Shown piece after piece: positions 1 through 57,410 of a stretch of 57,410 nucleotides of DNA. The position numbers and the translations under genes were made by a program. The notes under the pieces were generated by a model. That model did no database searches. It was not told where the DNA came from and saw nothing but the letters and a program-made list of their open reading frames with translations. This stretch comes from Thermoproteota archaeon (lineage in GTDB: Archaea; Thermoproteota; Methanomethylicia; Methanomethylicales; Methanomethylicaceae), in the NCBI GenBank assembly GCA_029887795.1, contig JARXPE010000006.1, positions 1 through 57,410 of the forward strand, given 5' to 3'. How positions within the stretch are numbered: the first letter of the stretch is position 1; each line of letters starts with the position of its first letter.

Positions 1-1
1 A

Positions 2-3000
2 TTCAATAGGAGTCAACCCGTTCAATTATCCATCTACATTCCCTCTGACCTTTCAACAGGAGAGTATCAGCTCGTGGTTGTTGTAGAAGACCAGAGGCAA
101 AGCATATCCGCATACTGCCCTATCAATGTGAATGGTCTGGAATACGAGACTGAGATTACTTCAACGTCCGTGAATGCTGGCGAAAAAATCGAACTGTTAA
201 TCAAAAATAAGGGCGGCGTAAATGCTAAATTCACCATAGACGCCAGCATAGGCGGTACCCAATGGCCTGGCTCCATAGAGCTGACCAAGGGTGCTAGTGG
301 CACCTTATACATCCCGGTTCCCATCTCGTTGGAAACAGGTGTACACTACTTGAATCTAAAGTTTAGTAACAACATAACGAGCGAAGTCAGATCTCTGAGA
401 TATTCCCTCAATGTGGTTGGCATGAAATTGGAAGCTTCGCTAGTAGAAAAGAACATCAATGCAGGTCAATACTTGGAGATTAGCATCAAGAATGTCGGCG
501 GGACTGACCTTAACATGGACGTTACTGGCTATCTTATATCTTCAGATGGAAGGAAGTTCGATCTACCTGCCACCAACTTCGCACTCGAGAAGGGCAAAAC
601 AGGAACGCTTAAGATGAAAGTTCCTGAGAGTGTACCAACTGGCACATATAGGCTCTATATTAACTTTGCCGACAAAAATACCGGAAAAACAACCACATTC
701 CAAGATGAAGTGCAAATAGCTGGATTTTCAATAGCGGTCCAACTAGAGCAGTACACCTTCAAGGCTGGAGACATCGTGAACTTTACAATCGTTAACACAG
801 GAGGGACAAAGGTCGTGGCAGATATCACGGTTTCCATAGACGGAACCAGCTCATCGCAGCAGGGGACAATCGATGTGGGAAGCTCTAAGGAATTCGGGTT
901 CAAATTGCCCGATACCATGGAGACCCGAGCATACACTCTAACAATTAGTGTTAAAGATTCAATATCTGGGAACACGGAAGACTTCAGCTTTGAAGTGACA
1001 ATAAGTGGCCTAGCCTTCGAATTAGAACTTGCAAAAACTTCTTACGCTACAGGCGAAACTGTTGATTTAGTTTTGGAAAATAGTGGAGCGTCCCCAGCCA
1101 GCTGCTCTTATCAAGCTAAGCTGACCGACAGCAAAATTATTTTCGCAGAAAACTCCGGCTCTGCTAACTTGAGTCCTGGCGAGAAACTTACAATCCCTAT
1201 ACAAATTCCAGACTATCTGAAATCCGGAAACTACAGGATAAAACTGGTCATTAATGAGACCACCGTGAACCAAATTTATATCCTTGAGAGATCCTTGTCG
1301 ATAAAGGGAACTGATGCTAAAATTACTTTGGAACCCAATAAGTCAGCGTACTTTAATGACGAGCCAATAATCATCGCAGTACCCTTATCTGAGCAGCTGA
1401 AAGGGGAACTCATACTGCGGGTATTGGGACACGGTAAGGGCGGGGTAGAAAAATACTACAGTTTGGTTGATATTCAATCGATCGGGATAGAAGAGGAATA
1501 CGTGTGGATCTCTGCCCCCGGTGTTATAGCCCGGTACTCAGAAATCACTGGTGAAGTGGAGTTTTTCCCTCTGCCTAAATCAGAGCAGCAGCACGAACAT
1601 TTTGGCAAGAGTTTGATTTCTGTTGGGCCTGATTACGTTTGGGTAAACAGAGGGGCGGAGCTACTAAGGTTCGACAAGTCGGCCAAATCCTGGCTCGTAT
1701 ACAACAGCGAAAACACCAACGAGACTCTTCCACAGCAATTCGGTGAAATAAGATCGCTGATCTCAGATCAAAATGCGGTTTATTTACTAATAACAGATTT
1801 CATGGAATATAAGATTGCGATATACGATATTAGTAGTAATAAATGGACGACATATAATGCCAGGCAGATAAGCCAAGACGTGTTTGAGATAAAAGATATC
1901 GCTATTAATGGCTCTGATTTGTGGGCTGTAGTAGACATAGGGTTGGCGAAGTTTGATGGAACCTCTTGGGAGATTTTGAACGCTCCTTTAAATAATGTAA
2001 ATAAACTGGCTATATCGGGCGGAGTCATGTGGATTTCATCTTCTAATAAATTGGCAAGACTAGACGGCGGCACTTGGTATCCAATAGACCCTCCACCAAA
2101 CGTAAATATAATTTCAATCTTTATCGATGGATCGTCCTTGTGGGCGATCTTTGATAATAATGCAGTTGGTAAGTACGACAACGGGTGGAGTATTTATACT
2201 CAATCCTCTGCATACCCGTATAACATCATATCCAAGGCTTTTCAGGTCTGCCCAAGTCAAAACAAGATATGGTTCGCGTTACGCGGTACTGGATTTGCAA
2301 GCCTTGACAGGACATCATCATCACTTGAACAGCACTCCTATGGCCCATCCGGATCTGCCATAGAGCATGTAGTTTCGGATGGACAATTAGTTTTCGTCGT
2401 TTCGAGGAACAGTAGCTGGGGATATTGCTTGGATCGCTTTGAGATAAGTAGTCAGACTTGGGAGAGGATCTCAGAGATTAACTTTACAAACTCAATGGTC
2501 CTTTTTGATGATAAAGTCCTCTTGGGCGAACCGGGCGAACCTTGGAACAATCGTCCTGGGAGAATTGTTTCGTATGACCTTCAAACGAGCGAGATAACAC
2601 ACTACGAGACAGGCTCTGGAACCATAATACTTGATGCAAAAGATGGATATGTCTGGATCAGCAATTCGAGCGGAACATACAGGTCCCAATCTTTAGAGTC
2701 GTGGGAGAAGATGTTTGATGATGTTTTCAAAGCCATAGTTCAATCTGACGAAGGGATATGGGCAATGAAGTCCTTTGATGATAAACTATACTTCTATAAT
2801 GCATCAACCGGACAATGGGGAACTCTTACTACTGATGACGGGCTACTTCCTGGCACTATAAGTTCAATAGCACTCTTCGAGGATGCATTATGGATCTCCT
2901 ACGGCAGCAATAAAACTACAAGGCTTGAGACATCCACAGGAGTTGTGACCCACTTCGACCCATCTAACTCCTCAATATCAAATTACGTGGATAGGCTCGT

Positions 3001-6000
3001 TTCGGCTGGAGAAAACCTCTGGTTTATTCATAGTATGGGAGGGGGGATCGCCTATTACAACTCAACAGGGTGGGGTAGCTACTCTGAGAGTGTAATAAGT
3101 AATGCTGTCAATGACATTTATTACAAAAATGGTGTTTATTGGTTTGGAACTGAAAATGGGCTTATAGAAATTGGAGAAGGAATAAAAACACTCCAAACAC
3201 TTAAGAAGACTTTTGATACATCGCCGACTCCCTTCCAGCTCGATCCCATCCGTGACAAGGGTACATATTACCTGATGGCGGTTCTGAAGAACAACTTCGA
3301 CCAAGTTTTAGAGGAGAAAAGTACAACTCTCCAGGTATATGAAAGGGCTACCAAATTATCCATCCAAACAGAAAGAGATTACTACAAGGAGAATGAGAAC
3401 TTCATTGTAAAAATAATAGTGGAAAATAATGCACCCATAAGACTTGAGGACAACCTTAAGGTTGCCATAGGTTCAGTTGAACTACCTAAGGTTCCAATAT
3501 CCATATCGCCTGGTGAATCATATGTCCAAACACTAAATCTCGCACTTAACTCGACAACGAAAATCTCTGCGGAAGTTACTGGGTCGTCGGCAACAAAGAC
3601 TGTTAATATCGTAAAGCCGACTGCCGACGTGTCAATTGATGCGCCAACCTCAGTCGGCAGGGCCCCGTTCAACGTATCGGTCTTCATAAACAATACCTCA
3701 CCAATACCGATTTCCATCGAATTGCGGCTTAATGAAACTCGTAAACAGATGCTCCTCCAAATTGGCGAGTCTGTCACAGTCTCTGAGCAGTTCCAGATTG
3801 TTGAGAATTCTACAATAGATGTGGAAATATCAGGAGATGTTTCCTACAAGAAATCGGTATTAGTTGAATACGTAGAGCGTTGTAAAGTATCCTTTAATAC
3901 TAATGAACCGTACAGAGAGGGCTCGGTAATGTTTAACTACACTGCAGAAAACATTGGAAAAATAGATACGCAGTTTGAGGTCACCACAAGGATCGGCGAT
4001 CAAGTTAAAAACATTTCGATCTCTCTATCTCCTGGAGGTTCAAAGGAAGGATACGTGATCTTCGATCTACCGCCCGGTAAATACAAGTTTGAGTACAGTT
4101 ACTATATGGGCAATGGATCCATAGACTTCATGGTTTACAAAGCTGTTAATCTCAATCTCACCTCGAGTGTTGAGGCTAAATATGGAAAATTAGAGCTTGA
4201 TATATCGTTGGAAAACTTAGTCCCCTTCACGTTCACAGGTAACTTAACTTGGGATGCAGGTTTTCTCAAGAAAACTGAGGAGATCTCACTGAACCCCATG
4301 GGTAGCACTGAATTAAAGTTCTCAGAAGCCCTGCCGGACATAGTTGCTGGCGACTACACACTCAATATATCTATAATCTCGAATGGTGCCACAGTAAAAA
4401 CGCTCTCAAAAATCTTCAATGTTGCACCACCAAAGTTCGAAGTCTATCTTTACCCCCTCAAGCCCAGCTACACGGTTGGAGAAGAACTCTGCGCCGTCTT
4501 GAATGTAACAAATATCGGGGCAATAAATGGTAGCGTTAACATTGAATGCGAGATACCTGGCGAGTACAAGAGCTCTCAAAAAATCACGTTGGCACCAATG
4601 GAGAGTCAAAACGTCACCTTCAATATAATTCTGCCCGACGACCTAATCGATGGCTTTATGAAGCTAATTTACCGTTACGAGGGCAAGGAGTATGAACATG
4701 TCTTCCGATATATAGGTTACTTGGTCTCTGTTGACGTGGCAACTGACAAACAGTTCTACAATGAGGGAGAGAAAGCAACTCTCACTTTCACGATAAAGAA
4801 CCTCAATGAGTTAAATATACAGAATATGTCTTTGGTCGTGAAGTTCGGGGACTATGAGAACACTACCTACACTTCCCTCCCACCCAAAGGCTCGACAAGC
4901 TTGTCGTTGACCGACGTGCCAGTCTCCAATTCAGGTAGAAAGCTATTCTACTCGGTATATTTGGTAAAACATTCCGGTAGGTCGTTAGTCATAGATTCGC
5001 TATACTTGCCTATAATTAAAGATGTGGTTCAAGTATGGAGCGACAAACAGGTTTACAACATCGGCGATACTATTAGATTCTATGTAAACAGCTCTGCCAC
5101 TGGTACTTTTAAATACACAGTGTTCGACACTGTCGACACTTTGAACATAACCTCGCCCAATTCTGTTTACCAGATAGATCTGACCGCACCTGAGCTACCT
5201 GCCGGAACCTACAGTTTTGACTATTCTCTATCAAATGCTGTTGCTGACTCCTACAAGTTCGATCTTAATGGATATCGCACAAAGATCGTTAAAGTCTCTT
5301 TCGACAAAAGCTCATACATTCCTGGCGAGACGATATCAGGCAATGTGACGGTTTGGTCAAACCTCGATATGACCGCAAACTTCACCGCCTCTCTATTGCC
5401 TCCAGTTGGCAAAATTATCCTCGACTGGGATGTAAAAGATATTGACCTCAAAGCAGGTGAGAATTTAATTGGCTTCAAACTTAATCTGACTCAGTCATCA
5501 TCGCCTGGGGACTATGCAGTCGAGTTATCAATAGCAAAAGGTGGTTACACACTATCCTACGGGACCAGATATGTTTCGGTTGAGGGTTCGGTGATAAACT
5601 CCATCAAAACTGATCGTAAGTCTTACAAGCAGGATGAAACCGCATTACTAACGGTAGTTCTGTATAGCGGCACTCAGTCCGTTTTAAAGATTAAATCCGG
5701 GTCCAAGCTGATTGCTGAGAGTGTGATAGATTCTGTAGGATTGTTAACTAAGGAATTTTCAATTCCCGTTAAGGAAATGACGACAACTTCAGTTGAGGCA
5801 TCCTTAATAACTCCGTATTCAGTGAGCTCCAAGCAAACTATCTTTGGAATAATAAACTCTCCCCCCAAGGCGATTGCTGGTCCTGACAAAACCGCAGAGG
5901 TCCATTCAGAAATAACCTTCGATGGAAGCAAATCCTACGATCCTGGCGACGATCCTCTTACTTATGCATGGGAATTCGGGGATGGAAACAAAGCCTCAGG

Positions 6001-7579
6001 TCCTATTGTTAAGCATGTTTATGACTCTGTGGGCAATTACACGGTTAAATTGATAGTGACAGACAGTAAAGGGGCTTATGACATTTCAACATTAAAGGTC
6101 AATGTCGTTGACACGACTCCACCAAAGATATCTTCAATTTCGCCCTCTGACGGATCAGTTATCTCGACTACAACACCCACCATAAGCGCTTCCTTCTCCG
6201 ACAATGTAGCAATAGACCCTTCAAAAGTTGTTGTGAGCTTAGACGATGTTGATGTTACTGCAGGCTCCAATGTGACACCTAACGGATTTGCTTACACACC
6301 GCCCTCACCTTTAGCTGGCGGGTTGCACAAAGTTCACGTGTCTATAATTGACTTATATGGCAACAAAGCCAGCTTGACTTGGTTCTTCACAGTATCGATA
6401 CCTGCTCCAGTCTCGCCGCCAGCCCCTGCACCCGCTCCAGAGCCGACTCCTACACCGCCGCCTCCCGTCGCCAACACTACCGCCTCCATTATCGTTTCAA
6501 TAGCTACCAACGCCTCACTAAAAGTTGATATCTCCTCTTTTGCTCCTAGATCTTCATTGGACTCTATCGAGATCACAGCGAATACATCAATACCGTCAGT
6601 CAAAATTGTCACTGAAGAATACACTAAAAACCCAACAACACTTTCACTTCCATCCAACGTAGTACCGATATCATTCTTAAAGATTGAGATCAATGCTCCT
6701 CCTGATTCTATTTCCCAGACTATAATAAGGTTTAGAGTTGCGATTAGTACTATAACAGCTCAAAACCTAGATCCAGAATCTGTGCAGTTATATAGGTTTA
6801 CGAATACTTGGAAGCCTTTGGCAACTTCAATGGTTCGATGTGATGCTGAGTATTGCTACTTTGAGGCACTGTCCTCTGGCTTCTCATACTTTGCGATTGC
6901 GGGTACCCCTATTTTGAGAGAATCAGTTCCGCCCACAATCCTTTCCATATATCCAGAGGATGGAGCGCTCCTTACAACCAAGAGGCCTGTTATAGTTATA
7001 ACATACTCTGACAATGTAGCCGTGGATACAAGCACAATAAGGTTCTTATTAGACAATGTAGATGTTACCTCATTGTCAGATGTGAACACAACCGCTTTGG
7101 TATTTACTCCAGCCTCGGACCTTTCCGAAGGTTCTCATTCAATGTACTTTGAGGTTAAGGACAAGTCTGGAAATAAAGCCTCAAAGTCAGTACAATTCAC
7201 AGTAATAGATAACACCCCGCCTGCAATATATTCGCCCCAACCTGCAAACGGATCCTTAGTTACAGAAGCAAATGTAACAATCAGTGCCTCGTTCCACGAC
7301 AATGTGGCTATAGATATGTCCTCTGTGGTTGTCATATTAGATGGAGTTGATGTAACATCAAGGGCACTGTTGACTCATAATGCCGTTACCTACTTAGCCA
7401 CACTGGAGGAGGGCTCCCACACGGTCTCATTGTCCGTTAAAGACACCTCAGGAAACCAAGCAACAGCGTCATGGTCATTCACAGTCAGACTACCCGTTGA
7501 TTATACAAATTATGTAGCCATTGTCATAATCGTCTTAATCTTAATTGTTGCTATTTACATGATAATGAGGAAAAAATAA
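2..7579 (+). CDS. Giant modular surface protein, C-terminal part (5' end outside window)
   Basis: The frame is open from the first bases, so the gene starts upstream; about 2,525 residues are visible and any signal peptide is missing. In order there are several CARDB/Ig-like beta modules of about 100 residues, a beta-propeller rich in WI/WA/WF motifs (about 1,430-3,180), more CARDB-like modules to about 5,850, a PKD domain (about 5,860-6,105, with the WEFGDG signature), an Ig-like module, a Pro/Ala linker (about 6,400-6,470), a PGF-pre-PGF-like domain (about 6,480-6,900) and two further Ig-like modules. It ends with one transmembrane helix (about 7,500-7,560) and a short basic tail, RKK. The architecture points to an extracellular adhesin, sensor or S-layer-associated protein anchored at its C terminus. 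Ligand and function are unknown. Confidence 0.85.
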   Translation, partial: FNRSQPVQLSIYIPSDLSTGEYQLVVVVEDQRQSISAYCPINVNGLEYETEITSTSVNAGEKIELLIKNKGGVNAKFTIDASIGGTQWPGSIELTKGASGTLYIPVPISLETGVHYLNLKFSNNITSEVRSLRYSLNVVGMKLEASLVEKNINAGQYLEISIKNVGGTDLNMDVTGYLISSDGRKFDLPATNFALEKGKTGTLKMKVPESVPTGTYRLYINFADKNTGKTTTFQDEVQIAGFSIAVQLEQYTFKAGDIVNFTIVNTGGTKVVADITVSIDGTSSSQQGTIDVGSSKEFGFKLPDTMETRAYTLTISVKDSISGNTEDFSFEVTISGLAFELELAKTSYATGETVDLVLENSGASPASCSYQAKLTDSKIIFAENSGSANLSPGEKLTIPIQIPDYLKSGNYRIKLVINETTVNQIYILERSLSIKGTDAKITLEPNKSAYFNDEPIIIAVPLSEQLKGELILRVLGHGKGGVEKYYSLVDIQSIGIEEEYVWISAPGVIARYSEITGEVEFFPLPKSEQQHEHFGKSLISVGPDYVWVNRGAELLRFDKSAKSWLVYNSENTNETLPQQFGEIRSLISDQNAVYLLITDFMEYKIAIYDISSNKWTTYNARQISQDVFEIKDIAINGSDLWAVVDIGLAKFDGTSWEILNAPLNNVNKLAISGGVMWISSSNKLARLDGGTWYPIDPPPNVNIISIFIDGSSLWAIFDNNAVGKYDNGWSIYTQSSAYPYNIISKAFQVCPSQNKIWFALRGTGFASLDRTSSSLEQHSYGPSGSAIEHVVSDGQLVFVVSRNSSWGYCLDRFEISSQTWERISEINFTNSMVLFDDKVLLGEPGEPWNNRPGRIVSYDLQTSEITHYETGSGTIILDAKDGYVWISNSSGTYRSQSLESWEKMFDDVFKAIVQSDEGIWAMKSFDDKLYFYNASTGQWGTLTTDDGLLPGTISSIALFEDALWISYGSNKTTRLETSTGVVTHFDPSNSSISNYVDRLVSAGENLWFIHSMGGGIAYYNSTGWGSYSESVISNAVNDIYYKNGVYWFGTENGLIEIGEGIKTLQTLKKTFDTSPTPFQLDPIRDKGTYYLMAVLKNNFDQVLEEKSTTLQVYERATKLSIQTERDYYKENENFIVKIIVENNAPIRLEDNLKVAIGSVELPKVPISISPGESYVQTLNLALNSTTKISAEVTGSSATKTVNIVKPTADVSIDAPTSVGRAPFNVSVFINNTSPIPISIELRLNETRKQMLLQIGESVTVSEQFQIVENSTIDVEISGDVSYKKSVLVEYVERCKVSFNTNEPYREGSVMFNYTAENIGKIDTQFEVTTRIGDQVKNISISLSPGGSKEGYVIFDLPPGKYKFEYSYYMGNGSIDFMVYKAVNLNLTSSVEAKYGKLELDISLENLVPFTFTGNLTWDAGFLKKTEEISLNPMGSTELKFSEALPDIVAGDYTLNISIISNGATVKTLSKIFNVAPPKFEVYLYPLKPSYTVGEELCAVLNVTNIGAINGSVNIECEIPGEYKSSQKITLAPMESQNVTFNIILPDDLIDGFMKLIYRYEGKEYEHVFRYIGYLVSVDVATDKQFYNEGEKATLTFTIKNLNELNIQNMSLVVKFGDYENTTYTSLPPKGSTSLSLTDVPVSNSGRKLFYSVYLVKHSGRSLVIDSLYLPIIKDVVQVWSDKQVYNIGDTIRFYVNSSATGTFKYTVFDTVDTLNITSPNSVYQIDLTAPELPAGTYSFDYSLSNAVADSYKFDLNGYRTKIVKVSFDKSSYIPGETISGNVTVWSNLDMTANFTASLLPPVGKIILDWDVKDIDLKAGENLIGFKLNLTQSSSPGDYAVELSIAKGGYTLSYGTRYVSVEGSVINSIKTDRKSYKQDETALLTVVLYSGTQSVLKIKSGSKLIAESVIDSVGLLTKEFSIPVKEMTTTSVEASLITPYSVSSKQTIFGIINSPPKAIAGPDKTAEVHSEITFDGSKSYDPGDDPLTYAWEFGDGNKASGPIVKHVYDSVGNYTVKLIVTDSKGAYDISTLKVNVVDTTPPKISSISPSDGSVISTTTPTISASFSDNVAIDPSKVVVSLDDVDVTAGSNVTPNGFAYTPPSPLAGGLHKVHVSIIDLYGNKASLTWFFTVSIPAPVSPPAPAPAPEPTPTPPPPVANTTASIIVSIATNASLKVDISSFAPRSSLDSIEITANTSIPSVKIVTEEYTKNPTTLSLPSNVVPISFLKIEINAPPDSISQTIIRFRVAISTITAQNLDPESVQLYRFTNTWKPLATSMVRCDAEYCYFEALSSGFSYFAIAGTPILRESVPPTILSIYPEDGALLTTKRPVIVITYSDNVAVDTSTIRFLLDNVDVTSLSDVNTTALVFTPASDLSEGSHSMYFEVKDKSGNKASKSVQFTVIDNTPPAIYSPQPANGSLVTEANVTISASFHDNVAIDMSSVVVILDGVDVTSRALLTHNAVTYLATLEEGSHTVSLSVKDTSGNQATASWSFTVRLPVDYTNYVAIVIIVLILIVAIYMIMRKK
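6110..7492 (+). repeat. Three copies of an Ig-like module within the giant surface protein
   Basis: Homologous modules of about 280 bases lie at about 6,110-6,395, 6,923-7,210 and 7,211-7,492. Each has a TPP or VPP opening, a DNVA(I/V)D segment, a D(D/N/G)VDVTS-like strand, an EGSH-like turn and a final GN(K/Q)A strand. Copies 1 and 2 are separated by the Pro-rich linker and the PGF-pre-PGF-like domain, while copies 2 and 3 are adjacent. This looks like internal duplication of a stalk domain. Confidence 0.75.
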
Positions 7580-7588
7580 ACCCCAATT

Positions 7589-7600
7589 ATTTTTTCTATT
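7589..7600 (+). terminator. T-rich tract after the giant surface gene
   Basis: A run of six T followed by a pyrimidine-rich stretch starts about ten bases after the stop codon. Archaeal transcription commonly terminates at such U-tracts without a hairpin. Confidence 0.35.
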
Positions 7601-7701
7601 CGTTCCGCATTAAAACTATGAGTAGCGTTTTGCAGAATGCTCAGCCTAAAAATAGGATTCTCAATCTTCTATAATTTTAATTAATCAAAAGATCATACTG
7701 A

Positions 7702-8211
7702 TCTTGGTTATCTGAAGTCTACTATACTGGAGATTTTGCCGTTAAGTACGAAGATGGCTATTTCTGGCGCTTGGGCAGAGTTGACGAAGTCCTTGAGGTT
7801 GCAGGTCACAGGATCGGCACAATAGAGTTAAAGGATACCCTAATTTCACATCCCGCAGTAGCAGAGTCGGCGGTAATAGGCAAAGCGGATCCTGTTAAGA
7901 TTCAAGTCACTGTGGCATTCGTTGTCCTTCGTCCAGGTTACTACCCCTCGCCACAGTTAAGAATCGAGCTCATCAACCACATAAGGGAAACAATAGGTCC
8001 GATCGCAGCGCCACAGACAATATACTATGTCAGTAAACTGCCTAAGACTAGGAGCGGAAAAATAATGCGGCGCATGATAGGGGCTGTCGTAGAAGAAAAG
8101 AGCATTGGGGACACCACAACGCTGGAAGATGAAACGAGTGTAGAAGAGGCAAAAAGGGCTTATGAGGAACTCAAAATTGAAATGGATCGGGGCATAGGTA
8201 TTGAGGCTTAG
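7702..8211 (+). pseudogene. C-terminal remnant of an AMP-forming acetyl-CoA synthetase
   Basis: The translation matches only the C-terminal part of Acs-type enzymes: YYTGDFA and EDGYFW, then GRVDEV, then AGHRIGT, and the terminal PKTRSGKIMRR motif with the acetylatable lysine. The recognisable frame begins directly after an in-frame stop (7,699-7,701), and no start codon precedes the YYTGD segment; the first usable start is a TTG at 7,771. The large N-terminal AMP-binding domain, about 450-500 residues, is absent. The tail after the lysine motif is longer than usual and Glu-rich. I read it as a truncated, non-functional remnant; a free-standing C-terminal domain is less likely. Confidence 0.7.
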
Positions 8212-8626
8212 CGGTCGCATGTTTATTGAAAGTGGTGTCGACCATGTAAAATACTGAGGCAGAATATTGGTTTGGCTCAAAATAGATTCGGATATTGTTT
8301 TTTAATACCAAATATTGAATATTGATAAAACCAATATAGCGTTTTGATTTTTAAGAACATAAACATAAAAGAAGCTGGGCGCTGGATTCTGAAGAGGATT
8401 CCTTTTCCTTTGAATCTTTCTTACTTAATATCAAATAGAAGACGTGCCGAGGCACAATGCTCTAACTGATGCGCAATCAGCTGCAAGAGTTTTTCAAAAA
8501 GCACATGAATGCTTTGTTGGTATTAAAGATCGCGCTTAATGATCTTGTCAGAATGAGCAGAACAATTCGGGCATCATGACTCAACATGAAAAAACATTTG
8601 GACCCATTTTAAATTGATCATAAAGC
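8212..8626. other. Gene-poor AT-rich stretch of about 415 bases
   Basis: No intact gene, tRNA or clear regulatory element was found. It follows the acetyl-CoA synthetase remnant and holds a second possible relic at 8,429-8,539, so the whole 7.6-8.6 kb block looks like decaying sequence. Confidence 0.5.
8429..8539 (+). pseudogene. Possible relic of a 3'-5' exonuclease-like coding sequence
   Basis: A 36-codon stretch between two stops reads with an HNALTDAQSAARVF segment, which resembles the HNAL-x-DA helix of DnaQ/RNase H-like exonucleases. There is no start codon and no upstream catalytic motif. The identification rests on one short segment and may be chance. Confidence 0.2.
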
Positions 8627-9901
8627 TCATTTTACCTGAACTTCTTTCATAAGTTTGAGATAGTCTCTTAAATGTCTTGTAACTAGGAAGTTCTTCCTAA
8701 CATGTTCCTTTGCCTTGATGCCCATACTTCTCCTAACCTTTGGGTTCTTTATTAAATAAAGGATTCTTTCGGCAGCCTCAGAGATTTTACTAACCAAAAA
8801 TCCAGTCTCACCGTCTATGATCTGATACTTTATGCCTCCGGTCTTACCACCGATCACTGGTTTTCCTTTCCACATCCCCTCCGTGACGGTCAATCCAAAA
8901 CCTTCTTTGATGCTCTTTTGAATTAAAATAGTGGAGCCTCGCTGTATTGCGTTTATTTCTCTGTGGGCGTCCGGAGGCAACATCAGAACATGAACATTTC
9001 TGTCACTGACTGCTTTTTTGAAGACTTCGTAATGGACTTTTTCCCCTTCGGGATCGTCAGTTGCCGACCCGCCGACCAAGACCAGCTGGAGAGAGACCCT
9101 ATATTTGAGCGTCCTAAATAGATCAAATGCGAAAGTGTTCTCGTCCAAGAGGCTCCTGAAGTCAAACGTGCTTATTCCTTTTTTTGCCAACTCGAATGCC
9201 TTTAAAACGCCCAAGGGATCTTTGAGCCTGTCAAACCTGGAGACTTGTGTTATTATGGGCATCTCTGGATCAAGATCATACTTTCTAAGAACTTTCTCAA
9301 CATAGCTTGCTGGCAAGTCAATGTTTTTCTCACTCAATGGGTCTATTGAAGGTGGGATTACACACTGTGGTCTTTGAAGATCTGGTCTTTTGTAATCAGG
9401 CAAATGGACCACAACAGCATCATACTTGGAAACAAACTTCGCGAGGAAATCCCAGACACCTCTGTTCGGCGAAGATATATCGATGTGGCACCGCCACACC
9501 CATTTTCCTCCTTTCCTGAACTGAATTAGCGCTGCTGGTTGCGGATCATGCACGAAAATAAAGTCCTTTGACAATTCTAAATGTTCTGCATTGCTCAAAT
9601 TTACCTCTAAATATTTATCCATCATCCCTTGGGTTATCTCGATGTCTGCACCATGCAAGGCATTATGAAAGCTCTTAGTTATATCAAAAAACTCTTTATC
9701 ACCAAGGATAGTCTTCCACTCTGTCTTTAATCCGACATCGTTCATCAATGGCACAAGTGATTTAAGAAGCTCTGCGACTCCCCCTCCGACGTAAGTGGAG
9801 TTAATATGCAATAACTCTCTATCTTTTAGGTCTTCTCCTAATCTTTTGACTTCTTCTACAGCTTCTTCTCCCACAATCGGAATGTATTCGTCGATTTTCA
9901 T
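8627..9901 (-). CDS. treT: Trehalose synthase (glycosyltransferring), TreT-like GT4 glycosyltransferase
   Basis: This 424-residue GT4 glycosyltransferase resembles archaeal TreT, which joins NDP-glucose and glucose to make trehalose. Motifs are the N-terminal NSTYVGGGVAE loop, SFHNALHG, FVHDPQP, WRCHIDIS, the donor-site SRFDRLKDP, and EGFGLTVTEGMWKGKPVIG containing the E-x7-E pair. The start is the ATG at 9,901, preceded by AAGGGA; an upstream GTG at 9,922 is less likely. There is an apparent insertion of about 25 residues (about 243-268) between the AFELAKK helix and the LVLVGG strand, where TreT proteins normally run straight on. A related GT4 acceptor specificity cannot be excluded. It is divergent from the next gene. 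Confidence 0.8.
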   Translation of the reverse strand: MKIDEYIPIVGEEAVEEVKRLGEDLKDRELLHINSTYVGGGVAELLKSLVPLMNDVGLKTEWKTILGDKEFFDITKSFHNALHGADIEITQGMMDKYLEVNLSNAEHLELSKDFIFVHDPQPAALIQFRKGGKWVWRCHIDISSPNRGVWDFLAKFVSKYDAVVVHLPDYKRPDLQRPQCVIPPSIDPLSEKNIDLPASYVEKVLRKYDLDPEMPIITQVSRFDRLKDPLGVLKAFELAKKGISTFDFRSLLDENTFAFDLFRTLKYRVSLQLVLVGGSATDDPEGEKVHYEVFKKAVSDRNVHVLMLPPDAHREINAIQRGSTILIQKSIKEGFGLTVTEGMWKGKPVIGGKTGGIKYQIIDGETGFLVSKISEAAERILYLIKNPKVRRSMGIKAKEHVRKNFLVTRHLRDYLKLMKEVQVK

Positions 9902-9950
9902 GAAAATCCCTTGTGATCGCACCTGAGGATAGTTAAATCAGATAAATGAG

Positions 9951-9963
9951 ATATAAATATAAA
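9951..9963 (+). promoter_or_regulatory. Putative TATA box of the 9,989 membrane gene
   Basis: The sequence atataaatataaa lies about 30 bases before the ATG, which would give a very short leader. The divergent treT start lies about 50 bases away on the other side, so the region probably serves both. Confidence 0.4.
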
Positions 9964-9988
9964 CCCCTTAACTTTGAAATGGATTTGT

Positions 9989-10534
9989 ATGTCTTCTCCA
10001 GAACCAGAGAGGATCTCAGCACTCAGATTAAGGGTAATGAGGATACTTTCTAAGCTCTTGGTCCTCTTTATGCTGATCTTGCTTGGCTACATTATAATGC
10101 CTTACTTTCAGCAACTAAAAGTTATAATACCGGTAATCAACATGCCTTTAGTCACACTGGGCTCGGTTACAATATTGGCCGTGGTAGGTATACTGCTATA
10201 CCGAATACTTGCAGACACCTTATCACTTCTAAACCCTATATCAAAGGCAATCCGTTTAATATTTAAGAAGATGACAATGGATCACGTGACCCTCATCAAA
10301 AGGACATTTTACGACATTCTCTTTCTCATCACATTGATCATACTCTTAACGGTACTTCTTCCGATCGTGGGCTCTATTCCTGTAATCGGCATATACTTTG
10401 CCACAGGTCTGCCTCTTGTAGCTCTAGCGGTGGTCATATTAATCTTTTGGGATCTTGGCAAGATCCTTTACAGCGAAGTCGAACAACTCGCCGATTTTAT
10501 AGCAGAAAAACTAGAATCTATAAATGAAGAATAA
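9989..10534 (+). CDS. Integral membrane protein of unknown function
   Basis: The protein has 181 residues and about four hydrophobic helices: two in the first 85 residues, then an amphipathic KAIRLIFKKM segment, then two more ending in a Gly/Pro-rich hairpin (VGSIPVIGIYFATGLP). An acidic cytosolic tail, EKLESINEE, follows. I chose the ATG at 9,989 over an in-frame TTG at 9,974 because it is followed by a normal polar N terminus. I recognise no family. It sits between treT and rpoP, which gives no strong functional hint. Confidence 0.65.
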   Translation: MSSPEPERISALRLRVMRILSKLLVLFMLILLGYIIMPYFQQLKVIIPVINMPLVTLGSVTILAVVGILLYRILADTLSLLNPISKAIRLIFKKMTMDHVTLIKRTFYDILFLITLIILLTVLLPIVGSIPVIGIYFATGLPLVALAVVILIFWDLGKILYSEVEQLADFIAEKLESINEE

Positions 10535-10552
10535 AACTAAAATTTTTTCACA

Positions 10553-10565
10553 AAATATATTTAAG
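10553..10565 (+). promoter_or_regulatory. Putative TATA box of rpoP
   Basis: An aaatatatttaag element lies about 35-45 bases before the rpoP start, leaving a leader of about 12-15 bases. Confidence 0.4.
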
Positions 10566-10597
10566 TGAGTTTATTTTATCTCAGAAGAGTGATTTTT

Positions 10598-10744
10598 ATG
10601 GCGCAGTACATTTGTGAAAGGTGCAGAAAAGTTATCGACAGCAAGGAACTTTTAGCTCTTCCCGGCATACGTTGCCCATCATGCGGGCACAGGATCCTTT
10701 ATAAGGCTCGATCGCAGGTCGTAAGGGAAATTAGAGCCCGATAG
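10598..10744 (+). CDS. rpoP: DNA-directed RNA polymerase subunit P (Rpb12/RpoP)
   Basis: The 48-residue protein has the zinc-binding pattern CERC (residues 6-9) and CPSCG (residues 26-30), followed by the basic end RILYKARSQVVREIRAR seen in archaeal RpoP and eukaryotic Rpb12. It is the small zinc subunit of the archaeal RNA polymerase, assembling with subunits D and L. Its 3' end overlaps the convergent agmatinase gene by 14 bases. Confidence 0.92.
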   Translation: MAQYICERCRKVIDSKELLALPGIRCPSCGHRILYKARSQVVREIRAR

Positions 10745-11621
10745 ACTTTGCCGCCATGCAGCATATTTCATATATTATTTTGGAAGCGGTCACCGCGGTT
10801 GCTCCACTGTCATATGCTGGGGAAACCTCCACAACATCGAAACCTGCGATCCTGTCGTCTATCACCTCCTCTATGAGGTCCAAAAGAGTTGAGGTTGTGA
10901 TCCCCTCTGGTTCTGGGTTCCCAACACCTGGCGCAAAGGCAGGATCGAGCACATCCATGTCCACGGAGATATAGACCTTCTTAGAATCTGCCAAGATTTT
11001 CTTCAGCCACGCTCCTGCCTCCTTAGCACCCACGCGCATTATCTGCTGAGATGAGATGTAGTTTACCCCGCTCTTCTTCAAAAACTCGATCTCATCTCTA
11101 TAAGAGGCTCTAGCCCCAACAATTACCACATTTTTGACCCCTAGCTCCTCTAAAGCCCTCCTCATAACACACGCATGTGAGAGTTTATTTGAGAGGTACT
11201 CGTCGCGCATATCAAAGTGAGCATCGAAAGATACTACAGCTGCGTCCTTAAACCCCCTTAAGGCACCCAGAGTGATTATATGTTCTCCACCAAGCATTAC
11301 TGGGATTTTTTTTGAGAGAATTATGTCCTCCGTGGTCTCCTTTACCCTCCTTACAGTCTCCGCCGCGTCGCCGTGCACGACTGCCAGATCTCCCAGATCG
11401 TGTAGCTTGACTTCTTCGAAATCCATGCCCGTCCTCCATGACCAAGTCTCTATGTTAGCGGACGCCTCCCTGATGGCGGCTGGTCCGAACCTTGATCCTG
11501 GTCTGAAGCTCGAAGTACTGTCAAATGGTACTCCAAAGAGTATAAAGTCCGACTCTGAGTACCCTCTCTTGAACCCTCCGAAGTGTTTCGACAAATCGTC
11601 CACATAAAAACTTCCGACCAT
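10731..11621 (-). CDS. speB: Agmatinase (ureohydrolase family)
   Basis: This 296-residue ureohydrolase would split agmatine into putrescine and urea in polyamine synthesis. The binuclear manganese ligands are all visible: GGEH, SFDAHFD and SVDMDVLDP, followed by APGVGNPEPEG, which fits agmatinase better than arginase. PFDSTSSFRPGSRFGP near the N terminus is the usual family signature. The ATG at 11,621 is preceded by GGTG; an upstream in-frame TTG at 11,639 is less likely. Archaeal members can also act on arginine or N1-aminopropylagmatine, so substrate is not certain. The gene is divergent from glyS. Confidence 0.85.
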   Translation of the reverse strand: MVGSFYVDDLSKHFGGFKRGYSESDFILFGVPFDSTSSFRPGSRFGPAAIREASANIETWSWRTGMDFEEVKLHDLGDLAVVHGDAAETVRRVKETTEDIILSKKIPVMLGGEHIITLGALRGFKDAAVVSFDAHFDMRDEYLSNKLSHACVMRRALEELGVKNVVIVGARASYRDEIEFLKKSGVNYISSQQIMRVGAKEAGAWLKKILADSKKVYISVDMDVLDPAFAPGVGNPEPEGITTSTLLDLIEEVIDDRIAGFDVVEVSPAYDSGATAVTASKIIYEICCMAAKSIGL

Positions 11622-11639
11622 CTTGAAACACCACAACAA

Positions 11640-11651
11640 GATATATTTATT
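11640..11651. promoter_or_regulatory. Shared AT-rich promoter core between speB and glyS
   Basis: The element gatatatttat reads as a TATA-like box on both strands. It lies about 45-50 bases before the glyS ATG and about 20-30 bases before the speB ATG. Confidence 0.4.
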
Positions 11652-11693
11652 TCATTAAACAACTACTTGAATCTACCTCACAGAGGTATTCAT

Positions 11694-13418
11694 ATGGACA
11701 AATATGACAAAGTTATGGACCTTGCCAAAAGGAGGGGTTTCTTTTCGCCTTCCTGTGAAATCTACGGGGGCGTTGCTGGTTTTTTGGATTTTGGACCCAT
11801 GGGAACGCTCCTCAAGAGAAATATCGAGAGAAAATGGAGGGAGACTTTCATATACCGCCACCACGGTCTCGTATATGAGATAGAGACCCCCGTAGTAATG
11901 CCGTCCAGAGTATTTGAGGCTTCGGGTCATGTGGACCACTTTACGGATTTGATCGTGGAGTGTCTCTCCTGCCACAAAAAGTTTCGAGCTGACCACCTAA
12001 TCGTAGATCAACTGGGTGAAGTACAAGGCATAGAAGGCAAATCTCCAAAAGAACTCGATGAGATAATCAGGGAGAAGAATTTGCGATGCCCTGAATGTAA
12101 GGGCAAGCTCGGACAAGTGACCACATTCAATTTACTCTTCAAGACCTATATAGGTCCATACGCTGAAAACGTCGCCTATATGCGCCCTGAAGCCGCACAA
12201 GGGATGTTCGTGAACTTCAAAAATATTTACAACACCATGAGGGAGCGGTTACCAATCGGCCTTGCGCAGATAGGGAAAGTTTTACGGAATGAGATATCGC
12301 CGAGACAGGGACCCATCCGACTCAGAGAATTCACAATAATGGAAATTGAGTTCTTCTTTGATCCGAAGTCGCCTGAATGTGAACTGCTGAACGAAGTCAA
12401 CCACAAAAAGATCCGTCTTCTGACAGAAAGCATGGTTTCAAGCGGAGCAATCGACCCAATTGAGGTGACTTTGGAGGAGGCGGTTAAAGAGAGGATGATC
12501 CTATCAGAATGGCAAGCTTATTTTATGGCACTTTCAACTGATTTCATATCGGACCTCGGCGTACCTAGAGCAAACCAATTGTTTATTGCAAAGCTGCAGA
12601 ATGAACGCGCTCACTATTCGGCGCAGACATTTGACCAGCTTGTGAAGCTCGAGAGGTGGGGTTGGGTTGAAGTATCAGGCCACGCATACCGCACAGACTA
12701 CGATCTATCTAGGCATCAGAGCTTCAGTGGACAGGACCTGATGGTCTTCAAAAAGTTTGATGAACCTACGAAGGAGAAGGTTCTGGTCGCACGTCCGAAA
12801 GTGGACGTCATTGCCAGCAAGTATGGTAAGGAGACGGGCAAGGTCATATCTGCAATAAAAAGTGCCGATGTTATGTCCCTGAAGGAGGCACTATCAAAAG
12901 GATCCACTTCGATCAACGGTGTGGAGATAAGTCCTGAGTTCGTCGAATTCGTGGAGGAGGAGCGCATGATCACTGGCAGGCGGTTCGTTCCACATGTTGC
13001 GGAACCCTCCTTTGGTGCTGATAGGCTCGTTTATGTATCGATGGAGTATGCATACCGAGAAAGGGATGGTAGGGTCATTCTCGCACTGCCCAAAACAATC
13101 GCCCCAATACAGGTTTCTGTCTTTCCCCTCGTGAATAAGAACGGTCTTCGCGAAAAGGCACTTGAGGTCTACAGGCTTGTAAAATCTGAGGGGTATCTCT
13201 CAGATTTCGACGACACAGGATCGATAGGAAGGCGCTATGCCAGATCTGATGAGATAGGGACACCTCTGGCAATAACAATTGACCACCAAACCATAGAAGA
13301 TGGAACTGTTACCGTAAGGGACCGAGATACATGGGATCAAGTAAGGGTTCCCATAAACAACCTTTTAGACTACCTAAAGAATCACTTCAAAAACACCCAA
13401 TCCGCAGCAATCCATTAA
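11694..13418 (+). CDS. glyS: Glycyl-tRNA synthetase, alpha2 archaeal/eukaryal type
   Basis: The 574-residue class II synthetase charges tRNA-Gly. It opens with MDLAKRRGFFSPSCEIYGGVAGFLDFGPMG, typical of the single-chain alpha2 GlyRS. Other marks are a zinc-binding insertion with CLSC (about residue 88) and CPEC (about 135), MRPEAAQGMFVNF, motif 2 (GLAQIGKVLRNEISPR), motif 3 (EPSFGADRLVY), and a C-terminal anticodon-binding domain (PIQVSVFPLV, then DDTGSIGRRYARSDEIGTP). The ATG at 11,694 has GAGGT just upstream; the frame extends further 5' but lacks this context. Confidence 0.95.
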   Translation: MDKYDKVMDLAKRRGFFSPSCEIYGGVAGFLDFGPMGTLLKRNIERKWRETFIYRHHGLVYEIETPVVMPSRVFEASGHVDHFTDLIVECLSCHKKFRADHLIVDQLGEVQGIEGKSPKELDEIIREKNLRCPECKGKLGQVTTFNLLFKTYIGPYAENVAYMRPEAAQGMFVNFKNIYNTMRERLPIGLAQIGKVLRNEISPRQGPIRLREFTIMEIEFFFDPKSPECELLNEVNHKKIRLLTESMVSSGAIDPIEVTLEEAVKERMILSEWQAYFMALSTDFISDLGVPRANQLFIAKLQNERAHYSAQTFDQLVKLERWGWVEVSGHAYRTDYDLSRHQSFSGQDLMVFKKFDEPTKEKVLVARPKVDVIASKYGKETGKVISAIKSADVMSLKEALSKGSTSINGVEISPEFVEFVEEERMITGRRFVPHVAEPSFGADRLVYVSMEYAYRERDGRVILALPKTIAPIQVSVFPLVNKNGLREKALEVYRLVKSEGYLSDFDDTGSIGRRYARSDEIGTPLAITIDHQTIEDGTVTVRDRDTWDQVRVPINNLLDYLKNHFKNTQSAAIH

Positions 13419-13471
13419 AAACTACAGTCAATTATAATAATGCGTTCTATTAACTCTTGTGTGGTGATATT

Positions 13472-13741
13472 GTGTCACAAAGGCCTCCAGAGAAGAGGTT
13501 GCGCCTCAGAAGGAATGAAAATATTGAGCGTGGAACCTGCAAGATGAACGAAGCTACTTTCAAGTATCTTAGGATCTCTGGAAGAGTAGAGGTCGTGGTT
13601 GCTGGAAAGAAAAAATTGGAGCTAACCGCATCTCCCTTCCCCGATATACCTGAGAACGAAGTTTGGATAAATGCGGAGGAGATGAAAGCGGCTGGGCTTT
13701 CCGATAATTCCATTGCTACTGTCCGAGCAGCAAGGATCTAG
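13472..13741 (+). CDS. Small conserved-looking protein of unknown function
   Basis: The 89-residue protein has a basic, Arg-rich start (RPPEKRLRLRRNE) and a compact beta-rich body ending in WINAEEMKAAGLSDNSIATVRAARI. That ending resembles the closing strand-helix-strand of double-psi beta-barrel domains such as the Cdc48 N-domain or molybdopterin-dinucleotide-binding folds. The resemblance is by eye only. The GTG start at 13,472 sits three bases after a perfect GGTGAT; an in-frame TTG at 13,457 lies before that site and is unlikely. Function unknown. Confidence 0.65.
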   Translation: MSQRPPEKRLRLRRNENIERGTCKMNEATFKYLRISGRVEVVVAGKKKLELTASPFPDIPENEVWINAEEMKAAGLSDNSIATVRAARI

Positions 13742-13825
13742 CACTTATTTATCCCAGAATAAATTTTTTAAATATAACTAAAAATCTATTCAATATCAAC
13801 ATTCAAATCAAGTAAGAATTGCCTC

Positions 13826-14740
13826 TCAAAAATCTACGTTCTTTGCATAGTCCGACGCATTTATCCCCGCAGTCACGCCCTGCCCAACCGCTACAATTAT
13901 TTGGTGGCTTTTACCAGTGCAATCCCCTGCCGCATACACTCCATACAAATTGGTCTCCATGTCCTCGTTCACATGAATGTATCCTTCCTGAGTGGTCTTT
14001 ACACCTGCACTCTTTGCCAGGTCCGATATAGGGGTGAAGCCCAAAGCCACAAAAAGTCCATCCAACTCTAAAATTCTTTCTCGTCCAAAGCCATCTTTGA
14101 TATTTATGCCAGTAAGCCTGCTGTCTCCCAGCACTTCCATAACCTCTACTCCCTCTAATATTTCGGCGCCCAAATTTTTGGCATATTCTGACTTTTTGTT
14201 GTCACGAAGAGGAAGATTTGGAATCCATATGAGATTTTTTGTCATTGATGAAAGATACTTAAGATCATAAAGTGCATCTTCGTCAGAACCAACAACTCCC
14301 ACTTTTTTACCTCTGAAAAAGAAGCCGTCACATGTTGCGCAATACGATACTCCTCTGCCAACAAACTTCTCCTCTCCTGGGATTCCCAACTTCTTCTGGG
14401 CCAGACCTGTGGCAATTATCACAGCTTTTGACTCAAACTCATTACTGATTGTTTTTACACTCTTTACTTTACTACAGAGACTCATTTCCATTACACTTTG
14501 ACCAACCATTATTCGAGTACCGAATCTTTCAGCATGCTTGACGAGTCTAAGCACGAGTTCGTTACCTGAAATGCCCTCGGGAAATCCTGGGTAGTTGTCA
14601 ATATCTCGGGCATATACTGCCCTTCCTCCCAACATGCTCCCCTCAATAAGCAGAGTGCTGACTCCAGCTCTTGATGAATAAATCGCAGCAGCGAGTCCAG
14701 CCGGTCCTCCACCTATTATAATTACATCGTATTTTTCCAT
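13826..14740 (-). CDS. trxB: Thioredoxin-reductase-like flavoprotein with unusual nucleotide site
   Basis: The 304-residue protein has the FAD-binding GGGPAG (residues 10-15), the redox-active CATC (134-137), a helix running into DGFFF, and the C-terminal FAD motif AAGDCTGKSHQI. The second nucleotide site is atypical: where NADPH-dependent enzymes have GGGDSA, this reads GSDEDA (151-156), and no HRRxxxR phosphate-binding motif follows. It may use another electron donor, as the F420- or ferredoxin-dependent TrxR homologues do. The ATG at 14,740 is preferred over the GTG at 14,758. A thioredoxin lies at 43.8 kb, but a partner cannot be assigned. Confidence 0.8.
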   Translation of the reverse strand: MEKYDVIIIGGGPAGLAAAIYSSRAGVSTLLIEGSMLGGRAVYARDIDNYPGFPEGISGNELVLRLVKHAERFGTRIMVGQSVMEMSLCSKVKSVKTISNEFESKAVIIATGLAQKKLGIPGEEKFVGRGVSYCATCDGFFFRGKKVGVVGSDEDALYDLKYLSSMTKNLIWIPNLPLRDNKKSEYAKNLGAEILEGVEVMEVLGDSRLTGINIKDGFGRERILELDGLFVALGFTPISDLAKSAGVKTTQEGYIHVNEDMETNLYGVYAAGDCTGKSHQIIVAVGQGVTAGINASDYAKNVDF

Positions 14741-14860
14741 AGATATCAACAATTTCACTCACTCAAACATTTAAATAATTTCTCTTGAAAGAATGATTTT
14801 TTAATAAATAATTTTTAAACCATGTTATTGCAATATTATTTGTCTAGAACTGCTACAAAT

Positions 14861-14870
14861 ATTTATAAAA
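14861..14870 (+). promoter_or_regulatory. Putative TATA box of the PhoU-like gene
   Basis: The sequence atttataaaa lies about 45 bases before the proposed TTG start, leaving a leader of about 20 bases that contains the GGAGTG ribosome binding site. Confidence 0.45.
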
Positions 14871-14908
14871 CCCGTTCTATTTTAGAACCTTGATTGGAGT
14901 GTGCCACT

Positions 14909-15586
14909 TTGACGATCCCCCAAGAAGATCTGACCAGTTTCGGAAATGAGGTATATCGTAAATCCCTCGATCTAATAACTGAGCATGCTCGAAAAGTTCA
15001 GGACTCTGTACGTTTAATGGTGGAGTCCTTCACAAAGTTCAGCACCTCGCAGCGCTCTGAGTTGAAGAGCATTTACGAGAAGGTCTCTGTAGTCGAGGAG
15101 GATGCAGACAAGATAAAGAGAGAACTTATAGAGCAGTTGACAAAAAGTGCCCCTGCATTTCTATACAGAGAGGACTTCATTAGGCTTGTCATCCGCGTGG
15201 ATGAGGTGGCTGAATTGGCACAGTCAATATCTAGGCAACTCAGCAGAATTTCAGATAATAACTGGTTGCCAAGCCCTTCCATTGGGGAACTATTTGAAAG
15301 ACTTTCGGGTGAGGTTCTGACGGAATACGAGCGTTTAAGGGATGCCATACTGATCCTTCCAATGAATCCGAAGAGGGCGATCGAACTAGTGGTCAGTGTA
15401 CATGAGGCAGAGTCAAAGGTTGATAGCTCATATTATGATGCTGACTTCAAGTTACTAATGGAGGTCAAGAGGATCGAACAACTCTTGGTTTACAGAGACC
15501 TTCTGCGCCTCTTGGAGGACATGGCAGACTTGATTGAGGATGCGTCAGACGATCTCAGAGTTCTGGCTTTGCACAGAGTTGCCTGA
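14909..15586 (+). CDS. PhoU-like / DUF47 helical protein
   Basis: The 225-residue, almost entirely helical protein has a charged coiled-coil pattern typical of PhoU/DUF47 (TIGR00153) proteins. Acidic metal-binding-like segments are visible: SVVEEDADKIKREL near residue 55 and RLLEDMADLIEDASDDLRVL near the C terminus. Relatives accompany phosphate permeases or act as regulators, but no Pit or Pst gene is adjacent, so the role is open. The TTG at 14,909 lies seven bases after GGAGTG; a TTG at 14,894 overlaps that site. The 3' end overlaps the convergent membrane gene by 42 bases. Confidence 0.7.
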   Translation: MTIPQEDLTSFGNEVYRKSLDLITEHARKVQDSVRLMVESFTKFSTSQRSELKSIYEKVSVVEEDADKIKRELIEQLTKSAPAFLYREDFIRLVIRVDEVAELAQSISRQLSRISDNNWLPSPSIGELFERLSGEVLTEYERLRDAILILPMNPKRAIELVVSVHEAESKVDSSYYDADFKLLMEVKRIEQLLVYRDLLRLLEDMADLIEDASDDLRVLALHRVA

Positions 15587-16624
15587 ATTATTTCTCATTT
15601 TATAGCTCATTCTTAGCCCCCTAACCCCTTGCAAAGATGCCGCAAAGGCGCTTATTACAAGCTCAAACCAGAAGATTACAAGCCTAGTCAGTATGGTCGC
15701 AGAGGCTGCGAGTGCGGGTGGGATGCCAAACCCCATGAAGAATGCTGTCATGGAGACCTCCATCACTCCCACCATGCCAGGTATTCCTATGGGTATCATC
15801 TGAACCATGCTGACGAATACCGCCACTCCGAGAACGACCCAATAGGAGACTGGTCTGCCGAGAGAGATAAACATGATATAAGGTATCATGGCGATCAGGA
15901 ACCACCTTGCGGTTAAAACCAGAAAAGAAATGACGAAAGTACTCGTCTTTACACTCTTTATTGCTTGGACAAAAGTTCTGAAACCTTCCAAGACGCTAAC
16001 CCTCAACCTATCGGGATCATAATTGGGTCTGAAGCGTCTCAGCAACCCCCCAATTTTTAGGACCAATTTCTCGACATTCCTTTCGAAGAGATTTGCCCTT
16101 AAAGCCATGTACATCGCAGTTATTCCCAAAACCAGATCTAAAATCGCTACTGCCCCAAGCGCATAGATCTCTGCAACGGGCGCAACTTGATGCCCTGCCA
16201 AATTGAATACGCTAATTAATAACACAACACCAAAGGTGAGGGCAAGCAAAATTCTGTGGAGGAGAACGCTAGCAGTAGCCTCACTGACCTGTATTTTCCC
16301 CCTTTTAACTGCCAAACTCACCCTGAAAAACTCCCCTGAGATCGAGGCTGTTGGTATCATTAGATCTCCAAATATGCTGACCAGAACTATCTCAAAGCAG
16401 TCCTTGTAGCTCATTCCCGGATTTTTCAGCAAAACGTACCATCCGAGGACAAATAACCCTATACACGTCAAGTCTATGAATATTGCCGTCAGCGCGATCT
16501 TGAGATCTAAACTCAGAATTGTGGCTGCGATCTCATTCACGTCTGCGAAGTACAGGTAAATTATGAATATTATTGCTCCGACTATCAACATGACGTTTGT
16601 CAGGCTGATTGGCAATCTCCTCAA
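15545..16624 (-). CDS. Lysylphosphatidylglycerol-synthase-TM / UPF0104 flippase-like membrane protein
   Basis: The 359-residue protein has about eight hydrophobic helices. The SYKDCFEIVLVSIFGDLMIPTASISGEFFRV segment and the C-terminal GIPGMVGVMEVSMTAFFMGFGIPPALAASATILTR region match the UPF0104 / LPG_synthase_TM family, which includes archaeal AglD-like and lipid-flippase-like proteins. It lacks the soluble MprF domain. A role in moving lipid-linked substrates is plausible but unproven. The TTG start is supported only by a weak GTGAAGGA upstream. Confidence 0.75.
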   Translation of the reverse strand: MRRLPISLTNVMLIVGAIIFIIYLYFADVNEIAATILSLDLKIALTAIFIDLTCIGLFVLGWYVLLKNPGMSYKDCFEIVLVSIFGDLMIPTASISGEFFRVSLAVKRGKIQVSEATASVLLHRILLALTFGVVLLISVFNLAGHQVAPVAEIYALGAVAILDLVLGITAMYMALRANLFERNVEKLVLKIGGLLRRFRPNYDPDRLRVSVLEGFRTFVQAIKSVKTSTFVISFLVLTARWFLIAMIPYIMFISLGRPVSYWVVLGVAVFVSMVQMIPIGIPGMVGVMEVSMTAFFMGFGIPPALAASATILTRLVIFWFELVISAFAASLQGVRGLRMSYKMRNNSGNSVQSQNSEIV

Positions 16625-16709
16625 AGTCCTTCACTTTAACAAAGTTTATGAATTAGGCAATTCTAAGTTCTTTTGAAAACTTGCCTTTTTAAAATTTGGG
16701 GTACTAAGC

Positions 16710-17267
16710 ATGTACGGCAATCAAGTCGAAGCCAAGCTTCATGGCTCTAGGGTATTAATATGGTCCAAGGAAGATGGCGCCAAACTCTACAGTTCCGGCT
16801 TTTATGGCAAACCCGTAAATGTTTCAAAACCAAAAGACGCATCGGAGATCAATTCATACTTGGAACTCTCTCTACTCGAGGCAAATTATCTACTCGAGAA
16901 GGGGCTAATAAAAATAAAAACCGGAAAAAGGACCATAACCAAAGAACAGCTCTTAAGATTGTCAAAGAAGCAATATCGTCTCTTCGAAGAGCTCTATGCG
17001 GTCTATAAAGATCTGAGGGATAAGGGCTACGTCGTTAGACCAGCAATGAAATTTGGTGCTGACTTTGCAGTATATCAGTACGGTCCTGGCATAGATCATG
17101 CACCTTTCATAATACATGTCCTGCCCAATTCTGCAGAGATTGATCCGATAGAGATCGTCCGGGCGGGCAGACTCTCTCACACTGTCAGGAAAAAATTCGT
17201 CCTCGCAACTTTTGACGAAGCACAAAAAAAGGTTGTGTATTACATGTTTGATTGGTGGAAGGCTTAA
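16710..17267 (+). CDS. endA: tRNA-splicing endonuclease
   Basis: The 185-residue protein has the C-terminal catalytic domain of archaeal tRNA-intron endonuclease. The expected catalytic triad is visible: a tyrosine in FAVYQYGPG (about 122-124), histidine 130 in DHAPFIIHV, and a lysine in SHTVRKKFVLA (161 or 162). The N-terminal domain is the usual short alpha/beta fold. It cleaves at bulge-helix-bulge motifs in tRNA precursors. The length fits the short subunit forms (homotetramer, or one half of an alpha2beta2 enzyme), so a second paralogue elsewhere is possible. Confidence 0.9.
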   Translation: MYGNQVEAKLHGSRVLIWSKEDGAKLYSSGFYGKPVNVSKPKDASEINSYLELSLLEANYLLEKGLIKIKTGKRTITKEQLLRLSKKQYRLFEELYAVYKDLRDKGYVVRPAMKFGADFAVYQYGPGIDHAPFIIHVLPNSAEIDPIEIVRAGRLSHTVRKKFVLATFDEAQKKVVYYMFDWWKA

Positions 17268-17272
17268 ATAAT

Positions 17273-18163
17273 TTAGATTATGGGAACACCATTCGAAGGG
17301 TCGGCGGCGTACTTCTTAAACTCCTCTCTGATGAAACATGTGATTTTCCCAGGCTTCCCGTCACCTATTGTTCTGCCGTTTACTTCAACTACTGGTATTA
17401 TCTCGGCACCAGTGCCTGTAAAGAATATCTCGTCAGCATTGAATAACTCATGAACAGTGATGAGCCTCTCTTTGGTCTTCAGTCCATTCTTCTCCGCTAT
17501 CTCAATGATGACTTGCCGTGTTATGCCAGGCAGTGCTCCAGTGTAGGTCGGCGGCGTTAGGATCTCGCCATTTTTGATCAAGAATATGTTTTCTGCTGTC
17601 CCCTCACAGACGTACCCGCTTGGGGTTAGCAGTATCGCTTCGTCGGCGTTATAGGTATTTGCCTCGATCTTTGCCAGTATACTGTTCAAGTAGTTTAAGG
17701 ACTTTACTTCATGCGAAGTGGCGTCTACAGGATCCCTCCTGACCCAGCTGATTATGGCTCTTATGCCCTTCTCACACACCTCCTTGGGGAGTAGCGCTAT
17801 GCTGCCCGCGATGATTATAATACTTGGTTTTTTACACTTCCTTGGATCGAGTCCCAGATCGCCTTCTCCCCTCGTCACGATGAGCCTTATGTATGCATCC
17901 TTTAGAGAGTTCTTCTTCAAAGTCTCTACGACCGCTCTAGACAGCTCATCCTTCGTCATAGGTATATCCAGCTTGAGGGTATGCGCTGATGCATAAAGCC
18001 TGTCGATGTGCTCCTTCAGTTTGAAGACGTATCCGTTGTAGGCCCTTATGCCCTCAAATACTCCATCCCCGTATAAGAAACCATGGTCAAATACCGAGAT
18101 AAAAGCCTTGGACCTTGGGACGAAATTTCCATCAATGTAAACCAACTGTTCCTCCAACCTCAT
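17273..18163 (-). CDS. ilvE: Branched-chain amino acid aminotransferase (class IV)
   Basis: The 296-residue fold-type IV PLP enzyme has [19 protein letters not shown] at the N terminus, the PLP lysine in [14 protein letters not shown] (about residue 158), the [13 protein letters not shown] phosphate-binding segment, and [10 protein letters not shown]. It would transfer amino groups between glutamate and branched-chain 2-oxo acids. ATG (18,163) and TTG (18,157) starts are both possible; GGTGAT overlaps the ATG and lies four bases before the TTG, which fits the local pattern. It converges on endA with only five bases between. Confidence 0.88.
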
Positions 18164-18269
18164 CACCCTTAAATATGCTCAAAAGATATGTTGGTTCAGT
18201 ATTTAATGTTTTCTAATCTCTTCAAATACAAAATAACTTAATAATATAATTCATAAATGGTAAATGTTA

Positions 18270-18280
18270 TTTATAAAAAG
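18270..18280 (+). promoter_or_regulatory. Putative TATA box of the FAD oxidase / HdrD-like unit
   Basis: The sequence tttataaaaag lies about 40 bases before the ATG, inside an AT-rich 150-base intergenic region between divergent units. Confidence 0.45.
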
Positions 18281-18314
18281 AAATATTAAACTATTGGATA
18301 GGACGGCGATCTAA

Positions 18315-19880
18315 ATGGCAAACGAATTGGTTCTGAAGGAGTTGGAGGCCATCGTCGGTCCCGCGAACGTGATATCAGATCCTGGCAGAATCTTCTCAGA
18401 AGTATACGATGCATGGCTTCAAATATTTCCCGGCAAACCGCCGAAGATGCCCGATTATATAGTCAGGCCCGCAAATGAGCTCGAAGTCCAAGATATCATG
18501 CTGATGGCGAATAGATACAAAGTGCCCGTACATGTGGCGAGCGCGTACTCGTACAAACTTCCCTGTTACAGTGGCATACTGTTACAAACTGTTAGAATGA
18601 ATAGAATCCACGAGGTCAATGTTGAAGAGGGATACGCCGTCATTGATGCGGGTGTGACTTTTAACCAGTTCTACAGGTACCTTAACTCAAAGAATATTGA
18701 TCTCGTAATCCCAGTCACAACGGCACCTCCAAACACCTCCATAGTCGCCAACTTCCTGTTCAAAGGCATAGGCATGAATATGACTTCGATAAGTGACGGA
18801 AATCAGGAAGCAATAATGGCACTTGAGGCAGTTCTGCCTACAGGAGAACTCGTCCATACTGGATCATGGAGTTTGCCCATATCCTCCTGCAAGTACACCT
18901 TTGATCTTGGCTTTGGTCCGCAACTGACGAGGATCTTTGTAGGAGCACTTGGCACCCTTGGAGTAGTCACTAAGGCTGCAATAAAGCTATGGCCCAAACC
19001 AAAAGCCCTCACGGTGAAGTTGCTTGGAATCAAAAAATGTGATGAATTGGCAAAGAATCTGTCTAAAGTTATGTATACCAAGTTGGCGCCAAATACCTCG
19101 GGAGGACATTGGCTCCTATTGGTACTCCATGGCACCAATATAGCTCCATACTGGGGTTTTGACCAGAAAAAGAAGCTCTATGACTTGACTGATGATGATA
19201 TAGCCAAAATGCGTGAATATTATGGCTTTCCAGGCGAGGGCACTCAGTACTTCTATATGCTCGCGTGCACCCCCCATTACCAGTCGGAGGACGAGGCAAA
19301 GCTATGGGAGAAACATTGGTCTGCTTACCTGTCGTCGCACCCCGAGGTCACAGAGTTAACTCCCGATAACTGCCCAGGTATAAAGTTCGGAGAGATAGAA
19401 GCATCGCTAAAGATGTACGGTGGGATAGGTGAAGGTGAGCCTGGCAACCAGCGTATTAGGTACTGTGGCTGGGTTCCAGGGCACATATGGAGCTTCTATG
19501 GAAGCGTGGGCAATAGCGCCCTACCGAAGCTCCACGAAATTACTTGGAGCGTGGGGAGGAAAAACGGTCTAGTTCCGGCGCTTCATACAATCCCAATAAA
19601 CGAGGGAAGGGTCTCCCACGTGCGGTATATGGTCCCCATCGAGCGCGGCGATGGCGAGGGCGTAAAGAAATATGCTGCGTTCTTTGGGGAGGTCATACCT
19701 AGGGTCATACGCGAAAGTGGTTTCGTTCCTGCACGCTGCTTCGGTCTTGGTGCCAAAGTTGTCTCACAGCACATGGATCCTGGCTTCTTTGAGCTATATC
19801 AAAGGATCAAACGTGCCGTTGATCCGAACAACATAATGGCTCCTTGGCTTGGGTTCAACATACCGTTCGAGTATGGGTAG
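18315..19880 (+). CDS. glcD: FAD-linked oxidase, GlcD / VAO (4-cresol dehydrogenase) superfamily
   Basis: The 521-residue flavoprotein has an N-terminal PCMH-type FAD-binding domain: PDYIVRPANELEVQDIM, PVHVASAYSYKLPCYSG in place of the usual glycine-rich loop, then VGALGTLGVVTKAAIKLWPKPK. A C-terminal substrate domain ends in KRAVDPNNIMAPWLG. The family oxidises 2-hydroxy acids or para-substituted phenols and passes electrons onward. The next gene is an HdrD-like Fe-S protein, so electrons probably flow between the flavin and that subunit. The substrate cannot be read from the sequence. GGCGAT precedes the ATG. Confidence 0.82.
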   Translation: MANELVLKELEAIVGPANVISDPGRIFSEVYDAWLQIFPGKPPKMPDYIVRPANELEVQDIMLMANRYKVPVHVASAYSYKLPCYSGILLQTVRMNRIHEVNVEEGYAVIDAGVTFNQFYRYLNSKNIDLVIPVTTAPPNTSIVANFLFKGIGMNMTSISDGNQEAIMALEAVLPTGELVHTGSWSLPISSCKYTFDLGFGPQLTRIFVGALGTLGVVTKAAIKLWPKPKALTVKLLGIKKCDELAKNLSKVMYTKLAPNTSGGHWLLLVLHGTNIAPYWGFDQKKKLYDLTDDDIAKMREYYGFPGEGTQYFYMLACTPHYQSEDEAKLWEKHWSAYLSSHPEVTELTPDNCPGIKFGEIEASLKMYGGIGEGEPGNQRIRYCGWVPGHIWSFYGSVGNSALPKLHEITWSVGRKNGLVPALHTIPINEGRVSHVRYMVPIERGDGEGVKKYAAFFGEVIPRVIRESGFVPARCFGLGAKVVSQHMDPGFFELYQRIKRAVDPNNIMAPWLGFNIPFEYG

Positions 19881-19894
19881 GTGGGATGATTCAA

Positions 19895-21202
19895 ATGACT
19901 GAGGTTGAGAGAAAAATACCCTTAACATATAAGAACATAGATTTTGTTCCATTCATAACCCACGCCAGTCTTGATAAAACGCCCCGAGAATGGGTGAACA
20001 TAGCATTCCCCAAGGATAATGAGTACCCAGATCTCGCCGCAGCTAAGTTTGAGGCTGTCCGGTGCTGGGTCTGCGGTCAATGTGAGATGTCTTCTATGGC
20101 GAACTGGGCGATGAACTGCCCAACAGCGACTTACCCCGCACACTACAGGCAGGCGGCATATAGGGGACAGGGTAAGCATCTGACTGTTTTGGGATTGTTG
20201 CAAGGATTCATAAAGCCGACACCTGAACTGGTGGATGTTGCTTACTTCTGCAACCTATGCGGGAACTGCACGTTGCAGTGTAGCATGGGGATCGGGAGCG
20301 ACCCAGTGGTCTCAGTAATGGCTCTCAGAAGGACTTTTGTGAAATTGGGAATTGCTCCTCCCGCCGCACACAAGAAGTTCGCAAATTACATAAAAGAATA
20401 CCACAACCCCTACGCAGAACCGCAAGAGAAACGGTTCGCATGGCTGAAGAAGAGCGTGGAGCCACAGAAGAAGGGTGCCGAGATTTTGTATTTCGCCGGG
20501 TGCACAGGTCCGTACAGGACCCCTGATGTTTGCGAGGCCACGGTCTCTCTTCTCGCGGCAGCAAATGCCGACTTCACAATACTCGGAGGAGAGGAGTGGT
20601 GTTGCGGTTCTCCACTGTACATGACAGGTCTGTGGGAGGAGGCCAAGGAGACTTACGAGCACAACATTGCAAAAATAGAAGAACTCGGGATCACGCGCCT
20701 TATCACTTCGTGCGCTGGTTGTTTCCGACAATTCCATGAGGGATACAGAAAGTTCGGTGGTTCGAAGCCGTCATTTGAGGTGTTGCATTCTTCACAGCTA
20801 TTTAGCGAGTACTTGAGCAGCGGCAGGCTAAAACCAAAGAGCAGAGCGACCGACAAAGTGGTGACCTACCACGACCCTTGTCACCTAGGTCGCCATGTCG
20901 GGGTCTTTGACGAGCCTAGAGACATACTCTCCAACATACCTGAATTGAAGTTTGTGGAATTTGAGCGGACTGCACACCATGCATGGTGCTGTGGTGCAGG
21001 CGCTGGTGTAATGTCTGCCTACCCTGAACTTGCCAATTTTGCAGCCACGGAAAGACTCAAGGAAGCGAAGCTGGTGGGCGCATCATACGTCTCAAGTGCA
21101 TGCCCATTCTGCGTACTTAATCTGAGGCGCAACGAAGAGTCTGGAAAATTCGGTCTTGAGGTCGGCGACATCCTTCAACTACTTGACAGGTCTATGAGGT
21201 GA
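19895..21202 (+). CDS. HdrD/GlcF-like iron-sulfur protein with two CCG domains
   Basis: The 435-residue protein has an N-terminal ferredoxin-like region and two cysteine-rich CCG domains like HdrD, GlcF and LldE. Cysteines 119/122/125/129 form a normal [4Fe-4S] motif. The first motif (C57, C60, C63, C75) has 11 residues instead of three before the last cysteine. CCG domains are visible at CCG 236-238 with CAGC 273-276, and CCG 365-367 with CPFC 403-406. It starts 15 bases after the FAD oxidase, so the two probably form a complex that either oxidises an organic acid or reduces a disulfide such as CoM-S-S-CoB. An ATG at 19,886 is an alternative start. Confidence 0.85.
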   Translation: MTEVERKIPLTYKNIDFVPFITHASLDKTPREWVNIAFPKDNEYPDLAAAKFEAVRCWVCGQCEMSSMANWAMNCPTATYPAHYRQAAYRGQGKHLTVLGLLQGFIKPTPELVDVAYFCNLCGNCTLQCSMGIGSDPVVSVMALRRTFVKLGIAPPAAHKKFANYIKEYHNPYAEPQEKRFAWLKKSVEPQKKGAEILYFAGCTGPYRTPDVCEATVSLLAAANADFTILGGEEWCCGSPLYMTGLWEEAKETYEHNIAKIEELGITRLITSCAGCFRQFHEGYRKFGGSKPSFEVLHSSQLFSEYLSSGRLKPKSRATDKVVTYHDPCHLGRHVGVFDEPRDILSNIPELKFVEFERTAHHAWCCGAGAGVMSAYPELANFAATERLKEAKLVGASYVSSACPFCVLNLRRNEESGKFGLEVGDILQLLDRSMR

Positions 21203-21212
21203 GGTGGATCAC

Positions 21213-21368
21213 ATGCCATTCGAATATAAGATAAAATGTAGGGATTGTAGGTATACGTGGACTTCCAACAAGATATCATCCTCGATAAAGTGTCCAAATT
21301 GTGGGTCACACAACACTAAACTCCTGCCTTCGCAGGTCTTTAAGGACTTTGTGGTCTCCTACGCATAA
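21213..21368 (+). CDS. Small zinc-ribbon protein of the GlcD/HdrD-like unit
   Basis: The 51-residue protein has CRDC (residues 9-12) and CPNCG (27-31), a single rubredoxin-like or zinc-ribbon site, and a hydrophobic end FKDFVVSYA. The start follows GAGGTGGATCAC, ten bases after the HdrD-like stop, so it is co-transcribed with the redox pair. It may be a structural or electron-transfer accessory; four cysteines could bind zinc or a single iron. Confidence 0.75.
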   Translation: MPFEYKIKCRDCRYTWTSNKISSSIKCPNCGSHNTKLLPSQVFKDFVVSYA

Positions 21369-21372
21369 CTCC

Positions 21373-21380
21373 TTTTTTTC
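21373..21380 (+). terminator. T-tract terminator after the GlcD/HdrD-like unit
   Basis: Seven consecutive T lie five bases after the zinc-ribbon stop codon, followed by pyrimidine-rich sequence and a convergent gene. Confidence 0.45.
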
Positions 21381-21449
21381 TATTTACCCTTTCTCCACCT
21401 TATTCTACTAATTCCGCTGGTTTTTTAAATAAAAACAACATTCATGCTC

Positions 21450-22670
21450 TCATAGTGGCAAGATCTCGCCGTTGTAAAGCGCGCTTACGTACTTTCCTGA
21501 GAATGTAACGAACCCCATTTTAACAAGATCATTCAGCACCTTTTTTTCTCCGAGCTCTTTAAGCGTGCTCTTTCTGGAAATTTTTTCTATAACTTCTTTG
21601 TACTTTCTATCGAGACAGATCTTGCCTTCAGTCAGCATTCTTATGACGTTCCCACAGATGTTGTAGGTCCTGTCCTTTATACCATCTATTAAAGCTCCTG
21701 CCCTCCAAGGATCAATTTCCATGAGGTCCAAGCCTATGATTTTTTTGGTGTTTCTTTGCAGGGTCCATAACGCCTTATAAATATCCGCCTCCTTGAGACC
21801 CTCTATGTCTGTGAATTTCGCTCCCATAAGCGCCGATCTAGAGCCGATGTCTAAATCAACCGATACATACACGCTGCGACTCATTGATTTTTGAGATATA
21901 AACACATTGGTAGCCTCGTCAATACCAAAAGAGTCTATTATCCCTCTATGAACAATTTTCACACCCTCTTTCTCCAGGCCCTTGTAGACTTGAACAAATT
22001 CTCTAACACGAATGTCTTGAATTCTCTCCATTTTTTCAGTTGGATAATCCAAAGGACCGAAGACTAAGATGTTCTCAGCATCTATTATCCCTTCGTTAAT
22101 TAAGTGGTAGATGAAAGATCCTCCATTGTAGCTATTTTTCCTACCCGTGGAACTGAATACATAATCCGAGGGCTTGTAACCAAACCTCTCATAATCCGGT
22201 CTAGTTTCCATCATATATCCGATCAATCCGTTTCTTATTGGCGAGGGGATGCCGTCAAAATGGGAGTCAAATACAATTAGGTAGATGTCTTCATATTTCT
22301 CCATCAGCGACTCAATCACACCGCCTGTAAGGCTATGGTCCCCTCCTATCATTAGCGTCCTCTCTAAATCTTTGGCATAATCCCTTACCCTATCTTTGTA
22401 CTCCCTACATCCGTCAGAATCCAAGAAGGTTCCATAATTGGTAGTATTGAGCAAAACAAGGTCGTCCTCAACTGGATATATTGAGAGCCAACTTTCAATT
22501 GGAACCTCTCCACAATCTTTGATATTGAGCCCTTTCACCTCTTCCGAGCCTAAGACCGCCCTATACGGGTTGACCGGTCTTGTACCTTTAATCAAATCAT
22601 TTATCTTTTTTTGTATAGAGTCTGCTCCTTCATCAGGATCGAATAGGACGCCGAATGCAGACCACGACAT
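21450..22670 (-). CDS. Divergent arginase-superfamily (ureohydrolase) protein
   Basis: The 406-residue protein is longer than the usual ureohydrolase (about 300). It keeps all metal-binding motifs: GGDHS (about residue 114), FDSHFD (about 134) and SVDLDIG (about 271), with LDLMEIDP near the end of the core. The substrate-loop signatures of agmatinase are missing and SVDLDIGSRSA replaces the usual SxDxDxxDP. An extra C-terminal region of about 70 residues, from KICLDRKYKEV, ends in a small winged-helix-like KMGFVTFSGKYVSALYNGEI. It is probably a metal-dependent C-N hydrolase of unknown substrate. It is divergent from the AOR gene. Confidence 0.7.
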   Translation of the reverse strand: MSWSAFGVLFDPDEGADSIQKKINDLIKGTRPVNPYRAVLGSEEVKGLNIKDCGEVPIESWLSIYPVEDDLVLLNTTNYGTFLDSDGCREYKDRVRDYAKDLERTLMIGGDHSLTGGVIESLMEKYEDIYLIVFDSHFDGIPSPIRNGLIGYMMETRPDYERFGYKPSDYVFSSTGRKNSYNGGSFIYHLINEGIIDAENILVFGPLDYPTEKMERIQDIRVREFVQVYKGLEKEGVKIVHRGIIDSFGIDEATNVFISQKSMSRSVYVSVDLDIGSRSALMGAKFTDIEGLKEADIYKALWTLQRNTKKIIGLDLMEIDPWRAGALIDGIKDRTYNICGNVIRMLTEGKICLDRKYKEVIEKISRKSTLKELGEKKVLNDLVKMGFVTFSGKYVSALYNGEILPL

Positions 22671-22741
22671 AACTTTAAATACAAATAATACATTTATAAA
22701 AATATCTTTTAAATTTCAAGCATTTTTATTAAAAATAACAC

Positions 22742-22750
22742 TTAAATAAT
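22742..22750 (+). promoter_or_regulatory. Putative TATA box of the AOR gene
   Basis: The sequence ttaaataat lies about 34 bases before the ATG, which would give a near-leaderless transcript. Confidence 0.4.
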
Positions 22751-22779
22751 GTAAAAGCGTATAACTAATGGGATAAACA

Positions 22780-24645
22780 ATGCAAGGGGCATATATGGGA
22801 AAAATACTCAGAGTGAACCTCACAGACAAAAAAGTCTCAGAGTCCCCGCTGCCCGAAGAATATGTAAGGAAATACATCGGAGGACGCGGCATTGCTGCGA
22901 GGCTTCTATATGATGTGATGAGTCCTGGGACGGACCCCCTCTCTCCAGATAGCAAGATGGTCTGGGGCACAGGACCCCTTACTGGTCTTCCAGTTCAGGC
23001 ATGTTCTAGCGGATGGGTTGTGACGGCTAAATCTCCTGCCACAGGCACATATTTCAGATCTAGGTGTGTCAGCAACCTTGGGATCATGTTAAAGCGCTCT
23101 GGTTACGATTTCTTGATAATTGAGGGCAAAGCTGAAAGTCCCACATATGTATATATCGATAACGGGGAGGTGGAATTCGGGGACGCCTCTTCCTTATGGG
23201 GCACAACCACAGACCTCGCTGAATATCTTCTTAAGAACCACTTGATAAGAAATCCGCGCGTTGAGACTGCGGTCATTGGACCTGCGGGCGAGCGGCTTGT
23301 AAAGTATGCGATTATTCAGTGCGGCACAAGGCAGCTTGGTAGGGGAGGAATGGGTGCCATAATGGGTTCGAAGAACCTCAAGGCTTTAGCAGTATACGGA
23401 GATAAGCCGATACCAATAGCAGATGAGGAGCTCCTCAAGGAGCTGGTTAGGGAGCAAATCGCACAGCTCTCCGCAGCTCATGGTGCCAAGAGGATGCAAA
23501 GATACGGCACTGCTGCGATACACACACTCATAAACCAGATAGGTGACTATCCATACAAGAACTTCTGGGGCACCTACTTCCCTGAGCATGAAAAACTAGA
23601 TGGCGAGGGAAGGGTAAAAAGAACCATAAGGAATGCTGGTTGCCCGAACTGCCTCATAAACTGCTGGAAGATCACCTACGTAAGGGAGGGTCCATACGCA
23701 GGAGCATGGGTCGATGGTCCTGAGTATGAAACCTTCTGCACATTCGGCGGTCTACTGGATATCTCAAACTTGGATGCCACAATAGCAGCGAATCAGCTTG
23801 CCGATCTCTACGGGATAGACACGATCTCTGCGGGCGTTGCCATTGCCTTTGCAATAGAAGCATTCGAGAGGGGCATTATAACAACCAAAGACACGGACGG
23901 AATGGTACTAAAATGGCGGGACGAAGAAGTTATGATGAAGCTCATCAAGAAGATCGCGTTCAGGGAGGGCTTCGGAGATCTCCTGGCGGAGGGGGTGAAG
24001 ATCGCGTCGGAGAGAATTGGGAAGGGTTCTGAAGAGTTTGCTATACACATAAAGGGTCTTGAGCTTCCGGCCTACGATCCCCGTCCAGTAAAGGCGCATG
24101 GTCTGGGAATGGTGACCTCAAACATAGGTGGCAGTCATGCTTTGAGCTACGGAACTCAAGAAGTCTTCGGACTGCCTACCGCTGTGGATCGGTTCGCCGT
24201 GGAGGGAAAGGGCAAATTAACAAAGTTCAATCAGGATCGCCTCACATGGGGCGAGTGCTGCATTTGGTGCACATTCCCGACAAGGACAGAATGGCATAAG
24301 CCCGATCTCCTGACAAAGATAGTCGCGGCTGCCACAGGAATCGATTTCGGAGGGTTTGACTCTGCCCTCAAGATAGGAGAACGCGTCTGGAACGTCGAGA
24401 AGGCCTTTAATGTCAGGGAAGGCTTCGATAGGCGGCACGACACCCTGCCAGCTCGCTTCCTCAAGGAGCCCATACCCGAGGGGCCATCAAAGGGACAGAA
24501 GTTTGAGCTAGAACCCATGCTTGATGAATACTACCAGGCAAGAGGATGGGACGTTGCAACAGGTCTGCCCACAAGGAATAAACTAGAGGAGCTAGGACTC
24601 AAGGATATTGCTGACGACTTAGAAAAAATGGGAAGACTGCGTTAA
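22780..24645 (+). CDS. aor: Aldehyde:ferredoxin oxidoreductase (tungsten enzyme)
   Basis: The 621-residue protein matches the AOR family, which oxidises aldehydes to acids with ferredoxin as acceptor. It has the N-terminal GKILRVNLT and YIGGRGIAARLLYD, and a pterin-binding RGGMGAIMGSKNLKA. The [4Fe-4S] cysteines are C288, C291, C295 and the distal cysteine in GECCIWC (493/494/497). A MoaD/ThiS-like gene follows 11 bases later. The closest of the five tungsten subfamilies (AOR, FOR, GAPOR, WOR4, WOR5) cannot be told by eye. Confidence 0.92.
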   Translation: MQGAYMGKILRVNLTDKKVSESPLPEEYVRKYIGGRGIAARLLYDVMSPGTDPLSPDSKMVWGTGPLTGLPVQACSSGWVVTAKSPATGTYFRSRCVSNLGIMLKRSGYDFLIIEGKAESPTYVYIDNGEVEFGDASSLWGTTTDLAEYLLKNHLIRNPRVETAVIGPAGERLVKYAIIQCGTRQLGRGGMGAIMGSKNLKALAVYGDKPIPIADEELLKELVREQIAQLSAAHGAKRMQRYGTAAIHTLINQIGDYPYKNFWGTYFPEHEKLDGEGRVKRTIRNAGCPNCLINCWKITYVREGPYAGAWVDGPEYETFCTFGGLLDISNLDATIAANQLADLYGIDTISAGVAIAFAIEAFERGIITTKDTDGMVLKWRDEEVMMKLIKKIAFREGFGDLLAEGVKIASERIGKGSEEFAIHIKGLELPAYDPRPVKAHGLGMVTSNIGGSHALSYGTQEVFGLPTAVDRFAVEGKGKLTKFNQDRLTWGECCIWCTFPTRTEWHKPDLLTKIVAAATGIDFGGFDSALKIGERVWNVEKAFNVREGFDRRHDTLPARFLKEPIPEGPSKGQKFELEPMLDEYYQARGWDVATGLPTRNKLEELGLKDIADDLEKMGRLR

Positions 24646-24655
24646 GGGGTTTACC

Positions 24656-24931
24656 ATGGGAAAAGTGACCGTAAAGTTCTACCAGGATGTTAGAGACGCC
24701 GCGGGAGTACCTTCGGTGGAGGTTGAAACCGAAGGACCCACTCCACTCACACTTTTTTTGAACAATCTAGCTGAGCGGTTCGAAAAACTCAAGCCAATGT
24801 TGGCAAATCTTCAGACAGAGAGGGCGGCTGTAATAGTGCTCGTCAATGGTCGAGCTCCAATACCTCCTTCTTCGGCAGTTCTGGTTGGGGGGGAGGAAAT
24901 AAGCATATTGCCAATGGTCGAGGGCGGGTAG
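24656..24931 (+). CDS. MoaD/ThiS-family ubiquitin-like sulfur carrier
   Basis: The 91-residue beta-grasp protein ends in the double glycine needed for adenylation and thiocarboxylation (MVEGG). VKFYQDVRDAAG and a VLVNGR strand fit MoaD. It directly follows the AOR gene, so it most likely supplies dithiolene sulfur for the tungstopterin cofactor of that enzyme. A ThiS or protein-modifier role is possible. Confidence 0.88.
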   Translation: MGKVTVKFYQDVRDAAGVPSVEVETEGPTPLTLFLNNLAERFEKLKPMLANLQTERAAVIVLVNGRAPIPPSSAVLVGGEEISILPMVEGG

Positions 24932-25006
24932 CATAACAGTTGTAAAATAAATAATTTATTGATATAATTACCTTATTTGATTATTATATCAGAATATCTA
25001 ACAAGC

Positions 25007-25017
25007 CTTAAAAATAA
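25007..25017 (+). promoter_or_regulatory. Putative TATA box of the corrinoid methyltransferase unit
   Basis: The sequence cttaaaaataa lies about 35 bases before the ATG in a 115-base AT-rich intergenic gap. Confidence 0.4.
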
Positions 25018-25047
25018 ATTATGCTAAAATAAAATACGGGAAGCAAG

Positions 25048-26094
25048 ATGTCTCAAAGAGAGGAGATGAGCTCCTACGATCGTCTGATGGCTGCCTTTGA
25101 GCTCAAAAAACCAGACAGAGTCCCAGTTACCCCATTCGTGAGGGAATGGTGCGTTCGTCAAGCAGGTTTTAAGTTCTCTGAGGTCATGACAAACGCTGAG
25201 AAATACGTGTACTCGCAACTCTATTCGATAAGAAAGTTCGGCTACGACATGGTATTAGACCTGCTTGCTGTACACGCAGAGTCTGAGGCTATGGGGAGCG
25301 TACTAAAGATACCCGTGGACGCCCCTCCCTCTGTGGACGTTCCTGCTGTAAATGACTACTCAAAGGATCTGCCTAAGCTTAGGATACCTCATCCGAGAAA
25401 GGACGGTCGCCTACCGTTGATACTGAAAGGCATCTCCCGAATGAAGGAGGCTGTTGGCGGATTAATACCCGTAATGGGCTACGTCCAGGCGTGCTGGAGG
25501 CACACGTGTATGATGCGTGGCACGGAGAGGGCATTGCTTGACATGAAGAAGAATCCTGATCAGCTTAAAGAACTGATCGACATCGCCACCGAGAGCCTCA
25601 TAGTTTATGCGGAAGCCGTTGTTGAAGCTGGCGCAGATCTAATATGGGTCTCGGACCCCACCTCGTCAGGAGACATGATCTCAAAAAAGGCATTTGAAGA
25701 GTTTGTCTTCCCATACCTGAGAAGACAAATACGCGCAATAAAAAGAATGGGCGCGAAGGTGTTTCTGCACATCTGCGGAAACGTGAACGACCGGCTAGAA
25801 GTTATGGCTAACACAGGCGCAGATGCAATAAGTGTGGATGAGAAGGTAGATCTCGCAAGGGCAAAATCACTCATTGGGAATAGGGTCTGCATAATGGGAA
25901 ACATAAGCCCAGGGGTCACACTACTACAAAAGACTCCGAAAGATGTTGAGGAAGAGTGCAAGGTGGCTCTGGAGAAGGCAATGGCTGGTGGTGGGTTCGT
26001 GCTGGCCTCCGGGTGTATAGTCCCTGCGGCGGTGCCCCCGGAGAATATCTTAGCCATGGTGGAATCAGTCAAAAAATATGGTGTTTACCAGTAG
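25048..26094 (+). CDS. UroD-fold corrinoid methyltransferase (MtvB/MtoB- or MtaA-like)
   Basis: The 348-residue protein belongs to the uroporphyrinogen-decarboxylase superfamily used by corrinoid methyltransferases. The zinc site of the methyltransferase branch is present: H241 and C243 in LHICGN, and C323 in LASGCIVP. True UroD decarboxylases lack this H-x-C...C set. A gene for a corrinoid protein starts 12 bases after the stop. In acetogens and Archaeoglobus, this pairing can demethylate methoxylated aromatics; in methanogens related proteins move methyl groups to coenzyme M. Its sequence is less MtaA/MtbA-like than the second copy at 33.3 kb, so I lean to a substrate:corrinoid role. Donor unknown. 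Confidence 0.82.
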   Translation: MSQREEMSSYDRLMAAFELKKPDRVPVTPFVREWCVRQAGFKFSEVMTNAEKYVYSQLYSIRKFGYDMVLDLLAVHAESEAMGSVLKIPVDAPPSVDVPAVNDYSKDLPKLRIPHPRKDGRLPLILKGISRMKEAVGGLIPVMGYVQACWRHTCMMRGTERALLDMKKNPDQLKELIDIATESLIVYAEAVVEAGADLIWVSDPTSSGDMISKKAFEEFVFPYLRRQIRAIKRMGAKVFLHICGNVNDRLEVMANTGADAISVDEKVDLARAKSLIGNRVCIMGNISPGVTLLQKTPKDVEEECKVALEKAMAGGGFVLASGCIVPAAVPPENILAMVESVKKYGVYQ

Positions 26095-26105
26095 GGGGTG
26101 GTTGT

Positions 26106-26756
26106 ATGGGTGTGGATAAAGAGGAAGTTTTCAAGAATCTTGCAAAGTGTGTGGTTGACGGAGACGAGGAAGGAGCCAAAAGGTGGGCCGAGGAAGCCGT
26201 CAAGAATAACATAGACGCATACGAAGCCATAATGAAGGGACTTGCCGAGGGCATGAGGGTCGTGAGCGAGCTCTACGAGAAGGGCGAGTACTACGTCCCG
26301 GAAGTGCTGCTCTCTGCTAGCGCCATGAACATGGCGGTCGAGATCCTGAAGCCACACATAAAGGTGGACAAGACCTCGAAGCCTATAACAGTCGTTCTGG
26401 GAGTGGTCGAGGGCGACATACACGACATCGGCAAGAACCTAGTCAAGATAATGCTGGACAGTGCCGGGTTCAAAGTAATTGACTTGGGCAAGGACGTCCC
26501 ACTCTCAGAGTTCGTAAAGGCTGCCAAGGAGCACGGGGCCGAGGTAATCGGAATGTCTGCCCTTATGACAACCACTATGCCTGGCATGAAGAAGGTTGTG
26601 GATCTCCTCGTCAGCGAGGGGTATCGGGACAGGGTGAAGATCATGATAGGCGGGGCTCCAACCACAATGGACTACGCGAAGTCCATAGGTGCGGACAGCT
26701 GGGGTAAGGATGCATCGGAGGCGGTTGGGATAGTTAGGAGCCTGACCGCCAAATAG
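26106..26756 (+). CDS. Methyl-accepting corrinoid protein (MtaC/MtbC/MttC family)
   Basis: The 216-residue protein has the N-terminal four-helix methyltransferase cap (EALxxG-type helices, YYVPEVLLSASAMN) and a C-terminal Rossmann-like cobalamin domain. The cobalt-ligand motif is D104-x-H106-x-x-G109 (EGDIHDIGKN), followed by MSALMTTTMPGM and GGAPTT. It carries the methyl group between the methyltransferases. The ATG lies 12 bases after the upstream methyltransferase stop and is preceded by a G-rich AGGGGGTGG site. Confidence 0.93.
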   Translation: MGVDKEEVFKNLAKCVVDGDEEGAKRWAEEAVKNNIDAYEAIMKGLAEGMRVVSELYEKGEYYVPEVLLSASAMNMAVEILKPHIKVDKTSKPITVVLGVVEGDIHDIGKNLVKIMLDSAGFKVIDLGKDVPLSEFVKAAKEHGAEVIGMSALMTTTMPGMKKVVDLLVSEGYRDRVKIMIGGAPTTMDYAKSIGADSWGKDASEAVGIVRSLTAK

Positions 26757-26792
26757 CCTTTTTTTGGAGGATGGCTTATACCTAAAGTATTT

Positions 26793-27455
26793 GTGGACTC
26801 TATATCCAAGCGTTATGAGGTTGCTGGAAAGGAAGTCTTGGCTCTGGATTCTCTGACTATTGATTTTCCTGAGAAAGGGATCGTGGTTATAGCTGGTCCT
26901 TCCGGTGCTGGGAAGACCACACTGATCCGTATCATATCTGGACTTGAGAGTCCGACATCGGGCTCGGTTTTCATAGATGGTGTAGAGATCTCCCGTCTGG
27001 GTGCCTACGAGCTTGCTTGGTTTAGGAGGAAGAAAATAGGCTTCAAGCCACAGGATCCTGTATTAATACCCCAATTGACCATCTTGGAAAATGTCGCCCT
27101 GCCACTACTCTTCAATTTCGTGGAGAGGGATAAAGCAATAAAATCTGCAAAAGAACTTTTGGATGAGGTCGGTCTCTCTAATAGAATAAATCACAAACCT
27201 GGTCAACTAAGTGGTGGGGAGTATGAGCGTGTAAGTTTTGCCCAAACAATTATAGGCTCGCCGCCAATTGTTATACTGGACGAACCGACAGCACATCTTG
27301 ACTTGGAGAATTCAAAAATAATAGCCAAAATTATAAAGAAAAAGCAAAAGGAGACTCAGTCACTTTACATAGTCACCACTCTCGAGCAGTCGCTGATCGA
27401 GGACGCAGATATGATAGTCAACCTGATGAACGGACGAGTAATCAAAATTGATTGA
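26793..27455 (+). CDS. ABC transporter ATP-binding protein, LolD/MacB type
   Basis: The 220-residue ATPase has Walker A GPSGAGKTT, Q-loop GFKPQD, signature LSGGEYERV, Walker B VILDEP and an H-loop replaced by TTLEQS, so the usual switch histidine appears to be missing. The coordinates use the first standard codon (GTG), but the first beta strand of the fold (PKVFVDSI) continues upstream, and a good GGAGG sits seven bases before an in-frame ATA at 26,778. The true start may therefore be the ATA. A FtsX-like membrane protein on the other strand at 28.4-29.3 kb is the only visible permease candidate. Confidence 0.82.
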   Translation: MDSISKRYEVAGKEVLALDSLTIDFPEKGIVVIAGPSGAGKTTLIRIISGLESPTSGSVFIDGVEISRLGAYELAWFRRKKIGFKPQDPVLIPQLTILENVALPLLFNFVERDKAIKSAKELLDEVGLSNRINHKPGQLSGGEYERVSFAQTIIGSPPIVILDEPTAHLDLENSKIIAKIIKKKQKETQSLYIVTTLEQSLIEDADMIVNLMNGRVIKID

Positions 27456-27558
27456 GCTCATTAAAATCATAAAAAAGTCGACAAAGCCAAAACCAAAATT
27501 AAAACTTCGAAAACGCATAAATTTTCTTCAAATAGATATAATGTAGGGTGTTCTCCTC

Positions 27559-28296
27559 TTGGAAAACATTTTTGACAATACTGAGGAAATCCTTTCCCTT
27601 GCAAGGTCATCCGGTGCCGCCGTCGCTGGCATTGCGGATCTTTCTTTGCTTTATGATCTTCCAACATTTGGCGGCGTTCTGTTAAACGAATTCAAATATG
27701 CAATATCTGTAGTAGTCCCACTTCCCAATATAGCAGTGGAAAGAATAAGCCTTGAGGATCCTGGCATACTCTACGCCCATGCATACCATTCCGCAAACGC
27801 GTTAATCGACTCTATTACCCTAAAATTGTCTGCTAGGATCATGGAGAAGGGGTTCTCTAGTCTTGTCATTCCCGCCTCACTTAGGGTGGATCCCTCGAAA
27901 GAGTTAGGTCATGCCTCTCACAAAGCCTTTGCATGTGCTGCTGGACTTGGGTGGATCGGTCGAAACGGTCTGCTTGTGAACCCATTATATGGTCCTCGAG
28001 TACGTTTGGGAACTGTACTCACAGATATGCCCCTAAAACCTGGCAAGCCCTTGAATAACCAGTGTGGTAAATGCAGGCTATGCGTTGACTCGTGCCCCTC
28101 AGGCGCACTAAAGTATTCAGAATTTGAGTCGCACCCCCGATATCGGGAAGAGATCTTTGATCACCAGAAATGTGCAGCCAGATTGAACAAGTTCAAAGAG
28201 AAGTTCTCCCAAAAGCCCTTCCAAGCGGCATATGCCGCACCCATCTGTGGTATATGTATCAAGGTGTGTCCGATAGGAAGGCCTCGATCCAATTAA
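27559..28296 (+). CDS. QueG-like double [4Fe-4S] cluster protein
   Basis: The 245-residue protein resembles the epoxyqueuosine reductase / reductive-dehalogenase-like family. It has a central HKAFACAAGLGWIGRNGLLVNPLYGPRVRLGTVLTD-type core (about 121-157), then a ferredoxin module with C169, C172, C175, C179 and a second CGICxxxCP set (C230, C233, C237, perhaps with C205). It is about 100 residues shorter than tRNA-modifying QueG, so the family's tRNA role is doubtful. The family can bind cobalamin, and the gene lies just after a corrinoid protein; a role in reductively keeping the corrinoid active is an inference. TTG start after GGGTG. Confidence 0.75.
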   Translation: MENIFDNTEEILSLARSSGAAVAGIADLSLLYDLPTFGGVLLNEFKYAISVVVPLPNIAVERISLEDPGILYAHAYHSANALIDSITLKLSARIMEKGFSSLVIPASLRVDPSKELGHASHKAFACAAGLGWIGRNGLLVNPLYGPRVRLGTVLTDMPLKPGKPLNNQCGKCRLCVDSCPSGALKYSEFESHPRYREEIFDHQKCAARLNKFKEKFSQKPFQAAYAAPICGICIKVCPIGRPRSN

Positions 28297-28297
28297 T

Positions 28298-28319
28298 AAA
28301 TCCACTATGAAGTGGATTT
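28298..28319. terminator. Hairpin between convergent genes
   Basis: A perfect 8-bp stem (AAATCCAC with GTGGATTT) and a six-base loop begin two bases after the QueG-like stop and before the convergent FtsX-like gene. It could act as a bidirectional terminator or stabilise the 3' end. Confidence 0.5.
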
Positions 28320-28383
28320 CTTGTTGCGAACTCAAAGTAAAAAATTGAAACATAATTTTTCATTTTTTGAATGAACTCACCAA

Positions 28384-29307
28384 TCATCTGCGATATTCTG
28401 CTCCTCTGAGCTTCCCTTTGTAAACCTTATACTCTATTAGGAGTTGTCGCAAAAGGGTTTGGAAGCTCAGAGATACGGCCGATCTCTTCCTTTGTTTCCC
28501 ATCCCCGCTTTCCCAACTATCTATGACCGGGTTTCTGCCCTCTGCTATTTTTAACTTTAACCTGACTAATGGTAAGGTCTCGTCATTTTTAAGGGCTTCA
28601 TCTGGGTTTACGCCTAGTGTTGCTAGTAGGGCAAAAGTCTCCCTTCCAAAATCTCCAAGATACCTGCAAACAAGTTCTAGTTCCCCATCATATGCTGAGC
28701 AAGTCACTATTGTTATGTCTTGGCGCTCCTTTAACCTCTCTTTAATGAACTCTTTAACATCTTCCAATTCGGATGGCAATAATACTACTGGAACCTCCTT
28801 TTCTGTCAAAGGCTTAAATGCTTCTCTTCCGAGAAGGCTCACGCGCATACACCTCAAGGAGGAATACACCGGAGAGAGAATCCCCAAACCGGTTGCTATT
28901 ACAAAAGAATAAAATAACATCACATTCTTTATGGTTGATAATGGCCATACCAACGAAGCAAAAACGCCAATTAAATATCCAATAAGCGAAATGATCCACA
29001 CCCTGTATATTCCAAGTTTAAATATATCTGATGGTGAAACTCCCAGATTTATCAGAACCATAAGCTCATCCATGCTGTCGTACTCTAATGCAAACGACAT
29101 CGTTATCGCCAAAAAGAATGTTAGCAACATGATAAATGCAAGCGAAAGCCCGCTGACAGCCACTTCTACGAATATGAATGTGTAAGTTACTACTGCGACG
29201 CTTAAAACCATGCAAAGTGTTAGCGGTATCCTTTGGGTTATTTTACCAAAGGCTATTCTGAGTATCGTGGCGGACTTCGGGTCCAAAACCTCATCGATAA
29301 GGATCAT
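28384..29307 (-). CDS. FtsX-like ABC permease subunit (probable)
   Basis: The 307-residue protein has four hydrophobic helices (about 28-48, 52-75, 100-125, 128-150) and a cytosolic C-terminal domain of about 120 residues. Between helices 2 and 3 is YDSMDELMVLINLGVSPSDIFKL, which matches the coupling segment of FtsX/LolC permeases. SLRCMRVSLLGREAF after helix 4 also fits. It lacks the large extracytoplasmic domain of MacB or LolC. Its start codon directly follows the stop of the upstream membrane gene (TAGATG), so the two are translationally coupled. The ABC ATPase on the opposite strand could be its partner. Confidence 0.6.
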   Translation of the reverse strand: MILIDEVLDPKSATILRIAFGKITQRIPLTLCMVLSVAVVTYTFIFVEVAVSGLSLAFIMLLTFFLAITMSFALEYDSMDELMVLINLGVSPSDIFKLGIYRVWIISLIGYLIGVFASLVWPLSTIKNVMLFYSFVIATGLGILSPVYSSLRCMRVSLLGREAFKPLTEKEVPVVLLPSELEDVKEFIKERLKERQDITIVTCSAYDGELELVCRYLGDFGRETFALLATLGVNPDEALKNDETLPLVRLKLKIAEGRNPVIDSWESGDGKQRKRSAVSLSFQTLLRQLLIEYKVYKGKLRGAEYRR

Positions 29308-30372
29308 CTATTTTACCTCTTTCAGAAACCTCCGCATGCTGATCCATCCAATAAGTATTAAAAAAGCACTAAAGTAAAAAATTAATTGGTATGCGCCCAT
29401 CGCCCAAATTAAAACGGCGAGTAAGGGTCCAAAGATTGACAGAAAATTCGAGACCAATATAAATGACTTCTCATCAAATTTTTTTATTGTCCTGTTGGCG
29501 ACCACCAAAAAGGAGTTGCAGTAACTCAGGTCTACAATTGCCAAGAACCACAGCACTAGGAAGATAAATAAGTTATCCACAAGCCCCATAATAAGAAAAA
29601 CAAAAAATATTGACAACACGGTGATTGTTCCAATGCTTCTGTATATCACGCTCTGCTTGCGTAACCTCCACCCGATTAATTGAATTGCTATAAGAGATGA
29701 CGCGATTATCGCCCCTACTTGAACCACATCAGCTTCCAAGGCAGTTACAGCTATTATTGGTATCAAAACCGTTCCCATGGTGCCTCCAAGACTGATTCCA
29801 AGTGCCAGCAACCATCCATCCAAGGAGAGAGATAATTTGCTCCCCTCCGCCATTTTTGGTTTAGGGACAATTATCTTCAAGGAGAACAACAATAAAATAG
29901 AAGATATAAATGCCAACATACCGGACACGACAAGTACAGAATCCGCGCCATAAAATTCCATCAAAATGGTTCCAAAAAGAGGAAATGCCGATAGAACAGA
30001 TGCTGTCAGGCAATTCATTACCTTGGAGGATGGCAGTGAGAGGAGCCCTCCTGTGGTCGCCCCTACCAGTAGCGAAAAAATTGGCGCCAAGTAGCCATAG
30101 CCATAGGCTCCGAAGAGCAACGTAGTAATCACATGGGCTGCCATGAAAGTGCCTGCTGTTCTTGATATTGTTGCCTTTGACCAAAGACCATATTGCGTCC
30201 CAAGCGTAAACCCCAAATAATACGATGTTAGGGCAAAGGCCACTATGAGCAAGTCCTGATTCTTGAACCACGTGATCAATGGTATTAAATAGTGGACAAT
30301 TATGGCTGACGGAAATGCCATGGCTATAGTTATCTTAAACAATGAAAAATAGTCTATAATAATCCTCCCCAA
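29308..30372 (-). CDS. Polytopic membrane protein, MFS-like
   Basis: The 354-residue protein has about 11 hydrophobic helices arranged as two halves around a basic central loop (KIIVPKPKMAEGSKLSLS). This resembles a major facilitator superfamily transporter. The canonical motif A (GxxxDRxGRR) is not evident; the corresponding loop reads YGLWSKATISRT. It heads a two-gene unit with the FtsX-like protein and diverges from the small winged-helix gene. Substrate unknown. Confidence 0.6.
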   Translation of the reverse strand: MGRIIIDYFSLFKITIAMAFPSAIIVHYLIPLITWFKNQDLLIVAFALTSYYLGFTLGTQYGLWSKATISRTAGTFMAAHVITTLLFGAYGYGYLAPIFSLLVGATTGGLLSLPSSKVMNCLTASVLSAFPLFGTILMEFYGADSVLVVSGMLAFISSILLLFSLKIIVPKPKMAEGSKLSLSLDGWLLALGISLGGTMGTVLIPIIAVTALEADVVQVGAIIASSLIAIQLIGWRLRKQSVIYRSIGTITVLSIFFVFLIMGLVDNLFIFLVLWFLAIVDLSYCNSFLVVANRTIKKFDEKSFILVSNFLSIFGPLLAVLIWAMGAYQLIFYFSAFLILIGWISMRRFLKEVK

Positions 30373-30424
30373 ACTAAAAATTTTTTATATTCTCTGCCAA
30401 TATATAGTTATTCGGGTTTTCATA

Positions 30425-30751
30425 ATGGAGAAGAAAAAATTTACAGTTATGCAAGAACTAATAATTGAAGGAATACTGAAAAAAGTTGGGGATGAGAGCA
30501 AGATAGAAACCGTTGAGATTGGAAGCGGCGACGTTCTTGGATACGTCTCCAGCGAAATGACGAAGAGGAAGGACAGTGGCATAAAGGGTACTGCTGCAGG
30601 CACGAAGGGATGGGCTGACATGTTCAGGTTGGCAGTCAAGGATCTAGTAGCGATGGGTTATTTGAGGGAGAAGAAGGGTCTAATAACATCAAAACTAACG
30701 CTGACTAAGGCTGGATTGGAGGCCTACAAGGAGTACAAGAAACAAACATAA
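30425..30751 (+). CDS. Small winged-helix-like protein
   Basis: The 108-residue, basic, soluble protein begins MEKKKFTVMQELIIEGILKKVGD and ends DLVAMGYLREKKGLITSKLTLTKAGLEAYKEYKK, a helix-turn-wing pattern seen in PadR/MarR-like and other archaeal winged-helix proteins. The middle holds a lysine- and glycine-rich loop (KRKDSGIKGTAAGTKG). It may be a DNA-binding regulator. The next gene, eight bases on, is a membrane protease. Confidence 0.55.
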   Translation: MEKKKFTVMQELIIEGILKKVGDESKIETVEIGSGDVLGYVSSEMTKRKDSGIKGTAAGTKGWADMFRLAVKDLVAMGYLREKKGLITSKLTLTKAGLEAYKEYKKQT

Positions 30752-30758
30752 TCGGAAA

Positions 30759-31397
30759 GTGAGCGTTCTGTTCGCAGAGGCAATAGTGAAAATCTGCAGA
30801 TCAAACAAAAAAACCTTCAAGAGCTACGAGCTTGTTGTCAGTGGTCTAGGCGTATTATCGGTTCCATTTGTTCTGGCATGCATAACTCTGTTCTTTGCCT
30901 TTGGATCTCTTCCATTTTTACTCATACCTTCTCTGAATGATCCATCAGCCTTCATATTTTTAATCGCTTCTATTATTTTAGGTCTTACTTTGCATGAGTT
31001 TTCTCACATAGTGGTTCTTGCAAACTGGGGAGTAAAGGATATCTCAATTGGAATTTCAATATCGGGTATTTGGGGCGGATTCGTTAGGGCTGACATAAAT
31101 AAGGAAACCTATTCCAAGATCCAATTGCCATTTTATTCAAGCGGTCTGGGATCCAATTTATTGCTATTTTTACTTTTTCTTCCGTTCGTTAATTTCAGCC
31201 CATATTTGCATATCATATCAATAGCCAACTTTTGGCTTTTGATTATTAATGCGATTCCTGCTCCTCTGCTGGACGGCGGTAAAATCTTTGAGGCAACATT
31301 TAGGTACATGAATTTAGAAAAGTACATGGAAGCGATCTCCATAGGGATTTTGCTGCTCTGGTTTATAATTATAATTTTAAGGTTTTTAATTTCATGA
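30759..31397 (+). CDS. Site-2 protease-like membrane metalloprotease (M50)
   Basis: The 212-residue membrane protein carries the zinc motif HEFSH (H79, E80, H83) in a hydrophobic helix and the third-ligand motif NAIPAPLLDGG (D172) in a later helix, as in M50 intramembrane proteases. No PDZ or CBS domain is present. It has about five or six helices and ends in a hydrophobic segment. The GTG start lies eight bases after the winged-helix gene, so regulated cleavage affecting a transcription factor is an attractive but unproven idea. Confidence 0.8.
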   Translation: MSVLFAEAIVKICRSNKKTFKSYELVVSGLGVLSVPFVLACITLFFAFGSLPFLLIPSLNDPSAFIFLIASIILGLTLHEFSHIVVLANWGVKDISIGISISGIWGGFVRADINKETYSKIQLPFYSSGLGSNLLLFLLFLPFVNFSPYLHIISIANFWLLIINAIPAPLLDGGKIFEATFRYMNLEKYMEAISIGILLLWFIIIILRFLIS

Positions 31398-31540
31398 TTT
31401 TTATTAAGCGTTTTGCTAAGAATAAAATAATATCTTATATCACAATTATATATTCCGTTTATATTGACACTCAAAACATAAACTTTTTCAAAAATATTAT
31501 ATAGTGTAACATAAATATTGTTAATACTGGAGTAAAACAG
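31398..31540. promoter_or_regulatory. AT-rich intergenic region upstream of cstA
   Basis: This strongly AT-rich stretch includes aaatattatatag near 31,493-31,505, a plausible TATA region about 50-60 bases before the cstA ATG. No hairpin or repeat was seen. Confidence 0.3.
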
Positions 31541-31552
31541 GTGAAAGATCCT

Positions 31553-33229
31553 ATGGAAATGACTACCGCCTACTTAGTGATTATAGCCATCGCATTCTAC
31601 CTTTTCGGCATCTTTGTTGTCTCTAAGCGTCTTGAGAAGGCATACTTCACTCCAGATCCCAATAGAAAGACTCCTGCATGCGCCTTTAGGGACGACTTCG
31701 ACTTTTATCCCGCAAATCCGATCTCTCTGTTTGGTGATCATTGGGCGGCGACGGCGGGAGGCGCGCCGCTGTCTGGGGGTGTGGCTATTGCCCAGTGGGG
31801 TTGGGCATCGGGCATTTTGTATGTATTGCCAGTCAACATATTCTTGGGCTCGGTCCATGACTACGCCACAGGTTTCGTGATGATGCGTGAGCGTGGACAG
31901 ACCGCCAGCGAAGTTTCCTACAGATGGATAACTCCCCTTTCGGGAATCTTATTCACCTTCATTGGGTATATAGCTATAGTCAGCTTCTGCGCAGCCTTTG
32001 TCAGGCTGGTTGTAGCTGGGACCACCTCTACACCGGCCCTCTTCGTCCCAGTCCTTTTACTCGCTGTGATAGGCCCGCCCTTCGGGTACCTCCTTTACAG
32101 GAAGGGTTGGCCGATTTGGCTGGTGGGCGTTATCCAGTACATTATATTCCTAGTCGCGATTTATGTGGGTCTTATGTATCCTTATAAGATGTCCGCTGAG
32201 GCATGGTATGTATTCCTTGCAATTGTTGGAATATTGGCGGCATGTCTGCCCAACTGGCTGTATTCTGAACCTTCAAACTTCATGATGTTCTTATACATGG
32301 CTACAGGGGTCGTCCTTCTGTTCCTCGGAGCGCTTGTTGGCAACTTCCCAATAACAGACTATCCTGCGCTACTCTTCTACGATAAGGCGCTCACACCTAG
32401 CGGATGGTTCTACCCTGGAATCACAATGATGGTGTCCTGCGGCGCTCTGACTGGCATGCACGTGTTCTGGATAGGTGCCTACACTTGCAAGCGCTTCCCT
32501 GAGGAGAGGTGGGTTAGAATTATTGGATACGGTGGAGAAGTCCTGGAGAGCGTGGGTCTCTGGACAGCGTTCCTAGCTATGCTTGTATTACCAGTCAGCA
32601 CTTACATCCCTGCATTGAAGGCAGGCTGGACTGCCGCATTTGGCATCGGATTCGCCAAGATCGTCGGCGCCATAATGCCTTTTGTAGATCCTACACTACT
32701 CAAAGTATTTGGCATGTGGATCGTAATGGTCTTCATAATGAGCACGTTCTACTCAGGTTTCAGAAACATGCGCGTCTTGGGGATTGAGTTTGTTCAGCTA
32801 GTCACAAAAAGAAAGATAACTAAGTACGTCTCTGCCTCCAGGTGGATTGCTGCAATAATTACCGCGATTCTAGTCATAGGTTTAGCTCTTAGCGGAGCCT
32901 ACCTGCAGATCTGGGCACTCTTCCCTATACTGTCAACATCATTGGCAGTCTTCTCCTTCATAATAGTTGGGGAATGGTGCAAACTGCATGACAAGAACCC
33001 GATATACTGGAGGATCGCAATGCTGGTCACACTCCTCGGGATATCGCTCCCTGCATCAATCTACGGCGCATGGTGGAACTACAGCGCTGGGGCAGTCGTT
33101 CCTGGAACTGTTTCGCTAATTGCTGCAATTGTGACCTTAATATATGTATTTGAGTGGGCAAGGCGAAGATGGAGGCGCGGCTACACACCTGAAGAGAAGG
33201 AGAAGTTCCTCAAGTTCGAGGAATTCTAA
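31553..33229 (+). CDS. cstA: CstA-family transporter (carbon starvation protein A)
   Basis: The 558-residue membrane protein has about 14-16 hydrophobic helices. RLEKAYFTPDPNRKTPACAFRDDFDFYPANPISLFGDHWAA and SVHDYATGFVMMRERGQT match the CstA family. Family members take up peptides or pyruvate in bacteria. In this archaeon the substrate is unknown; its position between two corrinoid methyltransferase genes makes a methylated or acid substrate conceivable. The ATG at 31,553 follows AGGTGA with suitable spacing; a GTG at 31,541 overlaps that site. Confidence 0.88.
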   Translation: MEMTTAYLVIIAIAFYLFGIFVVSKRLEKAYFTPDPNRKTPACAFRDDFDFYPANPISLFGDHWAATAGGAPLSGGVAIAQWGWASGILYVLPVNIFLGSVHDYATGFVMMRERGQTASEVSYRWITPLSGILFTFIGYIAIVSFCAAFVRLVVAGTTSTPALFVPVLLLAVIGPPFGYLLYRKGWPIWLVGVIQYIIFLVAIYVGLMYPYKMSAEAWYVFLAIVGILAACLPNWLYSEPSNFMMFLYMATGVVLLFLGALVGNFPITDYPALLFYDKALTPSGWFYPGITMMVSCGALTGMHVFWIGAYTCKRFPEERWVRIIGYGGEVLESVGLWTAFLAMLVLPVSTYIPALKAGWTAAFGIGFAKIVGAIMPFVDPTLLKVFGMWIVMVFIMSTFYSGFRNMRVLGIEFVQLVTKRKITKYVSASRWIAAIITAILVIGLALSGAYLQIWALFPILSTSLAVFSFIIVGEWCKLHDKNPIYWRIAMLVTLLGISLPASIYGAWWNYSAGAVVPGTVSLIAAIVTLIYVFEWARRRWRRGYTPEEKEKFLKFEEF

Positions 33230-33237
33230 AATACTCC

Positions 33238-33248
33238 TTTTTCTTTTT
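33238..33248 (+). terminator. T-rich tract after cstA
   Basis: Two runs of five T separated by one C follow the cstA stop by about ten bases, just before the ribosome binding site of the next gene. Partial readthrough is likely. Confidence 0.35.
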
Positions 33249-33263
33249 CCCTTGGTGATGAGT

Positions 33264-34256
33264 ATGACCCCCAAAGAAAGGACCTTCAGGATCTTAAACC
33301 ACGAAATTGTTGACCGCCCTTCAGTTCTTTCGGCGACCCAGACTGGAACCTGTGAACTTATGGAGGCATCTGGGGCTTATTGGCCAGATGCGAGCTTTGA
33401 CGCGGATCTCATGGCAAAATTGGCTTCTGCTGCCCATACCATAGCGGGTTTGGAGGGTGTTAGGATCCCGTTTTGCCTCACAGTTTTGGCCGAATCAATG
33501 GGGTGCATAATAGATCGGGGTAGGAGCGATCGCCAGCCAGCGGTAGCAAAGACACTCTACGATCAGGGCAAATCCCCAAACACGGAAAAGATATTGGAAA
33601 GTGCCAGGGTACAAACAATATTTGATGCCATACATAAAATCAAAGATATGAAGTTTGACGTGCCGCTTATCGTGGGTTTTGAAGGGCCCACAACATTGGC
33701 CGGTCACCTTCTGGGTGTCGAACGCCTCTGTTTGATGATGATAAAAAAACCGGATGAGGTTATGAAATACATAGAAGCCGCAGAGGAGGCCTGCGTCATC
33801 TATGCGAAGGCTTTGATAAGGGAAGGCGCAGATATAATTGCTCCAGCCGATCCCACAGCATCGCCATCGGTTTTGAGCCCTAGGATGTTCGAAAAGTTCT
33901 CCAAAAAGCCCTTGATGAGTGTTGCAAGTGTAGCAAAGATGTCCATCCTCCATATCTGCGGAAATGCGACGCCCATCCTGAACCACATGGCTGATTGCGG
34001 TTTCTCTGCCTTGAGCATAGAGGAGAAAGTCGACTTAACCACTGCAAAATCTCTCTTAAAAGAGCGGAGGGTCGCAATAGTCGGGAACGTGCCTTCTGCA
34101 GGGGTGCTTCTCACCGGGTCTGAGGAAGAAGTATTCAGGGTCTCAAAGCAGGCGATAGCTTCAGGGGTTGATATCTTGGCACCAAGTTGTGGGATAGCCC
34201 CGCGCACCCCCACTAGGAATCTAAGGGCTATGGTCAGGGCTGCCCTTTCTCCTTAG
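33264..34256 (+). CDS. MtaA/MtbA-like methylcobamide:thiol (CoM) methyltransferase
   Basis: The 330-residue UroD-fold protein has hallmarks of methylcobamide:coenzyme M methyltransferases: MTPKERTFRILNHE, ATQTGTCELMEASGAYWP, LAESMGC, and GPTTLAGHLLGVERL. The zinc ligands are H230 and C232 (LHICGN) and C309 (LAPSCGIAP). It would take the methyl group from the corrinoid protein and pass it to a thiol, CoM in methanogens. The ATG at 33,264 lies four bases after GGTGAT; an ATG at 33,258 overlaps it. The 3' end overlaps the convergent DUF169 gene by 23 bases. Confidence 0.85.
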   Translation: MTPKERTFRILNHEIVDRPSVLSATQTGTCELMEASGAYWPDASFDADLMAKLASAAHTIAGLEGVRIPFCLTVLAESMGCIIDRGRSDRQPAVAKTLYDQGKSPNTEKILESARVQTIFDAIHKIKDMKFDVPLIVGFEGPTTLAGHLLGVERLCLMMIKKPDEVMKYIEAAEEACVIYAKALIREGADIIAPADPTASPSVLSPRMFEKFSKKPLMSVASVAKMSILHICGNATPILNHMADCGFSALSIEEKVDLTTAKSLLKERRVAIVGNVPSAGVLLTGSEEEVFRVSKQAIASGVDILAPSCGIAPRTPTRNLRAMVRAALSP

Positions 34257-35010
34257 GCTTGACTTTCAACACTTCAGGCATTTCCAACTCGGCAATGGTA
34301 GCAGCTATTGGAATGGGATATCTAATGCCTGCGTTGTGCGTCTTCTCCAGCCCCTCAACAACTTTTTCTAAATATCTGAAAGGTATGACCATGGCTATTT
34401 CGTCGTCCGAAGTGTGGCCAAACCTTCTCTCGCCGTAGCAGGCGACAACCAACTGCGGCTTTTGAGTGTTGTACGCCTCGGCAATACCGTCGCCACAAAT
34501 CCCTATGTCGCCTATGGCGCCAAATGTGAGCCTTTCGCCTGTCGCATAGACCGCTCCATTTATCACTCTCATCATTTGAGCCCCGTTGCCGTATATGATC
34601 ACCAAGTCAGGCTCGATCTCTAGGCTTTCTAAAGGACCAACCACAAACCCTTCGTTCCTCTCTTTAATCTTGGGAACCGAGTCTGCAAACTTTTTTGCCA
34701 CACTTTTATCCGTTACATATCCAAGTTTTGCGAAAATCTCTCCACTTCGGAAGCTCTCATCAATTTCTCTTAACCCAAGAACCGAAGAACCGAGCACACA
34801 ATCGGCGTCTTCTGGGAATACCGTCCAAGTCCACCCATAGAGCCTCGCGGTATTTATGATCTGGCATATGGTGAGCCTCTTCCTTGGCCTCCTTAAGTTT
34901 TTTAACATACCCTCTGCCTCTGCTCTACTCTTGAAGAACCTTATCCCCACGACCCTGGACTTGGGTTTGATATACCTGTAGATCTTGTCTGCCGCCTCTT
35001 TCATCTCCAT
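34234..35010 (-). CDS. DUF169 family protein
   Basis: The 258-residue soluble protein matches the DUF169 pattern: VGIRFFKS, RRPRKRLTICQIINTARLYGWTW, DADCVLGSSVLGL, and AIGDIGICGDGIAEAYNTQKPQLVVACYGERRFG. Conserved cysteines fall in TICQ, DADCVLG, GICGDG and VACYG. The biochemical function of the family is unknown to me; members often sit near corrinoid methyltransferases, as here. Start ATG at 35,010 with GGAGGGG inside the end of ahcY; the ahcY stop lies two bases upstream. Confidence 0.8.
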   Translation of the reverse strand: MEMKEAADKIYRYIKPKSRVVGIRFFKSRAEAEGMLKNLRRPRKRLTICQIINTARLYGWTWTVFPEDADCVLGSSVLGLREIDESFRSGEIFAKLGYVTDKSVAKKFADSVPKIKERNEGFVVGPLESLEIEPDLVIIYGNGAQMMRVINGAVYATGERLTFGAIGDIGICGDGIAEAYNTQKPQLVVACYGERRFGHTSDDEIAMVIPFRYLEKVVEGLEKTHNAGIRYPIPIAATIAELEMPEVLKVKPKEKGQP

Positions 35011-35012
35011 CT

Positions 35013-36260
35013 CTATGTCCCCTCCCACCATCCTTTGATGTAACTTAATTGTTCCTCGGTCATGGTGTCTATTCTTATTCCCATCATTTGTAGTTTTAGC
35101 TTAGCAACAGTCTCGTCTATCTCTCTTGGAACATCGTAAACTGTTGCCTTCATATTCCCCGCATTCTTCAAGAGGTACTCCACAGAGAGTGCTTGATTTG
35201 CAAAGCTCATGTCCATCACCTCGCTGGGGTGTCCCTCTGCTGCGGCAAGATTCACGAGCCTTCCCTCAGCCAGCAGGTACAACTTTCTTCCATTCTTTAG
35301 CGAGTATTCTTCAACTGACTCCCTTATCTTTACCTTATCAACCTTTAACTCCTCTAATCCTTTCAAATCTATTTCAACATTAAAGTGTCCCGTATTGGCC
35401 AAGATCGCACCATCCTTCATAACCTCAAAGTGTTCTTTCTTTATGACATTTTTGTTCCCCGTGGCAGTAACAAATATGTCTCCTATTTTTGCAGCCTCGT
35501 CCATTGGCATAACATCGAATCCATCCATAACTGCCTTAAGGGCCTTTATTGGGTCGACCTCTGCGATTATGACACGTGCACCCATTCCCCTCGCCCTGTT
35601 TGCGAGTCCTTTGCCGCAGTGCCCGTATCCAGCAATAACAAATTTCTTACCTGCTAACAGAACATTTGTTGCCCTAAGAATTCCGTCGATTGTGCTCTGA
35701 CCCGTTCCATACACGTTGTCGAAATCCCACTTTGTCTCCGCGTTGTTCACAGCTATTATTGGATATTTTAAGACCCCGCGATCAGCCATGGCTCTAAGTC
35801 TCATAACCCCCGTCGTTGTCTCCTCTGTGCCCCCTATCACCTTGAAGTCCCACTTTCCTGAGTGTAGCTCTGTCACGAGGTCGGCCCCATCATCCATAGT
35901 TATGGCGGGTTTATGTTTAAGTACTAAGGTAATACATTTATAATATTCTTCTTTACTCTCACCTTTCCAAGCATAGACATTTATGCCATCGGCTGCCAAA
36001 GCTGCTGCGACCTCATCCTGCGTTGAAAGAGGGTTGGAGGCTGCGAGGGCGACACTGGCTCCTGCAGCTTTGAGAGTTCTCATCAATACACCCGTTTCCT
36101 TTGTCACATGTAGGCACGCACCGATCTTGATTCCATCAAGTGGCTTTTCAACAGAGAACCTCCTTTTGATTTCCATTAAAACGGGCATATGATCTTCTGC
36201 CCATTTTAGTAAACTCCTCCCCCTCTCTGCCAGTCCTATATCCTTCACCAAATAGTCCAT
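35013..36260 (-). CDS. ahcY: S-adenosylhomocysteine hydrolase
   Basis: The 415-residue enzyme splits S-adenosylhomocysteine into adenosine and homocysteine, clearing the product of SAM methyltransferases. Motifs are [54 protein letters not shown], the NAD-binding GYGHCGKG, and the C-terminal [11 protein letters not shown]. Length fits archaeal AhcY. The start is the ATG at 36,260, with a GTG nine bases upstream as alternative. Some archaeal homologues prefer S-inosylhomocysteine. It is transcribed with the DUF169 gene. Confidence 0.94.
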
Positions 36261-36380
36261 ACGGGGCACCTAACTACGTTAAATAATTCAGGGTATAAAA
36301 AGATGGATATAAGTGCACGAGGTCTACGATCACGCGAGACAATCCTCAAAAATAGGGTAAAGTGTGCTGCATATGGCATC

Positions 36381-37097
36381 TTATAGATTTTCACTTTGAT
36401 CCGGTCTCTGCGATTTTACCTTCGATATTTCTATTATCCTTTGATCCAATGGAATTCTATCCAACTCCATGATGGGGACCCTCAGCATGCTCTCATCTAC
36501 CGATATTTCGGTTGTGGGGAGCATTTTCTTTATCCACATCTCTCTTATATTCTCCTCTAATTCTGGGTCTGATATCATCGGTTTGAAATACTTCTTAATT
36601 AAGCCAAGCAACCCTTCATCCTTAATCCAATCTTCAGCTTTGACTGTGTGGCTTTCGTCGAAAGCGAGCTGAAGTTCGGGGGCGATTGGTTTTCCTGAGG
36701 TTAGCCCCTCAATAGATCTTCCGCTCAGAGTAAGAGTTATGAATATGTAGTGCAAGAACTCGTGTGCCAAACATGCCCTCAGTAGGTCCTCTCTGGCGAA
36801 TAGAAGAAATGGTAGCGTGATTTCTACACACAGTCTAAATTTGCCGCTCAATCTTTGGATCTGTGTGGAAGCATAAATTACCGTTCGAGAGAAGCCGTCA
36901 GGGTATTTTATTATGACGAGGTTCGGGTTAAAAGTTATGGGAGGGTAGTCTAAACCAAAAGCCCTTTCAACTGAGGATACCGATCTTTCAAGCGTTGGCA
37001 ACCTCTCAAAAAAACACCTAAGTGTATCATCGCCTATCTTCCCTTTTTCATGCGCCTCATTGACCCTCTCGAAGTAAAGTTCGCGTTCTATTGGCAT
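36381..37097 (-). CDS. Zincin-like (HExxH) protein of unknown family
   Basis: The 238-residue soluble protein has a zinc-protease signature HEFLH (H112, E113, H116) in a helix after ARACLA-type sequence, preceded by two beta strands (NLVIIKYPDGFSRTVIYAS). A possible third ligand is the glutamate in AFDESHTVKAEDW about 40 residues later. There is no signal peptide. I do not recognise the family. It starts about ten bases after the M42 peptidase gene, suggesting a two-gene peptidase unit. ATG at 37,097 after GAGTG. Confidence 0.6.
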   Translation of the reverse strand: MPIERELYFERVNEAHEKGKIGDDTLRCFFERLPTLERSVSSVERAFGLDYPPITFNPNLVIIKYPDGFSRTVIYASTQIQRLSGKFRLCVEITLPFLLFAREDLLRACLAHEFLHYIFITLTLSGRSIEGLTSGKPIAPELQLAFDESHTVKAEDWIKDEGLLGLIKKYFKPMISDPELEENIREMWIKKMLPTTEISVDESMLRVPIMELDRIPLDQRIIEISKVKSQRPDQSENL

Positions 37098-37107
37098 TTT
37101 CGACACT

Positions 37108-38148
37108 CTAGAAGGGTACAGGGTTCTCCATGATGCCTACCAATAACCTTACGCCGTTATCTACGTCGTTTTTGGAAACGACCTCGCTGAAACTGTGGAC
37201 ATACCTAGCTGGAATCGCTATACAGCCGGAAGGAACACCTTCCCTCGAAAGCTGTATCGCGGTCGCGTCTGTCGTCCCTCCCTCAAGGACTTCAAACTGG
37301 CACTTTATATCCAATTTCTCGGCCAAATCTGTCAACCAACCCACGACCATCGGGTTGGCTATGAGCCCGCCTCCTAGCGAGTCTCTTCTACCATCTGCAA
37401 CCACCAGAGTAGGTCCGGAACTTAGTTTAATGGGGGCTTCGCTCTCTCCTATCTCGGGGTGGTCTCCTGCGATTGTTGTGTCTATGGCTATTCCAACGTC
37501 CGGCTTCACTGAAAATGCACTCACTGTTGCTCCCCTTAGTCCAACCTCCTCTTGCACCGTGAAGACCGCCACGACCCTATTTACGGGGTTTGCCCTCTTT
37601 AGGGCCTCAACAAGCATATAGCATCCCGCTCTGTCATCCATTGCCCTTCCGACTATTAGATCATTTTCGAGCTCCGTCACGCCCCTCTCGATGGTTATTG
37701 GAGTGCCAACCCTTACCCCCCACTTAGCCAACTGTTCTTTGGTGGCGCCGGTATCCACAAACATTTTGTCATAGGTTACCAATTGCTTCCTTTCGTCCTC
37801 TTTCATCACATGTATGGCCTTGCACCCTATCGTCCCAGTTAGTTTCTTTATCTTCCCATGAACATGAACCCTCTGACCGAGGAGCACGTGATCCGGAACC
37901 CCTCCGATCTTGGCAAACCTGATGAATCCTCTTTCATCAATATGTTTCACTATGAGCCCTATTTCGTCTGTATGGGCTGTTATCATTATAGTTTTGGGAC
38001 CATCACCCTTGTGAACATACAGATTTCCAAACCGATCCTCCTCTATCTTTTCTGCACTCCCTTCAAGTTCCTTTTTGATGATCTCTGCAATGCCATATTC
38101 AAACCCTGATATGCCCGGTGCCTCGCTCACCTTTCTCAATAGTTCCAT
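37108..38148 (-). CDS. M42-family aminopeptidase (TET/FrvX-like)
   Basis: The 346-residue cocatalytic metallopeptidase shows all expected ligands: TAHTDEIG, RAMDDRAG, VQEEVGLRGA, AIDTTIAGD and the late RYVHSFSEVV. Family members form dodecameric tetrahedral particles that trim peptides. Starts at TTG 38,154 or GTG 38,166 are possible, since GGTGGTA lies just upstream. It forms a unit with the HEFLH protein. Confidence 0.9.
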   Translation of the reverse strand: MELLRKVSEAPGISGFEYGIAEIIKKELEGSAEKIEEDRFGNLYVHKGDGPKTIMITAHTDEIGLIVKHIDERGFIRFAKIGGVPDHVLLGQRVHVHGKIKKLTGTIGCKAIHVMKEDERKQLVTYDKMFVDTGATKEQLAKWGVRVGTPITIERGVTELENDLIVGRAMDDRAGCYMLVEALKRANPVNRVVAVFTVQEEVGLRGATVSAFSVKPDVGIAIDTTIAGDHPEIGESEAPIKLSSGPTLVVADGRRDSLGGGLIANPMVVGWLTDLAEKLDIKCQFEVLEGGTTDATAIQLSREGVPSGCIAIPARYVHSFSEVVSKNDVDNGVRLLVGIMENPVPF

Positions 38149-38224
38149 GTCCAAACTTACCACCACACAATAGGGGATAACGATTAATCAAGTATTTAGT
38201 ATTTGAATATTTATACCTCTGCTA

Positions 38225-39628
38225 TCAGTCTTCACTCTCGATTTTGACCTCGATCTCCTCGTCTCCTATTTTCACTTTGAACCACTTTATGTCCTTTCTC
38301 TTCTCCTTATTGTTTGGTAGCAAAGCCTTCATGTCTCCCTTCAGGAAAGGAACAGCGATCTGGGGGAAGAGGAGATACGTCAGCGCGTCTTCTTCTTTCT
38401 TAAAGAATGCTTTAACATCCTCCGGAATATCATTGAATGATAATCCTTTCGGTGGATCCATCGGCTTGACTTTCTCTATTAACTCTCTGCTGATCTCGCC
38501 AGGAGGTTTCCCGTAGAAACCCCTTACGTAATTCTCAAGTTCCTTTATTATTGTCCCATACCTTGACCCTGTTATAACATTCATTACTGCCTGCGTCCCT
38601 ACAATCTGACTCATTGGAGTTACCAACGGCGGATAGCCCAGATCCCTTCTTACGATGGGCACTTCTTTTAAAACCTCCTCCATCTTGGATAGTGCGTTGT
38701 ACTCTTTCAGCTGGACTACAAGATTGGAAAGCATGCCCCCTGGTATTTGGTGCCTCAGAGCCCTAGGATCAATTCTCTCTGTAGCATCAGATGTATAGCC
38801 CTTGTATTTTTCCCTGATCTTCTCGAAATAGTCGGCGCATTCGTATATCAGCTCGATGTTAAGGTGGCTCAGATGCCCTGTTCCCCGCAACGCCTCATAT
38901 ATGGTTTCTATGGCTGGCTGGGATGCCCCAAAGGCAAAAGGAAATAGCGCGGTATCTATATACTCCGCACCAGCTTCTATGCCCTTAATGTATGAAAGGG
39001 ATGCTAATCCACAGGTATAATGGCAATGTAGACCCACAGGTAGCCCGGTCTCCTTTTTTATACCTCTCACAATATCGTAAGCTGCCCTTGGCGCAAGTAG
39101 GCCTGCCATGTCCTTTATCCTTATGGCATCGACGCCAAGCTCGGCTATTTTCTTCGCAACCTCGATGAAATGATCAACCGTATGGATAGGGCTGAGGGTA
39201 TAGACAACATCTCCATGGACTTCCGCACCGACACTCTTTGCTGATGCGACTGCTTTCTTCAGATTGTTGACATCGTTTAAAGCATCAAATATCCTGAATA
39301 CATCCACTCCGTTCTCATATGCCCTTTTCACGAACTCTTCAATAACCTCGTCAGGATAGTGTTTGTAACCCACAAGGTTCTTTCCCCTTAGTAGCATGAC
39401 GACCTTGGTCTTCTTTAAACCCCTTTTTATCCTCCTTAGCCTGTCCCAAGGATCCTCATTCAAGTACCTTATGCAAGAATCAAAAGTCGCCCCGCCCCAT
39501 GCCTCCAGCCCATAAAAACCTGCCTCGTCCATCTTCTCCAAGATGGGGAGTATATCTTCGATCTTTACCCTAGTAGCAAACAGAGACTGTTGCCCATCTC
39601 TGATAGTCGTGTCTATGACTTTGAGCAA
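38225..39628 (-). CDS. pycB: Pyruvate carboxylase subunit B / oxaloacetate decarboxylase alpha, carboxyltransferase part
   Basis: The 467-residue protein has the carboxyltransferase TIM barrel: VIDTTIRDGQQSLFATR, GGATFDSCIRYL, LLRGKNLVGYKHYPD, the carbamylated-lysine region RIKDMAGLL and metal-binding LHCHYTCG, followed by the conserved PLVTPMSQIVGTQAV domain. No biotinyl MKM motif is present; the chain stops at KVKIGDEEIEVKIESED, so a separate biotin carrier protein is needed. I place the start at a TTG after GGTGTAT; the ATG at 39,667 would add a hydrophobic leader unlike a cytosolic enzyme. It may feed oxaloacetate synthesis. Confidence 0.87.
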   Translation of the reverse strand: MLKVIDTTIRDGQQSLFATRVKIEDILPILEKMDEAGFYGLEAWGGATFDSCIRYLNEDPWDRLRRIKRGLKKTKVVMLLRGKNLVGYKHYPDEVIEEFVKRAYENGVDVFRIFDALNDVNNLKKAVASAKSVGAEVHGDVVYTLSPIHTVDHFIEVAKKIAELGVDAIRIKDMAGLLAPRAAYDIVRGIKKETGLPVGLHCHYTCGLASLSYIKGIEAGAEYIDTALFPFAFGASQPAIETIYEALRGTGHLSHLNIELIYECADYFEKIREKYKGYTSDATERIDPRALRHQIPGGMLSNLVVQLKEYNALSKMEEVLKEVPIVRRDLGYPPLVTPMSQIVGTQAVMNVITGSRYGTIIKELENYVRGFYGKPPGEISRELIEKVKPMDPPKGLSFNDIPEDVKAFFKKEEDALTYLLFPQIAVPFLKGDMKALLPNNKEKRKDIKWFKVKIGDEEIEVKIESED

Positions 39629-39822
39629 CGCATACACCAACGGAATGAGTAAAAGAGGCGTGTACATTTAAAAATGTATTGCTTTACATATATCCAAAAA
39701 TTTCTAAAACTACCTCGAATGAGAGTGCTTTAGAACGGTTCATTCCATGACATTTAAGCATTAACCAGTAAATAAAAAAGTATATTAGCTTGATTTCGAT
39801 TTTCATCACGAGACGAGGATCC

Positions 39823-40851
39823 TTGGCTAAGCTATCTTGGCACGAGATCTTAGGTCTTATTACAGAGTTGCAGAAGAGGGGATTCGATGTTGTAGGGCCG
39901 TCTTCAGAGGGCGGCGTGGTAAAACTACTCCCACTTGAAGAGAACACAAAGCTCGAGACCAATTATGTTAGGACATTAAATTCTCCAAAGGACTTCCTAC
40001 TTCCCAACAAGGAGCGACTCTTCAGATACAAGAGCACCGCAACAGTAACGTCATATGGTCTGAAGATAAGGTTTCCAACAGTCGAAGGACCATGTCCCAT
40101 AACCATAGTTCCGGAATATTCTCCCCCACGAGGTAGGATCGCGTTTTTTGGAATCCATCCGTGCATGGTAAATTCGATTAGGTACCTTGACAAAGTGATG
40201 CTCTCAGATCCCGCAGATCCATACTATAAGGCGAGAAGGGAGGGGCTTTTTATTGCAGTCCTCGAATGTGATGAGGGTGACGAATACTGCTTCTGCAAGA
40301 GTGTCGGTTGCGAAAAGGTCCCTAATGGATATGCAGATCTTTCCATAAAGAAAGAGGGCGACGGTTTTGTTGTTACACCAAGATCCCCTACTGGAAGTAG
40401 CCTTCTCATGGAGGAAGGCGTCGAACAAATTGAAGAGACTATCCCAAAGATGAAGGAGGAGTATCTCTTTGATGCTAAAGACGAGAAGAGCATAGACCTT
40501 AAAGATCCCGCCAATCTATTGGAAGATTGTACGATCTGTTCATCCTGCACAGTTGTATGTCCCACCTGTTACTGTTCCGACATACAAGACAGGTTCAGCC
40601 TTATGGACCCTAGTAATGTTGAGAGAATTAGGACCAGAATGTCGTGCCAAAGGAAGAGCTACAGCAGCATAGCTGGTGGGGTTACCTTTCTGAGGACGAA
40701 AAACGAACGTTTCAAATGGAGGATGAAGCACAAATTCCCCTTCTCAGAGAGAATGTACGGCATATCAGGATGCGTGGGTTGCGGGAATTGTATCGCCTTC
40801 TGCCCTTCAAGGATAGACTTTAGAACCTTCTTAGGAAGGAGGGTCGCATGA
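39823..40851 (+). CDS. hydB: Sulfhydrogenase-type hydrogenase beta subunit (4Fe-4S)
   Basis: The 342-residue protein matches HydB/ShyB, the electron-transfer subunit of group 3b cytosolic [NiFe] hydrogenases. It has FGIHPCMVNSI, a CDEGDEYCFC segment, a double-cluster domain with CTICSSCTVVCPTCYC, and a C-terminal CVGCGNCIAFCPSRID ferredoxin motif. The TTG start follows GAGGAT; an upstream TTG at 39,790 lacks such a site. It is the first gene of the hydrogenase operon, order beta-gamma-delta-alpha. Confidence 0.87.
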   Translation: MAKLSWHEILGLITELQKRGFDVVGPSSEGGVVKLLPLEENTKLETNYVRTLNSPKDFLLPNKERLFRYKSTATVTSYGLKIRFPTVEGPCPITIVPEYSPPRGRIAFFGIHPCMVNSIRYLDKVMLSDPADPYYKARREGLFIAVLECDEGDEYCFCKSVGCEKVPNGYADLSIKKEGDGFVVTPRSPTGSSLLMEEGVEQIEETIPKMKEEYLFDAKDEKSIDLKDPANLLEDCTICSSCTVVCPTCYCSDIQDRFSLMDPSNVERIRTRMSCQRKSYSSIAGGVTFLRTKNERFKWRMKHKFPFSERMYGISGCVGCGNCIAFCPSRIDFRTFLGRRVA

Positions 40852-41669
40852 TGACTATGGAGTACAATCCATACCTTCCCCGACCTGCCAGCGTGAACGC
40901 GGTCCGGGAGGAGAGTCTTGAGACTAAAACCCTCAGACTTTCGCTGATCAACTGGAGGGCAACTTTTTTACCAGGGCAGTTCGTTCAGCTACTGCTGCCC
41001 GGTGTCGGAGAGGCTCCCTTTTGCATAACCTCGTCGCCAAGTGATCCCAAACATTTAGAATTGACAATAATGCGGCGAGGTTTAGTAACCACAGCCGCGC
41101 ACTACATGAGGCCTGGCGACGCTGTAGGGATAAGGGGTCCTTTTGGAAGACCGTTTCCAGTAGAGAGCTTTAAGGGAAAAGATTTGGTAATTGTTGCTAC
41201 GGGCATAGGCATAGCTGCACTTCGATCCCTGATACTCTATACTATAGAGAACAGAAATGATTTTGGGGACGTCACACTACTATATGGCGCAAGGTTTGTC
41301 GAAGACTTAGTTTACAGGGAAGAGTTGAAGAGCTGGGCCGAAAAGATAAAAGTCATAGTGACCCTCAGTAAGCCCTCAGAAAAATGGAAGGGACTTAAAG
41401 GCAGAGTAACGGATCATTTGGATACAATCAAACTAGGGGAAAACTCCTTGGCGGTGATATGCGGATCCCCCGCAGTCATGGTCAGCGTAGCAAAGACTCT
41501 GATTGAAAAAGGGCTTGAACAGAAAGACGTTTACCTGTCTATGGAGCGACACATGAAGTGCGGGATTGGCAAGTGTGCTAGGTGCATGATTCCTGGGGGC
41601 TTTATGGTCTGTAAGGATGGTCCTGTCTTCAGCGCTGGTGAGATAAACCTAGAGGATGTCGGTGAGTAA
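40848..41669 (+). CDS. hydG: Hydrogenase gamma subunit (FAD/NAD(P)-binding, 2Fe-2S)
   Basis: The 273-residue ferredoxin-NADP reductase-like protein has PGQFVQLLLPG and FCITSSP FAD-binding segments, a pyridine-nucleotide domain (VATGIGIAALRSLI, ICGSPAVM) and a C-terminal [2Fe-2S] set in MKCGIGKCARCMIPGGFMVCKDGP. It connects hydrogen oxidation or evolution to NAD(P). The ATG overlaps the hydB stop (ATGA). In sulfhydrogenases this subunit also supports sulfur or polysulfide reduction. Confidence 0.9.
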   Translation: MMTMEYNPYLPRPASVNAVREESLETKTLRLSLINWRATFLPGQFVQLLLPGVGEAPFCITSSPSDPKHLELTIMRRGLVTTAAHYMRPGDAVGIRGPFGRPFPVESFKGKDLVIVATGIGIAALRSLILYTIENRNDFGDVTLLYGARFVEDLVYREELKSWAEKIKVIVTLSKPSEKWKGLKGRVTDHLDTIKLGENSLAVICGSPAVMVSVAKTLIEKGLEQKDVYLSMERHMKCGIGKCARCMIPGGFMVCKDGPVFSAGEINLEDVGE

Positions 41670-41670
41670 G

Positions 41671-42408
41671 ATGAAACTAGCATTTTACTCCTTAACCTCT
41701 TGTGAGGGTTGTCTGACTACACTAATAACTAAGCTAGGACCTGACATAGAGGGACTTTGGAACAATTTTGATATAGATTACTTCAAGCTGGTGAGGGAGC
41801 CAGTAGGGGGGAGCAAGTTCCCGAAGGCAGACATAGCATTCGTGGAGGGGGCCGTCGTCACAAATCTCGACAGGGAGCATTTGCTTGAGATAAGAAAGAA
41901 CTCTAGGTTCGTTGTTGCAATTGGCACCTGTGCATCCAGTGGAAATATCGCCTACATCGCATCAAGGAATGTAAAGCTTGGGAAAAAAGCGCTTTCCGTA
42001 TTGGAGGTTCATGAGGCAGAACCGCTCTCTTCCGTGATTGCTGTGGACTTCGAGCTAAACGGCTGCCCCGTGAATGCCGACGAGTTCATTGACGCGCTTC
42101 TCAGGCTTGTCAACGGGCTTGAGCCCATACAGCCAGACTTCAGTGTCTGTTACCAGTGTAAATTGGCAGGCAACGCTTGTCTTCTTGACAGGGGGCAACT
42201 CTGTCTTGGACCAATTGCCATGGGGGGATGCGACGCTGCATGCACCTCGGTCGGATCGCCATGCTTTGGCTGTAGGGGACCATACGTGGATGCAGACCTA
42301 AAGGCATACTTCAGGACGCTTGAGAAGAAGGGTATGAAAATTGAGGATGCGAAACCGTTACTTCAAATGTTCATGGGAAAGAAGATAAAGGAGGTTCTAA
42401 AAGAGTGA
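41671..42408 (+). CDS. hydD: [NiFe] hydrogenase small (delta) subunit
   Basis: The 245-residue small subunit has the proximal-cluster CEGC near the N terminus, IGTCASSGN, and NGCPVNADEFI. C-terminal cysteines for the other clusters follow in CYQCKLAGNACLL, GQLCLGP, GGCDAACTSVGSPCFGCRGP. There is no twin-arginine signal, so it is cytosolic. The ATG at 41,671 follows GGTGAGTAAG; an ATG at 41,656 precedes that site and is less likely. Confidence 0.92.
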   Translation: MKLAFYSLTSCEGCLTTLITKLGPDIEGLWNNFDIDYFKLVREPVGGSKFPKADIAFVEGAVVTNLDREHLLEIRKNSRFVVAIGTCASSGNIAYIASRNVKLGKKALSVLEVHEAEPLSSVIAVDFELNGCPVNADEFIDALLRLVNGLEPIQPDFSVCYQCKLAGNACLLDRGQLCLGPIAMGGCDAACTSVGSPCFGCRGPYVDADLKAYFRTLEKKGMKIEDAKPLLQMFMGKKIKEVLKE

Positions 42409-43682
42409 GTGACAGCATCATAATCGACACTGGGGACCTTCGCTTCATAGAGGGTCATGGACAGCTTGTTGTGAAGAGCTACGGTGGAAAGATCAGGGCG
42501 GAGTTTCACAATTTGGAGGGACCAAGATTTCTTACAAAATACCTGAGGGGTAAGCCCGTTGAACTTGCTCCTAGGGTCGCGTCCAGAATATGTGGATTGT
42601 GCTATACTGTTCACTCAATAAGTTCCGCAGAGGCGGTGGAAAGAGCACTTGGAATGAAGATCTCTGAAGATGTTAGAAAACTCAGGGATGTACTTTACAT
42701 GGCAAATAACCTGAGAAGTCACCTCATTCACTTGCTATTTCTTTCCATACCTCCTGTGGAGGGCTTGATCAGCGCTCTGAGAATGAGGGATCTAAATATC
42801 GTCCGCATGGGCGCCAACATCCTTAGTAAGGCAACAGAACTTATAGAGGTCTGGGGCGGGAGATCGGTTCACGTTCCTAATGTAATTGTTGGAGGCTTTG
42901 GCAAGGCAATAAAGTGTAAGGAATTGCTATATCCTATACATGAGCTCGCAACACTTTCAAATGACACCGAGCGCATTGTTAGGTATGCTCTCAACTTGGA
43001 ACTGCCCGAGATGGAGAGGTACCGGCTGATGGTTGCTCTAAAGAGATCAGGATCATACCCAATCTATGCAGAGGAGGCAAACATTGCGTTCTCAGATGGT
43101 TCGGTACTCTCATCTTCAGAGTATTATGAGGGTCTTGAGGAAGTCACAAAGGATTATTCTACCTCTAAACATGTTTATTTCAAAGAATCAGAGATCACTG
43201 TTGGGGCTCTTTCTAGGATAATGTTGAACAAGAGATATTTGAGTAGCAGAGCCAGAGAGTTGGCTGAAGAGGTTGAATGGGGACCTAACCCGTTCCTGAA
43301 CATAAAGGCACAGGCTATCGAGGTTTTACATTACTTGGACGAACTCATAAGGCTAGGTGGAGAATTGGCAGAGATTCCCGCAGAGAACTTAAAACCCCCG
43401 GAGATCAGAGCACATAGAGACAAGGGTGTAGGACTATTCGTGGCTGAGGCTCCTCGAGGAACACTCTGCCATTACTGCGAGATCGAGGACTGGAAGATAA
43501 AGGACTATAGAGTCTACACGCCGACCGCCATAAACTCAAAGAGCATAGAGAACGATGCTATCGAGCTGATAAAGAGGTTCAAACCTTTGGGTAGCCAGAA
43601 ACTCAAGTTCATACTTGAGGACATGGTCAGATCCTATGACCCCTGCCTCTCCTGTGCAGTCAGTCTGGACATCTACGACTAA
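42405..43682 (+). CDS. hydA: [NiFe] hydrogenase large (alpha) subunit
   Basis: The 425-residue catalytic subunit has the N-terminal L1 motif RICGLCYTVHS and the C-terminal DPCLSC, giving the four Ni-Fe cysteines. The residue that is usually His or Arg three places after the last cysteine is Ser here (DPCLSCAVS), and only five residues follow before the stop. A cleavable C-terminal extension therefore looks very short or altered. GEIRAHRDKGVGLFVAEAPRGTLCHYCEIEDWKI fits group 3 enzymes. The GTG overlaps the hydD stop (GTGA) and has AAGGAGGT upstream. Confidence 0.92.
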   Translation: MSDSIIIDTGDLRFIEGHGQLVVKSYGGKIRAEFHNLEGPRFLTKYLRGKPVELAPRVASRICGLCYTVHSISSAEAVERALGMKISEDVRKLRDVLYMANNLRSHLIHLLFLSIPPVEGLISALRMRDLNIVRMGANILSKATELIEVWGGRSVHVPNVIVGGFGKAIKCKELLYPIHELATLSNDTERIVRYALNLELPEMERYRLMVALKRSGSYPIYAEEANIAFSDGSVLSSSEYYEGLEEVTKDYSTSKHVYFKESEITVGALSRIMLNKRYLSSRARELAEEVEWGPNPFLNIKAQAIEVLHYLDELIRLGGELAEIPAENLKPPEIRAHRDKGVGLFVAEAPRGTLCHYCEIEDWKIKDYRVYTPTAINSKSIENDAIELIKRFKPLGSQKLKFILEDMVRSYDPCLSCAVSLDIYD

Positions 43683-43749
43683 TCCTTTAATAAAGAATTG
43701 TCCAAAGAACCTTCAGATATCGAAGACAAGGTTTAATGAGGTGAGCACC

Positions 43750-44070
43750 ATGGACGTTGTTGATTGCACCTCCTTTAAGAAGCTCCTTAAGGATGAGAGG
43801 GGAAGATTCATAGCGGTCTTTACTGCGAGCTGGTGTGGATATTGTAGGAGTCTTGTGCGCGAACTCAATCAATCAAGCCATGACTTACGCCTAATCTTAG
43901 TGGATATCTCGGATGAGGACTGTTGGGATGATTTTGGTATAGAGATCGTTCCCACCGCAGTTCTCTACGATGACGGCAAGGAGATCAGAAGGTTAAGCTC
44001 GCCGGAGGGGCTGAGACTAAGAGATCTTAAAGCGCTTTTTCTGTCCGCGCGTGATGAACAAAAAAGCTAA
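43750..44070 (+). CDS. Thioredoxin
   Basis: The 106-residue thioredoxin-fold protein has the active site WCGYC (28-32) and a cis-proline loop EIVPTAV. The start has a good GAGGTGA. It begins 68 bases after the hydrogenase large subunit and may be co-transcribed. It could pass reducing power from a TrxR-like enzyme (14 kb) to disulfides or sulfur compounds. Its 3' end overlaps a convergent MFS gene by 54 bases. Confidence 0.88.
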   Translation: MDVVDCTSFKKLLKDERGRFIAVFTASWCGYCRSLVRELNQSSHDLRLILVDISDEDCWDDFGIEIVPTAVLYDDGKEIRRLSSPEGLRLRDLKALFLSARDEQKS

Positions 44071-45153
44071 GATGGAAGAAGCCCCTCCCAATATAGAAAG
44101 GCAAATGTATGGTGATGATGGAGACACCGCAAAGCCGATATAACCCATTGCTAAGGGTCCCAGGAGTTCTCCCAAACCTATTGATGATTCGAAAATACCG
44201 GCGTACAGCCCTCTCGAAGGAAGGGAAAGCATCAATACAAGTGAATGTGCATACAGAAGCCCAAGAGATAAGCCCAAAAGAGAAACAGATGCAAAAAGAC
44301 CAATCTCTGAAGGGGCAGCCCATGATATAAACATCGACAAGCTCAGTAAAGCCATACCTATCGGCATTGTGGCACTCCCCATGACCGCCATTATCCTCGA
44401 GAAGAAAAAGAACACGAGCGTCCTCACCAGTCCGACCATGCCGATTAAATATCCTATCACGGACGGGGAGATCCCGTTCTTTGTGGCATATGAAGGGAAT
44501 AAAGAAAAGAAGGAAAGCACCGAGAAGCCCCACATTAACATCACGTAAGAGGCTGCGATTACCAAGGATCTATATGGTTTTGCTGTTAAAATCTCTTCAG
44601 GATCTGAGTTGTTTATATTTAAAGAAAAGAAAGCAGCTATACCGAGTACCATCATTAAACCAACCACAAAAAACAGCTGTGCGAGATCGATAAAAAACAC
44701 CATGAGCCCCATCGCCATGGATCCGAACATATAACCGGAACTCCATGCAACGCTATACAGTCCAACGGCTCTATTTCGCGACGCGCATCTCGTTACATCC
44801 CCCACAAAAGCCTCTGTAGAGGGCCAGATCATAGAAAATGATATGCCTTCCAATATTCTGAGAATGGCGATTTGATTCAGGCTTGTTGATAATACATACA
44901 TAAACGATGTGATAAGGTAGATCAGTATCCCAGACAAGATAAGTGGGCGTCGCCCAATTCTATCAGACATCTTTCCAAATAGAAATGGTGCGAAAAAGTA
45001 TGGTAGGGCTACGAGCGTTCCTATTATGCCAAGCTCCCACTCGTTAGCCGAGAACTTTAAGGTTGCAAATAGAGGTACGGCGGGGGTCATTATACCGAAG
45101 CCTACTGAGATGGAGAACACTCCAATATAGAACCGAATGAGCATAGGATCCAT
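44017..45153 (-). CDS. MFS transporter, 12-helix type
   Basis: The 378-residue protein has about 12 helices and the MFS motif A (GKMSDRIGRRPLI) after helix 2. It begins RFYIGVFSISVGFGIMTPAVPLF, typical of sugar or drug efflux members. No substrate can be assigned. The ATG at 45,153 has GGTGGTC upstream. The C terminus overlaps the thioredoxin gene tail to tail. Confidence 0.85.
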   Translation of the reverse strand: MDPMLIRFYIGVFSISVGFGIMTPAVPLFATLKFSANEWELGIIGTLVALPYFFAPFLFGKMSDRIGRRPLILSGILIYLITSFMYVLSTSLNQIAILRILEGISFSMIWPSTEAFVGDVTRCASRNRAVGLYSVAWSSGYMFGSMAMGLMVFFIDLAQLFFVVGLMMVLGIAAFFSLNINNSDPEEILTAKPYRSLVIAASYVMLMWGFSVLSFFSLFPSYATKNGISPSVIGYLIGMVGLVRTLVFFFFSRIMAVMGSATMPIGMALLSLSMFISWAAPSEIGLFASVSLLGLSLGLLYAHSLVLMLSLPSRGLYAGIFESSIGLGELLGPLAMGYIGFAVSPSSPYICLSILGGASSILAFLFITRGQKKRFKIS

Positions 45154-45290
45154 GCCAGACCACCCCGCATCCACCCTCCGAGCGAGATCTGCAGGATGAA
45201 ACGCCTATTTTTATAGTTTTAGCTATGTGTGGGATATCATTTACGGTGATTTGAGTTTCTGGTCTTCAACCTCAATTCTCAATTCTTCTC

Positions 45291-46712
45291 TTAAACCCCA
45301 GTCTTAATTCTCTTCTTACTCCTCGATAAAGATGTGAAGACTCCGATTACACAAAGCACTGCAAATATCAGAAATGCGAAACGCATGCCTGAAATGAAAT
45401 CACCCAAATTGCTGGTCTTAAGTATATCCGATCCCACAAATATCGAAAGTACAAGCGTAGCCAATGCTATGCTAAAGGTCTGCCCTAATGTTCTCATCGT
45501 TGAAAGAATTGCGGAGGCTACGCCAAATAACCCCCTCTCAACAGAAGACATAATTGCGTTTGTATTGGGGGAGCTGAACAAAGCAAAGCCAATGCCCATC
45601 AAAACTAGTATTGCGACTATGGACATGATTTCCGTATCTGCGTTTATAGTTGAGAGAACAAATAGACCGATAGCGTTCAGTGCAATCCCCACAGAAGCGA
45701 CCTTGCCCGGCTCAATTCTGTCTGACAGCCACCCTGCCATTGGTGAGAGCAAGGCCTGCAAAATAGGCTGCGCCACTAGTATCGTTCCTGCCACTTGGGG
45801 AGTCAATCCCTTCACTATCTGAAGGTAGATGCTGAGGAGAAAAGAGAGGGCATAGGTCGCTGCATAATTTATTAGCGCAGATATATTGGATAAAGAAAAA
45901 TTTAGGTTATTTATAAAAAGTCTGATGTCAAATACTGGATATTTGATTCGCCCCTCCCAGACCACTAGGCATGCCATAGTGAAAGTACCTATTAAAATGG
46001 CATAAAATGGAAGCCTCGAATATCCGCCACTATATGAAGAGAATGAAAGCGTCCCCCACATGATGGTAGCTAGCGAGATTCCATAAAGTAAAGACCCAAG
46101 GATATCGAAACGCTCTTCTGGAGTACCCTTCCATTCCTGCCTCAGACGAAGCGCAATCATTAGCGTGAGAAGTGCTACAAAAACGTTCATGTAAAAGATG
46201 CTCCTCCATCCAAAGTGCTGTGTTAAGATTCCTCCGAGAAACGGACCGAGAGCTATAGAAGTGTAGACTGAAGCAACATTTATTCCAAGGACTTTTCCCC
46301 TATCCTGGGGCGGGAAAACAGAACTTAATATAGCCACAGAGGTGGCTGCAAGCATGGCCCCTCCTATACCCTGAAAGATCCTAGATACAATCAATACCAA
46401 AGCGGAATCTGCGATAGAAGCTAGCAATGAGGAAGTTGTATACACTATTAGTCCTACGAGAAAGATTTTCTTCCTACCTACAATATCTGCCACCTTGCCA
46501 AACGGAAGGAGGAATACGGCTGTGGTGAGCAGAAAGGATGTTTGAACCCAGCCAAGCATGACGGTGTCGAGACCAAGCTCAAGCCCGATATTTGGCAATG
46601 CAATATTGGTGGCGGACGAGATAAAAGGAGTCAAGAATGATGCAGAAGTAGTGGTCAAGAGCGCTACTATTTTGACTTCTCTTTGGGGGGTCACTGTGGG
46701 GCGTTCTTTCAT
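45291..46712 (-). CDS. MFS multidrug exporter, 14-helix DHA2 (EmrB/QacA) type
   Basis: The 473-residue protein has about 14 helices, an opening SATNIALPNIGLELGLD, motif A (GKVADIVGRKKIF), and a FQGIGGAMLAATSVAIL segment like DHA2 exporters. A proton-driven export role for lipophilic compounds is expected from the family. It is downstream of the nitroreductase on the same strand with a gap of under 30 bases. Confidence 0.88.
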   Translation of the reverse strand: MKERPTVTPQREVKIVALLTTTSASFLTPFISSATNIALPNIGLELGLDTVMLGWVQTSFLLTTAVFLLPFGKVADIVGRKKIFLVGLIVYTTSSLLASIADSALVLIVSRIFQGIGGAMLAATSVAILSSVFPPQDRGKVLGINVASVYTSIALGPFLGGILTQHFGWRSIFYMNVFVALLTLMIALRLRQEWKGTPEERFDILGSLLYGISLATIMWGTLSFSSYSGGYSRLPFYAILIGTFTMACLVVWEGRIKYPVFDIRLFINNLNFSLSNISALINYAATYALSFLLSIYLQIVKGLTPQVAGTILVAQPILQALLSPMAGWLSDRIEPGKVASVGIALNAIGLFVLSTINADTEIMSIVAILVLMGIGFALFSSPNTNAIMSSVERGLFGVASAILSTMRTLGQTFSIALATLVLSIFVGSDILKTSNLGDFISGMRFAFLIFAVLCVIGVFTSLSRSKKRIKTGV

Positions 46713-46739
46713 ATCAGGATTTATAACATACTCAGGATT

Positions 46740-47297
46740 TTAAGGTTGCTGAGTTGAGTCGTTTTTTATATTTAAGGAAATGCCGAACTCTTCTGCACTA
46801 ACTATCTCGTTCAACCTCTTTTTTGCCCTCACTTTACTAATGATTTTACCTATTAGATCTTTACCTTCTCGAGGATATCCCAGAGCCAGCATCGCAATCA
46901 CGCGGTACCCTTCTGGAACTTTTAACAGCTTTTTTACTTCCATTTCGTCAAAACTGCCTATCCAACAAGAACCTAATCCCTCATTTGTTGCAGCGATTAC
47001 CATATTCTGGAGCGCGATGGCAGTGTCTATAGCATACCATTTTGGAGAGAGCCGCTCGTTTCCACATCCTACTATTACCACTGGCGCCTCCGAAAGGAAT
47101 CTTGCAAACCTGCCAGTGGAGAGAGCCCTCTGCTTTTCTTTATCGGTGACCACAATAAAATGCCAGGGCTGCAGGTTCATAGCTGATGGGGCAAGCCTTC
47201 CCGCCTCTAAAATTCGCTCCAGTACGCTCCTAGGGATGGGGTCTTCTAAATAGGATCTCACTGATCTCCTCTTGGTGATGGCTTCAAAGGCATCCAT
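46740..47297 (-). CDS. Nitroreductase-family flavoprotein
   Basis: The 185-residue FMN protein has TKRRSVRSYLEDPIP, EAGRLAPSAMNLQPWHFIVV and GLGSCWIGSFDE, typical of NfsB-like nitroreductases. It would use a reduced pyridine nucleotide or F420H2 on an unknown acceptor. Start ATG follows GGTGGC; a GTG nine bases upstream lies in that site. The exporter gene downstream suggests joint work in detoxification. Confidence 0.88.
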   Translation of the reverse strand: MDAFEAITKRRSVRSYLEDPIPRSVLERILEAGRLAPSAMNLQPWHFIVVTDKEKQRALSTGRFARFLSEAPVVIVGCGNERLSPKWYAIDTAIALQNMVIAATNEGLGSCWIGSFDEMEVKKLLKVPEGYRVIAMLALGYPREGKDLIGKIISKVRAKKRLNEIVSAEEFGISLNIKNDSTQQP

Positions 47298-47336
47298 CAA
47301 AGCCACCTGCCATTAATGTTTTATTTTTTGTTTTTT

Positions 47337-47354
47337 CTTTTACTTTTACTTTTA
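47337..47354. repeat. Short hexamer repeat upstream of the nitroreductase gene
   Basis: Three copies of CTTTTA lie in a pyrimidine-rich tract between the nitroreductase start and the radical SAM gene. It is purine-rich on the coding (minus) strand and may be a simple slippage tract. Confidence 0.5.
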
Positions 47355-47433
47355 CTGTACTTTTCCTTTCTCAATTTAAAAATTCTCGCAGATTTGCCTT
47401 TGAGTATTAGGGATATTCCATATAACACAACGC

Positions 47434-48207
47434 TCAAGGAAATGCAAACTCGCATCGCACACTATATTCCCTGCATAGCGCCTCCAGCCGGGCGAACTGT
47501 TCTCGAAAAGAGCCTCTACGGCTGATTTCCTCTTGGTTCATAACAATCTTTAATCGCTGGAGGACTGTGGGCTTGATGTTTAGGCGGTCGTATATTATCT
47601 TGCTCTTTGTCTTTGCCCCGAGCCGAACGATGCGCTCCATCTCCTCAGGAGAATCGTTGTACCCAGGTATAATCGGTCCATAAAAGATCCAGGTGTTTAT
47701 CCCAACTGAAGAGATAGTTTCGAGCGCTGAAATTCTCTCTTCTGGAGGAGGAGCCCCTGGCTCGAACTTCATCTGGAATTCTTTATCAGTAGAGGTTATT
47801 GTGAAACCAACATCGAATTTTTTGCCTATCATCAAGTCAATATCCCTAGTTACCAGAGGCGACTTCGTCTGTATGGACACGGGGAATCCTGCTGAGCTCA
47901 AAATTATTAGCGCCCTTCTAGTTATCTCCAGCTCCCTCTCAGCTGGCTGGTAGGGATCTGTGGCCGTGCTCACCCCAACGACCCCTGGGGCCTTCTTCTT
48001 GACCTCTGCCCTCAATATCTCGAGAACTTTATCTTTAACGAAGACGTCTCGTCCCCACTTTAGGTCAGGCATAATATTTCTCATTACATCTGGGACGTAA
48101 CAGTAAAGACAACCATGCATGCACCCCCAGTAAGGGTTGAAGGAATATACCAGCCCTGGAAGCGTACTCCTTGAAAGTGCCGTCTTGCATGGTCGTGACT
48201 CTATCAA
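47434..48207 (-). CDS. Radical SAM protein, spore photoproduct lyase-like (SplB / Rv2578c family)
   Basis: The 257-residue protein has NPYWGCMHGCLYCYVPD with radical SAM cysteines C29, C33, C36, then the STATDPYQPAERELEITRRALI and SIQTKSPLVTRDIDL segments typical of SplB-like archaeal proteins. TTG start overlaps the stop of the Nre-family gene (TTGA). Pairing with an Nre protein suggests a role in DNA damage, but the substrate is unknown. Confidence 0.87.
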   Translation of the reverse strand: MIESRPCKTALSRSTLPGLVYSFNPYWGCMHGCLYCYVPDVMRNIMPDLKWGRDVFVKDKVLEILRAEVKKKAPGVVGVSTATDPYQPAERELEITRRALIILSSAGFPVSIQTKSPLVTRDIDLMIGKKFDVGFTITSTDKEFQMKFEPGAPPPEERISALETISSVGINTWIFYGPIIPGYNDSPEEMERIVRLGAKTKSKIIYDRLNIKPTVLQRLKIVMNQEEISRRGSFREQFARLEALCREYSVRCEFAFP

Positions 48208-49502
48208 AGCAGATCGACCCTTCTGACGTAATCATCAATTCGCCTCTGAAGCAGGGAGTCCTTAAGGATAAAGCTTCTCTCTGCCCATTTCACTATTGGC
48301 ACTCTCATGAATTTCTTGATATACTTGAGTGCGGACCTTAGATCCTCAAAGACCGCAGGTTTAGATCTCAGCATTGACCTTACATTTTCCCTCACGAACC
48401 AGACGCCGAGAGGCAGAGGGAATTCAGGCAGTATCTCCCTGATTACCAACACTGTAGCTTGTCTCCTTATTCCCCTCAGGAATTCGGTCACCGCTAGCCT
48501 CGTTGCGAAGTAGCACCCGCCGATATCTGGATAAGTGGTCCTTCCCCAGTAACTTTCATAGTCTCCGATTACAGAGGGCAATGAGGAGGAGGGGTTCCAG
48601 AAGGTTCCGGGGAACCACGCCTCCATCCACTCAAAGGACCACTTCCTTGGTATGAAAATTGCGGCAAAGTTGTTATGCATATAGGCATGAACAAAAACTA
48701 GGTACTTGTCTACTGTCTCATAGTCCTTTATCTCTTCTATGAGCCTTTGAGATATGACGCTATCCACGGCTGTTATTGACCAACGGGTGGGTACAAGCCT
48801 CCTATTCTTGAGTGTTCCAAATATGCCCATGCTGAATGCTCTCTGTATCTTTGATACAGGGGCACCGTTAGTGTAGAGATCCATGACGGCATCTCCTGCC
48901 CTTAAATCTCCATCGTAGTACGCCTTTTCTATCCTGTGATCCACCTTCAAAGACGCGACTTCAAAATGCTTCATGGGAGCAGAGGGTCCAAACGGCTGCG
49001 AGTTGTCATCTATGATGATCGAGCCAAACGGCACCTTGAGGAACTGAACCTCAGTATCTGCAGCTGATGCCCCCATTGCAAGCTCTTGAAGTGTTTCGAT
49101 TAACCTCCCTCCTGTTCTGGCGGACTCGATTGGGACTAGAACCTTCCCCCTTATCAGAGAGTACCTGTAACTGACGATGTCCTCAACACTCTCACCCATC
49201 CACCTCTCCGGGAGGTCCATGATCTCCGTGTTCCCAAGCATTGGGGGAACCATGGGACCAACAAATACCTTTGGGTATCCAAAGCGTCCTACGAAGACGG
49301 ATGGCGGAGACGACCCCACGAACTCCTTTTTATCTACAACATTCAGGTTTTTGACAAATGCCCTAGCCTTAAGATCTATGGGGCAAACCGACTTGCCACA
49401 GAGGCGGCGCCCGCCCCTGCACAGCAAGCAAAGAGAAGCTTCCCTAGATACCACTTTTACCTTTGTGGACTCTGGGATGATGTGGGCATAACGATCTTTC
49501 AT
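48204..49502 (-). CDS. nreA: Nre-family DNA repair protein (NreA-like)
   Basis: The 432-residue protein matches archaeal Nre (DUF650/DUF651). It has an N-terminal zinc site C25, C28, C35, C40 (CLLCRGG, then CGKSVCP), followed by VGRFGYPKVFVGPM and a large core ending in VPIVKWAERSFILKDSLLQRRIDDY. Haloarchaeal Nre acts in DNA repair with PCNA through a C-terminal PIP motif; I see no clear QxxLxxFF here. It overlaps the radical SAM gene by four bases. Confidence 0.87.
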   Translation of the reverse strand: MKDRYAHIIPESTKVKVVSREASLCLLCRGGRRLCGKSVCPIDLKARAFVKNLNVVDKKEFVGSSPPSVFVGRFGYPKVFVGPMVPPMLGNTEIMDLPERWMGESVEDIVSYRYSLIRGKVLVPIESARTGGRLIETLQELAMGASAADTEVQFLKVPFGSIIIDDNSQPFGPSAPMKHFEVASLKVDHRIEKAYYDGDLRAGDAVMDLYTNGAPVSKIQRAFSMGIFGTLKNRRLVPTRWSITAVDSVISQRLIEEIKDYETVDKYLVFVHAYMHNNFAAIFIPRKWSFEWMEAWFPGTFWNPSSSLPSVIGDYESYWGRTTYPDIGGCYFATRLAVTEFLRGIRRQATVLVIREILPEFPLPLGVWFVRENVRSMLRSKPAVFEDLRSALKYIKKFMRVPIVKWAERSFILKDSLLQRRIDDYVRRVDLL

Positions 49503-49614
49503 CGAATATTCCTATCCATCGATGGGTATTTATTTTATTTGTAACTTGGAATGCATATTCTAAAATTTTTTATCACCTACGTTAGAATAATTAGGGTGTG
49601 GGTGGGTAAGCGCT

Positions 49615-50544
49615 TTGGATGTAGAACTCCTCGCCTTCGACAGCATGGGAGTAAGATCAATGTGCACATTTGTTGATGCCGGAGATCTAAGGATAATAAT
49701 TGACCCGGGCGTATCGCTCGCACCAAGAAGGTTTGGGCTACCCCCCCACAGACTAGAGTTGGAGAGACTGAATGAGCTTGCAAAGGTTATTACGGAGAAA
49801 GCCGCGATATCAGATGTAATAATCATAACACACTACCACTACGATCACCACGACCTCGGGGACATAATTCCTCTAGAGATATATGACAAAAAGATCGTCC
49901 TAATCAAGGATCCAAAGAACAACATAAACAGAAGCCAAGGGGACTTCAGGGCGCCCCTTTTCTTGGGCATAATAAAAGAGAAAGCCGAGAAGGTGGAGGT
50001 CGCAGACGGCAAGTCCTTCCAGATCGGGAAGACGAAGATAGAGTTCTCGAGAGCAGTTTTCCACGGCTCGAGTAGCCTGTTGGGTTACGTGGTGGAGGTC
50101 ATGGTGGAGGCGGACGGTGACAGGGTCATTCACACATCTGACGTTCAGGGCCCAATCTCTGATGATCAGATGGCATTTTTGTTGAATAAAAAACCTCGGC
50201 TAGTCATAGCAGACGGTCCAATGATCTACATGCTGGGTTACCGTTACTCATATGAGAACTTGGAGTCCTCCATGAGAAACCTTGGCAGGCTAATAGAAGA
50301 GGGTATTGAAGAACTTGTCGTGGATCACCATTTCCTTAGGGATAAGAACTACTCTCAATACATGAAGGGTTTGGAAGACGCGCACCCTGGTGCAAAGATC
50401 TGCACCGCAGCCGAGTACATGGGAAAGGAAGTTGAGTTGCTGGAAGCAAAAAGGGTGGAGCTCTACGGTTCGCAGTGCTCAGAGATAAGGAGAAAGATGC
50501 GAACGTCAGGTGTCAGGACAGGATCGGTAATGGATGAAGAATGA
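49615..50544 (+). CDS. UPF0282 metallo-beta-lactamase-fold protein
   Basis: The 309-residue protein has HYHYDHHD (H73, H75, D77, H78), VFHGSSSLLGYVVE, a HTSDVQGP strand, and the late VVDHHFLRD, matching the archaeal UPF0282 family. The fold is a two-metal hydrolase. Natural substrate is unknown. The TTG start follows GGGTGGGTAAG. It diverges from the Nre operon. Confidence 0.88.
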   Translation: MDVELLAFDSMGVRSMCTFVDAGDLRIIIDPGVSLAPRRFGLPPHRLELERLNELAKVITEKAAISDVIIITHYHYDHHDLGDIIPLEIYDKKIVLIKDPKNNINRSQGDFRAPLFLGIIKEKAEKVEVADGKSFQIGKTKIEFSRAVFHGSSSLLGYVVEVMVEADGDRVIHTSDVQGPISDDQMAFLLNKKPRLVIADGPMIYMLGYRYSYENLESSMRNLGRLIEEGIEELVVDHHFLRDKNYSQYMKGLEDAHPGAKICTAAEYMGKEVELLEAKRVELYGSQCSEIRRKMRTSGVRTGSVMDEE

Positions 50545-50794
50545 TTATTCCCTCTTCGAAACGACCTTGAATCTAATTTTATATTTTGATTTGTGAATTC
50601 GTCTCTTGAAAACATCATCGGAATGGACCTGCCGCTATTAACTCGCTCTCTCGCCTTGTGGAAGGGTTATTTCCGGCGAAAACAAAGCCTCTAGCTGTTT
50701 GAAAACAATTCTAACTGATGAAGGTTTTAGTTTTCTAGTTATAAGGTCGTCAACATTGAGTAAAGTTTACGATTGTGGGATATGGTGCTTAGCT
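50545..50794. other. Intergenic stretch of about 250 bases
   Basis: This lies between the UPF0282 gene and the convergent YHS-domain gene. I see no gene, tRNA, hairpin or repeat in it. Confidence 0.4.
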
Positions 50795-50935
50795 CTAGAC
50801 ATACTTCTCCGGATCAGCATCAAACTCTTTCTTGCAACCAGCCGAGCAGAAGTAGTATGTCTTTCCTTTGTATTGAGATTTATATTCCGCGGTTCTCTCA
50901 TCTACTACCATCTTGCAGATAGGATCTATTGCCAA
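50795..50935 (-). CDS. YHS-domain small metal-binding protein
   Basis: The 46-residue protein has DPICKMVVDE and Y-x-FCSAGCKKEFDADPEKY, the full YHS domain (C7, C30, C34). YHS domains bind metal and often accompany copper or heavy-metal P-type ATPases; a CopA gene is 0.85 kb away. The TTG start lies four bases after GGTGAT. A GTG at 50,944 (49 residues) with GGAGGAG upstream is an alternative. Confidence 0.82.
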   Translation of the reverse strand: MAIDPICKMVVDERTAEYKSQYKGKTYYFCSAGCKKEFDADPEKYV

Positions 50936-51084
50936 ATATATCACCGTAATATTTACTCCTCCGCATTATATTATCATTTCCGGTCATCATCTTGACTCAT
51001 GATCAATTTTTTTATCCGCAAGAAGATGAATTTGCAGAAAAGGATATTATGGCACCGAAATAATGTTGTCTGTTGGGGGACTAA

Positions 51085-51720
51085 TTGAACTCCAAGAGTC
51101 TTAAAGACGAGATAAGGACGAAAGTCTGGAGGGCACTGATGGAGAAGAATGCCGCTCTCCCCCCTTTCCCGATCTTCGGAAGGATCCCGAACTTCAGAGG
51201 TGCTGGTGAGGCGGCTGAGAGGCTGAAGAGCCTTACGAACTATAGGAGTGCTGAAGCCATCCTGTGTAACCCTGACTCCCCCCAGAGGCCTGTCAGAGAG
51301 ATGATCTTGCGGGACGGTAAGATTTTGATCGTCGCCACGCCAAGAATGTCAAAAGGCTTCATGGCAATAGAAAGGTCGGATGATCCCTTCTACGATTCTA
51401 CAATAAGGGGTCTGATGGAGAGGGGAAGACCCGTTAATCCTGGAGATTACAAAATTGATCTTTTCATCGCCGGCTCTGTCGCTGTTAGCCGGGAGGGATA
51501 CAGGCTAGGCAAGGGTACGGCATATTCAGACACGGAATATAACCTATGGAAAAGGGCAGGCTCCATAGACGAAAAAACGATCTCGATAACCACGGTCCAT
51601 GACCTCCAAGTCTTGGATTACGTTCCTAGAGACGAGTGGGACGTACCCGTCGATTTAATAATCACTCCTACCAGAACCATGTGGACCGTGCTGGGATCTA
51701 AGAGACTAAACCTGTTTTAG
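51085..51720 (+). CDS. 5-formyltetrahydrofolate cyclo-ligase-like protein
   Basis: The 211-residue protein has the family's NPDSPQRPVREMILRDGK, a nucleotide-binding GKGTAYSDTEYNL variant of the usual GxGxGYYD, and PVDLIITPTRTMW at the C terminus. Bacterial members convert 5-formyl-THF to methenyl-THF. Archaea often use other pterins, so the substrate is uncertain. Start TTG follows GGGGGACTAA. Confidence 0.83.
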   Translation: MNSKSLKDEIRTKVWRALMEKNAALPPFPIFGRIPNFRGAGEAAERLKSLTNYRSAEAILCNPDSPQRPVREMILRDGKILIVATPRMSKGFMAIERSDDPFYDSTIRGLMERGRPVNPGDYKIDLFIAGSVAVSREGYRLGKGTAYSDTEYNLWKRAGSIDEKTISITTVHDLQVLDYVPRDEWDVPVDLIITPTRTMWTVLGSKRLNLF

Positions 51721-51786
51721 CAGTATCTTCGCAATTTATACCAACACCGTTAAAACTCTGCATTGAGTATCTTTTAGGCGATACCC

Positions 51787-54156
51787 ATGCGAAAGAAAGC
51801 GGTTATTGGAATTGAGGGGATGCACTGCGCAACATGTGCCTCCCTTATCGAGAAGTCAATAAAGCGAATAGATGGGGTCAGTAGTGTAGAGGTCAGCTTT
51901 GGGTCCAATTCCGCCTTCGTGGAGTATGAAGATGAAAAAGCCAACCTCAAAAGCATCGCAAAAGCTGTCGAGGATGCAGGGTACAAGGTGGTGATGGAGA
52001 GGGCGATAATATTCGTCGACGACATGAGGTGCGCATCCTGTATAGCGAAGATTGAGGAAGAGCTGATGAAACATGAGGGCGTCTATGCTGCCAATGCAAA
52101 CTTGGCGACGAAGACCGTGGTGGTGGAATACGACCCAAAAACAATAAACCCGAGGCATTTGAGGGATGTAATAAAAGATCTGGGCTATAGTCCTGTCCTC
52201 GGCGAAGAGAGTTTTGAGTCTGAATCAAAGAAAAAAAGGCAAAGGATGGACTTCTTAATAAGCCTTACACTTGCCATACCTATAACTGTTGCCAGTATGA
52301 TAATGATGCACTTCCCGAATAGGGAGTTAGTTCTCTTTTTACTAACAACCCCGGTCTTGGTTGTGGGGGGCAGGAGTTTCTACACTGGAGCTTACAAATC
52401 CCTGAAAAGGGGTTACTCGGACATGAATGTTCTTGTTGCGCTTGGAGTTTCTGCGGCTTATCTGTTCAGCGTCTTTAACACATTTTTCAGCCAAGGAGAT
52501 GTGTACTACGAGGTAGCAGCTTTGCTGATAACCTTTGTGCTTCTTGGAAGGTACCTCGAAGAGATAGCCAAAGCGAGGGCTTCGTCCGCCATAAGGAAGC
52601 TGATGGAGCTCCGACCAAAGACCGCGAGGGTCCTCAGGGATGGAAAGGAGCAGGAGGTTGCCACTGAGGACGTGAGTGTGGGAGAAATTCTGATCGTAAA
52701 ACCTGGCGAGTCCATACCAGTGGACGGGGTCATCGTCTCAGGCAGAGCAACTGTGGACGAATCAATGGTGACGGGTGAAAGTATTCCCGTAGAGAAGAAG
52801 GAGGGCGACAGTGTCATAGGAGGGACCATAGACAAGACAGGTCTCATCACTATTAAGGCGACAAAAGTCGGGAAAGATACCTTCATCTCCCAAGTCGTTA
52901 GGTTTGTGGAAGAGGCACAGGCTAGGAAGGCACCTATCCAAAGGTTTGCAGATAGAGTCGCATCCCGCTTTGTCCCAGCGGTCGTTGGTATTGCGCTTAT
53001 AACATTCATTGCTTGGACGCTCCTGGGAAGACCGATCAGCTTTTCACTAATGATGACCATATCCGTTCTTGTCATAGCCTGTCCCTGCGCTTTGGGTCTT
53101 GCAACCCCCACAGCGATAATGGTAGGTCTGGGAAAAGGGGCGGAGATGGGCATTTTGATAAAGGGGGGAGAAGTTCTAGAAAAGATTAGGCAATTAACCA
53201 CAGTCGTCTTCGATAAGACGGGTACCTTGACGCAGGGAAGACCAAAAGTGGTTAAGGTCGTGGAGCTTGCGGGTGTTAGCGAGGACGAGGTGATAAGATT
53301 GGCTGCCTCCTTGGAGAAGGGATCCGAACACCCCCTGGCAAAGGCCATTGTCGAGCACTCCGATGGAATGAATCTGTACAAGCTTGATGAGTTTGAAGAG
53401 TACCCTGGCGAGGGTGCTATAGGAAAGATTCTGGGGAGAAAGGCGGTGGTTGGGAAAAGAGCTTTCTTTGAAAGGCTTGGGATTAGCCTTCCCAACCCTG
53501 AAGCCGTAAAGGAACTGGAAGAAGAGGGTATAACTACTGTGGTCGTATTCTACGACGGCAGGGTTGTTGGGGTCATTGGGATATTCGACGAGCCCAAGCA
53601 CGGAGCAATTGATGTGGTGAACGCCCTCAAAAACATGGGCCTAAAAGTAATAATGCTGACTGGGGACAATGAGAGGGTCGCAAAAGCCGTCGCCGAGTCC
53701 TTGGGAATAGATCGATTTATTGCAGGCGTTAAACCAGACGAGAAAGCGGGAGTCATAGCCAAACTCCAAGCAGAGGGCGAGATTGTGGCTATGGTGGGGG
53801 ACGGAATTAATGATGCACCTGCACTTACCCAAGCAGACGTTGGAATAGCAATCGGCAGCGGTACGGAGATAGCCAAGGAGGCGGGCGAGATCATTCTCAC
53901 AGGAGGGGACCTCGAGGGGGTTGTGCTCGCCATTGACCTGAGCAACAAGACCATGAGGAAAATAAAGGAGAATATGTTCTGGGCGCTTATCTATAACACC
54001 TTGGGAATACCAATAGCCGCTGGGGTCCTCTACCCCACACTGGTCCTGAGACCCGAGATCGCGGCCCTTGCCATGTCCTTGAGCTCGGTCTCCGTCGTCT
54101 CCAATTCGCTCCTCCTAAGGAGGTACAGGGCACCCACGAAAAAAGAGGAAAATTAA
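51787..54156 (+). CDS. copA: Copper-exporting P1B-type ATPase
   Basis: The 789-residue ATPase has two heavy-metal-binding domains with CATC (14-17) and CASC (82-85), about eight transmembrane helices, the ion channel motif CPC (432-434), TGES, the phosphorylated DKTGT (476-480), SEHPLAKAI and [10 protein letters not shown]. It exports Cu(I), possibly Ag(I), with ATP. The YHS gene nearby on the other strand fits copper handling. Confidence 0.95.
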
Positions 54157-54192
54157 AGAGGACCGAGCATCAGATTTTTAACTGGTGTTTTC

Positions 54193-54807
54193 ATGCCATT
54201 CAAAATGCGCGAGGTCTATTACTTTTTAAACCCTGGCGAAGAGAATACCGACCTTGTGGTAGAGGCGGTCACAAAGTACATCGAGAGGAGCGACATAAGA
54301 GATGTTGTTGTGGCTAGCACATCCGGAGCGACGGCTTTGAAGTTCGCAAAGGCGCTTAAGGATGAGGCAAGGATAATATGCGTCTCAGAGAGCCCATTCA
54401 GGAGGGAGTGGGGCAACGAATACCCCTGCATTGATCCAAAGATCAAGGAGGAGCTGGAAAAACTGGGCGTAATTGTCCTTGACAGGATCCCCTACGTACT
54501 CCACGGATTTCTGTACGAAACCTCGAAGTACAGCTTCCCGACCCCTGAGACCATTTTCAAGGAGACCCTCTACGCATTCGGGCAGGGAATGAAAGTTGCA
54601 GTAGAGGTTGTGTTATCCGCCGTGGACTGCGGCGTTCTGGAGCCCTTTAAAGACGTTATCGGGGTAGGAGGAAGTGGAGTTGGTGCCGATACCGCAATAG
54701 TGCTGAGATCAACTTATCCGGGGACAGTCTTTTCAAAGGAGAAGGAGAAGAGGCTTGAAATAAGGGAGATCATAGCGATGCCCCTCCAGAAAAAGTGGTG
54801 GGACTAA
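54193..54807 (+). CDS. Pyruvate kinase C-terminal-domain-like protein (MTH796-like)
   Basis: The 204-residue protein corresponds to the alpha/beta C-terminal domain of pyruvate kinase only: DVVVASTSGATALKFAKAL, VSESPFRREWGNEY, and GVGGSGVGADTAIVLRSTYPGTVF. Free-standing copies are known in methanogens and other archaea with no known role. There is no catalytic kinase domain. GGTGTTTTC precedes the ATG. It follows copA by 36 bases. Confidence 0.82.
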   Translation: MPFKMREVYYFLNPGEENTDLVVEAVTKYIERSDIRDVVVASTSGATALKFAKALKDEARIICVSESPFRREWGNEYPCIDPKIKEELEKLGVIVLDRIPYVLHGFLYETSKYSFPTPETIFKETLYAFGQGMKVAVEVVLSAVDCGVLEPFKDVIGVGGSGVGADTAIVLRSTYPGTVFSKEKEKRLEIREIIAMPLQKKWWD

Positions 54808-54876
54808 AGGGATATAATTGAACTTCTCGTCAGATGCATGACCCGCCCATTTTGCCTGAACTTTTTCCCTTTCTCT

Positions 54877-56253
54877 CTATACCTTTGCTCGCGCCAACTT
54901 GTACCTCTGCCACCTATAGTACGCTGCCAGAGACGACACTGCACGCTCAGGGATTGGGTATGAGGGTATGGAGAGCTCATCGAGTTTTCTCATGGCCTCC
55001 TCACACTGTGCGCCGCCAACGAAACTCGTCACGACCGTCTTACTGCACCTTTGGGCCTCACAGGCGTCTGCGATTGCCTTTGCTATTGCCACAGGGTCTG
55101 TTATAGCGGTCTGGCAGTAAAGGACGATGACGGAGCCTATCCGGCTGTCCCGGAGCGCCAACTCCACGGACTTGTAGTAACTCTCTTCATAGGCTTGCCC
55201 TGTCAAGTCAACGGGATTTCTGAAGTTCCCGAAGACCGGCATTAATTTCTTGAATTCGGACTGAAGATCCTCAGGCAAAGGCATAATGTTGACGCCAGCC
55301 TCTTCACAGGCGTCCGTTGTCATGACGCCTACACCACCTCCATTTGTGATGATGATACAATTCTCATTGGTTGGGGGTGGCTGCATAGTCATCAGCTTGA
55401 CCCAATCGAAAGCCTGCGTAAGGTCCATAGCACGGAGAGCGCCGCTTTGCCTGAATGCTACATCATAAATTCTGTCCGTCCCTGCTAGCGATCCCGTATG
55501 AGACGCCGCGGCAGAAGCCCCCTTCTCGGTCCTGCCTGACTTGATAATAACGACTGGCTTCTTCAAGGTTATGTTCCTGAGCGAGGACATTAGGCGGCGC
55601 CCATCCTTTGCTCCTTCTATATAGATCAAGACCGCCTTGGTCTCTTCATCCGAGGCGAAGTAGTCCAACATGTCTGCCTCGTCAAGGTCTGCCTTATTTC
55701 CCATGCTTACCACTGCTGAGACGCCGATCTTATACAGGTTAGCCCATCCCATCATCGCTATACCGAGAGCCCCGCTCTGCGTCACGAATGCGATGCGCCC
55801 AGGATAAACTCGAGAAAGCCCGAAGGTTGCATTCATCCTGGAGGGGGCATAGTAAAGCCCGAAGACATTCGGACCGAGCATCCGGATTCCATATTTTTTA
55901 ACCACCGATACGACCCTCTCCTCAAGTTCAAAATTGCCCACCTCCCTAAATCCCGAGCTTATCACGATCGCTGCCTTTATGCCCTTCTCCCCGCACTCCT
56001 CCAATATGTCTGGGACATACACGGCAGGAACCGCGACAACTGCCAAATCCACATCTTCAGGTATGAGCCTCACCGAGGTGAATGACTTGAGGCCCATGAT
56101 CTCTGCCCCCTCTGGGTTAACGAGATAAACCCTCCCCTCATACCCTCCCGTAATGATATTATACACGAGTTCATATCCAATCTTCTTCGGATTCTTCGAG
56201 GCGCCAATTATGGCAATACTCTTGGGTGAGAAGAGGGGTTTTAGGTCGCTCAT
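54877..56253 (-). CDS. Acyl-CoA synthetase (NDP/ADP-forming) alpha subunit
   Basis: The 458-residue protein has the CoA-binding domain (KSIAIIGASKNPKKIGYEL, VVISSGFREVG) and the two ligase-CoA domains (GRIAFVTQSGALGIAMMGW), with the phosphorylated histidine in AAASHTGSLAGTD. It pairs with a separate ATP-grasp beta subunit, not seen here, to make ATP from acetyl-CoA or other acyl-CoA esters. The substrate is not readable. ATG at 56,253 follows GGGTGCC. Confidence 0.88.
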   Translation of the reverse strand: MSDLKPLFSPKSIAIIGASKNPKKIGYELVYNIITGGYEGRVYLVNPEGAEIMGLKSFTSVRLIPEDVDLAVVAVPAVYVPDILEECGEKGIKAAIVISSGFREVGNFELEERVVSVVKKYGIRMLGPNVFGLYYAPSRMNATFGLSRVYPGRIAFVTQSGALGIAMMGWANLYKIGVSAVVSMGNKADLDEADMLDYFASDEETKAVLIYIEGAKDGRRLMSSLRNITLKKPVVIIKSGRTEKGASAAASHTGSLAGTDRIYDVAFRQSGALRAMDLTQAFDWVKLMTMQPPPTNENCIIITNGGGVGVMTTDACEEAGVNIMPLPEDLQSEFKKLMPVFGNFRNPVDLTGQAYEESYYKSVELALRDSRIGSVIVLYCQTAITDPVAIAKAIADACEAQRCSKTVVTSFVGGAQCEEAMRKLDELSIPSYPIPERAVSSLAAYYRWQRYKLARAKV

Positions 56254-56344
56254 ATAATGGCACCCAATGGTAGATTAACCCCTCGATTATAAAGATAAAC
56301 TTACCTATAGGATTAACAATAGATGGGGTCGTGGAGAATGTATT

Positions 56345-57349
56345 ATGGTCGAATGCTTTAAAGTGCCAGACAACTTGCCTTTGGTCGGGACAGTTTACTT
56401 TGGCATAATTGACAGGGGAACGAACGTACTCCAGATCAGACCCACAACATTTTGTCCTCTCAGTTGCATCTTCTGCTCAACGGATGCCGGACCTAATAGT
56501 AAGAGGAGAAGGACTGAGTACCTTGTCGAGCTTGACCATATAATGGACTGGACCAGTTACCTTGTCAAGATTAAAGGGGAGGGTGTTGAGGCACACATCG
56601 ACACGGTGGGAGACCCCCTGACTTATCCAAAGATCGTTGATCTCGTTCACCAGATAAGGGAACTTGAGGAAGTCGCCACCGTCTCAATGCAGACACACGG
56701 ACACCTCTTGAACGAGAAAGTAATCGACGACTTGGAGCAAGCAGGGCTTTCTAGGATAAACCTTTCCATAGACGCACTTGATCCCCAACTTGCAAAAAGG
56801 CTAGCGGGGACGGAAAATTACAATGTAAATAGGGTCATTGAGATGGCAAAGTACATCACTGAAAACACTTCCATCGATCTATTGATTGCGCCAGTTTGGG
56901 TCCACCCATTAAACGACCTTGAGATGGAAAAGATTATTGGACTTGCCAAGGAGCTCGGCGCCGGCAGAAACTGTCCGCCGCTGGGCATTCAAAAGTGCGA
57001 ACGCCACAAGTTCGGAAGGAGGGTCAAAGAGATCAAGTTCATGACTTGGTACGAGTTCTATAGACGTCTTAGGGAACTGGAGCTTAGGACCGGCACGAAG
57101 CTCATACTCAAGGCATCAGACTTTGGGATAAGACCTGCCACTACCCTCAGGGCCCCCTATCAAAAATGGGAGAAGATATCAGTTAATGTTGTTGGACCGG
57201 GCTGGTTCAAGGGAGAGAGCCTCGCGGTAACACGTGACAAGAGATGGGTCGTAACAATAGTGGGTGCAGAGCTTCCCGAGGGGTCTGAAGTGAACGTAAG
57301 ACTTTTGAGGGTCAAGGACAATATCCTTGTAGCAACCATAAGCAACTGA
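56345..57349 (+). CDS. Radical SAM protein with possible C-terminal TRAM-like domain
   Basis: The 334-residue protein has RPTTFCPLSCIFCSTDAG with radical SAM cysteines C37, C41, C44, then DTVGDPLTYPKIVDLV, SMQTHGHLL and NLSIDALDP. The last 65 residues form a small beta-barrel-like part (PGWFKGESLAVTRDKRWVV, EGSEVNVRLLRVKDN) resembling a TRAM RNA-binding domain. An RNA or tRNA modification role is inferred, not shown. GGAGAATGTATT precedes the ATG. Confidence 0.8.
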   Translation: MVECFKVPDNLPLVGTVYFGIIDRGTNVLQIRPTTFCPLSCIFCSTDAGPNSKRRRTEYLVELDHIMDWTSYLVKIKGEGVEAHIDTVGDPLTYPKIVDLVHQIRELEEVATVSMQTHGHLLNEKVIDDLEQAGLSRINLSIDALDPQLAKRLAGTENYNVNRVIEMAKYITENTSIDLLIAPVWVHPLNDLEMEKIIGLAKELGAGRNCPPLGIQKCERHKFGRRVKEIKFMTWYEFYRRLRELELRTGTKLILKASDFGIRPATTLRAPYQKWEKISVNVVGPGWFKGESLAVTRDKRWVVTIVGAELPEGSEVNVRLLRVKDNILVATISN

Positions 57350-57367
57350 CCTGTTTTGAACCATCAT

Positions 57368-57384
57368 GCTGGAGGTGCTCCAGC
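57368..57384 (+). terminator. Hairpin near the 3' window edge
   Basis: A perfect 7-bp stem (GCTGGAG with CTCCAGC) encloses a three-base loop about 20 bases after the radical SAM gene. No T-tract follows. It may be a terminator-like structure or part of a gene that continues past the window. Confidence 0.35.
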
Positions 57385-57410
57385 TAAGACTAAGAATATT
57401 AACCGTGATT

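Follow-up and report, generated by a model that had tools for sequence, protein, structure and literature searches.

Where does an archaeon of the Methanomethylicia find the methyl groups that it turns into methane? Methanol and monomethylamine are the substrates of the cultured methyl-reducing methanogen of this class. The genome considered here (G000, of the Methanomethylicia or Verstraetearchaeota) has mcrA, and its host is a heat-loving archaeon that makes methane. A search for MtaB with PF12176 gave no match in G000 and found its target in G004, G006, G010, G014 and the control; MttB was not found in the genome either, in a search that was positive in its controls. The classical methanol partner of MtaA is therefore missing, though MtaA itself is kept, beside a UroD-fold protein (UroD1) and a corrinoid protein (CorP). 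Genomes of this sort, with Mcr and MtaA and no detectable MtaB, put the natural methyl source in question. Our window, the whole stretch of DNA that was analysed, is 57,410 nucleotides of contig JARXPE010000006.1.

The original prediction had read from this stretch a complete three-part corrinoid methyl-transfer set, placed around transporters, a QueG-like protein and a DUF169 gene, with an AOR/MoaD unit directly upstream. All the named genes were found (Table 1). UroD1, CorP and MtaA lie on one contig, UroD1 being separated from CorP by 8 bp, and AOR1 and MoaD1, themselves 10 bp apart, come directly before them. Between CorP and MtaA are an ABC transporter ATPase, a short ferredoxin, membrane proteins and a CstA-family transporter; the DUF169 gene lies just beyond the end of the predicted span. 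The linked unit is also larger than was foreseen, as the flavoprotein FADox1 and the iron–sulfur protein CCG1, upstream of AOR1, belong to it as well. Rfam and tRNA scans of the whole window returned no matches.

Table 1. Features of the UroD1 locus (positions within the window)
Feature	Position	Strand	Assignment and supporting matches
FADox1	18315..19880	+	VAO/p-cresol-methylhydroxylase-like (GlcD-type) flavoprotein; FAD_binding_4
CCG1	~19880..21202 (start approximate)	+	HdrD/TfrB-like Fe-S protein; Pfam CCG x2 and Fer4_8
Arg1	21450..22670	-	arginase/agmatinase family; PF00491 83 bits; frequent companion of FADox-CCG pairs
AOR1	22780..24645	+	tungsten aldehyde:ferredoxin oxidoreductase; AFOR_N and AFOR_C
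MoaD1	24656..24931	+	ThiS/MoaD sulfur carrier; PF02597; C-terminal GG (tail VEGG)
UroD1	25048..26094	+	UroD-fold methyltransferase with zinc motif; proposed role MT1 (substrate:corrinoid methyltransferase); Pfam URO-D 268 bits
CorP	26103..26756	+	methyltransferase-cognate corrinoid protein; B12-binding and B12-binding_2; TIGR02370 215.8 bits (cut-off 215.3)
ABC transporter ATPase	26793..27455	+	LolD/FtsE-like; ABC_tran
Two-cluster ferredoxin	27559..28296	+	short, QueG/reductive-dehalogenase C-terminus-like; Fer4_16; QueG 70 bits and RDH 76 bits, both under cut-off
Membrane proteins	28384..30372		
CstA-family transporter	31541..33229	+	CstA 200 bits; immediately 5' of MtaA
MtaA	33267..34256	+	methylcobamide:coenzyme M methyltransferase (MT2); PRK06252 367.1 bits (cut-off 244)
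DUF169 protein	34234..35031	-	PF02596 192 bits; conserved MtaA neighbour
AhcY	35013..36269	-	adenosylhomocysteinase; TIGR00936 641 bits; conserved neighbour

MtaA nests with the Methanosarcina mazei enzyme in the tree (support 99/93), passes the TIGR01463 cut-off (290.1 bits against 235.4) and has its zinc ligands in an HxC motif at residues 229-231 and at C308. It scores 384.1 bits with the MtaA_Meth equivalog model, whose cut-off is 400, and the G014 orthologue reaches 408.4. Its start near 33267 was set by homology; the mechanical reading frame begins at 33144. CorP prefers the methyltransferase-cognate model to those for MetH (152.8 bits) and methylaspartate mutase S (59.8 bits), and its cobalamin motif, DxHxxG, reads DIHDIG at residue 105. 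A genuine MT2, a corrinoid methyl carrier and methyl-CoM as the expected end product are what the locus shares with the MtaABC methanol:CoM methyltransferase. It differs in that its genome has no detected MtaB, that UroD1, a protein of another fold, occupies the substrate-side place, and that CorP obtains better scores from MtbC-type models than from MtaC. For a RamA-type corrinoid activase, the genome search gave one RACo_C_ter protein, at C23:65905-66678, outside the locus.

What, then, is UroD1, a protein of 348 residues? It belongs to the same Pfam family as uroporphyrinogen decarboxylase, but we give almost no credence to its being one. The HemE model (TIGR01464) scores 97.7 bits against a cut-off of 302.95, the protein stands apart from HemE in the tree, and it has an HxC...C zinc motif and a corrinoid protein as its close neighbour. 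The MtaA/CmuA family model (TIGR01463) gives 212.6 bits, under its cut-off of 235.4, so no characterised relative fixes the substrate. The zinc ligands (H241, C243 and C323) are invariant across 12 aligned sequences, and a structure model of pLDDT 87.8 finds its best fold match in MtaA (4ay7; TM 0.87/0.89). In the UroD tree, UroD1 forms a clade of its own (support 100/100) outside both MtaA and HemE; the tree resolves that clade and not the backbone order, and we therefore claim no sister group. The grouping with decarboxylases that would have counted against the original prediction was thus found for neither UroD-fold protein, nor do the scores of CorP point to a MetH or mutase domain, and the predicted three-component corrinoid set has support.

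The zinc site of UroD1 is the one seen in CoM-binding MT2 enzymes, which counts against a role as MT1. With ligands and fold as in MtaA, UroD1 might be an additional corrinoid:CoM methyltransferase whose true substrate-side enzyme is encoded elsewhere, and contig C2 of the genome does encode a second MtaA-like protein together with a CorP of its own. We regard this as improbable. UroD1 falls outside the MtaA clade, a real MtaA is already present in the locus, and in the orthologous loci no other methyltransferase-type gene lies near CorP, G018 and G021 excepted, which have a further UroD-CorP pair standing apart.

The methylthiol:CoM methyltransferase MtsA/MtsB also comes to mind, as it too pairs a methanogen's zinc-bearing UroD-fold protein with a dedicated corrinoid protein, and mtsA has been annotated in Verstraetearchaeota MAGs (PMC6783470). 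UroD1 and CorP would then form a two-component system moving the methyl of a methylated thiol or thioether to CoM, with MtaA a mere neighbour, and the complete MtaA-type zinc site and MtaA as closest solved fold would suit it. We think it unlikely all the same, since the locus has a separate MtaA, 7 kb off in a block whose conservation spans several genera, and since UroD1 can be swapped for a different UroD with CorP and MtaA unchanged. The attached AOR/flavoprotein/CCG block is a further difference from MtsA/MtsB. Methanethiol is not used by cultured M. petrocarbonis (PMC12244365); this says little here because its relatives in our set have no UroD1 orthologue.

The example chosen in the original prediction was methoxylated aromatics, which would make UroD1 an O-demethylase of the Mto, Mtv or Odm kind. 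Those systems, too, join a UroD-superfamily substrate methyltransferase to a small corrinoid protein, and MT1 enzymes of the superfamily include O-demethylases, some zinc-bearing (PMC13222342). FADox1 resembles vanillyl-alcohol and eugenol oxidases. A bacterial relative of UroD1, 60% identical, begins 107 bp after a three-subunit molybdenum hydroxylase operon of the xanthine-dehydrogenase/4-hydroxybenzoyl-CoA-reductase type. Yet MtoB1 and MtoB2 are proteins of 47-48 kDa whose partners are MtoA, which is MtrH-like, and an activase encoded in the operon (PMC8630106), and neither an MtrH-like MtoA nor MtoD adjoins UroD1 in the locus. UroD1 is not of MtoB, MtvB or CdmB type by length (348 against about 420-450 residues) or by closest match, MtoB being compared by description only; it is nearer to MtaA, with the zinc ligands of MtaA and linked redox enzymes, and falls outside a clade of 416-446-residue bacterial UroDs. 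In the Mto, Mtv and Odm systems, moreover, an MtrH-like protein delivers the methyl to a pterin, whereas we propose delivery to CoM through MtaA. The chloromethane system CdmBCA has the same pairing of a UroD-superfamily MT1 with a corrinoid protein, but CdmB, of 429 residues, is zinc-free and partnered by an H4F methyltransferase (PMC13222342). UroD1 aligns to CdmB over ~190 residues, about half of CdmB, at 58.8 bits, compared with 142.3 for MtaA. On balance we find an O-demethylase of this kind doubtful.

The gene order of the locus is not chance, being conserved in relatives from three genera: it is kept in G003, G009 and G012, to the contig edge in G008, and as far as the contig reaches in G013. 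Across genera g6 and g7, UroD1 is 86-90% identical, where MtaA and CorP of the same loci are 79% and 80-83% identical. The ABC ATPase adjoins in every UroD1 locus of sufficient length, and the CstA transporter keeps its synteny at 80-97% identity. The two-cluster ferredoxin is not in the loci of G018 and G021, where the UroD1-CorP pair is present. DUF169 adjoins MtaA even in G014, a genome without UroD1. Plasmid records held no close relative of UroD1 or MtaA. As for UroD1 being a mutually exclusive stand-in for MtaB, G018 and G021 rule it out by carrying both (MtaB there was found by BLAST); 8 other UroD1 genomes show no MtaB.

The relatives also hold a diverged five-gene set, AORx-MoaDx-FADoxx-CCGx-UroDx, 29-38% identical to its AOR-MoaD-FADox-CCG-UroD counterparts, contiguous in G006 and split across three contigs in G011. 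In G001, of the same genus as our archaeon, UroDx sits in the exact place of UroD1 together with MoaDx, FADoxx and CCGx, beside a CorP that is 92% identical; AORx is at the end of another contig. The substrate-side UroD is thus exchangeable beside a fixed CorP.

What travels with it is an oxidoreductase block. AOR1 has Pyrococcus furiosus AOR (1aor, 438.7 bits) as its closest solved relative and its cluster motif, CxxCxxxC, at residues 288-295; its nearest relatives outside the family, at 47-48% identity, include one from G032, where UroD1 has no match. CCG1 overlaps FADox1 by 1 bp, has two complete C-CC-CxxC motifs and finds its best NCBIfam match in TfrB (181.9 bits, under the cut-off). The best PDB matches of FADox1 are vanillyl-alcohol and eugenol oxidases, a profile of all FADox variants matches p-cresol methylhydroxylase best (191.7 bits, full length) with lactate/glycolate enzymes lower, and the top folds of a model of pLDDT only 65.7 are vanillyl-alcohol dehydrogenase and p-cresol methylhydroxylase (TM 0.78). 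At the columns of the phenolate-binding Tyr-Arg pair of VAO, FADox1 has Ala-Arg, and FADoxx and the paralogue FADox2 have Tyr-Lys, in a region where the eugenol-oxidase alignment is weak. We do not accept the VAO likeness as proof of an aromatic substrate, because FADox2 shares it and FADox1 is without the aligned Tyr. FADox2 is thought to be a general partner in heterodisulfide recycling.

Could the block simply be general redox metabolism, handling amino-acid-derived aldehydes and heterodisulfide and merely adjoining the methyltransferase genes? We allow this a minority chance. G011, G018 and G021 lack the FADox1-AOR1 block although UroD1-CorP is there, and G001 has the block but no UroD1, so that AOR1 cannot be obligatory for UroD1. 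At least one AOR is present in almost all genomes of the family, all have FADox except G007 and the 59%-complete G017, and most have a FADox2-CCG2 unit adjoined by an Arg1 paralogue. For the group at large, an HdrD-GlcD complex has been put forward as the general heterodisulfide reductase (PMC6783470); FADox1-CCG1 has the same layout of flavoprotein and double-CCG protein, but is present as a further copy that is linked to AOR and UroD1 and does not stand alone. Set against all this, the five parts come together again in the diverged cassette, intact in G006 and part of the swap in G001; in several genomes AOR adjoins genes for CorP and MtmB-like proteins; and the bacterial relative of UroD1 lies directly behind its molybdenum hydroxylase operon. 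The link between UroD1 and the AOR block is, in short, strong but not obligatory, and the single pathway with AOR of the original prediction gains from the recurrence of the set and from that bacterial operon, and loses by the four genomes in which its halves part company.

The three-protein kit probably strips a methyl group from some compound for methanogenesis, and its recurring association with alcohol and aldehyde oxidisers suggests a combined pathway of demethylation and oxidation. Judging from sequence, we think it somewhat likelier to be right than wrong that UroD1 is the substrate methyltransferase, that MtaA hands the methyl to CoM and that the oxidoreductases act on the same compound. 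The methylated compound would bind at the zinc site of UroD1 and yield its methyl to Co(I)-CorP; MtaA would move it on to coenzyme M, and methyl-CoM reductase would release methane and CoM-S-S-CoB. The substrate of the upstream block would be this compound, or what is left of it after demethylation: FADox1 would oxidise an alcohol or hydroxy group and send the electrons through CCG1 towards the heterodisulfide, and the resulting aldehyde would be taken to the acid by AOR1 and MoaD1. The substrate, the casting of UroD1 as MT1 and not MT2, and the electron flow are the parts that we infer. A compound with both a methoxy and an alcohol or aldehyde group, such as a methoxylated benzyl alcohol or aldehyde, is weakly the best fit, methoxylated aromatics being one candidate class. 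Among the open-access papers searched for AOR with UroD and a corrinoid protein, or for AOR with Methanomethylicia, no title or abstract described such a set.

A bolder version, which we rate as rather unlikely, is self-contained methanogenesis independent of H2. One methylated alcohol or aldehyde would give the methyl and pay for its reduction. The remainder would be oxidised by FADox1, whose electrons would reach the heterodisulfide via CCG1, an HdrD-like protein, and by AOR1, which would use ferredoxin. Exchanging one cassette for another would change the methyl substrate, with CorP and MtaA left as they are. A conserved, swappable UroD tied to alcohol and aldehyde oxidation provides named genes with which the methyl source of these archaea can be tested, and the same genes allow a test of whether they make methane without external H2. 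The adenosylhomocysteinase gene at the far end of the locus is probably housekeeping.

Every part named in the original prediction was found in the window: a UroD-fold protein (UroD1), a corrinoid protein (CorP) and an MtaA-like protein (MtaA), together with the transporters, the QueG-like ferredoxin, DUF169 and the AOR/MoaD pair. The methyl-transfer set is genuine, one of the corrinoid methyltransferase systems. MtaA scores above cut-off for the MtaA/CmuA and methylcobalamin:CoM methyltransferase models, has its zinc ligands on motif inspection and nests with Methanosarcina mazei MtaA (99/93) inside a 100/98 clade of our UroD tree. UroD1 falls just below the MtaA/CmuA cut-off (212.6 bits against 235.4), and its HemE match is far weaker (97.7 bits, cut-off 303). 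The best fold match to its predicted structure (pLDDT 87.8) is MtaA (TM 0.87/0.89), its predicted zinc ligands H241, C243 and C323 are invariant in 12/12 sequences, and in a tree whose backbone is unresolved the UroD1 sequences make up a tight, separate clade that includes neither MtaA nor HemE. CorP, which carries a DIHDIG motif, passes the methyltransferase-cognate model well ahead of the MetH and mutase models. Tree positions and model scores thus place neither the two UroD-fold proteins with the decarboxylases nor CorP nearest methionine synthase or the mutases.

The unit is larger than first reported, with a flavoprotein, FADox1, and CCG1 preceding AOR1. The best matches of FADox1 are vanillyl-alcohol/eugenol oxidases (VAO); a profile built from all the family's FADox variants aligns full-length with p-cresol methylhydroxylase, and the predicted structure, of modest confidence, agrees. 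In a weak part of the alignment, an alanine stands at the VAO phenolate tyrosine. CCG1 has two complete CCG motifs and is nearest to TfrB and HdrB/D-type proteins. The pair resembles the hdrD-glcD pair of Verstraetearchaeota, proposed there to recycle CoM-S-S-CoB (PMC6783470). Orthologues of FADox1, the arginase-like Arg1 and AOR1 have identical distributions, each in eight genomes: G000 (the window's own) and its relatives G001, G002, G003, G008, G009, G012 and G013. Across most of the family, arginase/agmatinase-family proteins lie beside FADox-CCG (GlcD-HdrD-like) pairs of both paralogous units.

Features of the window and of related DNA (L, stretches from G000 or other genomes)
Feature	Position	Remark
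FADox1	18315-19880	1-base overlap with CCG1
CCG1	to 21202	upstream of AOR1
Arginase-family proteins	21450-22670; L092:8305-9354; L060:11532-12575	examples
AOR1	22780-24645	
MoaD1	24656-24931	
UroD1	25048-26094	
CorP	26103-26756	
MtaA	~33267-34256	
Soluble hydrogenase-like cluster	39790-43682	5 kb past MtaA
Diverged cassette	L060:4312-10415	G006
DDE transposase fragment	L042:17227-17613	G001
Xanthine-dehydrogenase-type operon, three subunits	L070:76-3724	deltaproteobacterial MAG; before truncated UroD1-like gene
Divergent mcrA/B/G operon	L046:2793-8715	G021
UroD-corrinoid pair	L056:6134-9105	G000, contig C9
Corrinoid/MetE/MtrH-like genes	L058:5861-8393	G000, contig C1
Tandem MtmB-like genes	L117-L126, e.g. 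L118:3620-9046	

Apart from small rearrangements of transporter genes, locus content and order are shared by G003 (same genus), by G009 and G012, from two other genera, and by G008 and G013 as far as their contigs extend. UroD1 is the most conserved protein in the loci of genera g6 and g7 (86-90% identity), followed by FADox1, CstA and AOR1; CorP stands at 80-83% and MtaA at 79%, and values drop to roughly 45-60% for the small membrane proteins, MoaD and the arginase-like protein. Except for a single bacterial fragment and some distant homologues, every UroD1 relative with a GTDB name belongs to the Methanomethylicia/Verstraetearchaeota (84-97% identity; WYZ-LMO10 and SKW203 are among them).

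Does the AOR block belong with UroD1, as originally proposed? The two come apart in G011 (BCAT-UroD1-CorP, no block in between), in G018 and G021 (other genes upstream of UroD1-CorP) and in G001, which has the block and lacks UroD1. What favours the link is a second cassette, AORx-MoaDx-FADoxx-CCGx-UroDx, contiguous in G006 and 29-38% identical to the window's five genes. G001 has UroDx, CCGx, FADoxx and MoaDx (a transposase fragment between the last two) in exactly UroD1's expected place, upstream of a CorP 92% identical to ours, and its AORx sits at one end of a different contig; G011 has pieces of the diverged cassette at the ends of three contigs. In the tree, UroDx proteins have a clade to themselves (100/100). 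The two diverged cassettes are thus the same gene combination in two versions, their UroDs sharing one place beside one corrinoid protein. The bacterial relative of UroD1 (60% identity over 128 residues, then contig end) begins 107 bp after a xanthine-dehydrogenase-type operon; such enzymes, of a different family from AOR, likewise oxidise aldehydes or aromatic rings. Several relatives have another AOR close to CorP and MtmB-like genes. We take the link to be real but modular. A methyl-transfer set joined with an exchangeable AOR-flavoprotein-CCG cassette is what is new here; the open-access literature searched yielded no description of it, which is not proof of absence.

G000 is an archaeal genome of 1.25 Mb, 92% complete, with the window as its contig C35, and encodes a canonical mcrA and, on contig C23, a RamA-type activase. 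No MttB was detected in it, and no MtaB in it or in eight UroD1 genomes in all. Incomplete assemblies could account for the missing MtaB, though the absence is the same in all eight; G018 and G021 have both MtaB and UroD1. G000 also encodes an MtmB-like protein, so UroD1 is not necessarily the sole methyl entry point. Where Mcr and MtaA are present and neither MtaB nor MttB is detectable, as here, UroD1 is, judged from sequence, likely the substrate-side methyltransferase, because it is what gets exchanged, with CorP and MtaA staying fixed.

Neighbours resembling VAO and 4-hydroxybenzoyl-CoA reductase would be consistent with methoxylated aromatics as substrate, and zinc-bearing O-demethylases exist in the UroD superfamily (PMC13222342). 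Against them count the FADox1 alanine and a UroD1 that differs from the MtoB/CdmB type in length and best match; unlike in the Mto system (PMC8630106), neither MtoA nor MtoD adjoins it. Further candidates are methylated thiols, methoxylated aliphatics and N-methyl compounds. M. petrocarbonis, a relative in culture, was found to use methanol and monomethylamine and not methanethiol, methoxylated compounds being unmentioned among those tested (PMC12244365); its record holds a UroD1 homologue at only 39% identity, which limits its substrate range as a guide. UroD1 would take the methyl group from its substrate and MtaA would pass it on to Mcr, while FADox1-CCG1, as an hdrD-glcD-like pair, might recycle CoM-S-S-CoB and AOR1 would oxidise aldehydes. 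The simplest joint reading, in which we infer both substrate and electron flow, is that the methyl donor itself would be oxidised from alcohol to aldehyde to acid.

Other methyl-related loci emerged along the way. In G021 (Methanosuratincola MAG-2), the direct, divergently oriented neighbour of UroD1-CorP is a divergent mcrA/B/G operon that comes with a UroD-corrinoid pair of its own; its MCR_alpha score is only 72 bits versus 223 for G000's own McrA, and it may be an alkyl-CoM-reductase locus. A similar pair occurs in G018 (L047). A tandem pair of MtmB-like genes that lack an in-frame TAG, and so encode no pyrrolysine, follows a corrinoid protein, in several genomes near an AOR about 39% identical to AOR1; G015 and G017 have TAG-containing MtmB. 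In G000, a further UroD-corrinoid pair, preceded by a CCG protein, is another uncharacterised methyltransferase module, and elsewhere a corrinoid protein precedes MetE-C-terminal-like and MtrH-like proteins. The window's hydrogenase-like cluster consists of consecutive genes for an iron-sulfur protein, a FAD/NAD reductase, Oxidored_q6 and a NiFe-hydrogenase large subunit.
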